From Artocarpus heterophyllus (lineage: Eukaryota > Streptophyta > Magnoliopsida > Rosales > Moraceae), in contig CM046345.1 in the NCBI GenBank assembly GCA_025403435.1, forward strand, positions 6,948,235 through 7,012,234: DNA of 64,000 bases. Reading direction: 5' to 3'. Positions 1 to 64,000 of the stretch are shown in pieces. The stretch's first letter is position 1, and each line of letters opens with the position of its first letter. The notes under the pieces are model-generated. The model was not told the origin of the DNA. It saw only the letters and a program-made list of their open reading frames with translations, and did not search any database. A program made the position numbers and the translations under genes.

Positions 1-50
1 ATTGTTTATAACTGAAAAAGTGATAGGAATCACTTTTGCCAAACAAGGGG
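1..50. mobile_element. Right end of a dispersed MITE (truncated by window edge)
   Basis: The first bases (ataactg..., then a CAAACAAGG end) match the right arm of the inverted-repeat family seen complete at 51338-51495 and elsewhere in this window. Only the right arm is inside the window. Confidence 0.5.
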
Positions 51-509
51 TTAATAAGTCGATATTATTCACCGGTATGTGAATTTAAATACTAATGAAG
101 ATGAGTTACGCATTAAAGATAAGAAAATATCGACGAACAATATCAAGAAGAAAATGTATATACAAATCATTCTTAAATGGAAGTATATAAAAAAGTTAAA
201 TGAAAGTATAAACGTAAAACAAAACCTCAAAGTGTCATTTTTGCCTTTGTTGGTGACTTATGTGTAAATCATGTAGGCTTAATTCTGTCTATTTAAAGAG
301 AAAATTGAAAATTTAAGAAACAAAATAAAGAGCTTTAAAAGTTTAAGGGAAGCTTTGAAAATTTAAAAATAAAATAATGATTTTTAAAATTTAATAAATA
401 AAATAATAAATTTTAAAAATTTAAAGTTAAGGAGAAGATTTTTAAAATTTAATTAGCAAAATAAGAGAGATGCCAAAGATTAAGGGTAGTCAAGTGTTAA
501 CGACGATGT
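51..509. other. AT-rich intergenic DNA with degenerate short repeats
   Basis: No gene seen. From about 295 to 460 the sequence repeats a degenerate AAAATTTAA / AATAAAATAAT theme, which looks like simple AT-rich repeat decay. It leads directly into the 5' side of the PPR pseudogene. Confidence 0.5.
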
Positions 510-585
510 GTGCAGCGCGAAATTTCTCATAAATGTTATAATTCTTGGACCCGCTCAGTGAGTCCAGGAGTTTTTTCTAACAGCC

Positions 586-2759
586 ATGAATCGAGCGAAA
601 AACATCCTCGTTTCCCTCCGACTCGCCAACTTGCTCCTCTCGACTCAGATTCACAACTCCACTCGGCCACCGTGTTCTCAGGCGATTTGTTTCTCTCAAA
701 TCTCTCCACTTGTTCCAAATCAATCTCTCGGTTCTCATTTCAGCAATAACCACCATCAAAAGCTGTTCTTTTCTGCAACACACAGCTCGGTCGTGGAACT
801 CGTCTTGACTAACGAGTGGTCCACTGAGTTGGAGAACGAATTAGCTAATTCGAACCTGGGATGGACCCACGAAAGAGTTATGTACGCTTTGAAGAAACCG
901 GATAGACAACCCACAAAAAGAAAGGGGCCGATTTTGACGAAAGGCCAAAAAAAATTTTAACTGGGTTAATAGTCTCTTTTTCTTAATTAAAAAACACGTT
1001 TTTTTATATATGTAAATTGTTTCAATTTTTTTCAAAACATTAAAAATAATGGCTATAGTAGGATAAAAAATCTCAACAAAATAAAAAGAAAAAAACTAAA
1101 ACTAATTTTATGTCTAAAAAATTTTTTTTGGTTCAAAATTATCCAAAAAAAAATGGACCATTTAGCAAAAAAGAATTTTGCCAGAAGGCCATTTTTCCAC
1201 AAAAGGCTTCTGATTTCTTTAATTGGGTGTGAGAAAAATGGGTTCATACCGAGTTCTTTAGTTTACAGCTTGTTGCTTAGGATCCTGGTTCTTAAGGATA
1301 TGAAAATGTTTTGGGTCACTCTGAAAAAAATGAAAGAAGAAGGCTTTTATATTGATGAAGAGACTTATAGGTCAATCTTTGGACGGTTAAGTAAGGAAAA
1401 GATGACTAACGATGTTGGGGCTTTGAGACACTTCAACACTAGGATGATTGAAGAGAATGCAATGGATAATGTTGTGAAGAAGATGGTTGATGTTGTTTTG
1501 GGTCTAGAATGGAGTGACGAGGTTGAGAAACAATTAGGGGAGATAATAGTTGACTTGCCTGACTTGTCGGATAATATTGTGATAAGGGTATTGAAGGGAC
1601 TTAGAAATTACCCATCAAAAGCTTGTAGCTTTTTTCATTGGGTGGGTCAGTATCAAGGCTTTGAACACAATTCCATCACTTATAATGTGGCTGCAAGGGT
1701 TCTTGGTTGGGGTGATTCGATCGGAGAATTTTGGGATATGATTGAGAATATGAAGGCTGCGGGTTATGATTTGGATTTTGACACTTACTTAAAGATTTCA
1801 AGGCAATTTCAGAAGAAAAAGATGATGGAGGGTGCGGTCAAGCTTTACGAGTTCATGATGGATGGCCCTTATAAGCCCTCGGATCTGGACTGCAGTTTGC
1901 TTTTATGGGGCATCTCGGTGGGTGATAATCCGGATTTGAGTTTGGCGTTTAGAGTTGCGAAGAAATATGAGTCCATGGAACGTACCCTTTCTAAGGCTGC
2001 TTATGATGGGATTCACAGGTCTTTGACAAGTGCAGGAAGTTTTGATGAGGCAGAAAAGATGATGAAAGTTATGAGAAATGCAGGGTATGAGCCAGACCTA
2101 CAGCCAATTGGTCTTTGGACTTCGTAAAGCAAGGAGGCTTGAAGAGGCTTGTCAAGTTCTAGATGACATGGAAGCAAATGGATGTACTCCCGATATTAAG
2201 ACTTGGACCATTTTGATTCAAGGGCATTGTTCAGCTGGTGAGTTGACAAGTTATTGATCTGTTTTGCAAAGATGATAGAAAAGAATTGCAATGCTGATGC
2301 GGATTTGTTGGATGTCTTGATAAAAGGTTTCCTCAGTCAGCAGAAGATAACGGCGCATATGATTTGCTTATTGAGTTGGTGGATAAAGCTCGTCTAAAAC
2401 CTTGGCAAGCGACATACAAGAATCTCATTGAAAAGCTGTTAGAAGTGAGGAAACTCGAAGAAGCAATGGACCTTCTTTGTTTGATGAAGAAACAAAAGTA
2501 CCCTCCCTACCCTGATCCTTTCGTTCCATACATCTCAAAGTTTGGGACCGTTGAGGATGCTGCTGAGTTTTTGAAGGCCTTGAGCGTGAAGGAATATCCA
2601 TCCCCCTTGGCTTATGTTCATGTTTTCAAGTCATTCTTTAAAGAAGGAAGATACTCTGAGGCCAAAGATCTGCTTTTTAAGTGCCCTCATCATATTCGCA
2701 AGCATCATGACATTTCCAAACTTTTTGGGTCCACACAGAGCAGCCCTGCTGCTGTTTGA
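586..2759 (+). pseudogene. Mitochondrial-type PPR protein, pseudogene
   Basis: The remains of one P-class pentatricopeptide repeat gene are spread over three frames. The start at 586 opens a Ser/Arg-rich N-terminus that looks like a mitochondrial presequence. Helical repeats typical of PPR proteins follow from about 1220 to 2100, continue in another frame from about 2101 to 2255, in a third to about 2360, and end at 2759. Breaks: (1) an insertion at 921-1196 brings a stop at 958-960; (2) just after it, near 1225-1235, the frame changes, consistent with loss of 2 bases in a short GT run; (3) a frameshift near 2100; (4) another near 2245; (5) another near 2350. The C-terminus (around a KHHDISKLFGS stretch) recalls the At3g02490/At3g48250/At5g15980 type of Arabidopsis PPR protein, which is recognition from memory. 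PPR proteins bind organellar RNA. No intron-like signals explain the frame changes, so I call it a pseudogene; sequencing error could explain one break but not all. Confidence 0.85.
921..1196. mobile_element. Short Mutator-like (MULE/MITE) insertion in the PPR pseudogene
   Basis: About 276 bp interrupts the PPR reading frame. It is flanked by a near-perfect 9-10 bp duplication, CCACAAAAAG at 911-920 and CCACAAAAGG at 1197-1206. The ends are imperfect inverted repeats around GGCC (left GGGGCCGATTTTGACGAAAG, right end complement with ATGGCCTTCTGGCAAAATTC). A 9-bp target duplication and GG-rich ends are typical of Mutator-like elements. It has no coding capacity. Confidence 0.7.
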
Positions 2760-3115
2760 TTTATATTTATCTTTTTATTTTACTGTAATTTATTGTTGCT
2801 AGGCGATAATACTTGACATGCAGTTACCGAACAATCCTTGTGAAATTACAGTTAGATGAAATGGCCAATCAATGCAAATTTCGGAAGGAATTTGGATTCG
2901 TTTTCTTTGTTTCAAGGCTTTGTTTAGGCCATGTGCATTGTGGGAGGTGAAAACTAGAATGCAGCTTCTTTACTCATTTTCCTTATACTCTTATTCTCAT
3001 TCTGCTAATATCAACGTCATTACAAGAAAACTCGGAGCCACAAACTATAAGTGAATTCAATCTGGCAGTTGCTCATTAAACTACATTATTTACAAAACTG
3101 AAAAAGGTTGTAAAT
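2760..3115. other. Intergenic space between convergent PPR pseudogene and PCH2
   Basis: About 350 bp between the stop of the PPR remnant (+) and the stop of PCH2 (-). It should hold the 3' UTR of PCH2 and the old 3' UTR of the PPR gene. The short ORF at 2872-3054 has no recognisable content. Confidence 0.6.
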
Positions 3116-6100
3116 TCAGTCGGGCAGCTCGGAACGTTCCCTCTTTGCAGTATCTATCATTGCAGACAAGAACTTGCCAGGATCACAACTGTAGGGATTT
3201 GAAAGAGCAGCATGTGCCAAGAATGGAAGCTTTCTCAAATACCGTCCACTCAATCCCTTTGCAAGATAATACCAAAATCAATTCAATGGTCGAGTCAACT
3301 TTAGGAAATTTGATTTTAATTTAGTAGGCATTTGAAGGATATTTTGACCCTCACCTCGCACGCTTCTGCAGCTTCAAGCAATTGTTTGCACAAGTGAATT
3401 GTCTCGGTTTCCTGATTCTCGTGCATATTCAACTTCTCTTTCAAACTAGTATAGGTTGGAAGCATAAATTGATCACAATCCTACAAAATTGTCAGCTTTA
3501 GTTAGCACAGTTTCGAAGCTCGTCTGGTCCAAAGCAAGGAAGGCTTCTTTTTCTTACAAGTATAAAAGTTTTGTATACATACTCTCTTAACAAAGTGAGA
3601 AATTCATACCCGAATGCAGGATGATATTCCTGTCCGTACAAGTTCCTGCAAGCAGCTTCTTAGAATTTCATAACGAGCTTGAAGAGTTGGAGGACCAACA
3701 TATGCCTTGATATCAGCTCGATCAATAAATGCAATATCTGCCACCCAACAAAATTAGCAAGGCCACACATGCTAAACGTGTGGTAATACTTCTCACGCAG
3801 TCAATGAAATAAATAAGCAGCAAAGTAGGATTGATAATTTCAGAAACAAATTAAATAAGCGGAAAGACAACAAACTATCAATAGAGAGCTTCACATCATA
3901 TTCAAAATTCTGATAAAATGTCAGATTGCAAAATTTACCGCTATGACTGTAAGAACGCAATTATGCAACAGTGAAGAGCTTACATAATCTAATATCTAAT
4001 GAGAAATATCATAGGCATTCTACAGATACGTAAAAGTGATTTGCATAAAATTATGTTACTTTAATGGAAGGATGGTGAAGAAAACTAGACGAGAGAAGGG
4101 GGCAGTGTATAGCATGCACACTTCAAATACAAGATTCACTCGGTTGGAAAATCAATCTTGGGCTTACCAATGGCAGTAGTGATGTTGGACGTGGTCAAAA
4201 TTATCACATTTGGAGATGATTTCAATTTGTCAATCTGAGTCAGTAGTGCATTCACAACCTGAAATGCCAATTTTAGAATGCGATGAAATCAAAATTGAAT
4301 TAGCATTCAGCTTATCCAAAATATTTTGTTTCTGAAAAAAGTTGAATAACTAATGTGGTATTTTGAAGGTCAGGGAGCCATTCTGTGAAGGGGAGGTTGG
4401 GGGGACAGTACCCTGATAGAATCTGAAGGTTCAGAACCAGAAAGAGCAGCCTTTCTAGCAGCAGCAAGACTTTCAACTTCATCTGCAGCATCATCATATG
4501 TAATTGTAACTAGAAGCTAGATGAACAAAAGATGACTTTTAAGTTTAAAAGCTCTGAAAAATTAAGCTCACCGATCAAAACAAATACCAGATTGTTTTCT
4601 TCCTCCACCATTTCTTGAATTTTCTGGAAAAGCTTTGAAACCTATCAAAGCAAAGCATGAGCACCATGAACTAAATTCAATCCTTAAGATTAGCTTGTTG
4701 CTTAACTAGTTAGCTTATTTAATCTTTGTTTGCAATTTCAAAAGGAAGATATTTTCCAAGTTAGAATATACCCGGAATCAGTAGGCAGACAACACTATGA
4801 TCAAAAATTACACAGAATCAAACCATTCTATTCTCAACCTTAATTTTCTATGGAGAAGGCCTCTACCAAGAAACTGAAATAAGCTCAAAACGCTTCCATG
4901 AGAGATTAAAGTTGCTCATTTTTTTTCAATTAATCGTTACACATTAAGATTTTGAAGACCAAGTTAACGATTACATACCAACTTGCCACTCTCAGAAAAC
5001 CATTTACTAAACAAAGAATGTGCATTAACTTCAACCAACTGGCACTGTGGATATCTGTAAGCAAGACAACAATTAGTAAAGATGCAGATCAAAACTTCAT
5101 TCAATAGAGTTGCTACTCATTGGGATATATACAACAAACCTGGAATTAAAACGTATAGACAGCTTTTGAGCCAATGCTTTGCATAAAGAAGTTTTCCCAG
5201 TACCTGGAGGTCCATGTAGAAGCACAATGCTGCGAAATTTAAACAATGAACTAATAAATAGTGAAAGCTTCTATCCGAATTTTAAGCATTTTACTTCACT
5301 GATGCGAATTCTAAAGCTTTTAACATCAGACAAAAACATTAGCAAATTTACAAAGCATTCCTTACCGATTCCATGAAACGAGCAAAGGATTCACACCCTT
5401 TTCAGTAAAGAGCAATGCACTTGCTGCATATCGCAGCAACCTTTTCTTTAAACCAGGTTCATAGATTAAGCTGCAAAAGAACAAATGAAAATGTCACTAC
5501 ATCGATTCTTTTCCAAACTATTAAGGGCAAAAGAATAGTTGGAAACAAACCTTTCCCACATGCCATCAAATTCCTTAGCAGGAAGAATCCATTCATTGAA
5601 ACTGGCAAGTTGTCCATCCCCACTTATTTCCTCACACGGCCCTTCCTCACTAAGCTGGGGAAAGAGTACCATGAAGTGTAAAGATGGAGGTTCAGTGAAA
5701 AAAATGAGTTTCAAAACTTTCAGATGGCCAAGCATAACCTTCTCAGATTTGCCACTAGATGAAACTAAAATGCAGGATAATGAAAGAACCAATAAAATGA
5801 GCAATCAACTACACAATTGTCCGTGTAAAATCGGGAAATTTTCCATGCAATTCTTTTCGGAACAACAAATGTACGAAAGCGAGGATGTCAAAAAACTGTC
5901 AGCTACAAAGTTTTACCTGAAAGACGTGGACGACAGGCTTGACTTGCCAGAACAAAAGAATGTCATGGTTCTGCACCCATTCCTCTACAAATACAAACAG
6001 TCCAGAATCACAAACCAGAAAATGCCAAAAACACTCTAGCAGTTTTACAGATTTATCAGCAACTCTTTTTTTATTAGATATAGATAACTAGAAATTGTTA

Positions 6101-6890
6101 AAATCAAGATGATTAACAGTTTCAAATTTAATTTTAATCTGTCTACCCTCATACATGCTAAAAAAATATCTATATATATATAAATAAATAAAATGACCAA
6201 AAATAATTTATATAAAATAAAGCATACCTGTGTCACAGATATTAATACTTTGGACATTTTCTGTGAGAAACAGGTCGTCAAGGGGCACATCAATAGGTCC
6301 ATCTTCATAGCTCAAGCTCCTCTTCTCAAGCATTCTCAACATTTAAAAAAAAAAAAGCAAAGCTCATTAATTTTCTTTAGCTCTTTCAAGCAATCTAAGA
6401 ATTCAATAATACGAATAATCAAACAACAAAAATACCCAATAACCCATAATAAGTCGTAGTGAAATTTTCGGCCAAAATTTTGCAAGTTAAATCACACATA
6501 AAATCATATCGTTCCCAAAAAAAATAAATAAACAAAATAAAAAACACTTACTTCTCCACAGCCAAACGGACATCTTCAATCCTAGCGGTGCTCGAGGGTT
6601 TTAGGCAGACTTCAACTGGAACCCACAACAACAAAAACACCATTTTTCAGATTTATTTAAAAAAAAAAAAAAAACACACACACACACACACACACAACAA
6701 ATCGAAAGAATTTCGAAACGATGGCTTAATTGATTATGGCGACGATTGAGAACATCTGGTACTTACCGGAAACGAGGAATTTGTCTTGAGGGAGTGTTGG
6801 AGGAGGGGGAGATGGTGGGACGACGCCGTTTTGGTCGGACATTTGGGCCTCTTGAGGGTTTTGCAGCGAAATCTCCATGGTAGCGTCCAT
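3116..6890 (-). CDS. PCH2: Pachytene checkpoint protein 2 homolog (TRIP13/PCH2 AAA+ ATPase)
   Basis: An AAA+ remodelling ATPase that in eukaryotes acts on HORMA-domain proteins (meiotic axis proteins, MAD2) in meiosis and the spindle checkpoint. Fourteen exons with GT-AG borders join in frame: 6890-6767, 6615-6552, 6334-6228, 5984-5917, 5654-5551, 5470-5366, 5229-5140, 5054-4979, 4641-4572, 4482-4412, 4258-4168, 3737-3610, 3480-3355, 3256-3116. They total 1365 nt, or 454 aa, close to the plant family length. The start at 6890 is the first in-frame ATG; only a TTG lies upstream in that frame. Walker A GPPGTGKT is at residues 197-204, Walker B ends in D270-E271, a sensor-1 type TTSN is at 315-318, and IDRAD follows it. 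The N-terminal part (residues 1-190) corresponds to the substrate-recognition domain. No disabling change is seen; the gene looks intact. It lies tail-to-tail with the PPR pseudogene. Confidence 0.95.
6658..6698. repeat. A-tract plus (CA)n microsatellite in PCH2 intron 1
   Basis: A run of As followed by about 11 CA units inside the first PCH2 intron (6616-6766). Confidence 0.85.
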
Positions 6891-8627
6891 TTTTGGGTCG
6901 GAGGGACTAGGGATTATTGTGTGGAGCTCATCACATAGGATCGATAGGAAGATAGCTTCGGTGGTGAAGTGGGGCCAAGGCCAAGCCAAACCCTAGGGGA
7001 AGAAAAACAGAGGACGACGAGAAGTTCCTTTGAAAATGGGCGGGAAAAAATGCGTGAATTTTCAAGAAAATATTTATTTCAAGGAATAAACTCATTAATA
7101 GTACTTTTGGAAAGAAAAAATTAACTTCATCTCGTAAATAATGCATAAATTATTTTTTTATAAATAGTTTTTATGTTAAAATTTATACTAAATTTATCTT
7201 TAAACTAAAAAAAAAAACTAAAATTAGTTATATTATTAAATAAATATATAAAAAACATTAAATATGTAAAATTGTATTAAATTTGTAGTCCTTGAACTAA
7301 AAAAAATACCAAAATTAATTTCCTTGCTATACAAATTTGACAATTTTTTTTATCTATTTAAACAAATATATTACTTTAATAATTTTTTAGAGTGAGCATA
7401 TTTTACCCGACCATATTAATAAATAATCAGCAATTGATTTTTAAATTTCAGATTAACAAATTTATAAATTTGTAAATCTCAATTTATTTTCAATTTATCT
7501 TTTTGTTAATAGTTGTTTTTACTAATTTGTATTCCTATTAATCGATCACTTTTGTTATTTTCTTAGTAAAAAGCGTCAAATTCGGGTAAAAAGACAAATT
7601 ACAAATAAATTGAATTAAAAAAAACCTTTTTAAACAAAACAAAACATTGGCACCAAACACATTCAAAATTCAACTAAAAAGGCAATACTTGTATATATCT
7701 TAACTGCACATTTGAAATCTTTTAATACCAAATTAAGGAACAAAAGTTCTTTAATATACCAAAATATATGTCACTATTATTTTCTAACATTGTTTTATGC
7801 ACTACAATAAGAAATAAAAAATAATATTTTTACTTAAAGTTGTTCATATGTTTAACAGGTGTAAGTAGAATCACTCTTTTCTTTTTAGTTGAAAGACTAC
7901 ATATATGGTGCAACTTTACATGTTTAGTGTTATATATATATACACACATATATATAACTAATTTTAGCATATATTTTTTTAATTTAGGCATAAAATAGAG
8001 TATAAATTTTAACACATAGACTCTTTATAGAGAGAAGATAATCTAGGGACTATTTGTAAGAGAAAATTAACTTTTTCCATCTAGAATTTAATAAGAGGAC
8101 TATTTATAAGACACCTTTTGAGTTTATGGACTATTTGTAAGACAAAAAATTCACTACATAGATTAATTCTAGAGAGAAAAGAGCTAAAGGACTATCCATG
8201 AATTTATTCCTTATCTTAACTATATCAATTACTTTTTGGACTACTTTAATTAATGCCTCCAATTATGTCACTAATCTGGCAGCAGTCGTTAAATACAAAT
8301 TGCATCACTTACTACTCTCATAAAATGTTTGACAAACGAGTTAATACTAAGCATGGTCAAAGTTTGCTCCGCTAGTGAAAATTTTCTATCTGTCAAAGTG
8401 GAAGGAATTTAACTGAAAGGATTTTCTGCTAACAAATCAAAGTTTAGAAGTTTTGCATAGAGCGTCTTAAAATTTGAGTGAGTAAAGCAACATTAACGGA
8501 TTAATGTTACAATTAGAAAAATTTATAAAAATAATAGATTAATAACAAATCCCTGACTTCACCTTTTTAAAATTCTACATTTATAACATCGCTAATTGGG
8601 ATCTCAAAAAAAGGTAAGGATTTTTTT
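6891..8627. other. PCH2 upstream region and AT-rich intergenic DNA
   Basis: The first 100-150 bp should be the PCH2 5' UTR and promoter. The rest is very AT-rich, with long A and T runs and a (TA)n stretch near 7930-7955. Around 8030-8200 a short theme (GGACTATTTGTAAGA) recurs several times in degenerate form. No gene seen. Confidence 0.5.
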
Positions 8628-9047
8628 TACACTAACACTTTGTTTGGTAGGAGAGATAGAGAGTATGAAGGATAGAGAGACTTAAAGGAATTGAGAATAG
8701 GAAGGATAAAGAGGATTATAGAAATCTTTTATGTTGTTTGGTAGAACGGAAGGAGAATTGAGAGCATAAATGATAGATATTTATGAAATTACTATATAGT
8801 ACATTTATTAATATTTGTTAATTATTCATTTAGAGGGTAAAATAGTCTTGTAAAAACTTAAAATGAATGATTGCTTAATTCTTTTCCTTGATGGAAGGAT
8901 CTAATTTAGTGGACTATGGGGTTGGGGGGGACGATATCCCTTCATCTCTTTTCTCCTTCCTCCTTTCTCTCCAACCAAACAAAGAACTAAACCTCTCATT
9001 CTATCTCTCTCCCTCCATCCCTCTCCCTCTTACCAAATGTAGTGTAA
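8628..9047. mobile_element. MITE with long purine/pyrimidine-biased inverted arms
   Basis: Left end TTACACTAACACTTTGTTTG, right end complementary (CAAATGTAGTGTAA). Just inside, the left arm is purine-rich (GGTAGGAGAGATAGAGAG) and the right arm pyrimidine-rich (CTCTCCCTCTTACC), so the element folds into an imperfect hairpin about 420 bp long. No coding capacity and no clear target duplication. The class is uncertain (hAT-like by general look). Confidence 0.6.
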
Positions 9048-9248
9048 AGCAATATGAATTTATTAATGTTCAATAACTTCAATTTAAAAGTTTTAGTTTT
9101 TATAAATAAAACACTGAATTTCAAAATATATATTATAATTGTGGTTCAATAGCTAGCTAATATTAAGTAATAGATCAAAATGTCCCATAATTTTCACACA
9201 AAATACACCTAAAACTCCTCCAAATTAAAAGTTTGAATTCCAACTTAG

Positions 9249-9395
9249 TTGTTGTTTGGCGGTTACAACCAACAAACGATGTAAAGCTCTCAGCAGCTAC
9301 AATATAAAGTAAAAAGTTGCTACAGTGTAAATCTATCAAATACTATAGTTTTTGAACTAATATTTTCAGTTCCAATCGCTCTCCCAAACACCCTT
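9249..9395. mobile_element. Dispersed inverted-repeat MITE (copy near 9.3 kb)
   Basis: Starts near TTGTTTGGCGGTTACAACC and ends near CCAAACACCCTTA. The core holds GTAAAGCTCTCAGCAGCTACAAT and TTGCTACAGTGTAAA, the hallmark motifs shared with the other copies in this window. Confidence 0.6.
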
Positions 9396-9667
9396 AATAA
9401 CTTATGTTCAAAGTCCATTGATACAAATTGCGAACATTCAATATCGAGAAACAAAAAATAGTCAGCATGGATTTACTTGATTGATTTTGAGTTTTCATCA
9501 TGAGAAATTCAGCTCGTCGGTTTTATCATCGACAGACTTAAAACAGATCATAATTGACCAATCAACTGTAATTTATTATGTTAATATATTTGCTCCGCCT
9601 TTGAGAGAGCGAAATATGATTGCTTTGTTGAGGTCAAGACCATTTAGCACCATAATGAAAGATAATT

Positions 9668-9765
9668 AGGTGTTTGACTAAAGCTCTCAATGCTACAATA
9701 TAAAACAAAAGTTTGTAACACTGTAAACCTCTCACATATAACAATGCACTGTTTCAATTTTATGG
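9668..9765. mobile_element. Dispersed MITE, partial copy
   Basis: GGTGTTTGACTAAAGCTCTCAATGCTACAAT followed by TTTGTAACACTGTAAACCTCTCACATATAAC. The core motifs match the 9249-9395 copy, but the right end is not clear. Confidence 0.45.
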
Positions 9766-10090
9766 ATTTAACTCTTCTCCTAAAACCCTAAACTCAAATA
9801 ATTATCAACTTTTTTTTAGAATGAATAACTAATCACTGTTCTTGACTTTTATTTTTATATACAATCCTTTATGAAGTTAAAAACCAATGGCATTTTTAGC
9901 ACCCTCAGTTACATGGGAAATCATCTTTAATCTTCAACCACACGTTAGAGAATTGAACCTGATGTTTGACAATGGAGATTAACAGACAGACATCAAACCA
10001 TACCCCACAAACAGAACAAAATATCTTATATCCTATCCAAAAAGCCACTCATAGTTAGGTTTTCATGACATTCTTGGGAATGGGGGAAAA

Positions 10091-12451
10091 TGTAACGCCC
10101 CTATATGGGGGTTAACAGTTTTTAATGAGATAAAATAAAAATAAATAATAAAAGTAAAACCTTAAAAATAAAATTTGCCCGGGACTTAAATGAAAACTCT
10201 CAACTCAAAAATAAAAATATAAACGACAATTAAACCACAGTTTAATGTAGCACCTTAAATTTAATAATATAAACTGTTGTCATCATCATTTTAACCCTCA
10301 TCACATTGTAATACAGTCACAGAAAGTAACAATTGATGCTTACATTATCATGAAGAACATTCTCAACAATTGAAGCAGTCCCAATGTAATATAGCTACAT
10401 CACTTCCTCAACTATATTTCTCGTAGCCACCTCACACTTAGTGAGTCCTGAAAAGATATAAACATAAGGGTATGAGCAACACTATGCTCAGTAGAGAAAA
10501 CCATTACTCACCTTTAGGTTTTTATCATTACCACATTAAAACCTGCATGGTTAGTAAGTCACATCATATTTCAGATTATGAGGTTTATTATGATCACATC
10601 TTATGGATACCGTAGTTAATCATTACCAAGTGTCATAATTACACATTTATACAAATATTACCAATCATCATTGTTCCTAGGTATCCATGTTAAATTGAGT
10701 ATCACTCAACTCATCGAAACCCAAATGGGCGCACTTGATCACCCTATAAACATTCCAAGGGTGTTCCGGTGAGGGGACATCAAGCCCCGAGTCCTCACCA
10801 AATCGATTCCTGTACAGTGTGTTCTGGGACTTTCAACCCAAGGAAGCGTCATCGCCTTCCCCCTACTTTACCTTTTAGGGTATTCATGCCCAAGGACGTA
10901 ACCGTCGCCCTTTTCATGTCTCACAATTTCTCTATATTAAATCATTATTAATAGAGTTAATTTTCCTAACCATGCTTCTCAATTTATAACATGTGTCAAT
11001 TCATTATGTTCCTCGCCGTACAATACAAGACGAGTCCATGTCATAGTTTCATATGTGATACACATATAATATCAGTTCAACATAGATATATATATATTGC
11101 GGCAAAACAATCAATTTTAATTCTATAAAAACCTCACAAAAGATGAGTAATAGAATCCCTACCTTTCAAGCTTATCAACAATCTTTTAATCCTGGAATCA
11201 GTTAACGTTAGCTCCATACTCCCTTGATCCTAAGGCGTGCATAAGGACAATTAAAACTAAAGCACAACATACAACTACATTCATAAATAAATCATGTGTA
11301 AACCTATCTTACTAGTATGCCATTAAAGCTTTTATATAAATCTCTTTCGAATACCACAGTAAACAATTTTTGTCTTAACACAATATAAAATGTGAACAAG
11401 TAATCTATATGTTTTAGTCCCTAATAAGATTCATCAATCACTTAGGATAATATTGGAAAGGTTGCAAGACATTAAAGAATTAGGTGGTGAGCAAAGATGG
11501 GTTCTTGGTTCAGGTTAGCAGCTGGTATACCATAACAAACTGGCAGATTTACTAGTTTCCAATACAAAAATTAAATAATTCTTAGAAAATAAAATACAAC
11601 TCCGATTTAGGTTTATGATAGCTCGTTAGAAAGCCTAGGATGCTACTTTTCAAATATGCAAACCAATTCATAAAATTCATTTTAATTTAATCTTAGAATT
11701 TCAAGAAATAACCACTGCCCATAGAGGTATTACAAAGTTTAACAATATAAATTTTCTGTCTAGGGCATATACACTTAGACTTCATACATATGCTCCAAAA
11801 TAGCAACAAACATATACTTAGGTTTAAGAACGCAAATTTGAATAATCCTTTAGTATAAAAGAAAATTTATAAATGAAAGACTAAATTTGTTCATAAGATT
11901 CTAACCTCGGATTATGGTTAGTTGGAAGCTTGAAATGGCTTCAAAACAGGTTCCTTTACTTCGGTATGACTGAAATTTTTGCTCAAATGGAGGTGATGGT
12001 GGCTGATTTTTATGGCTGCCTTGAAGAAGTTCTCTAAGTATTTTGCTTCAGCAAAGAAATGAGAAGAAGAGTGTGGGAACCGTGGAAGAGAAAGGAAGAA
12101 AAGATGAAGTCTTTGAAAAGAAGTGATAGAAACAATTATAGAGGAGACATGTTGAAGCATGTCACGGAGGAAATAAAGAAAATGAGGGTCAAGAGTAGTT
12201 GGAAAAGATATCCTTATGTCTCATCTAAAGACTTTAACACACATAATGCCAATATGACATTTTTGAGATTTATTAGAAGTTCTAAGGCTTTTTAGTAATC
12301 ATACTAAATAAATATAGGAGAATTTTAGAAAACTTAAAAATAGATAAAAATAAATATTATAAAATAAATTTAAATGAAGCAATTTTTTTTTTATACATTA
12401 AAAATTAATTTAATTACCTCAATACCCGTTAGGAGAATAATGGGTGTCACA
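10091..12451 (-). repeat. 3' LTR of the 9.1-kb element (element orientation)
   Basis: 2361 bp, TG...CA ends. Several short ORFs inside (10769-10951, 11918-12160, 12059-12295) recur exactly in the other LTR and look like chance frames, not genes. A transcription end would be expected here in element orientation, but I cannot pinpoint it. Confidence 0.92.
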
Positions 12452-12465
12452 GCTCTACCCCCCTT
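12452..12465 (-). promoter_or_regulatory. Polypurine tract of the 9.1-kb element
   Basis: On the minus strand AAGGGGGGTAGAGC directly abuts the TGTGACACC start of the 3' LTR. This is the expected place and composition for the plus-strand primer. Confidence 0.75.
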
Positions 12466-13406
12466 AAAGAAATTTCGTCCTCGAAATTTCAATTCTAGCA
12501 ATACTAGTAAAAATTTTGATTCCATTATGATTCCAATTCCGAGTCTAAACCGTTAATGTTGTTTATCTTCCAAAGTTAAGTTATCGTATCTCCACTTATT
12601 TACTTGCATAATAAATCTTACTCCTAAATCCCTCAATGAGAGTATTTCTGACAAGTTTCAACTTATAACACCTTATAATAGTCTAAGAATCTGATCAGGC
12701 ATACATATTGACCATATCATGATTCCAGTCCTTCATTGTCCATGGACTGTGATTTACAATCACATTTAAGGAGATTACCAGAGAAATTTTATATACTTCA
12801 TCTTTAGGTTCCTTTTCCTTTTTGAGTAAGGAAAAGTCAAATATATTTGATTTCATACCTCAACTAATAAACTAAAACATAATCATAAAACATATATCAC
12901 AAACACTTTTATTCAAAACTATACATTAAACTTACTCATAGAGATATTAAATGGAATCTCAGAGTTGCAAACATACCCGACATATTTTTCATTAAACAGC
13001 TATCCTCATGACACAAACATTCAATCCAAATAATATACTCATATTTCATATGGAATATCCCCATAACTGACTCTGGTACTTCCACATAATATTAACAGAA
13101 TATTACACATTACAAACATAATACGGATACGTTTCGAGAGTACAAGGCACTCCGTATACCAGCTATCCATATCATGCATGCTTAGAGGATACAAAAACAT
13201 CGATAAACAAAAGATCGGACCTTAAGAAGGATGCGTTTCGAGAGCATCAAGTACTCCGTATCCAGCCATCCCGGCATTAGGCTCAATGAATCTAAAAGAT
13301 TGAACAACAACGTACCACAAGAAACACAGAATACAGGACAAACGGTTATTCGTAACACACGAAATACGGACACACATGCCTACATGCCAAAGATAAAACA
13401 AAAAGA
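12466..13406. other. Non-coding interior of the 9.1-kb element (3' side)
   Basis: No coding frame recognised. Two similar stretches, near 13125-13165 and 13225-13265, both carry TACG/GCGTTTCGAGAG...AAG.ACTCCGTAT.CCAGC, a local direct duplication of about 40 bp. Confidence 0.5.
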
Positions 13407-14058
13407 TTACAGATGGAGATTCAAATCAATTGGCCGCTCCCGGCTTTCCCTTTCCCATTCAAGCTTGGATGTTGCAGTGTCGGATTCTGGATGTATGATT
13501 TGCATTTTATCTATCAATTCCTCAGCTGTTGAAGCAGTAACAAAGATTTGTCTCTCCGATTCTGTAGTGATGTTTTCTTCCACAGCGTAATCTAGAAATT
13601 TCAAAAGACCGTCATAAAAACCCTTTACGTTCAGCAGACCCAAAGGTTTGGAATAAAAGCCCAACAATTGCCCACAAGCAACTATAAATATTTCCTCAAG
13701 AGTACCTAGACCACCAGGTAATGCTATAAAAGCATCAGAATTATAGATTATGTCTTTAAAATTTTTAGGGATACTCCTGACTCCTTCTCCCTTACCTATG
13801 GCTTCCTTACAAAGGTTTCCTTCAACTGGAATATGAGGCCAAATTCTTACATCAGTAGCGTCGCTAGACCTAGCTGCTAGTGCCATATTTACCATCATTT
13901 TTATACTACCACCCCCATAGATTATGTTAATCTTTTTTGCGTGCTAGGACTTGCCCTAAGTGATTTGCAGCTTCTAAATAAGCTTTATCTTTTCCAAAGC
14001 TGGAACCACAAAAGACACAGACATTCTTTATTTTCTTCGTGGACTGGGAGGTAGACAT
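13407..14058 (-). pseudogene. Captured LOG-like gene (cytokinin riboside 5'-monophosphate phosphoribohydrolase family), frameshifted
   Basis: LOG enzymes release active cytokinin bases from their nucleotides. This copy is intronless, while plant LOG genes normally have several introns, and it lies inside an LTR retrotransposon in the element's own orientation, which points to capture from a spliced transcript. The first part (start at 14058) carries the N-terminal VCVFCGSS motif. One extra base in an A-run (plus-strand T-run 13933-13938) shifts the frame, after which the YGGGS motif and the rest read on from the other frame to 13407. The total length, 652 nt, equals 217 codons plus that one base, the normal LOG size. 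The nucleotide-binding motif PGGLGTLEE is intact. The MHxRK region before it is not recognisable; residues near NFK occupy it, so the usual catalytic arginine seems absent. A shorter protein could start at the ATG at 13898. The family assignment is firm; activity is doubtful. Confidence 0.85.
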
Positions 14059-14706
14059 ATTTGGTTTATAGAAGTGGTTGCTTAATGTCTGCTCCACTTA
14101 GACTTCGGGTTCTACATGTTTTAAAGATGAGAAATATACAAAAAGGGCTAAAGAGATAGACGAGTAGGTAATGAAAAAGTAATCCAAAGATTTAAACAAA
14201 ATCTTGTGCGGATAAGAAAGTAAGATAAGGTGATTGATAGTTTACAGAAAATCTGATTCACTTTTTGAAAAAGATTAGACTCTAATTGTATAACTTTTGA
14301 CAATTGAGAACAATTCGACAGAAGACCCTCATGACACAACTGTAGACTTTTTGACAAATATACACCAAGTCTAGAAATTTAATATAAACGACAAATACTG
14401 TAGAACTTTTGAAATTTGAGACACAAATCTTGAAATATCTGGATAAGCTTTTCAAAATTCAAACATATTACTGTACCGTATGTAACGTGTCTGATAAGAT
14501 AATATATTTTATTATATATATATATATATATTTAAGAAAATCATAAATTAAATAAGATATTAACACTTACTGTATCAATCTAATAATCACAATTATTTCA
14601 AACACAAAAGCAAATATTCTGAGTAAAAGAAAAACACAAACTGTTGAACATCAGCTAAAACTGCTTCAAATAAGTAAAGACTAAATAACCTTTATAGAGC
14701 GATGAC
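14059..14706. other. Spacer between the two captured ORFs, with (TA)n
   Basis: Non-coding interior of the retroelement. Contains a (TA)n run at about 14513-14532. No regulatory signal recognised. Confidence 0.5.
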
Positions 14707-15228
14707 TTATTCCCCATCCAGTTTTCTTATGGCTTGACAAACAGGATCTAGAAATACCATATTCCTGAGGCGTTGTCTTTCTGTATAAAATTTAGGCCAG
14801 AGTTTAAAAATAGCTCCTTGAACATATCCACTAGGGTGACCGTGGAGAGGAGGATGGATGCTATCCAAGTTCTCCTTTGAAAGTCCATCCCTACAAAACC
14901 TTATTTTATCCTCTCTATTCGTAGACATATAACCAGGTGAAGTACATTTACCGTTACAATTTTGTCTTCCACATTTGTTACAAGTGACCACGATGGCACG
15001 AGCTCTTCTTTTCATTGCACTACGACTGGTACCTGTTCCTGGTAAACCGACATCTTGACTAAAGTCACTCGGACGGATTTTCCCCTCTATTAACATTCTC
15101 ACATCACAAGGGATGCCAAAATGCATAAGAATCCACAACCGAGTAATTCTAGCTTTGTATTTCTTTCTGAGAATCTTTTGGGAGAGTGATGGGAAATACT
15201 TTCTCAGGTGTTGGTACCTTGGGTCCAT
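14707..15228 (-). CDS. 173-aa basic zinc-finger ORF inside the retroelement, virus NABP-like
   Basis: An intact ORF of 173 codons, oriented like the element. Residues 1-35 are rich in Lys/Arg and hydrophobics. Residues 65-78 form a Gly/Ser then Arg-rich stretch ending in KRRARA, followed directly by four cysteines at 83, 86, 91 and 95 (CX2C-X4-C-X3-C). A charged C-terminal half follows, without membrane segments. A basic RRxR patch immediately before a small Cys-rich finger is the layout of the small nucleic-acid-binding proteins of carlaviruses and vitiviruses (Pfam family Viral_NABP); in that family the proteins bind RNA/DNA and can affect silencing or host transcription. It does not look like a retroviral CCHC gag knuckle. 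The likeness is pattern recognition only. Alternatives are an unknown plant zinc-finger protein or a highly diverged gag. Nothing is seen to break the frame, so selection may have kept it. Confidence 0.6.
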   Translation of the reverse strand: MDPRYQHLRKYFPSLSQKILRKKYKARITRLWILMHFGIPCDVRMLIEGKIRPSDFSQDVGLPGTGTSRSAMKRRARAIVVTCNKCGRQNCNGKCTSPGYMSTNREDKIRFCRDGLSKENLDSIHPPLHGHPSGYVQGAIFKLWPKFYTERQRLRNMVFLDPVCQAIRKLDGE

Positions 15229-16825
15229 GATGAGATGAAAGAAGAGTAAATAGAAAGGAAAAATTAAGATAGTAAATTGCAGAATCCTAGAATTCCTTCT
15301 TCTTTTAGAGGAAAAGAAGAATTTTTAATGAAAAAGAAGAGGATTTGCGATTTAAAGAGAAAATAACAAATTAAGAGAGAAAAAGTGAACTCGGAGAAAT
15401 AAGCTCCTATGCACAGTAAACGTATATGTAAACAATGATTAAACCACTGTATATGACACGTATAGAGACTACGTGGGAGAGACAGTGTGAATCAAACTGA
15501 TTTAAGATTTGAACTAGGCCCAAATGTTCTTAGTTGAAAATGGTCAGGTTGTTTCGGGCCTTAACACATTTAGAACGAGTTAAATAACAAACATAAAATT
15601 GAAAACCAATTTGTATAAATCTTAAACCCAATTCAAAGCCCACTATAGATAAAGTTAACTATAAACAACAAATCTAATTTAACGACAACAAGGATCTTCC
15701 TGAATGATATTTAAAATCATTTCATAACAACACAATCTTCCAGCAACTCAAATAATTTTGTTTTAATCAAAACCTTATTGAACAATACATACACCCATAT
15801 GTTATTCATAATACTTAACATCTATCAATGGATTCATCATCATTGCTACCAAGGGTTTAGAATGTGACTAACCTTGAAATCAATACGATTTACGTCTTCC
15901 AACGTAAACCATATCAATGAACAAAGACACTTGATGTTACTACTTAAGAACATCTACAATCCCCACAATTCTACTTATACAATATATAATTTCCTCATAT
16001 AACAAAACCGTAGGTAACCAAAAGATTCACATCTAAACATCTAAAACTTAAACATTTTATTGTAATTATCCAAAATTATTATAAGTGCCTTAAGTATTAT
16101 GATTTACTTAAGGAAACTCCTATTGATCATTTTTCTATTGCATCTATATATAAAGATTCACTGATACACTTAAATACAATGTACGTAACAAAATATTTCA
16201 ATTTTGAGATTCATGCATTCTAGACTTTACACAGTCTCAACAGACCAAAAGTCTAACATTTATCTCTCTCAAGATTCAATACCATGATTCCCAACTTATA
16301 TCATATTCCTCAAATAAATAGAACTTTTAAGAAAAGATATTGACACTTATGTGCTCCATCGAATCCACACATAATCATTACTTAGGTTTGAATCAATTAC
16401 GAAAAATTTGGCATATCTATGTCAAACTTTAAAATCAATAAATCAAGCCTTATATTTCTTATTGTTTTTCACGAGACAAAAGGCTCTTAAATCCTCGTAT
16501 CTATACGAATTTCTCATCGTTTATACGAATTAAATATGCTTATAGATCCAAATATTATACGAATCTCTCATAAGCATTCTACTTATAAACTCATTCCATA
16601 TAATTATCATTCCCTTATAACTATTAATACTTTCCTTCTATATAATTATTGTACTCATATAACTATTGATATTTTCATTCTATGGCCTTTCCATGTTACA
16701 TCCTTCTAGACTGTATAAATCAATGTGAAGGTTCATTTTGATGATGACAATGAAAATTCAGCTTCAAAACCATCTCAAAAATATTTTTTAAAGTGGTGCT
16801 ACACTCCCTAGGTTAACCGAACCTA
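15229..16825. other. Long non-coding leader of the 9.1-kb element
   Basis: About 1.6 kb between the primer-binding site and the zinc-finger ORF where gag would normally begin. No frame above about 60 codons and no retroviral motif. Between 16440 and 16720 short themes (ATACGAATTTCTCAT, TATAACTATTGATA, CTCATATAA) recur in degenerate form. Confidence 0.55.
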
Positions 16826-16838
16826 GGCTCTGATACCA
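16826..16838 (-). promoter_or_regulatory. Primer-binding site (tRNA-iMet type)
   Basis: The minus strand reads TGGTATCAGAGCC, complementary to the 3' end of initiator tRNA-Met, seven bases inside the LTR at 16846. It fixes the orientation of the element. Confidence 0.9.
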
Positions 16839-16845
16839 AAAATTC

Positions 16846-19205
16846 TGTAACGCCCCTATATGGGGGTTAACAGTTTTTAATGAGATAAAATAAAAATAAA
16901 TAATAAAAGTAAAACCTTAAAAATAAAATTTGCCCGGGACTTAAATGAAAACTCTCAACTCAAAAATAAAAATATAAACGACAATTAAACCACAGTTTAA
17001 TGTAGCACCTTAAATTTAATAATATAAACTGTTGTCATCATCATTTTAACCCTCATCACATTGTAATACAGTCACAGAAAGTAACAATTGATGCTTACAT
17101 TATCATGAAGAACATTCTCAACAATTGAAGCAGTCCCAATGTAATATAGCTACATCACTTCCTCAACTATATTTCTCGTAGCCACCTCATACTTAGTGAG
17201 TCCTGAAAAGATATAAACATAAGGGTATGAGCAACACTATGCTCAGTAGAGAAAACCATTACTCACCTTTAGGTTTTTATTATTACCACATTAAAACCTG
17301 CATGGTTAGTAAGTCACATCATATTTCAGATTATGAGGTTTATTATGATCACATCTTATGGATACCGTAGTTAATCATTACCAAGTGTCATAATTACACA
17401 TTTATACAAATATTACCAATCATCATTGTTCCTAGGTATCCATGTTAAATTGAGTATCACTCAACTCATCGAAACCCAAATGGGCGCACTTGATCACCCT
17501 ATAAACATTCCAAGGGTGTTCCGGTGAGGGGACATCAAGCCCCGAGTCCTCACCAAATCGATTCCTGTACAGTGTGTTCTGGGACTTTCAACCCAAGGAA
17601 GCGTCATCGCCTTCCCCCTACTTTACCTTTTAGGGTATTCATGCCCAAGGACGTAACCGTCGCCCTTTTCATGTCTCACAATTTCTCTATATTAAATCAT
17701 TATTAATAGAGTTAATTTTCCTAACCATGCTTCTCAATTTATAACATGTGTCAATTCATTATGTTCCTCGCCGTACAATACAAGACGAGTCCATGTCATA
17801 GTTTCATATGTGATACACATATAATATCAGTTCAACATAGATATATATATATTGCGGCAAAACAATCAATTTTAATTCTATAAAAACCTCACAAAAGATG
17901 AGTAATAGAATCCCTACCTTTCAAGCTTATCAACAATCTTTTAATCCTGAAATCAGTTAACGTTAGCTCCATACTCCCTTGATCCTAAGGCGTGCATAAG
18001 GACAATTAAAACTAAAGCACAACATACAACTACATTCATAAATAAATCATGTGTAAACCTATCTTACTAGTATGCCATTAAAGCTTTTATATAAATCTCT
18101 TTCGAATACCACAGTAAACAATTTTTGTCTTAACACAATATAAAATGTGAACAAGTAATCTATATGTTTTAGTCCCTAATAAGATTCATCAATCACTTAG
18201 GATAATATTGGAAAGGTTGCAAGACATTAAAGAATTAGGTGGTGAGCAAAGATGGGTTCTTGGTTCAGGTTAGCAGCTGGTATACCATAACAAACTGGCA
18301 GATTTACTAGTTTCCAATACAAAAATTAAATAATTCTTAGAAAATAAAATACAACTCCGATTTAGGTTTATGATAGCTCGTTAGAAAGCCTAGGATGCTA
18401 CTTTTCAAATATGCAAACCAATTCATAAAATTCATTTTAATTTAATCTTAGAATTTCAAGAAATAACCACTGCCCATAGAGGTATTACAAAGTTTAACAA
18501 TATAAATTTTCTGTCTAGGGCATATACACTTAGACTTCATACATATGCTCCAAAATAGCAACAAACATATACTTAGGTTTAAGAACGCAAATTTGAATAA
18601 TCCTTTAGTATAAAAGAAAATTTATAAATGAAAGACTAAATTTGTTCATAAGATTCTAACCTCGGATTATGGTTAGTTGGAAGCTTGAAATGGCTTCAAA
18701 ACAGGTTCCTTTACTTCGGTATGACTGAAATTCTTGCTCAAATGGAGGTGATGGTGGCTGATTTTTATGGCTGCCTTGAAGAAGTTCTCTAAGTATTTTG
18801 CTTCAGCAAAGAAATGAGAAGAAGAGTGTGGGAACCGTGGAAGAGAAAGGAAGAAAAGATGAAGTCTTTGAAAAGAAGTGATAGAAACAATTATAGAGGA
18901 GACATGTTGAAGCATGTCACGGAGGAAATAAAGAAAATGAGGGTCAAGAGTAGTTGGAAAAGATATCCTTATGTCTCATCTAAAGACTTTAACACACATA
19001 ATGCCAATATGACATTTTTGAGATTTATTAGAAGTTCTAAGGCTTTTTAGTAATCATACTAAATAAATATAGGAGAATTTTAGAAAACTTAAAAATAGAT
19101 AAAAATAAATATTATAAAATAAATTTAAATGAAGCAATTTTTTTTTATACATTAAAAATTAATTTAATTACCTCAATACCCGTTAGGAGAATAACGGGTG
19201 TCACA
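16846..19205 (-). repeat. 5' LTR of the 9.1-kb element (element orientation)
   Basis: 2360 bp, nearly identical to 10091-12451. Carries the element promoter by position, but I did not identify a convincing TATA box. Confidence 0.92.
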
Positions 19206-19882
19206 GAAAAAGGTCCTTTTGTTTTTTTTCATGTAAAAACAAAACCAACAAGTAAACCAAACACATGCAAAATTAAACTTATCTTTCTCCTCCTCGGGAT
19301 AACAACAATGTGAGGCTCTAATTCTCTCATCTCAATGTCTCATGTCATGGCCCAAGGAAGCAGACTTTCTTAAAACATATCATAAACAAAATAAATAAAT
19401 AAATAAAATAAAAATAAATAAAAGGGGATGAAGAAGAGACTAGAGCTTGAAGATCATGGGGGTGTTATTGATAAGCGAGAGATTGAGATCATAAAGGCCG
19501 TGGCACACGCTTGGTACAACCACTCCGAGAGCTTCCGACCGACGACGAATGAGTTTGACGCCAGAAAGAGGAATTTCAGAGGCAAGGCTTCAAGATTCAA
19601 GATTGAAGCAATGATCAAATCTTCGTCGTCATCATCAAAGACTTCTAATAAAAGTAGTACTTTCTCTTCTGCAAATTCTTCTTGGGATTTTGGGCAATCC
19701 TTGTGGGACTCTTATGAGATTGTGACAGTCTCCAAGAAGTTAGAGAGTGGGTTGTTGCAGATGTGGAGCCAAATCAAGTTGACAACCCAGCAAAAGGAAG
19801 GAAAAGGGAGAAAATCGCGTCCTCAAAGGCAGAGAGCAAGCGCCGCGGCTCTGGCAGAAGAGCTCCGCGGCGCTGGGATGAG

Positions 19883-20050
19883 GGCGCCTAGGCGCCATGT
19901 GGAGAGCGCCTAGGCGCCAGGTGAATTGCGCCTAGGCGCAATGTGGCAAGCGCCTAGGCGCCAAGGGCTTTAAGCCTAGGCATCGTGAGGATGGCGCCTA
20001 GGCGCCAGGAGAAGAGCGCCTAGGCGCCGCAGGGGAGCGCCGCGGCGCTC
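19883..20050. repeat. Cluster of GCGCCTAGGCGCC palindromes in the copia 5' LTR
   Basis: At least six copies of the palindrome core GCGCCTAGGCGC (first at 19883-19896, then about 19905, 19928, 19950, 19994 and 20015) plus GCGCCGCGGCGC-type palindromes at both edges, spaced about 20-45 bp. Strikingly GC-rich in an AT-rich region. The same cluster is at 23360-23575 in the 3' LTR. Confidence 0.9.
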
Positions 20051-20160
20051 GAAACGCGCTGTGCTGCGCGATGTGTTTTGAATCAAAGTCGAATTCAAAG
20101 GTCCCAAAAACGGGAAACCACTAGGGTTTTCCATTAGTTGCTATTTTCTCCTCCTTTGGT

Positions 20161-20168
20161 TATAAATA
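20161..20168 (+). promoter_or_regulatory. TATA box of the copia 5' LTR
   Basis: TATAAATA preceded by CCTCCTTTGGT. The copy in the 3' LTR is at 23683-23690. Confidence 0.75.
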
Positions 20169-20530
20169 GACACAAGGTGGCTAGGGTTGTGTGTGTGAAA
20201 ACTGTGTGTGAAAAGTGTGAGTGGCATAATTTTGTGAGAGGCAAAATTCTTGAGAGCTCTATCCTTGAGAGAGAAAAAATTCCCATTGGGTGTTAGATAG
20301 AAGAGAGTTTTGGTAAGCACAATTTGTGAGTGTGTGAGAAACTGCTCTTGTAATCTGTAATCTCCTTCATCATAGTGGAATCTGCAAGCGGTAGAAACAG
20401 GACGTAGTCTCAATTTGGACGAACCTGTATAAAAATTTGGTGTCTCTTTTTCTTCTTTTCTCCTATTTATTTTCTGCAATTGTTCGTTCTTGCGATCCTT
20501 GGAATTAGGAGTCGTCTAATTCCCCAACAA

Positions 20531-20543
20531 CTGGTATCAGAGC
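20531..20543 (+). promoter_or_regulatory. Primer-binding site of the copia element
   Basis: CTGGTATCAGAGC two bases after the LTR end, matching initiator tRNA-Met. Confidence 0.9.
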
Positions 20544-20563
20544 GGAGGTTTTGATCAAGAACG

Positions 20564-23197
20564 ATGACTGGAGAAGAAGGTATGGCAGCCGGCATCACCA
20601 AATTTGATGGTTCAGATTTTTCCTATTGGAGGATGCAAGTAGAAGACTACCTGTACAGCAGAAAACTGCACTTGCCCTTGGGTAGTAAGCCCGAAGGCAT
20701 GAAGGATGAGGAGTGGAGTCTCCTTGATAGACATGTACTCGGTGTGATCCGTTTGACTTTGTCAAAGAACGTTGCCCACAACGTTGCGAAGGAGACCACT
20801 ACAGCAGGGATGATGAAGGCTCTGTCAGAGATGTATGAGAAGCCCTCAGCCAATAACAAGGTACATCTCATGAAGAAGCTCTTTAATTTAAAGATGTCTG
20901 AAGGTGCCTCGGTGGTAGAGCACCTGAACAGTTTCAACACCGTCCTAAACCAATTGGTCTCGGTAGAGATTAAATTCGATGATGAGATCAATGCTCTAAT
21001 CCTCTTGGCCTCGTTACCGAATAGCTGGGAACCCATGAGGGTGGCCATTACGAATTCTCTTGGGAGTGCAAAATTGAAGTTTGTTGATGTCAGAAATTCT
21101 ATTCTGGCGGAAGAAGTTCGCAGGAAGGACTCAGGAGAAGCCTCTTCGTCGAACTCAGCCCTTAATGTTGATAATAGGGGCAGGAAACTTGACAGGCAAT
21201 CCAACAGGGATAATGGCAGAAGAGGCAAGTCGAGGAATGGGAGAGGCAATTCAAGGAATGGTAGGACCATGGAGTGTTGGAATTGTGGGAAGACGGGCCA
21301 CTTGAAAAAGAACTGCAGGGCTCCAAGGAAGAACGAAGACAAGACCAATGACGCAGCTAACGCCGCCACTGAAGAGCAACATGATGCTTTAATCTTGTCA
21401 GTCGACAGTTCTTTTGATTCGTGGGTGATAGACTCAGGAGCATCATTCCACACCACAGCACACCGTCATGTCCTGGAGAACTACGTTGCTGGAAATCATG
21501 GTAAGGTATATCTCGCTGATGGAGAACCTTTGGATATAGTTGGCATTGGAGATGTCAGTTTAAAAATGCCTAATGGGTCGGTATGGAAGATTCATAAGGT
21601 GAGACATGTTCCTAAATTAATGCGCAACTTGATTTCGGTAGGGCAACTGGATGATACTGGACATAAAGTAACCTTCAATTGTGGAGGTTGGAAAGTCACG
21701 AAAGGAGCGATGGTTATTGCTCGGGGACGCAAGGCTGGAACTCTCTACATGAACTCTAGTTGCAAAGATACCATAGCAGTTGCTGATTCTGCTGCCAATA
21801 CCGAGCTATGGCATTATAGGCTCGGTCACATGAGTGAGAAGGGTATGAAGGTGCTTCACTGCAAAGAAAAACTACCGGGTTTGAAAACTGTTGATCACAG
21901 TTTGTGTGAAGCCTGCATCTTTGGTAAACAGAAGAGAGTTAGTTTCTCAAAGATGGGTAGAGAGCCTAAGTCCAGGAAATTAGAGCTAGTTCACACTGAT
22001 GTGTGGGGGCCTGCGCCGGTGACTTCCCTTGGTGGCGCAAACTACTATGTGACGTTCATAGATGACTCAAGCAGGAAGGTATGGGTTTACTTTCTGAAAA
22101 ACAAATCTGATGTCTTCGATGCTTTCAAGAGATGGAAAGCCATGGTGGAGAACGAGACAGATTTGAAGGTGAAGTGCTTGCAGTCTGACAATGGGGGAGA
22201 GTATCTAGGTGAAGATTTCAGGCGGTACTGTGCTGAGAATGGGATAAAGATGAGGAAGACCATTCCAGGGAAACCCCAACAGAATGGGGTAGCTGAGAGG
22301 ATGAACAGGACTTTAAACGAGCGTGCTAGGAGCATGAGGTTCCATGCAGGGCTGCCAAAGATGTTTTGGGCTGAGGCAATTAACACAGCCGCTCATCTGA
22401 TCAACAGAAGTCCATCCACACCACTGAAGTTTAAGCTACCGGAAGAAGTCTGGAGCCATAAACAGGTGAATCTCTCTTACTTGAGAGTGTTTGGTTGTGT
22501 TTCCTATGCACATATTGATTCTGCTGCTAGAAGTAAACTAGATGCCAAGTCAAAGAAGTGTTTTCTGGTTGGCTATGGCGGACTTGAGTTTGGTTATCGT
22601 CTCTGGGATGACCAAAGCCGGAAGATTATCAGGAGCAAGGATGTGATCTTCAACGAAGGTGTTCTGTACAAGGACAGAGACAGCACGGACTCCAGGGGTT
22701 CAGGTTCTGAGGACAAGAAGCCTGAGGTGATTCCATTGAAGGATCTTCCTGAAGTGGAGGTGCAAAATCCAGAGGTTGAAGACCAGGAAAACATAGCTCC
22801 AGAAGGAATCCAGAGGACTCCTGCCACACCAGTCAGGAGGTCTAGCAGGACAATCAGACCACCGCAGAGATACTCCCCAACTCTGCATTACATCTTGTTG
22901 ACCGACAAAGGTAAGCCAGAGAGCTTTGATGAAGCCGTGGAGGCTGGAGATTCGGTCAAGTGGGAGTTAGCCATGAGGGACGAGTTGGATCGGACATGGC
23001 AACTGGCAAAGTTACCACAGGGTAAAAAGTCCTTGCACAACAAAAGGGTATACCGGGTAAAAAATAAAAGTGCTGGCAGCAAACGGTATAAGGCAAGGTG
23101 GGTGGTAAAAGGATCCAGAGATATGCTCACCAAGATGGATCCGATTGAGAAACTGAAGTTGTGCGCAACTTCAGTTGGACTTCTCCAAGAGGCGTGA
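20564..23197 (+). CDS. Copia Gag-protease-integrase polyprotein, RT/RNase H deleted in frame
   Basis: A single 877-aa ORF. Gag (copia UBN2 type) occupies about residues 1-230, with a CCHC knuckle CWNCGKTGHLKKNC from 238. Protease active site DSGA is at about 290. The integrase HHCC zinc region spans about 416-453 and the catalytic triad is D479, D542, E578 with the usual 35-residue spacing between the last two. The integrase C-terminal part runs to about 710, followed by an acidic/Pro linker. Only the first few dozen residues of the RT region remain (KARWVVKG); these fuse directly to the last residues of the RNase H end (DMLTKMDPIEKLKLC), near 23105-23125, without loss of frame. The catalytic YVDD region and RNase H are gone. 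Gag, protease and integrase appear intact and could still assemble particles; reverse transcription would have to come from a related element. Confidence 0.95.
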   Translation: MTGEEGMAAGITKFDGSDFSYWRMQVEDYLYSRKLHLPLGSKPEGMKDEEWSLLDRHVLGVIRLTLSKNVAHNVAKETTTAGMMKALSEMYEKPSANNKVHLMKKLFNLKMSEGASVVEHLNSFNTVLNQLVSVEIKFDDEINALILLASLPNSWEPMRVAITNSLGSAKLKFVDVRNSILAEEVRRKDSGEASSSNSALNVDNRGRKLDRQSNRDNGRRGKSRNGRGNSRNGRTMECWNCGKTGHLKKNCRAPRKNEDKTNDAANAATEEQHDALILSVDSSFDSWVIDSGASFHTTAHRHVLENYVAGNHGKVYLADGEPLDIVGIGDVSLKMPNGSVWKIHKVRHVPKLMRNLISVGQLDDTGHKVTFNCGGWKVTKGAMVIARGRKAGTLYMNSSCKDTIAVADSAANTELWHYRLGHMSEKGMKVLHCKEKLPGLKTVDHSLCEACIFGKQKRVSFSKMGREPKSRKLELVHTDVWGPAPVTSLGGANYYVTFIDDSSRKVWVYFLKNKSDVFDAFKRWKAMVENETDLKVKCLQSDNGGEYLGEDFRRYCAENGIKMRKTIPGKPQQNGVAERMNRTLNERARSMRFHAGLPKMFWAEAINTAAHLINRSPSTPLKFKLPEEVWSHKQVNLSYLRVFGCVSYAHIDSAARSKLDAKSKKCFLVGYGGLEFGYRLWDDQSRKIIRSKDVIFNEGVLYKDRDSTDSRGSGSEDKKPEVIPLKDLPEVEVQNPEVEDQENIAPEGIQRTPATPVRRSSRTIRPPQRYSPTLHYILLTDKGKPESFDEAVEAGDSVKWELAMRDELDRTWQLAKLPQGKKSLHNKRVYRVKNKSAGSKRYKARWVVKGSRDMLTKMDPIEKLKLCATSVGLLQEA

Positions 23198-23237
23198 GAA
23201 GTCGTTGCCGCTACAGTGTGAGACATGGTGAATTGAT

Positions 23238-23256
23238 TAGTCTCCAAGTGGGAGAT
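23238..23256 (+). promoter_or_regulatory. Polypurine tract region of the copia element
   Basis: ...AGTCTCCAAGTGGGAGAT immediately before the 3' LTR, the usual copia arrangement. Confidence 0.7.
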
Positions 23257-24051
23257 TGTTGCAGATGTAAAGCCAAATCAAGTTGACAACCCAGCAAAAG
23301 GAAGGAAAAGGGAGAAAATCGCGTCCTCGAAGGAAGAGAGCAAGCGCCGCGGCTCTGGCAGAAGAGCGCCGCGGCGCTGGGATGAGGGCGCCTAGGCGCC
23401 ATGTGGAGAGCGCCTAGGCGCCAGGTGAATTGCGCCTAGGCGCAATGTGGCAAGCGCCTAGGCGCCAAGGGCTTTAAGCCTAGGCATCGTGAGGATGGCG
23501 CCTAGGCGCCAGGTGAAGAGCGCCTAGGCGCCGCAGGGGAGCGCCGCAGCGCTCGTTTCGAGCGCCGCGGCGCTGACGCGCTGTGCTGCGCGATGTGTTT
23601 TGAATCAAAGTCGAATTCAAAGGTCCCAAAAATAGGAAACCACTAGGGTTTCCCATTAGTTGCTATTTTCTCCTCCTTTGGTTATAAATAGACACAAGGT
23701 GGCTAGGGTTGTGTGTGTGAAAACTGTGTGTGAAAAGTGTGAGTGGCATAATTTTGTGAGAGGCAAAATTCTTGAGAGCTCTATCCTTGAGAGAGAAAAA
23801 ATTCCCATTGGGTGTTAGATAGAAGAGAGTTTTGGTAAGCACAATTTGTGAGTGTGTGAGAAACTGCTCTTGTAATCTGTAATCTCCTTCATCATAGTGG
23901 AATCTGCAAGCGGCAGAAACAGGACGTAGTCTCAATTTGGACGAACCTGTATAAAAATTTGGTGTCTCTTTTTCTTCTTTTCTCCTATTTATTTTCTGCA
24001 ATTGTTCGTTCTTGCGATCCTTGGAATTAGGAGTCATCTAATTCCCCAACA
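23257..24051 (+). repeat. 3' LTR of the copia element
   Basis: 795 bp. Longer than the 5' LTR mainly through an extra TTTCGAGCGCCGCGGCGCTG-type unit near 23556-23575, so the palindrome cluster differs by one unit between the two LTRs. Confidence 0.92.
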
Positions 24052-24214
24052 TGGGTTGGTGTTGGATAATCCATTTTCCGAGCTCGATACCGGTCCCGGT
24101 GGAGTCCATAGGAAGCGTAAAGAAAGTAAGAATAGTCTTAGAAATTTGTTCAGTCAAATGTCTTCAAGGAGATTTACTGAGGCCAAAATTCCACAAGACA
24201 GTGATCATTTCTGA

Positions 24215-25806
24215 TTTTTTTTTTTTTTTTGTGTTAATCCGATCACATTTTTTATGATATTGAGTGTTCCAATTTTTCTATTTTTATCAACAAAAAATTT
24301 ATTTTATGCTTTCTAGGAGGATAGGAACTAGGAATATAAAAACAGAACAAGGATGAGTAACATATTATTGTTTTTCTATGAAATGAAAATAATTTTCCAC
24401 TGAAATTTCATACGACCAACTTCCAAAGAATCTGCTGGCTTGATAAATATATTTTAAGTGGAATTTATATTCTTAAATGAATGCATTAATGTAATAATCG
24501 TAATCCCGTTAAAATTTGAAATTTTTTATCATGGCTTTCTTTTCTGTGCTTTCTTCATTTATTTTCATGGCCTGATTAGTTTAAGCATTGCTTACTGCTA
24601 TGGATGCTGCTTAATTACGCAGCTATAAAACGGCATTGAAAAATGTTGGATGTCGTAAAAGCGTACGGTATCTTTTTCACCATCTTCTCGACGTTTCGAG
24701 TCGAGGGCTCGAGAAGAATTTGACACCCAACAAGTGGAGAGAGCTTTACCATAGGATTCTCTCCTTATGTCACATACAAGACGATACGCATAGTCGCCCT
24801 GTAAAAAAGAGTGTGTTATTCCAAATGCAATAACTTTGCATACGGAAAAGTCCATCTGATTCCCGTCAGAATTATTGGGGGAAGCTCTAATACCCTTTTC
24901 AAGTGTCTCAACACAACACAACTGTTGAGTGGGGTGATCTAAGGATAATAGAGTATCATGATAGATCCGTAGTTAAATATTGAGTATTGGGCAACTCTCT
25001 TTATGGGTCTTAAATGTAAAGATTTGTTTTTATCAGTTTAATACTCGATTTAGAGTGCTTGGGAACACATCCCTACATGTTTTTACTGGGGTTGGGTTAT
25101 GTGCTCCTCGTCGAGGAATAGGACCCTACTATAGGGTCTTAAGCGATCATTCTTGTTAACGTTTAGAAAGACCCTAATGGCCCGAAAATATGCTAACCTG
25201 GGTTGACAAAGACAAACAAGAAAATAAAAATTTGAGGACAATTCACATTTGAGAGTGGGAAAAACTGTCAATACTGTCATCAACCAAATTATTTCTGTGG
25301 AATTAAGCTTCTGTACCTATTTAATTACAACACTTTAGAAGTGATATGCTTTATAATATGCAAGCCACGCTCTACCCTTAACAAAAGGGAAATAGATCCT
25401 TTGCAATTACATAATCCAAGAATAACTTTCTACTATTTTGTTATGTATCTTAACACACGTCACTCTACATGATTAACCAGTGAATTCAGAAGTACTAGTT
25501 GTACATACGTATATCACTTATTTATCGATCAAAATAGTAAATCACACACACATATTTATCTCTTTTTTTTGGTATATATACACCCCATGTGCTTCGTAAC
25601 CCAAATAAATCTTAACATAGACTTATCAAGTAATGAACCTGGGAGCTAAAGCCCCTTAACTCCCCTCCCAGCGCTGGGCTAATCCCAGCGGGTATATATA
25701 CATTTACATATATATATATATATGACAGGATAATACAATCCAAGATTAGTATTTAATGTGCTTTGAAAGTCTTCCAGTTGCAGAGCTCAAACCCCTTGCG
25801 CCTTTG
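24215..25806. other. Intergenic DNA without recognised gene
   Basis: About 1.6 kb, AT-rich. The short ORFs on both strands at 24598-24921 have no recognisable content. Near 25645-25690 there is a small GC-rich hairpin (CCCAGCGCTGGG and a nearby CCCAGCGGG) followed by (TA)n at about 25700-25723. Confidence 0.5.
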
Positions 25807-26170
25807 CTAGATAAAGCTGTTGGCATCAGCATTAACATCATCACAAACTTGGGTGCTGTTAAAAGAAGTACCATTCATGACATAACTGCCATCATGATCT
25901 TCGCCGGCACTCGATTGCTCGTGCTCTAAAACTTGGACATTCTCCCGAAACTGAGAGTGATTCTGCTTCTTCTTCGCGTGGCTGATCTTGTTTTGATCAA
26001 CATGCATGATCTTCCTTGATATCTTCTGTTTCGCGAGAACTATTGATGTTCATCGTCCTCGAGTTCCTGAAGAACATCGGGGCGTTCCCGTAGCGCGGCA
26101 CGTCGGTCGTCACCGCGCTCGGAGTCCTCACCAATCTCGTTATGTAGTCATAGTAATCGTTGGACGACAT
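25807..26170 (-). CDS. Small gene of unknown function, possibly frameshifted
   Basis: ATG at 26170 opens a 57-codon frame (MSSNDYYDYITRLVR...) ending at a TGA at 25997-25999. It has a polar, Arg/Tyr-rich start, a PRYGNAPMFFRN segment and an acidic end. A second frame overlaps that stop and continues to 25807 (NKISHAKKKQNHSQF..., Asn/Asp/Ser-rich). If one base was gained or lost near 25997-26010 the product would be about 120 aa; otherwise it is a 57-aa protein. A TATA box sits about 45 bp upstream of the ATG, which supports a real transcription unit. I do not recognise a family and no intron border is evident at the frame change. Confidence 0.4.
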
Positions 26171-26210
26171 GGTTGCAAGTATGTGTGAAAAAGTTAACAA
26201 AAGTTTGGAA

Positions 26211-26217
26211 ATTTATA
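26211..26217 (-). promoter_or_regulatory. TATA box upstream of the small unknown gene
   Basis: The minus strand reads CTATAAATTTCC about 45 bp before the ATG at 26170. Confidence 0.5.
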
Positions 26218-26633
26218 GGCAGATGGGTTTTTTTTTTCCCTAAGTGACAAGGTTTGCATCTAATTCTCCATCTTTTGTCTATTCCAGAAAATGGATTCAG
26301 ATTTATGAAAAGAATATGTTTGGCCGAAAAGGAGTTGAGGCTGAAAAAATGGAAGTTCCTTTCTGAGCTAGCTAATCACATGATCACCTCCACGTATGGA
26401 GTTAGGAAGATTTTATATATATATATATATATAATTAGTTTTCTACGAGATAAGATATGTGTAAAATGAATTTTTAGGTATATATCCTTTTCCCATGGAT
26501 CATAGTAGGGTAGATTTTTTTTTTTTGGCAATTTATGTGTTGGATAGATTGGTTTACGTTTTATGTTCTAAAAAGAAAGTTAAATCTTGCCAAATATTAA
26601 GAACTGGGTCCACTTTTTGGCGTTGAGCTTAAA

Positions 26634-26797
26634 GATGTATTTAGAATGTTAGTTAAAATTAATTAGTTTTAAGTAACTACTATTTAAAACACTCAATAGT
26701 TATAATAAAAAGTAAAAATTGATAAAGTGTAAAACTTTTGTATACTATAGTTTTTAAACAAAAAACTTTAACTTTAAGGAACTTGTCAAACACCCTA
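26634..26797. mobile_element. Dispersed MITE, degenerate copy
   Basis: Left part TTAGAATGTTAGTTAAAATT, core AAAGTGTAAAACTTTTGTATACTATAG, right end TTGTCAAACACCCTAATT. Same order of motifs as the better preserved copies. Confidence 0.5.
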
Positions 26798-27404
26798 ATT
26801 CTACTTGTAAGTTTATTAAAAAAAAGTGTTTATTTATTGAGAAAAATATTAAAAAAAAGGAAATAATATTTTAAAAAAATCTTTTTAATGACTAGAGTAA
26901 ATAGTAGATTTTAAAATATTTAAAGTCAATTTATTAGGTATATAATTTATTTATTAGGAGTAGTAATTATTTATTTTCTAACTGTAGGAGTAGATATTTT
27001 GTTTACAAAATATTTTAAAACATACTATCTACTACTTTATTTTTTTTTTTTTCAAAAATACTATCTACTCCAAATTCTGTAACTATATTTTAATTTTCCT
27101 TACACATTCAAGTATGTAATAATCTAGCTAGCATGAATTATGATGTTTTAGTAATAGCAAACATAATCCCTTTAAAACAGGTTTAAAATACACTTTAAAA
27201 AGTGGCATTTTATCCATCTTGACATTAATATTATTTATTTATAGTTGCGAGAAAAATAGGACATTACTAGTGATAATAGGTGTTTTTAACTATTAATGTA
27301 TTTAAAATCATATTAATTAAAATAAAAAAATCCAAATATAACCGAATTTAACATGAGTATAACAATCTAAATAAAACTATATTAACATGTGCTTGACAAT
27401 GTAA

Positions 27405-27528
27405 TTAGAATTAAAAGTTGAAATAATTTTATTGTAGCATGTAAGGCTTTATACTATAGCTTATTCTTGTTTTACACTGTAACAGTTTCAATTATATAGT
27501 TAGATCGAGGTTGCCAAACATACTCGTA
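27405..27528. mobile_element. Dispersed MITE, degenerate copy
   Basis: TGTAGCATGTAAGGCTTTATACTATAGC ... TTACACTGTAACAGTTTC ... TTGCCAAACATACTCG. The core and right end agree with the family; the left end is unclear. Confidence 0.45.
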
Positions 27529-27667
27529 TAATATTTTGTCAAATCTTTGGAGTAAAATTCTCATTATAGTTTTGATAAATACAACCTCAATAAAAATAGT
27601 GGCGTTTTCATCCTTGCAAGCCAGTAGCAACTAGCAACTAGCAACTAGCAAGGGTGCCCAACAGTCG

Positions 27668-29773
27668 ATGACGGTAGCTGCACACACCCTTTCTCCCTCC
27701 AAAACTCCAACTGCCATAACTACCATTTCCGAGTTCCCACAGAATCCCAAAACCTTAATTCTTCAACAATGCAAGACCATCAAAGACCTCAACCAAATCC
27801 ACGCCCACCTCCTCAAAAGCCGCCTCCTCCACACCCCTGCCGTTGCCGAGAACCTCCTCGAGTCTGCCGCCATTCTTCTTCCGGACGCCATGGACTACGC
27901 TCTCTCCATTTTCCGCCACATCGAAGAACCCGATTCCTCAGCTTATAATGTCATGATCCGAGGACACATATACAACAAGTCCAACCATGATGCCATTCTT
28001 CTTTTCAAACACATGCTTGAAAACTCGGTCTGGCCAGGCGAATTTACGTTTCCTAGCGTCTTGAAAGCCTGCTCTTGGCTTGGAGCGTTGCGTGAGGGAG
28101 AACAGATTCATGCCCAGATTGCGAAATACCCCGGGTTTAAGTCAAATGGGTTTATCCAAAACACTCTGATTCACATGTATGCGTGTTGCGGCGAATTCGA
28201 GGTTGCTTGGAATGTGTTTGATGGAATGCCGCAGAAAGATATTTTTGCGTGGAATTCGATGTTGGCAGGTTATGTGAAGAACGAGCGTTGGGATGAGGTT
28301 TTGAGGCTGTTTCGCCAGATTCGGGAATCAGGTGTCGGGTTTGACGAGGTCACGTTGATTAGCGTCTTGACAGCGTGCGGGCGAGCGGGCGATTTGGAGT
28401 TAGGGGAGTGGATTGGTGAGTATGTAGAGACAAATGGGTTGAAGCGTAAGCTTGCGTTGATTACTTCTCTGATAGACATGTATGGAAAATGCGGTCAGGT
28501 TGATACTGCGAGGAGATTGTTCAACAGAATGGATCGACGGGATGTTGTTGCTTGGAGTGCCATGATTTCCGGCTATAGCCAAGTGAATCGGTGTAGGGAA
28601 GCACTTGATTTGTTCAAGGAAATGCAAGAGACCAATGTGGAACCGAACGAGGTTACCATGGTTAGCGTGCTTTATTCCTGTGCCGTCCTCGGAGCTTTTG
28701 AAACCGGTAAATGGGTCCATTTCTACATAAAGAAGAAGAAAATGAAGCTCACCGTTATCCTCGGAACTGCACTAATCGATTTCTATGCAAAATGCGGATC
28801 CATAGAAGGTTCGATTGAGGTGTTTGATAAAATGCCTTACAGAAATGTGTTTTCGTGGACGGCGCTTATTCAAGGTTTGGCTAGTAATGGTCAAGGTAAA
28901 AAGGCGCTTGAGTACTTCCAATTAATGAGGGAAAAGAACATCAATCCCAACGACGTAACTTTTATTGGCGTTCTTTCCGCTTGTAGTCACGCGGGTCTGG
29001 TTGAAGAGGGCCGAAAACTTTTCATCAGCATGAGTACTGAGTACAGCATTCAACCACGGATCGAACACTATGGCTGTATGGTTGATATCTTGGGACGAGC
29101 TGGTTTGATTCAAGAGGCATGCGAGTTTGTAAAGAACATGCCTATCCGGCCAAATGCCGTTGTTTGGAGGACGCTTTTGGCTTCTTGCAGGGCCCATAAA
29201 AATGTTGAAATTGGCGAAGAGTCTCTAAAGAACATAATCAGATTGGAGCCTGCTCATAGTGGGGATTACATCCTTCTATCGAATCTTTACGCATCATTGG
29301 GAAGGCGCAACGACGCACTAAGCGTTAGGAATCAAATGAAAGAGAAAAGGGCCAATAAGACGGCTCCTGGCTGCAGCCTAATTGAGTTGGATGCAGTTAT
29401 CTACGAGTTTTTTGCCGAGGACAACGGATATCCACACTCACAGGAGGTTTACAATGCAACTGAAGACATGATGAGGCAGATCAAGTCAGCTGGCTATGTG
29501 CCCAACACGGCAGATGCTAGACTAGATGCAGAGGAAGAAGATAAGGAAGCATCGGTGTCTCATCACAGTGAGAAACTCGCCATCGCTTTTGGTCTTATCA
29601 GAACCTCTCCGGGAACTACAATTAGAGTATCCAAGAATCTTAGAGTTTGCACTGACTGCCACAACGCAGTTAAACTAATATCAATGGTATACAAAAGAGA
29701 GATTGTTTTGAGGGATAGGAACCGCTTCCATCATTTCAAAGAAGGGTCATGTTCCTGCAATGACTACTGGTGA
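27668..29773 (+). CDS. DYW-class PPR protein (organellar RNA editing factor type)
   Basis: Intronless ORF of 701 codons, as usual for plant PLS-class PPR genes. Such proteins bind specific organellar RNAs, and the DYW domain is a cytidine deaminase acting in C-to-U editing. The N-terminus (about 1-35, Ser/Thr/Pro-rich, few acids) looks like an organelle targeting peptide. PPR motifs run from about residue 40 to 500, including repeated WNSMLAGYV-, WSAMISGYS- and WTALIQGLA-type motifs. E/E+ segments follow, then the DYW domain: deaminase HSE at 633-635, CTDC at 661-664, and the C-terminal GSCSCNDYW. The final CSCNDYW differs by one residue from the common CSCRDYW. No frame breaks. The start at 27668 is the first ATG of the frame. 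I cannot assign the editing site or a gene name. Confidence 0.93.
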   Translation: MTVAAHTLSPSKTPTAITTISEFPQNPKTLILQQCKTIKDLNQIHAHLLKSRLLHTPAVAENLLESAAILLPDAMDYALSIFRHIEEPDSSAYNVMIRGHIYNKSNHDAILLFKHMLENSVWPGEFTFPSVLKACSWLGALREGEQIHAQIAKYPGFKSNGFIQNTLIHMYACCGEFEVAWNVFDGMPQKDIFAWNSMLAGYVKNERWDEVLRLFRQIRESGVGFDEVTLISVLTACGRAGDLELGEWIGEYVETNGLKRKLALITSLIDMYGKCGQVDTARRLFNRMDRRDVVAWSAMISGYSQVNRCREALDLFKEMQETNVEPNEVTMVSVLYSCAVLGAFETGKWVHFYIKKKKMKLTVILGTALIDFYAKCGSIEGSIEVFDKMPYRNVFSWTALIQGLASNGQGKKALEYFQLMREKNINPNDVTFIGVLSACSHAGLVEEGRKLFISMSTEYSIQPRIEHYGCMVDILGRAGLIQEACEFVKNMPIRPNAVVWRTLLASCRAHKNVEIGEESLKNIIRLEPAHSGDYILLSNLYASLGRRNDALSVRNQMKEKRANKTAPGCSLIELDAVIYEFFAEDNGYPHSQEVYNATEDMMRQIKSAGYVPNTADARLDAEEEDKEASVSHHSEKLAIAFGLIRTSPGTTIRVSKNLRVCTDCHNAVKLISMVYKREIVLRDRNRFHHFKEGSCSCNDYW

Positions 29774-30836
29774 ATCTCAACTATCTTCAATATTTATGTT
29801 TTTTTGGACTTGGAAAATTTTGTATTGGCTAATTGCACACAAGCATTTTGTCTTTGAAGGCTCGGCATTGCATTTTCAAAGACCCTTTTGACATATAAAA
29901 TTGAAAACAATGGTTTTATAAATTGTTTAGATCTTAAAGCAGAACTATTATGCATTTTTTGGATGATCTTTCTCTGCTTTGTTTTTCTATCCTTTGCTGT
30001 GTATACTAAATTGTTGCAATTTGTAAAGAGAAATTTTGTTGAATGCCACCAAGTTTCACCTTCAGATTTATGCCACATATATTCGAGTTTCAATTTTGTG
30101 ACACAAATAAACAGGTTTAAGGTCAACAAAACGTTACAAAAATCTGAACAACCATGAAAAAAAAGTTGACATAAATTTAAAAACATATAAAGTTGTGGCA
30201 TGTCACCTCATTTTCCTGCAATAGTACTGCAGAAAAATGCATTTTATATCTGGTTGTGATAAGGTGCCAGGTATTTCTTTCCGGGTCCATTAAGATCAAA
30301 TGGAGGATTACACTGGTAAAGTCATGTCGTAGAAACGGGGGCACTTTCAATCATTCCAATCAGATTTTGTCACTTTATTTTTATCCACAGTCAAAAAAAT
30401 TGTAGTACTTAATGGTGATATTCAACATTTCTTTAGGGAACAAAGATTAGATATTCTTGATTCATATTCAATACACATGGTTTACATGTAACCAATTTTC
30501 ATGTCAATTAATTTGGCACTTGTATTTGCCGCCAAATTTCCCATCACCCTCACAATCCGTGAAAAAACAGCTTGGTGTTTTGCGACTCACATGCCAAGCC
30601 GACAAGCTAAAAGATACCAGCACCGTAAAAGCTAGCCTAGGTCACGTTTATTCAATCTTCTAAGCATTCTTATTGACAATTTCTCTATATCGTTTCAATT
30701 TTATCGGATGTCTCCAAAGGGTTTGTCAATTTTGCGTAGTTTTGTAGTTTTTTGGTTCTGATGTGATTTTGACTAAACCTTACATTAAAAAATATGCAGC
30801 TGCTCTTAAAGAATAAAGAGTAATGGAATTCGGGAA

Positions 30837-30878
<42 letters not shown>

Positions 30879-31236
30879 CAGGATCATCATTTGATTCTTT
30901 GCTTACAAAGAATATTGGTCCATAATGGAAAATTTACAAGCAGACATGAGAAAGAAAATTTACTGTAACTACTAGTAACTTGGAAGTTAAAGATTTACCT
31001 AATGAGAGCTAAGCTCCTACAAGCTAAATCCAGCAGCAAGAAAGAAAGATACACCTCATTGTATTTCATCTGATAACAGATCTTCGATGGCAATGTTTTT
31101 AACTTAAAACATTTACCATGTTATCAGAAGAATTGGACTAAATTTTGTGATTTACTAATATTCCTTAAGGCATTACTTACTGCCCAAAGGAAGGACAAAA
31201 GTTTACAATCTTCACTTCAGCTATTTAGTGGGGTGG
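29774..31236. other. Intergenic space between convergent DYW PPR gene and ATN1-like kinase
   Basis: 3' UTRs of both genes are expected at the edges. Several ORFs of 60-135 codons on either strand show no recognisable content or consistent codon use. One microsatellite is listed separately. Confidence 0.5.
30842..30872. repeat. (GA)n microsatellite
   Basis: About 15 GA units. Confidence 0.9.
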
Positions 31237-34162
31237 TTAATAACATTGGTTGAAGCAGAAGAAAAACCCTTTTGGCTTCTCTTCCATATTTGCTTTAGGA
31301 ATCTTCCCTATATCATCACGAACCGCCATCAGCGAGCTTGTACCGGGAGACTCCGGTGGCAAGATGGTGTTCTCTGAAGTGAAAATTCGGTGAGGAATCG
31401 CTGGTTCTGGAGGAGAAATGGTGTAAAGGTAATTGAGCAGCATTTGGATTATTTGGCTGAAATTAGGCCGAGCATTCGGGTCCTCCTGCCAACATGAAGT
31501 TAGAATGGTAGCCAATTGCTCCGGAAGTTCTTCAGCACAGGGCCTCACATTCTGAAACAGCAAAGTAACCTTTCAAATAAGGTTTCTAAGATTAAAAAAT
31601 GCAAGCAATTGATAGAAGGAAGGTAGGAACATCGTATAATTAGCAAGAAAATTACTTTAAAAGCAGCTGCATATGCCGCCTGCAGATTCGACATTCCTTC
31701 AAAAGGCAATTTGTTGTGCAAGAGCTCCCACAAAACAATTGCAAAACTATAGGCATCCACTTTATGGTTGTAATGCTTCTTCTCTCCTTGCCTCAATGTA
31801 ACAGTACTGTACAACTGCCCTCCAAAAAAATGAAAAACAGCATTTGCAATGTTAAGGAGTCCTCAAAAGGAAGGAGAATGAGAAAGATGATTTTGTGTAC
31901 CTCTGGAGCCATCCAACGATATGTTCCTGTTTCAGCGGTCATCATCTCCGTTAATGACTCTTCTCTTGCTAATCCAAAATCTGCTAGTTTAACTGTTTTG
32001 TGATCTGCGGTCATGAGCAAGTTCTCTGCACCCAAAAAAAAAAAATTCAAAACAAGATAAGCAAAAAGGTCAATATTTATTAGGTATATGCATTGACATG
32101 TCACGTGCACATCATCTGTCCCAATTGAGAAAAAAACACACAAGATTTATAGTTGTTCATACTTAATGTAAGAGTTAAGTTTACTTTCAGCTACTGCAAA
32201 AATTCACTACAAGGAAGAAGAATATTACAAGATAAATCGCACACCTCTCAGCCTTAGGCTCGTTGTGTTTTCTCTAATCTCTGTAATAATCCTAAAAAAG
32301 GTGCCCTCTTTATATATTGGGACAACCGAGATATAAGTGCAAGAAAATTAGGCTCCACAACTTAATAGGATTTACGGCTCATCCCCTCACCACTAGGCTA
32401 CAAGAATAGGGGCATCACAATAAGAAAAGGGTTGTGTACAAACAGGGGCAGAGCTACATAAGAATGAGGATGGGCGGTTGCCACACTGAACTTTTTTTCT
32501 TATAATTTTGTACATGAAATTTGATAAAAATTGTACTCTCCCCACCCAAAATTGCATTAACCCCTTCCCAAAAAAATCAATTCCGCCGCTCACTTCATTA
32601 GTCCAATCAGACCTCCGCCCTCTATCACTAATTATTTTTGGCTGGCCTCTGTGTACAAGAAAGTAACAAGGTATATAGTTTGGTAACTTAAATACATAAC
32701 CACCTATCCTTTCACTATTCAAAATAGTGTTAAGAAAAGAACCTCCAATCTGCAATTATAAACTCTGGCGTGGTGAAGCAAAGGTACAACCGTACAATAG
32801 AGACAATGCCACGGAATTAATAAAACCAAAGAGAAGTTTTAGCAGTTGTGAAATAACACATTGTCATTTGTCATGAATAATGTTTGACCAAAAGAATCTG
32901 TTTAAAGCAGTACTATAACCATAACAAGATACCTTTTTTTTGAATAAATGGATATGTGAAGATTCACACTCTCAAGAACGAATATACACATATATAAATA
33001 TATATAGAACTTGAAAATGAAATGAAAATAAGCGATTACAATATACCAGGCTTAAGATCACGGTGTATGATGCCATGAGAGTGGAGGCACTCCATTGCAC
33101 GAGCAATATCAAGTGCAAAACGAACGGCAACACGAGTTTCTAAGCATCTTGGCCTCATGTTCAACAAGTATTTACGCAATGTGCCACCCAATAAAAGCTC
33201 AGTAACTATCACCATAACCGGTTCCTTGCAAGCACCAATGAACTGTTGACACACAAGGTTTCTGCATTAAGTATCTGACGTTGACAAACAACAATATGAT
33301 AGTAAATGCACCAGCAAGCAAAACACCTCTTTTCTTCTTTGTTATTGCCTTTTTTTTCTTTTTCTTGCCCATCTGATAAGTTAAAGACTGCATAAAAAAA
33401 TTCAAAAAAAAAAAAAACCCACCTTGACTAAATTTTTATGTTGAACTCTGGACAACATTGCAACCTCTCTTGCAAACCTGCCTTCTCTTTTGGAGACTTC
33501 CTCTGGAGTTTCTCCTCTGTGAACAATTTTTATGGCAACCGTCTGGTTTTTGTATCTAAAAATAATCAAATTAACAATATATAAATAAAGGGGTGAAAAG
33601 ATTTGCACATAAATGCACTATGAAGATGACAAAGGTTCTCAATCTCACTAGCCTAATTATCCCCACTAAAAAAAGGGATTATTTTTATGGCAATTGACAG
33701 CATTATCAGAAATGAACCCCCAAATAAACAAAACATTTGTATTTGAAATCTGAAGAAAAAAAAAAAAAAAAAAAAAGAAGCTAAACAAGCCCCACAAAAG
33801 AATGAAAAAGAAAGTGTCCCAAAACGAGAGCTTTCAGAAAAGCACATCTCAGAAAATACAACTTGCAAATCCAGATAAAACAACATTCTTCCCAACCAAG
33901 GAGAAATGGCATTGCCCAGAATTCAAAGCTATTAGACAGAACATTCAAATCTGCAGAGCAAATCGATCGAAGAAGGAAGAAAAAGATCAGAATCTGAAAC
34001 CTTTTTTTTTCAAGGGGAAAAAAAACCTTACTTTCCCTCATATACTTTAGCATGAGCTCCTTCTCCAATCCTTGGCCCAACAAAGAGATGCTTTGGATCA
34101 ATTAGCCAATTTGCATCCAATCTGAACTCATCAGCCGAGTAAAATCTACTCCCAGATTCCAT
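31237..34162 (-). CDS. ATN1: ATN1-like Raf-type serine/threonine protein kinase
   Basis: A cytosolic Raf-like (MAPKKK group C) protein kinase close to Arabidopsis ATN1/At5g40540/At5g01850. Six exons join in frame with GT-AG borders: 34162-34032, 33555-33423, 33242-33047, 32025-31901, 31814-31656, 31551-31237; 1059 nt, 352 aa. Glycine-rich loop [11 protein letters not shown] at 33-43, ATP-binding lysine in VAIK at K53, catalytic loop HRDLKPEN at 148-155, DFG at 169-171, APE at 193-195. All key residues are present, so it should be active. The tail after the kinase domain (about 285-352) keeps the subfamily's SSENT-like and [12 protein letters not shown] motifs and ends in a Cys/Phe-rich sequence. 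The start at 34162 is the first ATG of the exon frame. The Arabidopsis family has three close members, so the symbol marks the subgroup, not strict orthology. Confidence 0.93.
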
Positions 34163-35159
34163 CTTTTTTCTACACAAGAAAAAAAGTTCAATAACATCTA
34201 TGCTTATGTATGTACACAACTACAAACATATACATATATGTCTTTTTCTACTGATCTCTAGTACCCATCTCCATTTTTATTGAGAAGAAGCATAGAAAAG
34301 CTCATTGACAATAAATAAGAAGAAATGGATAAGCTGACACAAAAAAAAAAAAAAAGGAAGAACTATACAAGACATGCTCTGAAAAGCAGCACTTGCCGCA
34401 GTTGGAGTCCTGATGTGTTCTGTTGCGTTCTGCTGCAAACCACATATCAAGAATGAAAACGGCCCAAAAATCAAAAAACAAAAAAAGGGAAAAAAAAAGA
34501 AGAAGAAAAAGGAAACTCACAGGTGGATGGATTGCCTTATTACATGTCCTTTTGAGGAGGCAAGAGCATGAAAACCCACATGTTTCACCCGGAGAGGATG
34601 AGATTGTGACGCCAAACTCCGAAAGCCAAAAAAAAGCCCAAAGCCCAAAGAGATGATAACTTGAAAGTTTTTTTATGGGGAAGTGAGCAGGATCCCTCAG
34701 AAATGGAAACTAAAGAGGTGGGAGAGAGAGAGAAGTATAGTGTTATATTAACTAACTAAAATACAAGCCAAAATAAAATACTACCAATAAAAAGCTTCTT
34801 TATGCTTCCTTATGGAGCTTTATTAAATGGGGGGATTTTTAGTTTAATTAATCTAAGTGGGCATTTGATCTGCAGACAGAAAATCATGGAAGGGATCAAG
34901 TCTATGTTCAATTAAGAATCTGGGGTGTTAGAGAGAGAAAGAGGAGAGATAATTATGAATATTGTAATGGAGACTGTGGAAGCCATAAACTACTGAAGGA
35001 GCACATGAAACACTGATCTTGTCAACATGGGGACAATTAGAAAGTCACTGAATAAGAAATGCCGTGTACTAGTTAGTTTCTACTTCCTAGTTCCTAGCTT
35101 CTAAAGTTGCTTACTTTCTTCTCCTACTTGTGTTTCACTTCAATTAAAGCTTTTGGGAC

Positions 35160-35161
<2 letters not shown>

Positions 35162-35206
<45 letters not shown>
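35162..35206. repeat. (TA)n microsatellite
   Basis: ACATACATACA followed by about 17 TA units; a shorter (TA)n run is at about 35400-35418. Confidence 0.9.
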
Positions 35207-36094
35207 CCTTTAAGTTTAAGGTAAAGGGCAAAAGTGCCGTGATAATCTACATGCCTAATTCACCTTTGATACCAAGTTACCAGTTACCACATTTTTGTTA
35301 TCCACTTGTGCAATTTTATTTGAATAAACACATATATAGACAAATTTTTAAAATTCAACTTATTTACATATGTTCCCCTTGAAGATTTAAAGTCAAATTC
35401 ATATATATATATATATATTTGCATGGAATCAGAGAGTTGTAAGATAAAGGGCAACATAGATAATTTTAAAGAGATAAGATAAATCCGTACAGTACATGAA
35501 AATTCTTCAGGAATTGAATTGCCAATACAGGCCTTACACCCCAAATAATGAGTGGTAATGTCAAATTTACTTGGACAACTATAAATTCTCACTGCTAAGT
35601 ATACTGAATTAAGGGGTGTTAGAAAAAAAAAGGGCTTTTCACTACATATTGAAATGTAGGTGGAAAAGGAACGGGACAATATTATAGCTAAATTTTCCTT
35701 CTTTTTTTTTTTTTTCTCCTTGCACCAAAACGACCACATTGATAAACAGGATGTTAATACCACTAGCAACTACTCTTTTTTTTTTGACAGTTGTGGAATA
35801 TTCTACCATCATATTCCAAGGTATAAATTTTAAGTTCATATTTATATTCACGATTAGATCTGATTATATTTTCCTAATTTCATCTTCACAGGGTTATAAC
35901 CTTATTATTCACAAAGCTATAACTCCTAGTCTATGTAGTGTATTTTTAGACTGTCTCACTACTTTGCTAGTAACGTGATTATAACCCATAAGATTAAAAA
36001 GGATTGTTATTTTCTAAAAGGAGAATTTTATAGCTGATATAGAAAGAAAACTTATAGAAAAGTAGATGTTTTTAATTGTGTCTACCACTTAAAA

Positions 36095-36255
36095 GGGTGT
36101 TTAGGAAGGTGATACGAACCGTTAGTTAGAATTGTTTTTACTATAGCATATGAAAGCTTTATATTGTAGTAATTTTTTTCTTTTTATTGTAACATATAAA
36201 AGCTTTACACATTTTATAGTTAAAAAAAATAGTGTGCACCACTTTTGTCAAACAT
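36095..36255. mobile_element. Dispersed MITE (copy near 36.1 kb)
   Basis: GGGTGTTTAGGAAGGTG at the left end, core TTTTTACTATAGCATATGAAAGCTTTATATTGTAG and TTTTATTGTAACATATAAAAGCTTTACAC, right end CACCACTTTTGTCAAACA. Confidence 0.6.
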
Positions 36256-37262
36256 AAGATTAAGATTTTTTTTCTTAACCAACAAGAATATTCTTCTTAG
36301 ATCTAGTAAAGTTTCGGGAAAAAAGGACAGTACGGAACATCTCAATGCCATTTTGTAAGTCGCATCACATTAGATTTCAAACAATCACACTCACCACCTA
36401 CAGGTTGATCTTTTGTTGTGGGTACTAATTTTGATACATTGGCGGTATCTTAGTTAAGAACCCCACTAATTATGCAAACAAAGAAAAAAAAAAAAATATA
36501 TATATATATATACACACACACATGATGTTTGAAAAAAAGTTACAAATCTGAATCTAACTCTAAATCTAGAGTGTGATAGTTTTAGATTGCAGCATTATCC
36601 TAATCATCCCAATAGATTTTGCAGATTTTTTTTTAACTTAAAGTTGAGAAATTCAAACTTCTCGTCTTTGAATAAGGTTAGGTGTTATTTTACCATTAAG
36701 GCTATGCTAAAACCAAAAAAAAAAAAAAAATTACAATCTCATTACAAATCATTTAGAGAACTACTCAAACGCTAGTGATTCCTTTAATTATTATTCCACT
36801 TCCAATAATAAACTGGGACAGCAAGGCAAGGCCATTTGTATAGACGAGACAAGCAACAACCAACCACCAGCAGAAGCGACCAAGCAATTCATGGAGCAAA
36901 AGCTCTTGTCGACAAATCCCACTTTAAATACAAAATTTTCAGTGTGGCTTTGGAGAAACACTCTCACACAGCTCGCAACCCAACAAACTGTGGGACCAGA
37001 AACTTGCTGTGGGTGAATAAAAAATTCAGATTATAATGAAAGAGACATGATAGAAATGCACATAGATTCATCTCTAGAATATTTATATGCAAATATATTT
37101 ACTAAAGCTGTTTGCAACTCCATATCCACATCAAGCACGCAGAGTATTATAAAGATGGAAATGTTCCATAATCTGAACCCTGCTGAAACCCAGGAACCTA
37201 AACATAAAAAACTACATAAAGATGGTGCATAAGATGTTCGATTTGCCATGATTTATTTATGA

Positions 37263-37287
37263 CATATATATATATATATATATATAT
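37263..37287. repeat. (TA)n microsatellite near the NBR1 3' end
   Basis: About 12 TA units in the probable NBR1 3' flank. Confidence 0.85.
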
Positions 37288-37343
37288 CATGACACTTACT
37301 AAGCATATTATATACTACGTGAACCATAAGAGGCAGTCTTTAT

Positions 37344-40300
37344 TTAAGTATCCTTCTTCTCCCCATTAACAAGATCCATCACCACCTTCTTGATACTTCC
37401 GTTATTCTTTGCCAGCAGCTTTTTGTTTGTCTCAGTATCACGGAAACCCTGCAAGAAAAAGGAGTATGTTTAGAGCCCCCAATTACGACTAATAAAGAAA
37501 GAAAATGAACAATGAGAATCTTTGGAGACTTTGTCAAGCGTTTAAAGCGGCAGCAAACTTACCATCTCCTCCAACTCCTCAAGGAGGGGATCCCACTCGG
37601 CAACACCACAGAGATCATCCACCGACAGCTCCAGATTGTATTCGTTCATGCGCAAAATCTCCTTGTTCAAATCGACCTGCTTAAAACCCATCTCTTCAAG
37701 TTCTTTGAGGAGGGCCTCCTCGAAAACATTCTTTGAGGAGGTTCCTTCAGCAGATGACATCGCATCAGCATTGGTAGGCAAAGATGCCTTGTTAACTGGA
37801 GACGGCAATGTCGCAATGGCAGCCAGAGACGGTTGAGGAAAGGTTGCTGGCACAGGCACCGGGACAGGTGCAAGTGCAGGTGCAGGCGCAGGCGCAGCTG
37901 GCACAGGTTCAGAGAAGAAGACATTGGAGGGTTCCTTGGTCAAGTCAATCATAGGGTACAACACAGATGGCAAGGACTCAGTTACAGGAGAGGCTGAAAC
38001 ACCCTGACCAACCAGCAAGCTTTCATCTATGGGAAAATTAAGCTCCTCATTCTTTTGCTGCTGCTCGTCAATGGGCCTCTCTGGTTCAGGAACGCCATAA
38101 GAAGAGAAAGGCTTAGGCAAGTCGCACTCCATATCTGTATGAACATTCGCATCTTTGGCTTGAGGGCTTTTGGTGCCACTGCTGAATGGAGGAAGATCCA
38201 GGGGGATGCTTGAGGAAAATGCATTGCTCATAGTCATAGAAACATCGACCTGTACGAATAAATACAAAAGAAGGTTATTAGATGATAACAGCAAGCAGGT
38301 GGACTTTACTGAAAAATAAAGAGATATAGCGTATGCTTCAGAAGTATATAGCTAAATTCTCGTAAGCCAATGTTCTTTGCGAGTTAGAAGATACCTGGAT
38401 AAGAACCCAAACACGTTGTCCAAATTTCTGGCCAGAAGGAGAAGCCATCCTCCAATAGGAAATGTATCGACCAGGATATTCAGGTGCAGTGAAATCAACT
38501 GCAACGTCGAGTTCACCGTCCACTGGAACACCATAAGCAGGAATCTGGCATAGATTGAACGTCAACAAAAAGTAAAAAAAAAAAAAAAAACCAAACTTCC
38601 ATGGAGAAACTAATGGACAACAAGGAAATCATGGAGATCAGAAGTTGAACAAAAAGCAATAACAGACAAAAGGAGGGGAAAAAAAGTTCTCGAGGAAGCT
38701 CTAATGCATATTTCATACACACCTCCATTTCAGCTGTAAGACTCTCGGAGAATCTGTCTCCCCCAATCCACACAAGTTGGGATCCTTGGGGCCACACTAA
38801 ACTACCATTGTTCCGCATCCTCCATATTTTGGTAAATGGAGTAGATGGAGCCATCAAGGTACCATCCGTTATGTTGACATCCAAAACGAAGCGGCTATCA
38901 AGCTTAGGTCGACTGGACTTGCTCCCACAATTTCTAATGATTTGAGGAAATGCTGGGGGTATGGTCCATGGATGCTGCAAAAAAAAAATAGGGAATGAAA
39001 TTTAAGACAACACAGTAACTAACCACAATGGACAGCAAAATTTACAAAGAATACACGTACTTGCTCATGTGTTCCCTTAAATGACCGTGGATGCCGAAAA
39101 GACATTGGGCGGTCAATTCTCATGTAGTCGGCCTCATTACCCATTTCTGCAAAGCAGATACTGCAAAGGTCATAGTCTTCTTTCCTGAAGAAATGGAAAC
39201 ATAAAAACATTCAGCAAGAAGTTAAACAATAATTAAAAAGAACAGAAATGATTAACACCAACATCCAAAGCTATAACAAGATTCGTACACTTTGGACTTG
39301 AACCGAGGCCCGGTTATAGGATGAACACCACAGCCGTCGCAGCGTATACCTCTGTGGAATATACCACTCATGGCTTCAGGATGATTTCTTTTAATAGGAT
39401 GGACGGCAGAGGGCAGAGATGAGTTATTATTGAAGAGAGACGTTCCAGAAAATGGACACGCATTGAAAGGATTGTTGAAACCATCAGGCGTCGCACAAAG
39501 ACCCACGTTCACATGCTTGACAGGAACAGAAGAACTCGTAGGTGCTCCAGAACCAACCGACTTCCCTTTAAGGTCATTGTCCATCTGCTTCTTCTCCTTC
39601 CTGTCATCACCAGGAGGAACAGCAACTGGAATGGATTTCACATGCAAAGGCTCAGAAGAATCACACTCAGCAGGAGGTTTATTGAGATCAACAGGAGGAC
39701 GGACAGGAGTAACAGTCGTTGCCGCACCAGCATTGCCCTTTACACCGTGCACCGAATTGGCTTTTGGCACCTCCTGGTTTGTTTCGGGACTCAATTCTGT
39801 AGATTTTGAACCTGCAGCAGCCGACGGAACCTTGGGGCTTGCCAAAGTGGTATTACAAGCACTTGTCTCTCCAGCAAACTGAGACCTCGAATCAGGATTG
39901 ACAAAGGACAACCCGATCCTTGAGAGGGAATCAACAAGGTTAGCAACAGCTGGACTTGTAGATGCAACCATTGAGGCCGAGTCATGAGAAAGCTTCAAAA
40001 GTGCCGCCCGAAGCTGCTCCGGCACAGGTTTCAAAACTTCATTTGCAACACCCCTTATGTTTGGCAAAGGAGGCTGCTCAATAGAGGATCTCATGGGGAG
40101 AAGGGATCTTAAGGGGGTAGAACTTCCACTCGATCGAGCATAAGATCTACCACTATTGTTGTCATTCTTCAACTGAACATCAATCCTCAAGAACTTCAGC
40201 TGCTGCCTCATCACATCACGCAGATCATCATCGTCAACTAGTGTCACTACATCACCATCTTCGTCGACATAGGTCAGAGTAATATCAGCATCAGGATTAA

Positions 40301-40965
40301 GACTAAACAGACTTAAAACTTTCTCCTTCAACGCAGCCATGTCAAGATCAAGTTGATCGTTTTCATTAACTTGCGCATTAAAGCGTCTGAGTGTATCCCC
40401 GTATTTAACCTGTAAAACAAGCAAATTCATCCTAAACAAAATTTACAAAACACAATACTGTAACAATTACACCCAAAAAAATACACAATTAATCCTAATT
40501 AACTATTTCAATAAAGAAAAGGGGAAAAAAAAGTTTTTGACCATCAAATACTCATAATATGCCCAATTTCCTAAAGGGTTAAAACGTTGGAAGCAATTAT
40601 AATTAAAAATTAAGCAATATATCATGATCCCAGTAAACGAAAGGAAGTTCAAAATCTTTATAACCAATTTCTCTTCTATTTCTTTCTAAGAGTAGGTCAA
40701 ACCTTCCACCTTTCAATTTTCTCAAACCCATATCCAAAACCAAAACAGAGCAAAGCTCACAACTTTTTCACAAACCCCATTAAAAAAACTGTAGCTACTA
40801 AAAAGGCCTCCAATTTTTTCCACAAAACTCGTAGCAACAAACTCAATAATCAAGCTTTTCTCAGCAAACAAGCAGAAAATAACCGGGAAAAAAGAAAGAA
40901 ATCAAAACCCCAAATTGTTTCATGAATCACAAAAATCGCACCTTTATGACCATGGTTGACGCCAT
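37344..40965 (-). CDS. NBR1: NBR1/Joka2 selective autophagy receptor
   Basis: A cargo receptor that links ubiquitinated protein aggregates to ATG8 on autophagosomes. Seven exons join in frame: 40965-40942, 40409-39289, 39184-39061, 38974-38723, 38544-38395, 38249-37563, 37448-37344; 2463 nt, 820 aa. The first exon codes for only eight residues (MASTMVIK) before a 532-bp intron. Domains in order: PB1 (about 4-90, with the acidic DEDGDVVTLVDDDDL stretch), ZZ zinc finger (about 359-410, starting C365/C368), the four-tryptophan FW/NBR1 domain (about 424-557), UBA1 (about 735-772), the ATG8-interacting motif EWDPLLEEL with W776 and L779, and UBA2 (about 780-817). This is the plant NBR1 layout with two UBA domains. 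All parts look intact. Confidence 0.96.
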
Positions 40966-43269
40966 AGTTTCACCACAGCGAGGAAGAGAGCGTATCCGTA
41001 AGCCGCGAAAACCGAAAATGTGCAGAAACCCTAGGAAACAAACAAAGGCCTAATCCGAAATCGATCGAAAGGTTACAAAATCGTTCGAAATCGTTTATAT
41101 TCGAAACAAAAACAAGGAGATCGGAGAAGAAGGTTATGGAAAAAGGAAAGAAAATCGAAATTCAAAACAAGGGGAAAGAAAATCAGAGGAAGGGGGCTGA
41201 GAAGCGTAACCGTAAGCCGCTCAAGGCGCGAGGAGAGTGAGGTTGTCTTGTCTTGTGTTGTGTTGGTGGTGGGGGTGTTTTGTTTGTTTGCTTATGTATG
41301 TGTTTTTGGCTTGGGCCTTAAGAAATTTCCCTTTTTATTTTATTTTATTATTACTTTTTTTTGTCGGGATAAGAATATAAGATAGCATTTCATTTGCTTG
41401 ACTTTTTTTTCTTGTTTTCTTCGCCACTAAGAGAAAAGAGAAATATCTTTTCTTTTGTTTTTTTATTGAGGATTGATATTTGGCCCCTGTGGCTACTTCG
41501 ACGTGGGATCACAGGAGGATCGACCTTGCACAAGGGTCAGGAAAAGGAGCGGTAGCCTACCCTAAAAAAGAAGATAATAAGGTGTTTAAAAAAATAGTTA
41601 AAACTAAAAATATTGAGTTAAAAAAGTATAAGTTTTTGATTCTAATTTAAATGTCAAACAAAATATAAGGTGAGAGAGAAAAAAGATAATATTTTTAAAT
41701 TTTTGAAAATAAATAGGCTGTTTTAAAAATATTTGAGATAAATAATATATTTACACTCTAAATAAATAAATTATCTATATCACAAATATCCTATTTATCT
41801 CAAATATTTTAAAACATGCTAACATTTCTTTTAAGTTTCAAAAATAAAATATTATTTACTGCAATTTTTTTTAGAAATAACTTATTTTTTATTATTTACA
41901 AATTACAACTAAATTATTAAATAGTCAGTTTGTACCTAAGACCTTTTGGTCTAATGGTATGGGGATTTATGTCTTATTTATAAAAATTTGTTTCTTAGGG
42001 GAAAAAAAAAAAAGAAATAACATGCTTGTGTGTGATCTGTAATTTATATGTTTTTTATTCATTTGTTTGTTTTTTGGTTTTTTTTTTTTTTTTGAGAATT
42101 ATGTGATTGGAAAAAAATTGTAAAATTGCAGCAAATGGTCCTTTTTTAATGTAGGGCAATGGTTAATTTTCCTTTTGCTCAAAAAATAATTTATTTTGAT
42201 TATTTTGATTTATGACACTAATAAAAAAAATTGAATATCCTCTTTTATAATGGTATCATGACAAACTAGCTTAATTATATTGAAATGGGGAGTATGTTAC
42301 TGATCAAGAATTTACTATAACTACTTATGAGATGTTTTGGAGTATTGGTTAGAACCAATTTTAGTTAAAGAAATTGTACCATGTGAGAGTTTACATTATC
42401 GCACACATTTTCTTAGCACTATAGCATATAAGAACTTTACATTATAACAATCAAAAGTTTTGGTTTTAACTCACATTGAAAACACCACGTAAAAGAATCT
42501 TTACAGTTACTGAAGAAACTATATAATCTGTACCATACCTTTTTTTTTTCCATTAGTGTACAAGAAAAACTCAAATTCAAAATATATGATCTAACTAGTT
42601 TGAAATTATTTTTTCTTTCTTTATTTCTCTCCCTTTGTAACTCAGATTCATTTTCTTTTTGTTTCTCACTCCCCTCTCTCCCTACTCCTCCCTCATAAAT
42701 TCACATTTTTTTATGCTCTTTCTCGCTTTTGTTCAAGTGCTACTGGAAATTGATCATAACTCTCTCTCTAAAACTCGCATACATGCTTCCCTACCTTAAG
42801 GGTCGTGCCATGTCTACAAGCCGGCTTATAAAGGAGCTAACCTATGACGACTCTTATATTACGGCACCATAACACCATGAGGCCCATGTAATTGCCCCGT
42901 CGACCCCACCATGAGGCCCACCGCCCCCCCCCCCCTCCTATGCCAATGACTCCACCTCTACACCTAACCACCACAATCCTAGTTGGTGACCTCATCGCCC
43001 CTCCCGAAGCCCTCCAACCCCATTGGCCCACTTTTTTTTTTAATGTACGAAGGGCATCAAATAGATAAGTTAGAGAAATACAATTCTTTTGTTTGGTATA
43101 TTAATGTATTATTTTCCTAAAAGAATTTGAAATGCTGTGTCAAGGGGGACAAAAAGAGAGACAAAATGCCCACTATTTTATTTATTTAGGAAATTCTTCA
43201 GTGGAATACACAGGAAAATAAATCATTTTTTTATCATTTGGAATTTTTTTTCAAATTCAAACACTTAGA
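40966..43269. other. NBR1 promoter side and AT-rich intergenic DNA
   Basis: The first 250 bp upstream of the ATG contain probable 5' UTR (GA-rich, 41050-41250). Beyond it is AT-rich DNA with many T-runs, one MITE (42331-42487) and, at 42925-42940, a C-run. The ORF opposite 42837-43031 is low-complexity. No gene recognised. Confidence 0.5.
42331..42487. mobile_element. Dispersed MITE (copy near 42.4 kb)
   Basis: Left GATGTTTTGGAGTATTGGTT with AGAACCAATT, core CATGTGAGAGTTTACATTAT and CTATAGCATATAAGAACTTTACAT, right end TTGAAAACACC. Confidence 0.55.
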
Positions 43270-43318
43270 TTAAGTTTGCACATAGGACTACCCTTGCAGC
43301 CAAACATGCGGCTCAAGA

Positions 43319-46309
43319 TGTCACAACCCGCCTTTTTCGGACTGTGATAAACCCTTTCTTACTTACGTATATACGAAAACTTAGGAAAAACCTTTTTTTT
43401 TTTGTAAATATACTTTACACAAATTTGTTTGCACACATACGTTGGTTTTAGCATCTATCAAAATACAGACATACACTTATATTTACAAAACAACTTTTCC
43501 TTTGTAATACAATTTTCTAAGCATTACTTTTCAAAATGTCTTGAAATATATCACAGCGGAAACTAACTGCGGCAGAATCCATATCATTCTGCACACCGAT
43601 CATCCCTACGCCAGCTCATCCATACATTTATTCTGATCTTCTTGTCGGAATACCTACAGCATGAAATATTTAATGAGCTTACGCCTAGTAAGTCCCATAT
43701 AACCCACATGCACACTTAATAAAAATGCATGATTCATTTATGCTTTCTTATAAACCTTCTTTATCATTTTCATTTCTTATCTTTAACTAGGGCCCAAGTG
43801 TTCGTACCATTGCGCACTTAGGTCTACGTAACACCGTGACCATACTGTATCCTTAAACTCCTCTTGAGTCAAGAGTCGGTATGACACTTTTTTTAATTTC
43901 TGGTGATAGAATTACCAGTCCATTTATTATGGTTATCATATCAAGTATGAAATAATAATCACATGTTATACTCAAACATGAATGTTCTTATACAATACTG
44001 TACATACAGGTACACATTGTTATACTCTCAGGCATACATTAATATACATACTGGTATACAACATAATATACACACAGGTATTTATTTAGTATACTCACAG
44101 GTATACATCAACATACTTATAGATACTCATATCGTAGCATACACACAGGTATACACTTTGATTTATACATAGGTATATATATACACATGTCACATTCTAT
44201 ACCTATAATTTCATACTGTATGTAGGATGGGTACCTACTTGATTTTGTATACCGCGTAAATCGACCTTGATTTTCCTCTGTCCAAGACTTTTAGGATCCT
44301 GTTGGCCAATTTCAAAGCCATTAGCAAATATTCTATTATGTTTCAATGCAAAACATTCGTTAATTATTAAATTGAATTGCATAGCTGTATACAACTTCAA
44401 AAACCACTGATTTTCTTATTTCTATCTAACTCTACCCTATCGTCACTAACGAAGGCCGAAAATCTTTCTAGTGATTTTCTTTTCCCCATTTAAAACATTT
44501 CGGAGTGATTCGGGTTATTTGGACAAAAATGACGATTTTATCCTCCATGGGCCTAATGACCTACCCGAGCTCAATTTCGTTATTCTAACAGAAATAGCCA
44601 CATATTAACTTTAAAATAATACCCTAGTGGCTCGTATCTCCTTATTTCACACCTATGCTTCTTTTTTGTAAAACTTTACAATTTAGTTCCTAAACTGAAA
44701 ATTTTGACAATTTTATCCCCAAGGATAAAATTTATCTCTTTAAACCAAAATTTCCTATTTTTCATAAGGAACATTTTTACTCAAAGTAACATACCTTAAA
44801 TCATTTTGAAAAATGACGTTTTTGCCATTTTAACATTTTTTCACTTTTAACAAATTCTTGAAAAATCAAAATCTCACAAACGGTTGAGTTTTTCGATGAA
44901 CCGTTTTTTATGCCTAATAGTTTCGTCAAGATATACAACTTTTGTGTTTTAATTTTTCTTAAATTCTCACTGTACATGGGTTTTTTTGGCATTTTTCAAA
45001 TCTGTTGAGGGAAAACTTTTTCTTTCAATTAAGTCCTTAGGGTATTTTAGTGAAAATCTGTTTTAAAACTGTAAATCTATCCCTGTATCAGCAGTTTCAA
45101 CCTTTGTTGCAATCATTTACTATATCTAGCATCACTTTTTATAAAACCAACATCAAAATTACAAAAATAATATTTTTTTACACAAACAATTATTTTTCAC
45201 CATAAACCATAATTTCACCATATCAACACACCATACATCATGTAACCATGAAATTCCACCAAATACATGTTTAAGAACCTGCATACTCTTGAAGGAATAA
45301 AAATGAAAACAAAAATTACAAAATTTCAAAACTTTAAAATTCAAAACTTACCCAAATAACACTTTTTGGTTTCTAGCCTTCCAAGGTTCATTTGAAACTC
45401 TTTCCTAGGCATCATTTCCATGCAAGAACACCATGAATTAATTTCCCCCTTAACCCATGAAAAATCCCTTGAAATTTTGGTAAAAAGATTGGGATTTACC
45501 TTAAAACTTATAAAAAATCCTTGAGCTTTGCTTCTAAAACTTGTTTGGGGTTATTTTTGCAAAGAGTTGGGTTGAGAAAATTTTTTGAAAGAACTCAACA
45601 ATGGCTGCCGTGGGAGTTGTGAAAGAAGAAGGAAGAAATTTTTTTTGTGATAAAAATGCATTTAATGATTCCTCATCTACTTGGTTACTTATCAAGTAAC
45701 CCTTTGGGTTACCAAGTGTCACCGTGTGATTGGGCCACCTTTCATGGCTTGGTAGCCCAATAAAATTCAAGTAAGTGTCCACTTTGTGGGGCCTTAAATT
45801 TACACTATGTAATTTTTCACCACACAGTATTTTTTCTATATTGCCATAGTCAAATCAGTGCAAACTCATAACCTTAGACTGTGTAAACTATTTTACCTAC
45901 TTTTGGTTTACTTTTGGAGGCCAAACGTATCATTTTCCTTATCTGTGTTTTCACTTAGCAATATACTTGTACTGCTTCGGCCTCCTTTTTACACTGGGTT
46001 GGGTTTCGGTGGACTCTATATCTCATTCTTATTCGAAGTACCCATTTGTTTGTATCACAATTTTACAATTAATTGTGATATAAAATTCATTTTATGGATA
46101 TTATTTACAAATTTTTGAATAATTAAACTCATAAAATCTATATAAAAAATATACAACATGACATCACATTCGCAGTGGAATATTCAATTAATACTGCTTA
46201 TTTACACATTATCACAATTTTATAAAACTTATAATTTTTAAAGGTAAATTCATTAATTAAACCCAGTTAAATATTAGATTTTATTAATGAATTTTCTCTG
46301 GTCATTACA
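43319..46309 (+). mobile_element. Solo LTR (gypsy-like), inserted in a MATE exon
   Basis: 2991 bp, beginning TGTCACAACCCGCC and ending CTGGTCATTACA. It matches, in reverse orientation, the LTR at 54479-57505 over its whole length with many differences. No internal region or second LTR is adjacent, so it is a solo LTR left by LTR-LTR recombination, or a lone end. Flanking 5-mers (CAAGA / GATGA) do not match cleanly, so the target duplication has decayed or the site has been altered. A tract of degenerate ACAGGTATAC repeats lies at about 44000-44190. Confidence 0.85.
43995..44190. repeat. Degenerate ACAGGTATACA tandem repeats inside the solo LTR
   Basis: Around ten imperfect units of about 20 bp with the core CAGGTATAC. 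The same tract in the other LTR copy, as ACCTGTGTGTATA, is at about 56600-56800, so it belongs to the LTR family. Confidence 0.75.
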
Positions 46310-47777
46310 GATGATTCCTGGCACCTAGTTCGTTTGATACTCTTGTGCTTTGAAGCTCAAAGGCAGAAAGAGGATGTCATAGTGTGGAGGTGATGTTTAA
46401 AGCAATGACAAAAAGTTCCTTATGCAGGACATACCTAACAGCACTGCCAAAGCCAAAGGGGATTCCGTAAACCATTGCACTTGTGTTGAGGCTGTAGCAA
46501 AGTTGCTCAAGTCAACAATTTAGATAACATAAACTATTAAGTTCACGTGTGTTGCATTTGATAGCATGTCTGTAGGGAAACCAATAGAGCAAGGCTTTAT
46601 GTATATGTCAAAATAGAGGAAATGGGACCAAACCCGATTGACATTGATGTCTCAAGCTTTGGATTGGGAAGCAGACCAGACATGAGAACAAGAAACTCAT
46701 ATGACCAATATTCTAGGCTGATTGCAAGTCAAAGTTGTAATCAAAAAACATAATTAAGAGATTGAGGCAATTAAAACTCTTAGAAAATAACCATAAGAGC
46801 TGAAGGTATAGCAAGCTTCAAAAAGGCGATGAGATTTTTCATGCCTTCCTTAGAAAAACCTCTCCAAGTCTTCTGACATGAAGGGCAAAACTTGATGTAA
46901 ATTGCCAAAATCAACACATTGGTCCAATAAGAGATGGCACTGGAGAGAGCAGCCCCTTGACTACCAAAGTCAAGTATAAGAACTAAAGTCCAACAGACAA
47001 AGACATGAAGAAAACTAGTGACCGCGGTTCTAAGCACCAAAGGCCAAATGTTGTTCTGAGTTTGCAAGAACCGGTGTTGGCATTGAAGAAGGCCGTAAGG
47101 GAAAAAGCTAGGAATCAACCAACGCGAATAGAGTCCTACTCGTACCGCGGTTTCGGGGTCTTGTTTGAGGCTTCTGAAGATTTGCTCAGTACAAGACCAA
47201 AGGAGAGATATAGGAATGCACATAAATGTGATAACAAGCATGGCTCTTGGCATGTGTATGCCAAGCATATGATACTGCCTTGCTCCATAGGCCTGTCCAC
47301 AAAAAGTCTCCAAAGCACTTCCAATTCCTAGCTGCTCAAGAATTGAAATTATAGAAGACAACAATGCATATCAACTTGATATTATAATATATAGTATAAC
47401 AAAAATTTGTTAATGCACATAAAAGATTTCCATTGCATTTAAATTTATTTGATTTAATATATAGTATGTACGCTAAAGATGAATAGAAACTACCAGATTT
47501 TATGGCAAGCCCTTACCACTAAACTGAAACCAGTGACCCCAGAAAATGAAGTTGCCATTGAAGAGCTTGACAGAGAAAGCTCCCCCAAATGGCCAATGAA
47601 TATGACAGATGTCATAAGTAGACTGTTTTGCAAAAAGCTTACTAAAACTAGAGGTCCTGCTAAGTACAACTGCTTCTTCAACTCTGCTACAACTTCTGAG
47701 TTGTGATGGCATTGACTGGTTTCTGTGTTTGAGATTAAAGGAGCTTGAAGAGATAATTGGGAATCTGGTTGATCCAT

Positions 47778-48136
47778 ATTATCCCCAAGTTTTTCTTTAA
47801 TCTAAAGAGCGGAGAAGAGATGGGAGTGTTTAAATGCTTTCATTACTTCAACTGCAAGAAGAAAAAAAATGAAACTTTTTTTTTTTTAAAACTTTGAATG
47901 GGAGATTTGAATTCTTACTTTGTAGTAAAGTCGAATGTTAGCATGTCATGCTTGCTACGGAAAAAATAAATAAATAAAGAAGAAGCAAGCTTTTGATAGC
48001 CTGCATTTTGAGTTTGGTTTTTGGGTCGCTAAAAAAAAGTTAAGGAGCCCCATTGGCAGGAGGAGGCCTGACACTTGCGTAGACTTGAGAAGAGCTTGCC
48101 TGGAAAACTGGACCAAATATTTCTAGCGTTGTTTTC
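47778..48136. other. Upstream flank of the MATE pseudogene
   Basis: Probable old promoter of the MATE gene. No other feature recognised. Confidence 0.4.
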
Positions 48137-49219
48137 GTTTAGGTTTGTTTAGTAAGTAGATTTAAATTAGTAATTTGATTTATGTTAGTATAATTTGAAT
48201 TAAAATTTAAAGATTTAAATTGTTATCTGAATTGATGTTTAGATATGCATTTAAGTTTTAACCTGAGTATAGAATATTAAGGTATGCTTGTTTCATGCAT
48301 TTTGAATTCAATAGATTTAAATTTAGATTCGAGTATCAAGAATCTTTCAAATACGTGTTTATTTCCCCCAAAATCTGAATCATTTGAGTATTAAAAATCC
48401 AAGTTTTTAGAGTTCTCATCCCTTTAAACTTTTGATACTCGGATAACTTTGCTACAGTAAAAACTAAAATTCTTTATCCTATATTTGAGAAAAAAATCAT
48501 AACTTATTCATTTGATATCCAATTGAGATGATTCTTTTTTCACTGTGTTTCTAATGAAGAGAGGAATAAATCAAGATCGATATTGCATATTTTTTAAGAT
48601 CATTAATATTAAGATTTTATTATATTTATTAATAAATCAAAAATTATTTTCACTACTTTTTCAAACACAAATTTTAATTTTATTCCATACTCAGATTAAA
48701 ATTTAAATGCACATCCAAACGTCAATTCGAATAACAATTCAAATCACTAACTCAAATCCTAATTCAAATCACACTAACTCAAATTAAATCACTAATTTGA
48801 ATCCATTTACCAAACGGACCCTTAGAATTTGTTTTTGAAGAGGTAGTGAAAATAGTTTTTGATTTATTAAAAAATTTAATAAAATCTTAATGTTAATAAT
48901 CCTTAAAAATATGCAATGTGGATCTTAATTTATTCATCTCTTTACTAGGAACACAATGAAAAAATAATCATCTCAATTGGATATAAAATGAAGAAGTTAT
49001 GATTTTTTTCCTCAAATATAAGAGAGAAAATTTCAATTTTTATTGTAGTAAAGATATTCGTGTATCAAAAAAGTTTAGGGGATGAGAACTATGAAAACTT
49101 TTAGATTCTTGATACTCAAAGGATTCAGATTTTTGGAAAACAAACACATATCAAAAGAATTTTTGATACTCGAATTTAAATTTGAGTCTAAACAATACAC
49201 GAAACAACATGCCCTTAAT
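48137..49219. repeat. Two interlocked inverted repeats (A1-B1-A2'-B2')
   Basis: Arm A1 (about 48137-48275) is the reverse complement of A2' (about 48685-48826). Arm B1 (about 48276-48682) is the reverse complement of B2' (about 48822-49219). The pairs alternate instead of nesting. A ends with AGGTTTGTTTAGTAAG...CCATTTACCAAACGGACCCTTA. B ends with TTAAGGTATGCTTGTTTCATG...CACGAAACAACATGCCCTTAA. Arm identity by eye is roughly 75-85 percent. Both have MITE-like ends and no coding capacity. Confidence 0.75.
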
Positions 49220-50833
49220 GACTTTATTAGTTTGGAAGCACGTGTTAATGCACGAGAATAGTCAATCTGTTTAAAAAAAAACACTTAAGTTAGGAAATAA
49301 TTGAAAGAGTCATTGTAATAGGAACTCGTTAGTAAAAATATGAATGGTCAATTTAATTAAGATATGAGATTCGGGGGTAAAAAACAAAAGTTTGAATCAT
49401 ACAATTAATTGTCTTAGAGAAAAATTTTAAGAGAAAAGTATAAAAAAAAAAATTATACAGATTTGAGAAAATATGTTTTCCGAATCTTATACATGTTTGA
49501 GAGAAATTTCTAGTGTGAATTAGTTGGGAAAAAGGGTATTTCAACAAAACGAATTTGAAAGTATATAAAATTTTAAGAGAAGAGAAAAAAAAAAATCAAA
49601 ATGAATAGAATCAAATTTTAGGGAAATTATAAAAGAAAAGGTAAAAAAAAAAAAGGACTCAAAGAGTGAAAGAGGAGATCTCTTCGTCAATATTTCAAAA
49701 AGGAGAAAAGAAGACATAACAAGTAAATTTTGGAGCTTACTAAAAAAAAAATAGTAAATTTTAAAGGGAAAAAAGGACAAAAGCTTGAAAATGTTAAAAA
49801 AAAAAAGTGAGGGATCATCACGCTGGTTTGGATTGAAAGGTGAATAGTAGTTTTTGACATTTCTTCTATAGCTAAATTAGATTAGATAAATCAAAGGCAA
49901 AAAAATTGAATGAATCATAAATAAATATATAAGATTTTTGGTATGAAACAAAAAAGAAAAGAGCAACAATTAAAAGAAGCAAGAACAAAATTAGCAAGGA
50001 GTACCAAAAAATGCAAAAAAAAAAAAAAGAAAAGAAAAGAAAAAGGAAAAGGGCAAGACTTTTACCCATGTACCATCAAAGTAAATAAGGGGAAAAACAG
50101 TTGAGAAAGCATTTAAGAAAAGAAAAAAGCATGAAAGAGTGACATGAAAGGAAGCATCAATTCATGCCTTTTTTTAACCAAAACGATGTCATTTTGGTTG
50201 AAAACATTGAAGAGTCTCGTCTCATCAATACATAGTTAGCATAACTTACTAGCATTGCAAGTGGCATGGACCGATCAGTTAATAGCGTATAATTTATAAC
50301 AAATCAAGAATAAATATTTTGAGAAACATAATGCCCTTGCAAAAGTGAATTTCTACACCATAAAATTATAAAATTTAGACTTACAATATAGGCATGTTAA
50401 AATATAGTAAAAATTCTTAAATATTTACAAATATTTAAAATTAAAATCATATTAGTAATTACTTTGAAATATATTTAGCATAAAAGGTGATGATCATTAT
50501 AATAATTATACCTAATTATGTTATTCTTAAAATATTAAAAGAATTACTATTTTTTAAATCCACTTTTGTAACTATGTCATGTCATGTAATTTTATTTTAA
50601 CTACTTAAATGGCAAGTACTAACGTCACCCTTGCTTCTCCTCAAGGGGAAAAAAAAGAATTACCCCGTGTTAATTTTGAAATTATTTTCCGCAATAGATG
50701 ATTTAATATGGTATGTTTCACTTCTTCTTTTTTTCCCTCGAATTGAGATGATTCAATATTGGGATCCGGTTAGGGATAAAAAATACTAAAATTTTTTGTG
50801 TTGTGCTAATAGCAATAGGACTTTTGATTTATT
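49220..50833. other. AT-rich DNA, no gene seen
   Basis: Strongly A-rich on the plus strand at 49370-50170 (repeated AAAAGAAAAG and GGAAAAAA themes). The many open minus-strand frames there are Phe/Leu/Ser-rich translations of T-runs. From 50340 on it is plain AT-rich DNA. Confidence 0.5.
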
Positions 50834-51195
50834 AAGGGCCTATTTGAAAGAGCTTTTTAAAAGTTGTTTTTGGCTTTTTGAGTCTAAAAGCAGCTTCAAG
50901 AAATGTTTGGATGAACCGTTAGCAATGTTTTTGCTCTCAAGATGTTTTTTCCTATTAAAGTTATAAAATATGACTTCTCAAAAAAGCACTTCTTAAATAT
51001 ACTTTGAAATTGTATCAGAGTATTAATAATACATTATAAGCTTAATATAACATTTTTGTAACTTAAAAAAATCATTTTGAGCCATTAAAGCTCTTTTAAA
51101 AATATAGTTCTAAACACTACCTGAAAAGTTATAGTTTTTGATACTCTTTTTCTACTGACTAAAAAAATAAGTAAAAGCTGTACCAAACAGGCTTA
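50834..51195. mobile_element. MITE with GGGCCTATTTG / CAAACAGGCTT ends
   Basis: Left AGGGCCTATTTGAAAGAGCTTTT, right AAAGCTGTACCAAACAGGCTTAA. Terminal inverted repeats of about 20 bp around a 360-bp body with internal AAAAGC/GCTTTT palindromy. Resembles hAT-type MITEs common in plants. Confidence 0.6.
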
Positions 51196-51337
51196 AAACT
51201 TGTTGGACCTATAGTTTGACAATGCCTAGAAACCAAACCAATGAAACGTGATCATTATAAGGTGTCGGCATAAGAGTTTTACGATCAATAGAAACTTATA
51301 TGCAGGTATGCAGTTAAGTCTCCACACTTTTCTTATA

Positions 51338-51495
51338 GGATGTTTGACATGGTGGTTAGAACCATTGGTTATAATTGTTTTTACTATAGCATGTGAGAGA
51401 GCTTTACACTATAGCAGCTTTTTTTTACTGTAGCATGTGAGAGCGTTATACTGTTCATAACTGAGATAATGGTTAGGACCGCTCCTTGCCAAACA
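51338..51495. mobile_element. Dispersed MITE, best preserved copy
   Basis: Left GGATGTTTGACATGGTGGTTAGAACCA, core TTTTTACTATAGCATGTGAGAGAGCTTTACACTATAGCAGC and TTTTTACTGTAGCATGTGAGAGC, right ATAATGGTTAGGACCGCTCCTTGCCAAACAAGC. Left and right thirds are inverted repeats of each other. Confidence 0.7.
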
Positions 51496-51498
51496 AGC

Positions 51499-51650
51499 TA
51501 TTAGTCTCTCTCTGAACACGTTGTGAGAGTTTTACATTATAACAATTTTTTCTTTTTACTATAGCATGTGAGAGCTTTACACTATTTATAACTGAAATAA
51601 TGGTTAGAACCACCTTTTACCAAACAGGCTATTAGTCTCTCTCTAAACAC
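51499..51650. repeat. Tandem partial second copy of the MITE
   Basis: After the first copy, ATTAGTCTCTCTCTGAACACGTT begins a second core plus right end (AACAATTTTTTC...ACCAAACAGGC), followed again by ATTAGTCTCTCTCTAAACACGTT at about 51630. This is a tandem duplication of MITE right half plus flank, offset about 133 bp. Confidence 0.65.
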
Positions 51651-52086
51651 GTTGGATTGCCCCATGCATGCAAAGTTGTCTTCTAAAGCAAGAGGAAACA
51701 GGAGGAACAACTATTTGCCGTATTCACGATTTGAAATTTTCATGGCTTCAAAGGTACGTAACAATATTGATTTCTTAATTTTTAATGTTTGGTATACATT
51801 GTGTGACATGTTTTATTGCTAGAAATTACAGAACTTAAAAAGTTTTAGGTTTCCGTTCCCGTTTTGATTTATTTTTATATATGTATAGACTAAACCGAAA
51901 CACTGCATATCATCTATATTAATTCGTTACAGTGTGTCTATCCAAGGCTTTGAAATAACGCAGTTTGACCCCACACTTTTACTTTTTCTATATATTGCTC
52001 AAAATTTAAAATACTTGTAAACTCATTTGGGTTCTTTAAAAAAAATACAATTTTTTAAGGCGAAATAAAATTTGATTAGATTTATA

Positions 52087-52252
52087 TGCTGTTTGACAAG
52101 AGTGGTTTCAACCACTATCTTAGTTATGAACAGTGTAAAGCTCTCATATACTACAGTAAAAAGAAAAAAGTTGCTACAGTACAAGGCTCTTACATGTTAC
52201 AATAAAAACAGATTTAACTAATGGTTTCCACCACCATACCAAACACCCTATT
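52087..52252. mobile_element. Dispersed MITE (copy near 52.2 kb)
   Basis: Left TGCTGTTTGACAAGAGTGGTTTCAACCAC, core AGTGTAAAGCTCTCATATACTACAG and TTGCTACAGTACAAGGCTCTTACATG, right TGGTTTCCACCACCATACCAAACACCCTA. Confidence 0.65.
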
Positions 52253-52539
52253 AATGAAAGGATGTGCAAATGATTTTGTGAGCATGTTTTATATCCCAGT
52301 TGTGACATTTTGTACATTTAAAATAGCAAAAATTACTCTATATAATTTTCATAAAAATGTAAAATTTTGTATTATATAATATCGACATTAATTTTTGTTA
52401 TTCTTAAATATTCTGAAATTTTACTTTATTTTAACATTAGTACTGAGATTTTGTCATATGTCGAAAATCCCAATTTCCTACCCAAAAGTTGAAATTTTGT
52501 AGACTATGTTGGGATTTTTGGAACCCCTTAACCCCTGTA
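52253..52539. other. AT-rich spacer
   Basis: No feature recognised between the MITE and the MATE fragments. Confidence 0.4.
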
Positions 52540-53728
52540 CAAGCCACTACATTTGTAAACTGTGGACTTGAATATAGAGGAAATGAGGATCAAACCTGAT
52601 CGACCGTATTGATGTTTCCAGCTTTGGATTGGGAGGAACCCGACCTGAGAACGAGAAAGTCATATGATGCATATTCTAAGCTGATGTAGGTCAAAGATAC
52701 AATCAGAGTGCATAATTACAAATGAAGGTGTATCATCAAAGAACACTAAAAGAAAACAAAACAAAACTAGAAATAAGGAAGAAGGGATTGAACTTACCAA
52801 ACCTTAATGCTCTAATTGGTATGAGTGAAAAGTGGAGGAAAGAAAGCATTAGAAAGATTTTAGAATGGAAATTGATATGATGTGGTGTTTGGTAGAAAAA
52901 AAATTAAAATAGAAAGGAAAAATAGGTGGAAAAAATAGCATGTGGGTCCCACTAAAAATGATAGGTGGAAGAAATAGCATATGGGTCTCACTAAAATTGA
53001 TCTCTCCAAATATGGATAGATTTTGTGAGGAAAAAGTTTGATAACAATGCAAAGAAAGTGAAATTATCAATTTGTCTTTCTTTTCTATCAAAATTCTAAC
53101 AAAAAATTTGGGCACCAAATTAAGGAAATAACTAAATAATATTTGGGCAAAATAATAATTGTATTAATTGTAGTTTTTCATTCCTTTGGTTTTCTTGCAA
53201 TACCAAACAAGAGAAGATAAAATCATTTTCTTTTCACTTTCACATACCAAACAAATAAAGGGAAAATCAAAATCCTTCCTTTCTCTACAGTTGTTTTCCT
53301 TCATGGTTTTTTCTTCTCTTCTATTTTCTTTCCTTCTTATCAAACGGAGCATAAGAGCTAGACAATGCCTTAGAAAAACCTTTCCAAGTTTTCTGACATG
53401 ATGTAGAAAACTTAATATAGATTGCCAAGACCAAAACATTGATAGCAGCCCCTTTGCTACCAAAGTCAAATATAAGAACCAAAGTCCAACATGCAAATAC
53501 ATGAAGAAAACTGGTAATCCTAGTAGTTATCATCAAATGCAAAATGTTGATCTAAGTTTGCAAGAATCTGAGTTGCCAAATGTTGATCTAAATTTGCAAG
53601 AATCTGAGTTGGCTCTGAAGAAGGCCACAAGAGGAAATGTGAAAGCTGCAATATAAAGGAAACAATGAAAGAAAAATTACTATAAAATTAGAAACCAAAT
53701 ATTACAACCTTGAAACAATGACCGAAAC
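52540..53728 (-). pseudogene. Second MATE copy, reduced to fragments
   Basis: Remnants of the MATE gene seen at 43.3-47.8 kb, in the same order and strand. An exon 2 piece at 53355-53660 carries SFLHVFACWTLVLIFDFGSKG, YIKFSTSCQKTWKGFSK and, upstream, LQ-type sequence damaged by an in-frame stop and by a 36-bp tandem repeat (53546 and 53582, GTTGATCTAARTTTGCAAGAATC). The region coding for SSAISYWT is deleted. An exon 3 piece with its flanks (52585-52700) closely matches 46625-46742. Between them sits a TIR element (about 52812-53354). No functional protein is possible. Confidence 0.8.
52810..53355. mobile_element. TIR element inside the second MATE copy
   Basis: About 545 bp. Left TTAATGCTCTAATTGGTATGAG with GGAAAGAAAG, right CTTTCCTTCTTATCAAACGG with AGCATAAG. 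The ends are imperfect inverted repeats about 30 bp long. Internally a 45-bp stretch (AGGTGGAARAAATAGCATRTGGGTC) is tandemly duplicated near 52925-53000. No ORF of note. Probably a hAT-type MITE. Confidence 0.6.
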
Positions 53729-54861
53729 TGTAATGACCAGGAAAAAAAATTATTAATAAAACTTAATATTTAATTAGGTTTAATTAATAAATTTACCTTT
53801 AAAATTATAACTTTTGTAAAATTATGACAATATATAAATAAGCAGTATTAATTGAGTATTACACTGTGAATGTGATGTCATGATGGATATTTTTAATACA
53901 GATTTTATGAGTTAAATTACTCAAAAATTTGTAAATAATATCCATAAAATGAATTTTGTATCACAATTAATTGCAAAATTGTGATACAACCTAATGAGTA
54001 CTTAGAATACGAGTAAGAAATAGAGTCCACTGAAACCCAACCTAGTGTAAAAAGGAGGCCGACGCATTAAACATATACTGCTAAGTGAAAACGCAGATAT
54101 AGATTGCAAATACAATGCCTTAGAAAAACCTTTCCAAGTTTTCTGACATGATGTAGAAAACTTAATATAGATTGCCAAGACCAAAACATTGATAGCAGCC
54201 CCTTTGCTACCAAAGTCAAATATAAGAACCAAAGTCCAACATGCAAATACATGAAGAAAACTGGTAATCCTAGTAGTTATCATCAAATGCAAAATGTTGA
54301 TCTAAGTTTGCAAGAATCTGAGTTGCCAAATGTTGATCTAAATTTGCAAGAATCTGAGTTGGCTCTGAAGAAGGCCACAAGAGGAAATGTGAAAGCTGCA
54401 ATATAAAGGAAACAATGAAAGAAAAATTACTATAAAATTAGAAACCAAATATTACAACCTTGAAACAATGACCGAAACTGTAATGACCAGGAAAAAAAAT
54501 TATTAATAAAACTTAATATTTAATTAGGTTTAATTAATAAATTTACCTTTAAAATTATAACTTTTGTAAAATTATGAGAATATATAAATAAGCAGTATTA
54601 ATTGAGTATTACACTATGAATGTGATGTCATGATGGATATTTTTAATACAGATTTTATGAGTTAAATTACTCAAAAATTTGTAAATAACATCCATAAAGT
54701 GAATTTTGTATCACAATTAATTGCAAAATTGTGATACAACCTAATGAGTACTTAGAATACGAGTAAGACATAGAGTCCACTGAAACCCAACCTAGTGTAA
54801 AAAGGAGGCCGTCACATTAAACATATACTGCTAAGTGAAAACGCAGATATGAAAAATGTTA
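53362..54861. repeat. 750-bp tandem duplication spanning MATE remnant and LTR end
   Basis: 53362-54111 and 54112-54861 are almost identical with an offset of 750 bp. Each unit contains the MATE exon 2 fragment, the GAAAC target-site copy and the first about 380 bp of the solo LTR. The junction near 54098-54112 (AGATTGCAAATA) is not present in either parent side. The few differences between the units show it happened recently, after the LTR insertion. Confidence 0.88.
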
Positions 54862-57505
54862 CGTTTGGCCTTCAAAAATAGACTAAAGGCCAGTAAAATA
54901 GTTTACACAGTCTAAGGTTACGAGTTTGCACTAATTTGACTACTACAGTGTAGAAAAAATACTGAGTGGTGAAAAATTATACAGTGTAAAATTTTTTGAG
55001 CCGCTAAGTGGACACCCAACAAAATCCTATTGGGCCACCACATCACAAAAAGTGGCCCAATCACAATTTGCCATCTAGCAAGCCCATTAAATTGTTGATG
55101 AGTCACCATAGTTGTGATAAGCTTGTATTAATTATGAAACAAGTCAAAATCACTCTTATTTTCTTCCTCACCCACTCAGCAGCCTTGGAGAACCATTCAA
55201 CAAAAATTTTCCAAACTCAAAATCTTGCACAAATTGACCCCAACCAAATTCAAGAAGCATAGGTTAAAGGATTTCTTCAAAATTGAGGTAAAACCTAAAC
55301 TTTTTTTTAGTTTTCTTAAGGTTTTTTATGGGTTAAGGAGGGATTTGATTCAAGAAGATTTTTACATGAAAAAATGCTTAGGAAAGAGCTTCAAAGGAGT
55401 CCTTGGAAGGCTTGAAGCACAAAATCTCTATTGGGTAAGTTTTAAACCCTTAAACTTGAATTTATGTAATTTTTGTTTTGATCTTTATTATTTCTAAAGC
55501 ATGTGATGTTTTTAGGCAAAGTTTTGATTATATTCCATGAGTATGTGACTTATAGTATGATGGTATAGTCAAAATTATGGGTTGTTGATGCAAAATGGTA
55601 GTTTATGCAAAACATGTTATTTTTGTAATTTTAAGGTTAAGTTTTGCAAACATGGTGTTTTGGTATAGAAAAGGTTTGGACAAGGGATGAATCTGTCTAT
55701 GCAGTGGCTGGAAGGTAGTTTTAAAATGGATTTTTACAAAAATACCCCAAGGACTAAATTAAAAGAAAAAGCTTTCCCTCAGCAGATTTGAAAAATTTCC
55801 AAAAACAACCCTAAACACTGAGAATTTGGGAAAAGTTAAAACATAAAAGTTGTAGATCTTGATGAAATTGTTAGGCATCATGAACGGTTCATCGAAAATC
55901 TCAACTGATTGTGAGATTTTAATTTTTCAAGAATTTCTTAAAAGAGGAAAAAATGTTAAAATGGAAAAATGTCATTTTTCAAAATGATTTAAGATACGGT
56001 ACTTTGAGTAAAAATGGTTCTTATGAAAAATGAGAAATTTTGGTTTAAAGAGATAAATTTTAGGCCCGAGGGAAAAATTGTAAAAAATTTTCAATTAGGA
56101 GCTAAACTGTAAAGTTTTACAAAAATGAGGTGTAGATATGAAATAAGGAGATCTGAGCCAGTAGGGTATTATTTTAAAATTAATACGTGACTATTTTCGT
56201 TAAAATAACGAAATCGAGCTTGGATAGGTTAGTAGGCTCACGGAGGGCAAAATTGTCATTTTTGCCCGTATAACCCGAACCGCGTCAAATGTTTCAAAAA
56301 GGGAAAAAGTAATGATTAGAAAGATTTTTGCCCTTCGTTAGAAACGGTAGGGTAGAGTTAGATAGAAATAAGAAAAAACCAGTGGTTTCCAGAGTTGTAT
56401 ATAGTTATACAACTTAGTTCATTAATTAACGATCATTGTGTGTTGAAACATAGTGAATATTGGCTAATGGCTTTGAAATTGGTCAACGGGATCCTAGAAG
56501 TTTAGGACGGAGCAAAATCGAGGTTGAATTACCTGACGTTCGAATCAAGTAAGTACCAATCCTACCTACAGTATGAAATTGTAGGTATAGAGTGTGACAT
56601 GTGTATATGTATACCTGTGTGTATAATAATGTGTATACCTATGTGTATGCTATGATATGAGTATCTATAAGTATGTTAGTGTATACCTGTGCATATACAT
56701 ATAACTGTGTGTATATTATATGGTATACTGGTGTGTGTGTTAACGTATACCTGTAAGTATAAAAGTATGTACCAGTGTGTACTATTTCGTACAAGAGTAT
56801 TTATGTATGGTGTATAACATGCATTTGTCACTTCATGCATGGTACGTTAACCATAATAATTGAGCTGGTAATTATGTCACCAGAAATTAAGAAAGGTATC
56901 GTACTGACTCCTGATTCAAGAGGAGTTCAGGGATATAGTATGGTCACGGTATTACGTAGACCTAAGTGTGCAATGGTACGAACACTTGGGCCATAGTTAA
57001 AGATAAGAAATGAAAATGATAAAGAATATTTATAAGAAAACATAAATGGTTCATGCATTTTATTGAATGAGCATGTGGGTTATATGGGACTTACTAGGCG
57101 TAAGCACATTAAGTATTTCATGCTGTAGGTATTCCTAATAAAAGGTCAGAACCAAGTCACTGATGAGCTGGCGGAGGGTGATGAGTAATGAGCAGAAAGG
57201 GGTATGGATGCCGCCACAGTTACGTTTCTGCTACTGTATATTTTAAACTTGTTTTCTTTGAACGTGCTATGTAAAAGCTAAACATATTTAAGTATATTTA
57301 AACCTCTCTTGAGAATATTTAGCAACAATATTGGAAAGGAGAGTGTGTTATGTAAATATATGTATCTATTTACACCTGATGAGTTGCTAAACTTCACATG
57401 AATGACTTGTCCTTAAAAAAAAAAATTCCTGAGTTTTACACCTATACGTAAGTATATATATATATATAAAGTCTTTCAGAGCCTAGGAAAAGGCGGGTTG
57501 TGATA
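54479..57505 (-). mobile_element. Solo LTR (same family as 43319-46309), inverted
   Basis: 3027 bp, TGTAATGACCAGG...GGCGGGTTGTGATA on the plus strand, so TGTCACAACCC-type start on the minus strand (the second base of the terminal TG is mutated to A). It is flanked by a perfect 5-bp duplication GAAAC (54474-54478 and 57506-57510), which shows it is a solo LTR. Short ORFs inside (54918-55497, 56775-56996) are not conserved in the sister LTR and are ignored. Confidence 0.9.
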
Positions 57506-57510
57506 GAAAC

Positions 57511-58480
57511 TCAATTGGAACAGGTAACCCACGTTGTGCATGCATGCATTGGGCCCCTAACCCACCGGGGTGGTGATTTGCCCCTCCTTGTGCCTGAGAG
57601 AGCCTCTTAGATACAAGATCTTGCCCAAGTACAAAAGTGCAACTATTTAAAAACCATATCAAACTTTAATGCCTAACCAATGTGGGACTCTACATTTAGG
57701 CTTTTTCCAACAAAATTCAAATGTCAATGAGCACACTTAGAGCATCAATTTCTCATTCACCCGATTACCATTTTGAGCATATAAATATATGATTTTAATC
57801 TCCTTGCGATAGAGAATGCAAATCCGACAAGGCTCGTCACTTTTATAAGGTGAGTCTCACTCAAAATTATGCCTCAAAATGGCTCCTCAAAATGATTATT
57901 AACCATTTTTTTCCAACAGAGGGAACGCCTTGGAGGTCAAGGGGACACCGGTGTGATACCGACCAAGGGCTCTCTGACGCTCAAGTAAGGCACTTGTTTG
58001 GCCAGGAAAGAGACTGCGTTTAGGTATGAGAGAGTGCACTTACCTTGAGGGTAGAGTTAATGCTCCTAATTATAGTGCCTTACATAGACCAGGCGTAGGG
58101 CAGGTCCGCTCTATGACCCGGGTACACCATACCATGGCATCAAAGTGGTACGTGATATGTGTCACAATCTCAGGTGGTGGACAACCCTTCATCTAAGGGC
58201 CGTAATAAGACCATGTGGTGGCCTTGGGAATGGGTTATTACCCGACTTTCGGCCATATCCATCTGACACAAGCATGCGTTTTTCTCTAGGAAGCGATATA
58301 CTGAGCAGCGATTAAAGGGAGCCCTGGGGACTATCTCGGGAAAGTGCACTGATCAGCTGAGAGTTGTGCGAGCTTAAAGAATGCCTTTTGTCCAAGTAAG
58401 GTGGTCGGACATTTGAGGTGAGCTCTTTCAAAATGGTGCCAAGCATACCCCTAATAGCAGCATAGGCCTATCTACTTATG
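57511..58480. other. Unassigned repeat-like sequence
   Basis: Less AT-rich than its surroundings. It contains an AACCAATGTGGGACTC motif common in plant LTR/TRIM elements, a CCCACCGGGGTGG palindrome, a short duplicated theme (AAAGGTGAGTCTC..TCAAAAT..GCC / GAGGTGAGCTCTTTCAAAATGGTGCC at about 57848 and 58414) and a TGGCATCAAAGTGG string that loosely recalls a primer-binding site. No ORF, and ends not found. It may be a decayed non-autonomous LTR element. Confidence 0.35.
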
Positions 58481-60370
58481 AAACCACATGCCAAAAATAT
58501 CTATTGATTTAAAATCTGTTATAAATAGCTTAATTTGTATAAAATTTAAACATTCCCATGGCATTTCTTGGCAAGTTTTACACCCAATACAACCATTTTT
58601 TTAAGGTAAAACTTTATTTAAACTAATAATAATAGTACAAATGAAGTTGCATATGCCATCCATTAAGGACAATTTATCCCGACTAAGACTAGATCAACCA
58701 GCACAGACAAAATAATATAGAGGGATAAATTACATGAGATGAGACCTAAAAAGGGATACCCGCTCGGCATCATGAAACAAAGAGCTCAATTAAGGCTCTT
58801 TATTATGACCCATAGATTGACAAACCCAATCGACTAGGTCTAATTTCTCCAAAACGGAAACATAAATAACCCGACCTAGATACGGATCTAGTTGAATACA
58901 ACTACACGCCCTGTTTTTGTCGAATGCGTGTACCACACCAAAGAAGACCAGAGATGGAAAAATCATCTCTATTATTAATCACCGTCAAAAGGACGGCGGC
59001 ATGTGGATCTCACGCACTGAGCCAACTAGTGGCGCTGCTGCACACTCTGTTCCACCTTCCTCGCCTCCCTTCCGTAACCTAGTTCCCAAAATTTCAACGA
59101 AATCTCATGGTGAACGCGTCCTAGATCTACAGTCGAAGAACAACAACTTCTTCCCCTTGAATGGCTCCATTTCGGTGACTACCTACACTTTCATCGGTAC
59201 GAACTCGACGCCGGTGACCTTTGCAATCTTCCCAAAGTACTTTAGAGGTCGGAAGCCTGACTAACCGCCAGACCACCAAACTCAAACTACACTCCTTTCT
59301 CTGTTTTTTACAGAGCCTCTCTCACTTTATTTCTCTCTCTAAAAAACCAACATTTTACTTTGTTCTTTTTTCCCCCAATATAGCCATTTTGAATGTCAAC
59401 ATTTGGCAAAAAAATTTTCATGAATCCAACCCTAACTATACAAATAGTGTGTTTGGGAAGAACGTTGGACCCGTAATTCTATGGTTCCAATCCATTTTTG
59501 TACAATATTTTTATTTCACATACTACAGTATTTTTTGTTTGAATTTATAGTTTTAACTGCGTTCCAAAAGGTACTATCCTAAAAGTAAGTCCATAATTCA
59601 ACATTTAAAAAAAAAAAATTAAACGTCCATAATATGCCAGAAAATTGAAAGTTTTTGGAAGAAAAAAAGGTTGAAAGTCCATTGCTCTTTAGAAAAAGGA
59701 AAAGAACATGAAGAGGAGGAAGGAAATAGTCTAATAATATTGGAAAAAGGGCAAGGAACGACACGTATTGTCGTTATTCAAATCATTAATATTTTGTTTT
59801 AGGCGTGTCAAATTGAAATAATTATGCAATAGTGCAAGTCTTGGCTAGAGCATCAATGTTGTCCCATTAGCTGACTTGAGGACATTTTGGTGCGATCCAA
59901 TATTATTTTTAATTATTTATTTATATATATTTTTAAACAAACAGAATTGTATTTCTTCTTCTTTTTTTTCATTGTTGAAAATATAAACAAGGTACATGCA
60001 ACAACTGAAGGGCAACAGGGCAAACAAATGTAATCCTGCGGTTGCTTTTGCTGCTCTTTAAAGCTTCACCATTATTTGCGTTTTGAATTAAATGTGATGA
60101 TTCCTCTGTAACCCTTCTTCTTCTCTCCAAGTGTTGTTGTTTTGCAAAAACTTGCAATAATTGTAGTGTAGTCCCCCACAACTAGACCACACAACTTTAC
60201 AAAGTCAACCTTAACACACCAGCTTACTTCATGGTCTCTAGAAAAAACTATTTTCAACCCTTGGGCTCTAGCAAAGACCCCTCACGTGGAGTGAGTCCTA
60301 TCAAGTGGGACTCATGTAGCTTTCATATAATAGAGCCTATTTATGTGAAGGGCCGGGATTCTAGCTTGAG
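58481..60370. other. Intergenic DNA; possible retrocopy-like segment at 58600-59270
   Basis: Read on the minus strand, 59270-58590 is of mixed composition and ends in TTTAAATAAAGTTTTACCTTAAAAAAATGG, which looks like a polyadenylated transcript end. That would fit an old LINE or processed-transcript end, but no coding frame is recognised. The 115-codon plus-strand frame at 58917-59264 shows no known domain. The rest is AT-rich with no gene. Confidence 0.3.
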
Positions 60371-60559
60371 GGGTTGAATAGAACTGTCTTAGTATTTAAC
60401 ATATCGGCTTACTTCATAGTTAATGTCCATGTTTCCAAGGGGTCTTTTAACAAAAAGGCTTTAAGAAAAAATTCTTTTAGACAAATAATTTTTTTTTGCA
60501 TCAAAAATCAAACTTTTAAGGCAAAAAAATTACTACAATTTTTTTTTTATCATGTTGAG

Positions 60560-60921
60560 GTTTCTTTTCTTGTTTTTATTTTTTCTTCATCTTTCTAAAA
60601 AAAACTGAAGCAATTTTTCTGCCCAAGAGGCTTTTTTTTTGTGGAAAAAAAAATCGTTTCCCCAATTAAATTTTTTAGGTGGCCTTTTTTTCAAATTTTC
60701 CCTATTTCCAATGACATGATGTTGGTACAATTACATTTTCCCTGTTTTCTTGTTTCCATTTTTTTCTTTATCTTTTTTAAAAAAACTGAAGCAATTTTCT
60801 TTCCTAAGAGGCTCTTTTTTTTTGTACAAAAAAAAAAGATCATTTCCCCAATTAAATTTTTTAGATGGCCTTTTTTTCAAATTTTTTATGTTTCCAATCA
60901 CATGATATTGGTACAATGCAA
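60560..60921. repeat. 181-bp tandem repeat, two units
   Basis: ACTGAAGCAATTTT at about 60605 and 60786, followed in both by CCCAATTAAATTTTTTAG, GGCCTTTTTTTCAAATTTT and GATRTTGGTACAAT. The units differ at several bases, so the duplication is not fresh. Confidence 0.8.
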
Positions 60922-61009
60922 ATAGCAAACAATTAGACAACTTGTTTGTTTTGCAGTTTGAAGTCACAGTTTCAACTTTTTACAACAATGTTTCTCTCAT
61001 AAAAAAACT

Positions 61010-61160
61010 TTAGAATGTATAACATTCTCTTTTAGTTGTTATAATGTAAAATTCTCACATACTATAATATCAAAAAAACATAAACTACAATATAAAACTA
61101 TCACGTGCTAATGTTTTTATTTAAAATTGGTTCAAATCAATACTCTCAAACACTCTATAA
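61010..61160. mobile_element. Dispersed MITE, degenerate copy
   Basis: Core TTATAATGTAAAATTCTCACATACTATAAT and ACAATATAAAACTATCACGTGCTAATG, right side TTGGTTCAAATCAATACTCTCAAACACTC. Left end weak. Confidence 0.45.
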
Positions 61161-61725
61161 ATTTCTGTTCAAACTTTCTGTTTGAACCAAATGGGTTATA
61201 GATTTTACATGAGATTCCGACGACGATTAACTGGTGAGCCTATAAAATAGAATCTGGTGGTTCAATCATAATAATACAAATGATTATCTACTGAGATGTT
61301 TCCATACCCTGCAAGTTGTGAACACTAGGAATAGGAGAAGCAAGTAGAATGACAATATAACGGTTTACTCACAAGAAAAACATTTATTAATAGGATATTT
61401 CCACAGCTGCAATCAGTTTTTGAGGTCAATATAGATTGCTTGAATCCGGGTTGGAGACAAAATTGGATGATCCAAATTCACTTGAATGCACAACCATAGT
61501 CAGTAACTGTTCAACTGTAATCACAAAGCAAGCATTCCACCTAAAAATTACAAACTTGTCAAAACTGGACAAATCCCAAATCTAATATAGGAGCAGAGGA
61601 AAGAAGAGAATCATGGAGAGAGGCAAGCACGGTATTGGAGCAGAAACTCGTCTTCGATATTTGACAAGTGAGCATGTCAGAAAGAGAAAGTGGGCACTGA
61701 ACAACAACATCCTTGAGAGATCAAA
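61161..61725. other. 3' flank of the PIRL gene
   Basis: Contains the probable 3' UTR of the minus-strand PIRL gene. No other feature recognised. Confidence 0.5.
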
Positions 61726-64000
61726 TTATAGCTGCTGATCAAGATAGGGATCCCTAGGAGTTTTTGGAGATGACAGGTACTCAGAAACACCTGAAACGTA
61801 ACCTTTCAACCAGGAAGTGCTGCGAGTCAACCAACCAGTCTCTGCTTGTTCCTTTACTTGAAGCATACTCCTCCTTTCTTCTTCGACGAGTATCTCGACC
61901 CACCTCTTAGACATGAAAAGTTTGACGGCTTCAACCCCCTCATTCACTACTTCCTTAGGCGGGATAACAAGTGGATTCTGCTCCAAGTTGAGTTTGGTCA
62001 AGTTCTCAAGCCGGCCAAAGGTATCGGGAAGAGCATGAATTTGGTTGTTGCTGAGATCAAGTTCCCTGAGATTGGTTAGATCACCAATAGTGTCTGGAAG
62101 TTCTGTTAAGTCACTGAAATTACTGCTCAGATTGAGAACTTCAAGCTTTGTCAACTTCCCAATTGCAAGTGGCAGGCCATGGATCTCATTGAAATGAGCA
62201 TCCAAATAGCACAGAGATCTCATCTCACAAACAGAAGTAGGAAGTGAACGAATCTTATTCAGTTGAATTGAAAGTCTCTCAAGATTAACCAATTCGTAAC
62301 CAATGTTTGTTGGCAAGTATGTCACACTGTTGAAGCTCACATCCAACTCCACCAAGGCACTGAATCGTTTAGAATGCAGAAATAAATATCTCAAAAGGAT
62401 TCAAAACGAAAACATTTGCATATTCCAGAAAGGGCGTCTACATAGGAAAATGATGCCCCTTCCTTCTATGTTCTGATATTTTATCAAGTATGTCATTCTT
62501 ATAATCACAGAAAAAGAGAGAATAATTACCTGCAATGACAAATAGTATCGGGAAGGCGGTTAAGCTTGTTTCCAGATACATTCAGAATCTTCAATTGTAG
62601 CAACAAGCCAATTGAGTCTGGCAGTGAAAGCAAAAGATTGGAAGAAGCATTAAGCTCCTCAAGGTTTTCCAATCCAGCTATTGAATCGGGAATCATCTGT
62701 TAGTCTCGAACGGGTTACATGTAAGTCAAAGTTAATAACGGCCAATACCACAAAAACTTTTCGTCTTTCAAAATTACGAACGCAAAACCAAAGTTAGATG
62801 ACTGAAGCACACCGTTTATCAGCCTATTAGTCTATTGGTGATGTGATAAAATATAATGAATACCATTTAAGGAAACGTCACAATGTCTGTGGAAGAATGC
62901 TCGAATGATAAACAAATAATAACCCTTAAGCTTGCCCCTAACCTAAGAAATAATGTGATTATCAAATAGTAATTAGTGAGGAAAAACAAAAGAAACGAAA
63001 AAGAGATGGACTTCAGAATAACATAACATGGCCGAACACAGTTCCTTCGCTTCCATCTGTCAATTTGGCGGAGGAGGCCTTAAAAATCTCTCATTCCCCA
63101 ACAGTTCCTCCATCCATTAAACCATATTGTCAAGAACTTATATGCGTTCACAGTAATAGAAAGCGGTCATAAAATCATCTCAAGAAATCAAGTTCTTTAA
63201 TTTTTCTAGGAAAATCTTAAGCCATTACTATAAAGTTTAGTCTCAACAAATCCTAATTTGCCTCTTACACAATTGCATTTATTACTTATTACAAGCACAA
63301 AAACAGCATTTAAGCATAACTTTCTCAAACTCAACAACATATCTTAAACTTTCTTGAAAGAACTGAAACTATTTTCATGAAAACAGAAACAAGTAAATCG
63401 ACAAGAAAGAAACGAAATTACTCATCGATTCTTCTCAAGAACGAGAAATTATAATGCACAGAAGAAATTAAACTAACCTCAAGTAGATTGCTGGAGACAT
63501 TAAGAACTCGCAATCCACGAATCCTCCCAAACGCCTCAGGCAAGAACCTCAACTGCCGACCAGCAAGATCCACTCGCTCTAATTCCGTTCCAGAAGCTTC
63601 CTGCAAAATCCCTACCACCTCCTCGTTCACCTCCTCTCCGGCCACCTCCGCCTCCGCCGCCTCTCCGCCCTCCTCCGCCGATTCGTAAATCTTCACCAGC
63701 CTCTCCTCCGCGTCCTTGAGAAGCTTCTCGTACGCGTGGTGCATCTCGTCCAGCTGAACCACCGCCTTGTAAATCTCTCTCTCCTTCTCCGCCGATCGCC
63801 GGCACTCGTTCTCCTTCTCCGCCAGCTGCGCCCTCCACTGTCCAATGTCGACCTCCGCCGGCCGCGGCGACAGCACCAGCTCTCCAAGCTGCTTCGCCAA
63901 ACTCGCCTCGATGTCCACGAGCTTAGCCCTAGCGGCGTCCACCGCCTCGTGGTCGGGCCGATCGCCGATCGTCCGCAGAACCGATCGGGCCTCGGCCACG
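61726..64000 (-). CDS. Plant intracellular Ras-group-related LRR protein (PIRL), 5' end outside the window
   Basis: PIRLs are cytosolic plant LRR proteins related to animal SHOC2/Ras-binding LRRs; some Arabidopsis members are needed for pollen development. Three exons with GT-AG borders are visible: 64000-63478 (open at the window edge), 62696-62530, 62359-61726. The first exon gives an Ala/Glu-rich coiled-coil region (about 150 residues, with [12 protein letters not shown] and [13 protein letters not shown]) and the first LRR ([20 protein letters not shown]). Exons 2-3 give about ten LRRs of 23 residues with the LPxxIGxLxxLxxLxLSxN pattern of the Ras-group class. After the LRRs come [17 protein letters not shown] and a C-terminal tail ending in YLDQQL. 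The start codon is upstream of the window. The visible part is intact. The layout is that of the PIRL1/PIRL3/PIRL9-type members, but I cannot choose a number. Confidence 0.92.

Follow-up and report, generated by a model that had tools for sequence, protein, structure and literature searches.

The locus described here raises the question of how an LTR retrotransposon without gag-pol comes to hold two unrelated open reading frames, and whether these frames matter to the element. The window is a stretch of 64,000 nucleotides from the jackfruit genome (Artocarpus heterophyllus).

Structure and age of the element

The sequence at positions 10091–19205 on the minus strand of the window is a complete LTR element with a target duplication, paired LTRs, a primer-binding site (PBS) and a polypurine tract (PPT) (Table 1). 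The LTRs differ by five substitutions and one indel in a run of T residues, and the interior is 4394 bp. At a rate of 1.3e-8 the LTR divergence gives an age of 82,000 years (Poisson interval 26,000–191,000). An earlier note on this DNA had described the GAAAA duplication, LTRs of about 2.36 kb with about five differences and a T-run, the PBS and the PPT, all of which are borne out by the recomputed coordinates. Its estimate of an age of the order of 0.1 million years also agrees with the present value. The motif CGAGGACGAAA is found shortly before the PPT and also precedes the LTR of autonomous chromoviruses in the same genome.

Table 1. Features of the element and its flanks in the window
Feature	Positions	Strand	Remarks
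Target-site duplication, left copy	10086..10090	none	GAAAA
3' LTR	10091..12451	-	2361 bp; starts TGTGACACCC, ends GGGGCGTTACA in element sense
Polypurine tract	12452..12465	-	AAGGGGGGTAGAGC; directly inside 3' LTR
LOG-like ORF, frame-broken	13407..14058	-	codons 1-42 at 13933-14058, remainder 13407-13943
NABP ORF	14707..15228	-	173 aa; flexivirus-type nucleic-acid-binding protein
Leader between PBS and NABP	15229..16825	-	without credible ORF
Primer-binding site	16826..16838	-	TGGTATCAGAGCC; 7 nt inside 5' LTR
5' LTR	16846..19205	-	2360 bp
Target-site duplication, right copy	19206..19210	none	GAAAA

A Pfam scan of the 25 other frames of at least 50 aa in the interior found no gag, protease, RT, RNase H or integrase, which confirms the absence of gag-pol proposed earlier. 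Three weak matches (E 0.025, 0.14 and 0.046) are all under the cut-offs and none is a retroelement domain. The stop-to-stop lengths of the two ORFs, 205 and 178 codons, exceed the maximum of 156 found in 500 Markov resamples and are thus longer than expected by chance. Both ORFs are present in element orientation as the earlier note had it, but the LOG-like ORF is not intact in this copy.

Copies in the jackfruit genome

In the genome from which the window comes, 40 different copies were examined, and all of them carry the two ORFs in an unchanged order. The set consists of 11 copies with both LTRs, i.e. the window element and ten others picked by LTR match alone, and 29 further loci selected by NABP. 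The latter are 3.5-kb stretches that were compared for the two ORFs. NABP and LOG are present in all 11 paired-LTR copies, where the two LTRs of each pair differ at 0–5 bases; in the ten copies other than the window element the LTR mismatches number 0–4, NABP is open in every copy and LOG in nine. Of the 30 loci selected by NABP, which include the window, all have LOG downstream of NABP and 26 have it fully open. A search of the genome with NABP gave 5811 first-look candidates; 150 were scored, and every one is at least 98% identical and without an internal stop. Recurrence of both ORFs in several copies, which the earlier note had left to be checked, is therefore found in the paired-LTR and the NABP-selected sets alike, and the idea that the ORFs are unique to one copy is rejected.

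The other possibility raised at the time, that other full-length members have ordinary gag-pol, fails as far as tested. Comparison of interiors with that of the window element shows no gag-pol in any of the ten further paired copies. Nor do these interiors include 100 bp or more of continuous sequence absent from the window element, except in L034, where the extra sequence is the initial ~650 bp of an LTR. The PBS is seen in nine of the ten; in L033 the repeat continues past the PBS in a tandem-like manner. There are also 18 unpaired LTR matches. Three have a PBS on the inner side and carry the leader of the window family, and 15 have no PBS there. Among the 11 paired copies, mean differences per pair are 7.1 of 519 for NABP and 3.2 of 516 for LOG, and the pairwise divergence of the leader (0.024 substitutions per site) is greater than that of either ORF. 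The window element is a member of a large, recently amplified, gag-less LTR retrotransposon family.

The NABP open reading frame

The translated sequence of the NABP ORF displays a helical N-terminal part, a KRRAR basic stretch, the pattern C-x2-C-x4-C-x3-C and a conserved C-terminal tail. The basic stretch and cysteines that had led to its description as a basic zinc-finger ORF are visible, and Viral_NABP and Carla_C4 matches of its relatives refine it as a flexivirus-type NABP. The window protein alone is under the Pfam cut-offs (E 0.0096, 16.3 versus 23 bits). Within the NABP family, Viral_NABP is found in 112 of 126 members and Carla_C4 in 107 of 126, at E<=0.01. The relatives P0140 and P0196 exceed both curated cut-offs (PF05515/PF01623); P0140 reaches 35.8 bits where the cut-off is 23, and its Viral_NABP match covers residues 38 to 120.

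Relatives with names come from six eudicot genera. Exactly 182 aa is the length of 72 of the 125 relatives, and most are ~43–57% identical to the window protein. The cysteine pattern is displayed by 102 of 125 and the basic pattern by 100 of 125; the window protein shows both. The family alignment has 64 positions conserved at 90% or more. In a tree from 120 of the 126 rows (rows shorter than 160 aa left out) the place of the window row is unsure.

Fold searches return nucleic-acid-binding or RNA-silencing-suppressor proteins of flexiviruses, with E-values that stay above 0.001. Of the first 30 matches to P0140 in BFVD, 26 carry a name, and each of these is a flexivirus protein (best E 2.9e-3); most of the best matches extend over more than 100 columns and unrelated proteins begin only below rank 30. 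Searches of PDB with NABP gave two sequence matches only (E 0.76 and 0.83) and no fold match. Ncbifam gave a single match to the window protein, far under its cut-off, and alignments of NABP against viral contigs gave no relative. The Pfam profiles of its relatives and the predicted folds place the 173-aa ORF in the NABP family of flexiviruses.

The nucleocapsid (NC) portion of gag is likewise a small basic zinc protein. NABP might thus be a nucleocapsid substitute, an analogue of the gag zinc knuckle, its likeness to flexivirus proteins being convergence on a basic zinc-binding protein. The basic stretch and four-cysteine motif fit this, as do the modest fold E-values. However, the likeness reaches well beyond the cysteines, both in the profile match of P0140 and in the length of the fold matches, and no other viral family appears among the named fold matches. 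Such convergence is considered very unlikely.

Flexivirus NABPs (carlaviruses, vitiviruses, trichoviruses and allexiviruses) and the family described here have in common the Viral_NABP/Carla_C4 profiles, a basic stretch followed by cysteines, and a similar predicted fold. For American hop latent virus, for example, a protein of 114 aa with a cysteine motif of this kind is described (PMC3384778). The window protein differs in its length (173 aa, with most relatives at 182 aa), in its conserved C-terminal tail and in its location within a chromosomal LTR retrotransposon of a plant.

The LOG-like open reading frame

The LOG-like ORF, 216 aa long in P0015, has a C-terminal LxLxL tail and retains the PGGxGTxxE motif. 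The arginine of the M-x-x-R motif, which has a catalytic role, is replaced by N in both P0015 and the window; 106 of 120 relatives keep R there. The start codon that opens the 163-aa LOG frame of the window is internal. LOG is fully open in 35 of the 40 copies (9 of 11 paired and 26 of 29 others) and broken in the window. An intact LOG enzyme in the window copy is rejected, since the ORF is split over two frames and the arginine is lost. When aligned against viral contigs, LOG matches 17 loci that are 25–62% identical in the best segment.

LOG-like (YgdH) domains are already on record for Citrus and Populus, in Gypsy consensuses anchored on RT (PMC9289625), and thus the LOG half of the finding is not new.

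Selection on the two genes

Among the 11 paired copies, which apart from the window were selected by their LTRs, NABP displays 15 synonymous and 11 nonsynonymous variants (omega 0.345, p=0.006). Omega is 0.27 for singletons (p=0.009) and 0.45 for shared variants (p=0.17). The value over 40 copies, 0.15–0.21, is biased because 29 of these were chosen by NABP match, and the 11-copy value is the one relied on. NABP is under purifying selection among the 11 paired copies. For LOG there are 15 synonymous and 33 nonsynonymous variants and one stop among copies (omega 0.94, p=0.48; singletons 1.21). LOG shows no detectable constraint among copies and may for this reason be mere baggage. Thus a dN/dS below 1, which the earlier note had suggested as a check, is seen for NABP but not detectably for LOG, and its proposal of cargo linked to hormone activation is not supported as worded: LOG is broken in the window, has lost its arginine and is seemingly unconstrained, and NABP is the constrained gene.

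If both genes had been captured once and spread as neutral passengers by recent amplification, the open frames would reflect youth. The small distances between paired LTRs leave little time for decay, and the LOG values are those expected of a passenger. NABP, however, is constrained in copies that were selected without it, and its relatives have kept a 182-aa length and many conserved positions despite their low identity to the window protein, which is unlike a passenger. Neutral passage of both genes is therefore thought quite unlikely.

A putative autonomous partner

The same genome holds open chromovirus frames of 1554 aa (L083/L084) with a Tf2-1-type SH3 domain, and in L083 a chromodomain is found at the end of the frame. 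Their LTR tips (TGTAACACCCG / GGGGCGTTACA), PBS (TGGTATCAGAGC) and PPT-proximal motif match those of the window element. The search for a gag-pol partner has thus been answered in part, as the tips, PBS and PPT-proximal motif are common to both but the LTR bodies are dissimilar. Because of these matches, mobilisation of the element in trans by one of the genome's autonomous chromoviruses is likely. A second autonomous family, with 1578-aa frames (L081, L082), agrees with the element in the PPT region and not at the LTR end; since it too matches in part, the 1554-aa family is a candidate partner only.

The PBS of the window element is of the tRNA-Met type. This type is described for most chromoviruses but not for non-chromovirus Gypsy elements (Athila/Tat), and also occurs in copia elements (PMC6317226). 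By its PBS and the shared LTR tips and PPT region the window element, itself without pol, would fit the chromovirus (Tekay) type of Ty3/Gypsy elements. An Athila-type element is rejected on account of the PBS.

The sequence near the PPT that is common to the element and autonomous chromoviruses could also mean that the family is a deletion derivative, whose autonomous Gypsy ancestor had NABP and LOG beside gag-pol and lost the latter; the two genes would then be leftovers and not the cause of its success. The YgdH domains of RT-anchored Citrus and Populus consensuses fit such an ancestor. However, gag-pol is absent from the ten further paired copies, the unpaired LTR matches show either the family leader or no inner PBS, and NABP is under purifying selection. 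In addition, the text of an RT-anchored screen of 121 angiosperms, which names not all of its 15 domains, mentions no NABP domain (PMC9289625). A deletion derivative is regarded as somewhat unlikely.

The preferred reading, which is considered probable, is that of a recently amplified non-autonomous family of Tekay-like Ty3/Gypsy chromovirus type with NABP and LOG, mobilised in trans, in which NABP aids the element and LOG is decaying. An autonomous chromovirus resident in this genome, alike in its LTR tips, PBS and the region of the PPT, would package, copy and integrate the element RNA. NABP would be produced from the element transcript and, by analogy with the annotation of its flexivirus relatives, may bind the element RNA or blunt host RNA silencing. 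The LOG-like protein may stem from an older companion gene and today be a pseudoenzyme, or in decay, in the window lineage.

Relation to other elements and to other plants

LARDs (large retrotransposon derivatives) are mobilised in trans and have a non-coding internal domain. They and other plant non-autonomous LTR elements resemble the window family in having LTRs, a PBS, a PPT, high copy number and no gag-pol. In contrast to LARDs, the window family has two recurring ORFs, one of them constrained. The Gypsy-type LTR elements of Citrus and Populus also contain a LOG-like ORF, but were found via RT (PMC9289625, citing Steinbauerova et al. 2011), whereas the window element has no RT and displays a tRNA-Met PBS and a flexivirus-type ORF. 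The LOG-bearing elements of the 2011 work are reportedly Athila-like. Orchid Gypsy elements in which a captured RNA demethylase became fixed offer a further case of an accessory protein directed at RNA, but these keep gag-pol and the gene is of the AlkB type (PMC9289625). Maize Bs1 and other transducing LTR elements contain foreign gene sequence; gene captures of this kind are described in one or few copies (PMC7264820), in contrast to the ORF pair present in all 40 copies examined here.

A literature search that included Pfam names and accessions, judged by titles and abstract openings and incomplete, did not find NABP tied to a retrotransposon. Within that scope, no account of a flexivirus-type gene in an LTR retrotransposon was found. 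NABP would be a gene common to RNA viruses and LTR retrotransposons, and the direction of transfer can be decided by a tree. How gag-less elements attain very high copy numbers despite small-RNA silencing in plants is an open question, for which a high-copy element with a constrained gene from a viral RNA-silencing-suppressor family offers a single testable protein. Tentatively, a gag-less satellite retrotransposon lineage may extend across eudicots, with a silencing-suppressor-type protein common with flexiviruses as its sole constrained gene, either captured from an RNA virus or the source of flexivirus NABPs. Such elements would have abandoned their replication genes while retaining one that counters silencing.

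Indirect evidence from matching contig sizes suggests that LOG and NABP may share contigs in other plants. Among the matches listed (the best 120 of 1046 for LOG and the best 120 of 855 for NABP), those whose longest contig measures 3 kb or more without reaching chromosome size were compared, which gave 31 LOG and 23 NABP clusters. Two pairs from the same source have longest contigs of exactly the same size (4511, jgi; 3111, ena). A length-offset control gave a mean of 0.08 such matches, with two or more in 1 of 200.

Structure and age of the element

The element is a complete LTR retroelement whose LTRs, 2361 and 2360 bp long, differ by five substitutions and one T-run indel. An earlier note had claimed the GAAAA duplication, the LTR pair, the PBS and the PPT, and all are found. 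Its age of the order of 0.1 million years also agrees with the insertion age computed from LTR divergence at 1.3e-8 substitutions/site/year, ~82,000 years (26,000–191,000).

Features of the element
Feature	Position	Strand	Remarks
Complete LTR retroelement	10091–19205	minus	paired LTRs, GAAAA on both sides, PBS, PPT
PBS TGGTATCAGAGCC	7 bases inside 5′ LTR (right-hand)	minus	
NABP ORF	14707–15228	minus	173 aa
LOG-like ORF	13407–14058	minus	
PPT AAGGGGGGTAGAGC	left end of interior	minus	

The interior of 4394 bp displays no recognisable gag, protease, RT, RNase H or integrase, as had been stated from the sequence; the 25 frames of at least 50 aa besides LOG and NABP (of 28) give only three sub-threshold Pfam matches, all to unrelated families. 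Two interior frames, 205 and 178 codons stop-to-stop, are longer than chance (maximum 156 in 500 resamples). A direct repeat of ~50 bp, 82% identical, is found at 13119–13168 and 13223–13271, in the space that separates the LOG-like ORF from the 3′ LTR.

The NABP open reading frame

The window NABP alone shows a weak match to Viral_NABP (E 0.0096). At the sequence level, the identity of this zinc-finger ORF as NABP is settled by its relatives. A single-sequence search gives 14 and a profile search 855 at E ≤ 1, of which the best 120 are listed; named relatives among the matches listed are from Hibiscus, Populus, Xanthoceras, Acer, Rhamnella and Orobanche. Viral_NABP is matched by 112 of 126 aligned members (E ≤ 0.01, best 1.1e-8) and Carla_C4 by 107 (E ≤ 0.01, best 3.7e-8); P0140, one of the relatives, reaches 35.8 bits (cut-off 23). 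Chain length is exactly 182 aa in 72 of 125 relatives, and the cysteine pattern is conserved in 102. The window NABP lies on a long end branch, 1.11, in a tree of 120 members.

The model of the window NABP (mean pLDDT 68.5) has 21 viral-library fold matches, none below E 0.001; 12 of the first 14 are named and all 12 are flexivirus proteins. The P0140 model (mean pLDDT 79.3) has 56, none below 0.001 (best E 2.9e-3). Here 26 of the first 30 are named, all 26 are flexivirus proteins, and 24 of these carry the name nucleic-acid/RNA-binding protein, NBP or RNA silencing suppressor; matches below rank 30 are mostly unrelated phage and viral proteins. The viruses concerned belong to Alpha- and Betaflexiviridae.

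The LOG-like open reading frame

The LOG-like ORF matches Lysine_decarbox/LOG PF03641 (E 5.8e-22) and plant LOG structures (At2g37210, E 8.1e-32). The claim of a LOG-like enzyme ORF thus holds for its identity but not for an unbroken frame, codons 1–42 of the window copy being in one frame and the remainder in another. The frame is open in most copies examined in the same genome, and the last 176 residues of P0015, a 216 aa public protein, are identical to the window ORF.

P0015 and the window ORF both keep PGGxGTxxE, have K and V in the GLMG loop, and have N at a position where 106 of 120 LOG-like relatives have arginine, a catalytic residue. An LxLxL tail ends 83 of 99 near-full-length relatives (P0015–P0134 set), and the window copy terminates IDLNLHL; the tail resembles an EAR repression motif. 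The alignments to the structures of two Arabidopsis LOGs break off 8 and 13 residues short of the structure ends.

The ORF has no intron, since P0015 aligns gap-free to At2g37210 over 200 residues and, across both of its frames, to the window DNA. The gene may have been captured via mRNA.

Copies in the genome

A 305 bp LTR query of the 985 Mb assembly containing the window gave 1035 candidates, and the 40 scored are all 99%–100% identical; ten other paired copies were taken from these. All ten have NABP of 173 aa, ungapped, stop-free and 97%–99% identical, and nine have an open LOG frame. They cover 97%–100% of the interior of the window element, and none of the ten has an interior stretch of at least 100 bp absent from the window element. 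LTR pairs within a copy, the window copy included, differ by 0–5 bases. Two LTR sizes occur, ~1.97 kb (most copies) and ~2.36 kb (window copy, L033 and L034), set apart by a segment of about 380 bp. One LTR of L034 does not match the window element over its first ~650 bp.

The NABP query of the same genome gave 5811 candidates, which is not a copy count. The 150 scored all reach 98% identity or more and are free of internal stops; they are the best matches and no measure of the intact share. In all 30 fetched loci, of which the window copy is one, LOG lies downstream of NABP, at 645–649 bp in the 14 with distance given, and is fully open in 26. Recurrence of both ORFs in several copies, a point raised by the earlier note, is therefore seen in 11 paired copies and in all 30 NABP loci. 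Over 40 distinct copies LOG is open in 35 and NABP in 40, 29 of the latter having been selected by NABP.

At L033 (G000:C1:11392630–11401685) the repeat does not end with the second LTR but extends into PBS and leader. NABP matches at C1:11396525 and C1:11403139 are 6614 bp apart; the arrangement resembles a tandem in which elements share LTRs. Similar NABP spacing is found at C26:2082707/2089335 and C12:16953274/16959645.

Selection

As judged from omega, recent constraint is supported for NABP and not for LOG; a dN/dS below 1 across copies is thus established for the NABP ORF only. NABP in the 11 paired copies shows 15 synonymous and 11 nonsynonymous variants (omega 0.345, p = 0.006, observed transition bias applied). 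LOG residues 45–216 in 40 copies show 15 synonymous, 33 nonsynonymous and one stop (omega 0.94, p = 0.48); variants common to at least two copies give 0.54, not significant. A simpler pairwise count in 11 copies, with no transition correction, gives 0.20 and 0.19. Conservation of length and fold across plants argues for past constraint on LOG.

Mobilisation and possible function

No gag-pol element with this LTR is found among the paired copies and 18 unpaired matches, all drawn from the 40 scored near-identical LTRs. Three of the 18 continue into PBS and the same leader; 15 lack a PBS on that side, which fits 3′ or solo LTRs.

Chromovirus-type elements are numerous in the genome, with 13035 candidates for PF24626, of which 150 were scored; open frames 1554 or 1578 aa long occur in several of them. 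Equal-scoring frames of these lengths at several places (L081, L083, L085, L086) suggest recent activity of autonomous chromoviruses. The 1554 aa family (L083) ends in a chromodomain and has LTR tips TGTAACACCCG and GGGGCGTTACA, PBS TGGTATCAGAGC and a CGAGGACGAAA motif before the LTR; the element has tips TGTGACACCCG and GGGGCGTTACA, PBS TGGTATCAGAGCC and the same CGAGGACGAAA motif. The gag-pol partner that had been envisaged, with common LTR ends, PBS and PPT, is thus matched by this family in tips, PBS and motif but not in the remaining LTR stretches read, which are unlike the element. In the 1578 aa family the PPT region matches and the LTR end does not. Athila and Tat do not use a tRNA-Met PBS, according to PMC6317226. 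Because of the LTR tips, the PBS, the PPT-region match and the tRNA-Met PBS, the best reading of these sequences is that a Tekay-like chromovirus may mobilise the element in trans, Tekay being a probable clade name.

Structure, recurrence and NABP constraint are observed. The element transcript would be driven by the LTR and NABP translated as its first ORF. NABP could bind nucleic acid through its basic and cysteine region, and the element may gain either from RNA packaging or from protection against RNA silencing, a role for which many viral relatives are annotated. Gag-pol would be supplied in trans.

Relation to published elements

Steinbauerova et al. in 2011 reportedly described two Athila-like elements with LOGL4. 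For Citrus and Populus, Gypsy consensuses with LOG-like (YgdH) domains have already been published (PMC9289625, citing Steinbauerova et al. 2011); since that screen took RT as its anchor, it would miss a family lacking RT. The accessible portion of a review of extra ORFs (PMC7264820) mentions neither a LOG nor an NABP gene, and the papers found under the NABP Pfam names and accessions have, judged by title, nothing on retrotransposons. We rate a LOG-like ORF in Gypsy elements as already known and a non-autonomous LTR element with a constrained flexivirus-type gene as a new form of a known type of element. Two coincidences in length between NABP- and LOG-bearing contigs suggest, indirectly, that the two genes may travel together in other plants.

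Other repeats in the window

A second, defective LTR element of copia type is located nearby at 19752–24051, with direct repeats of 0.78–0.80 kb, ~96% identical. Its frame at 20555–23197 has gag, zinc knuckle and integrase domains, and a reverse transcriptase reduced to a 44-residue stub. The region 43604–57178 contains several inverted-repeat pairs of 78 to 521 nt, 81%–88% complementary, the outermost arms being 43604–43724 and 57058–57178; together these look like an old inverted duplication. Two identical 300 bp stretches are found at 53362 and 54112.
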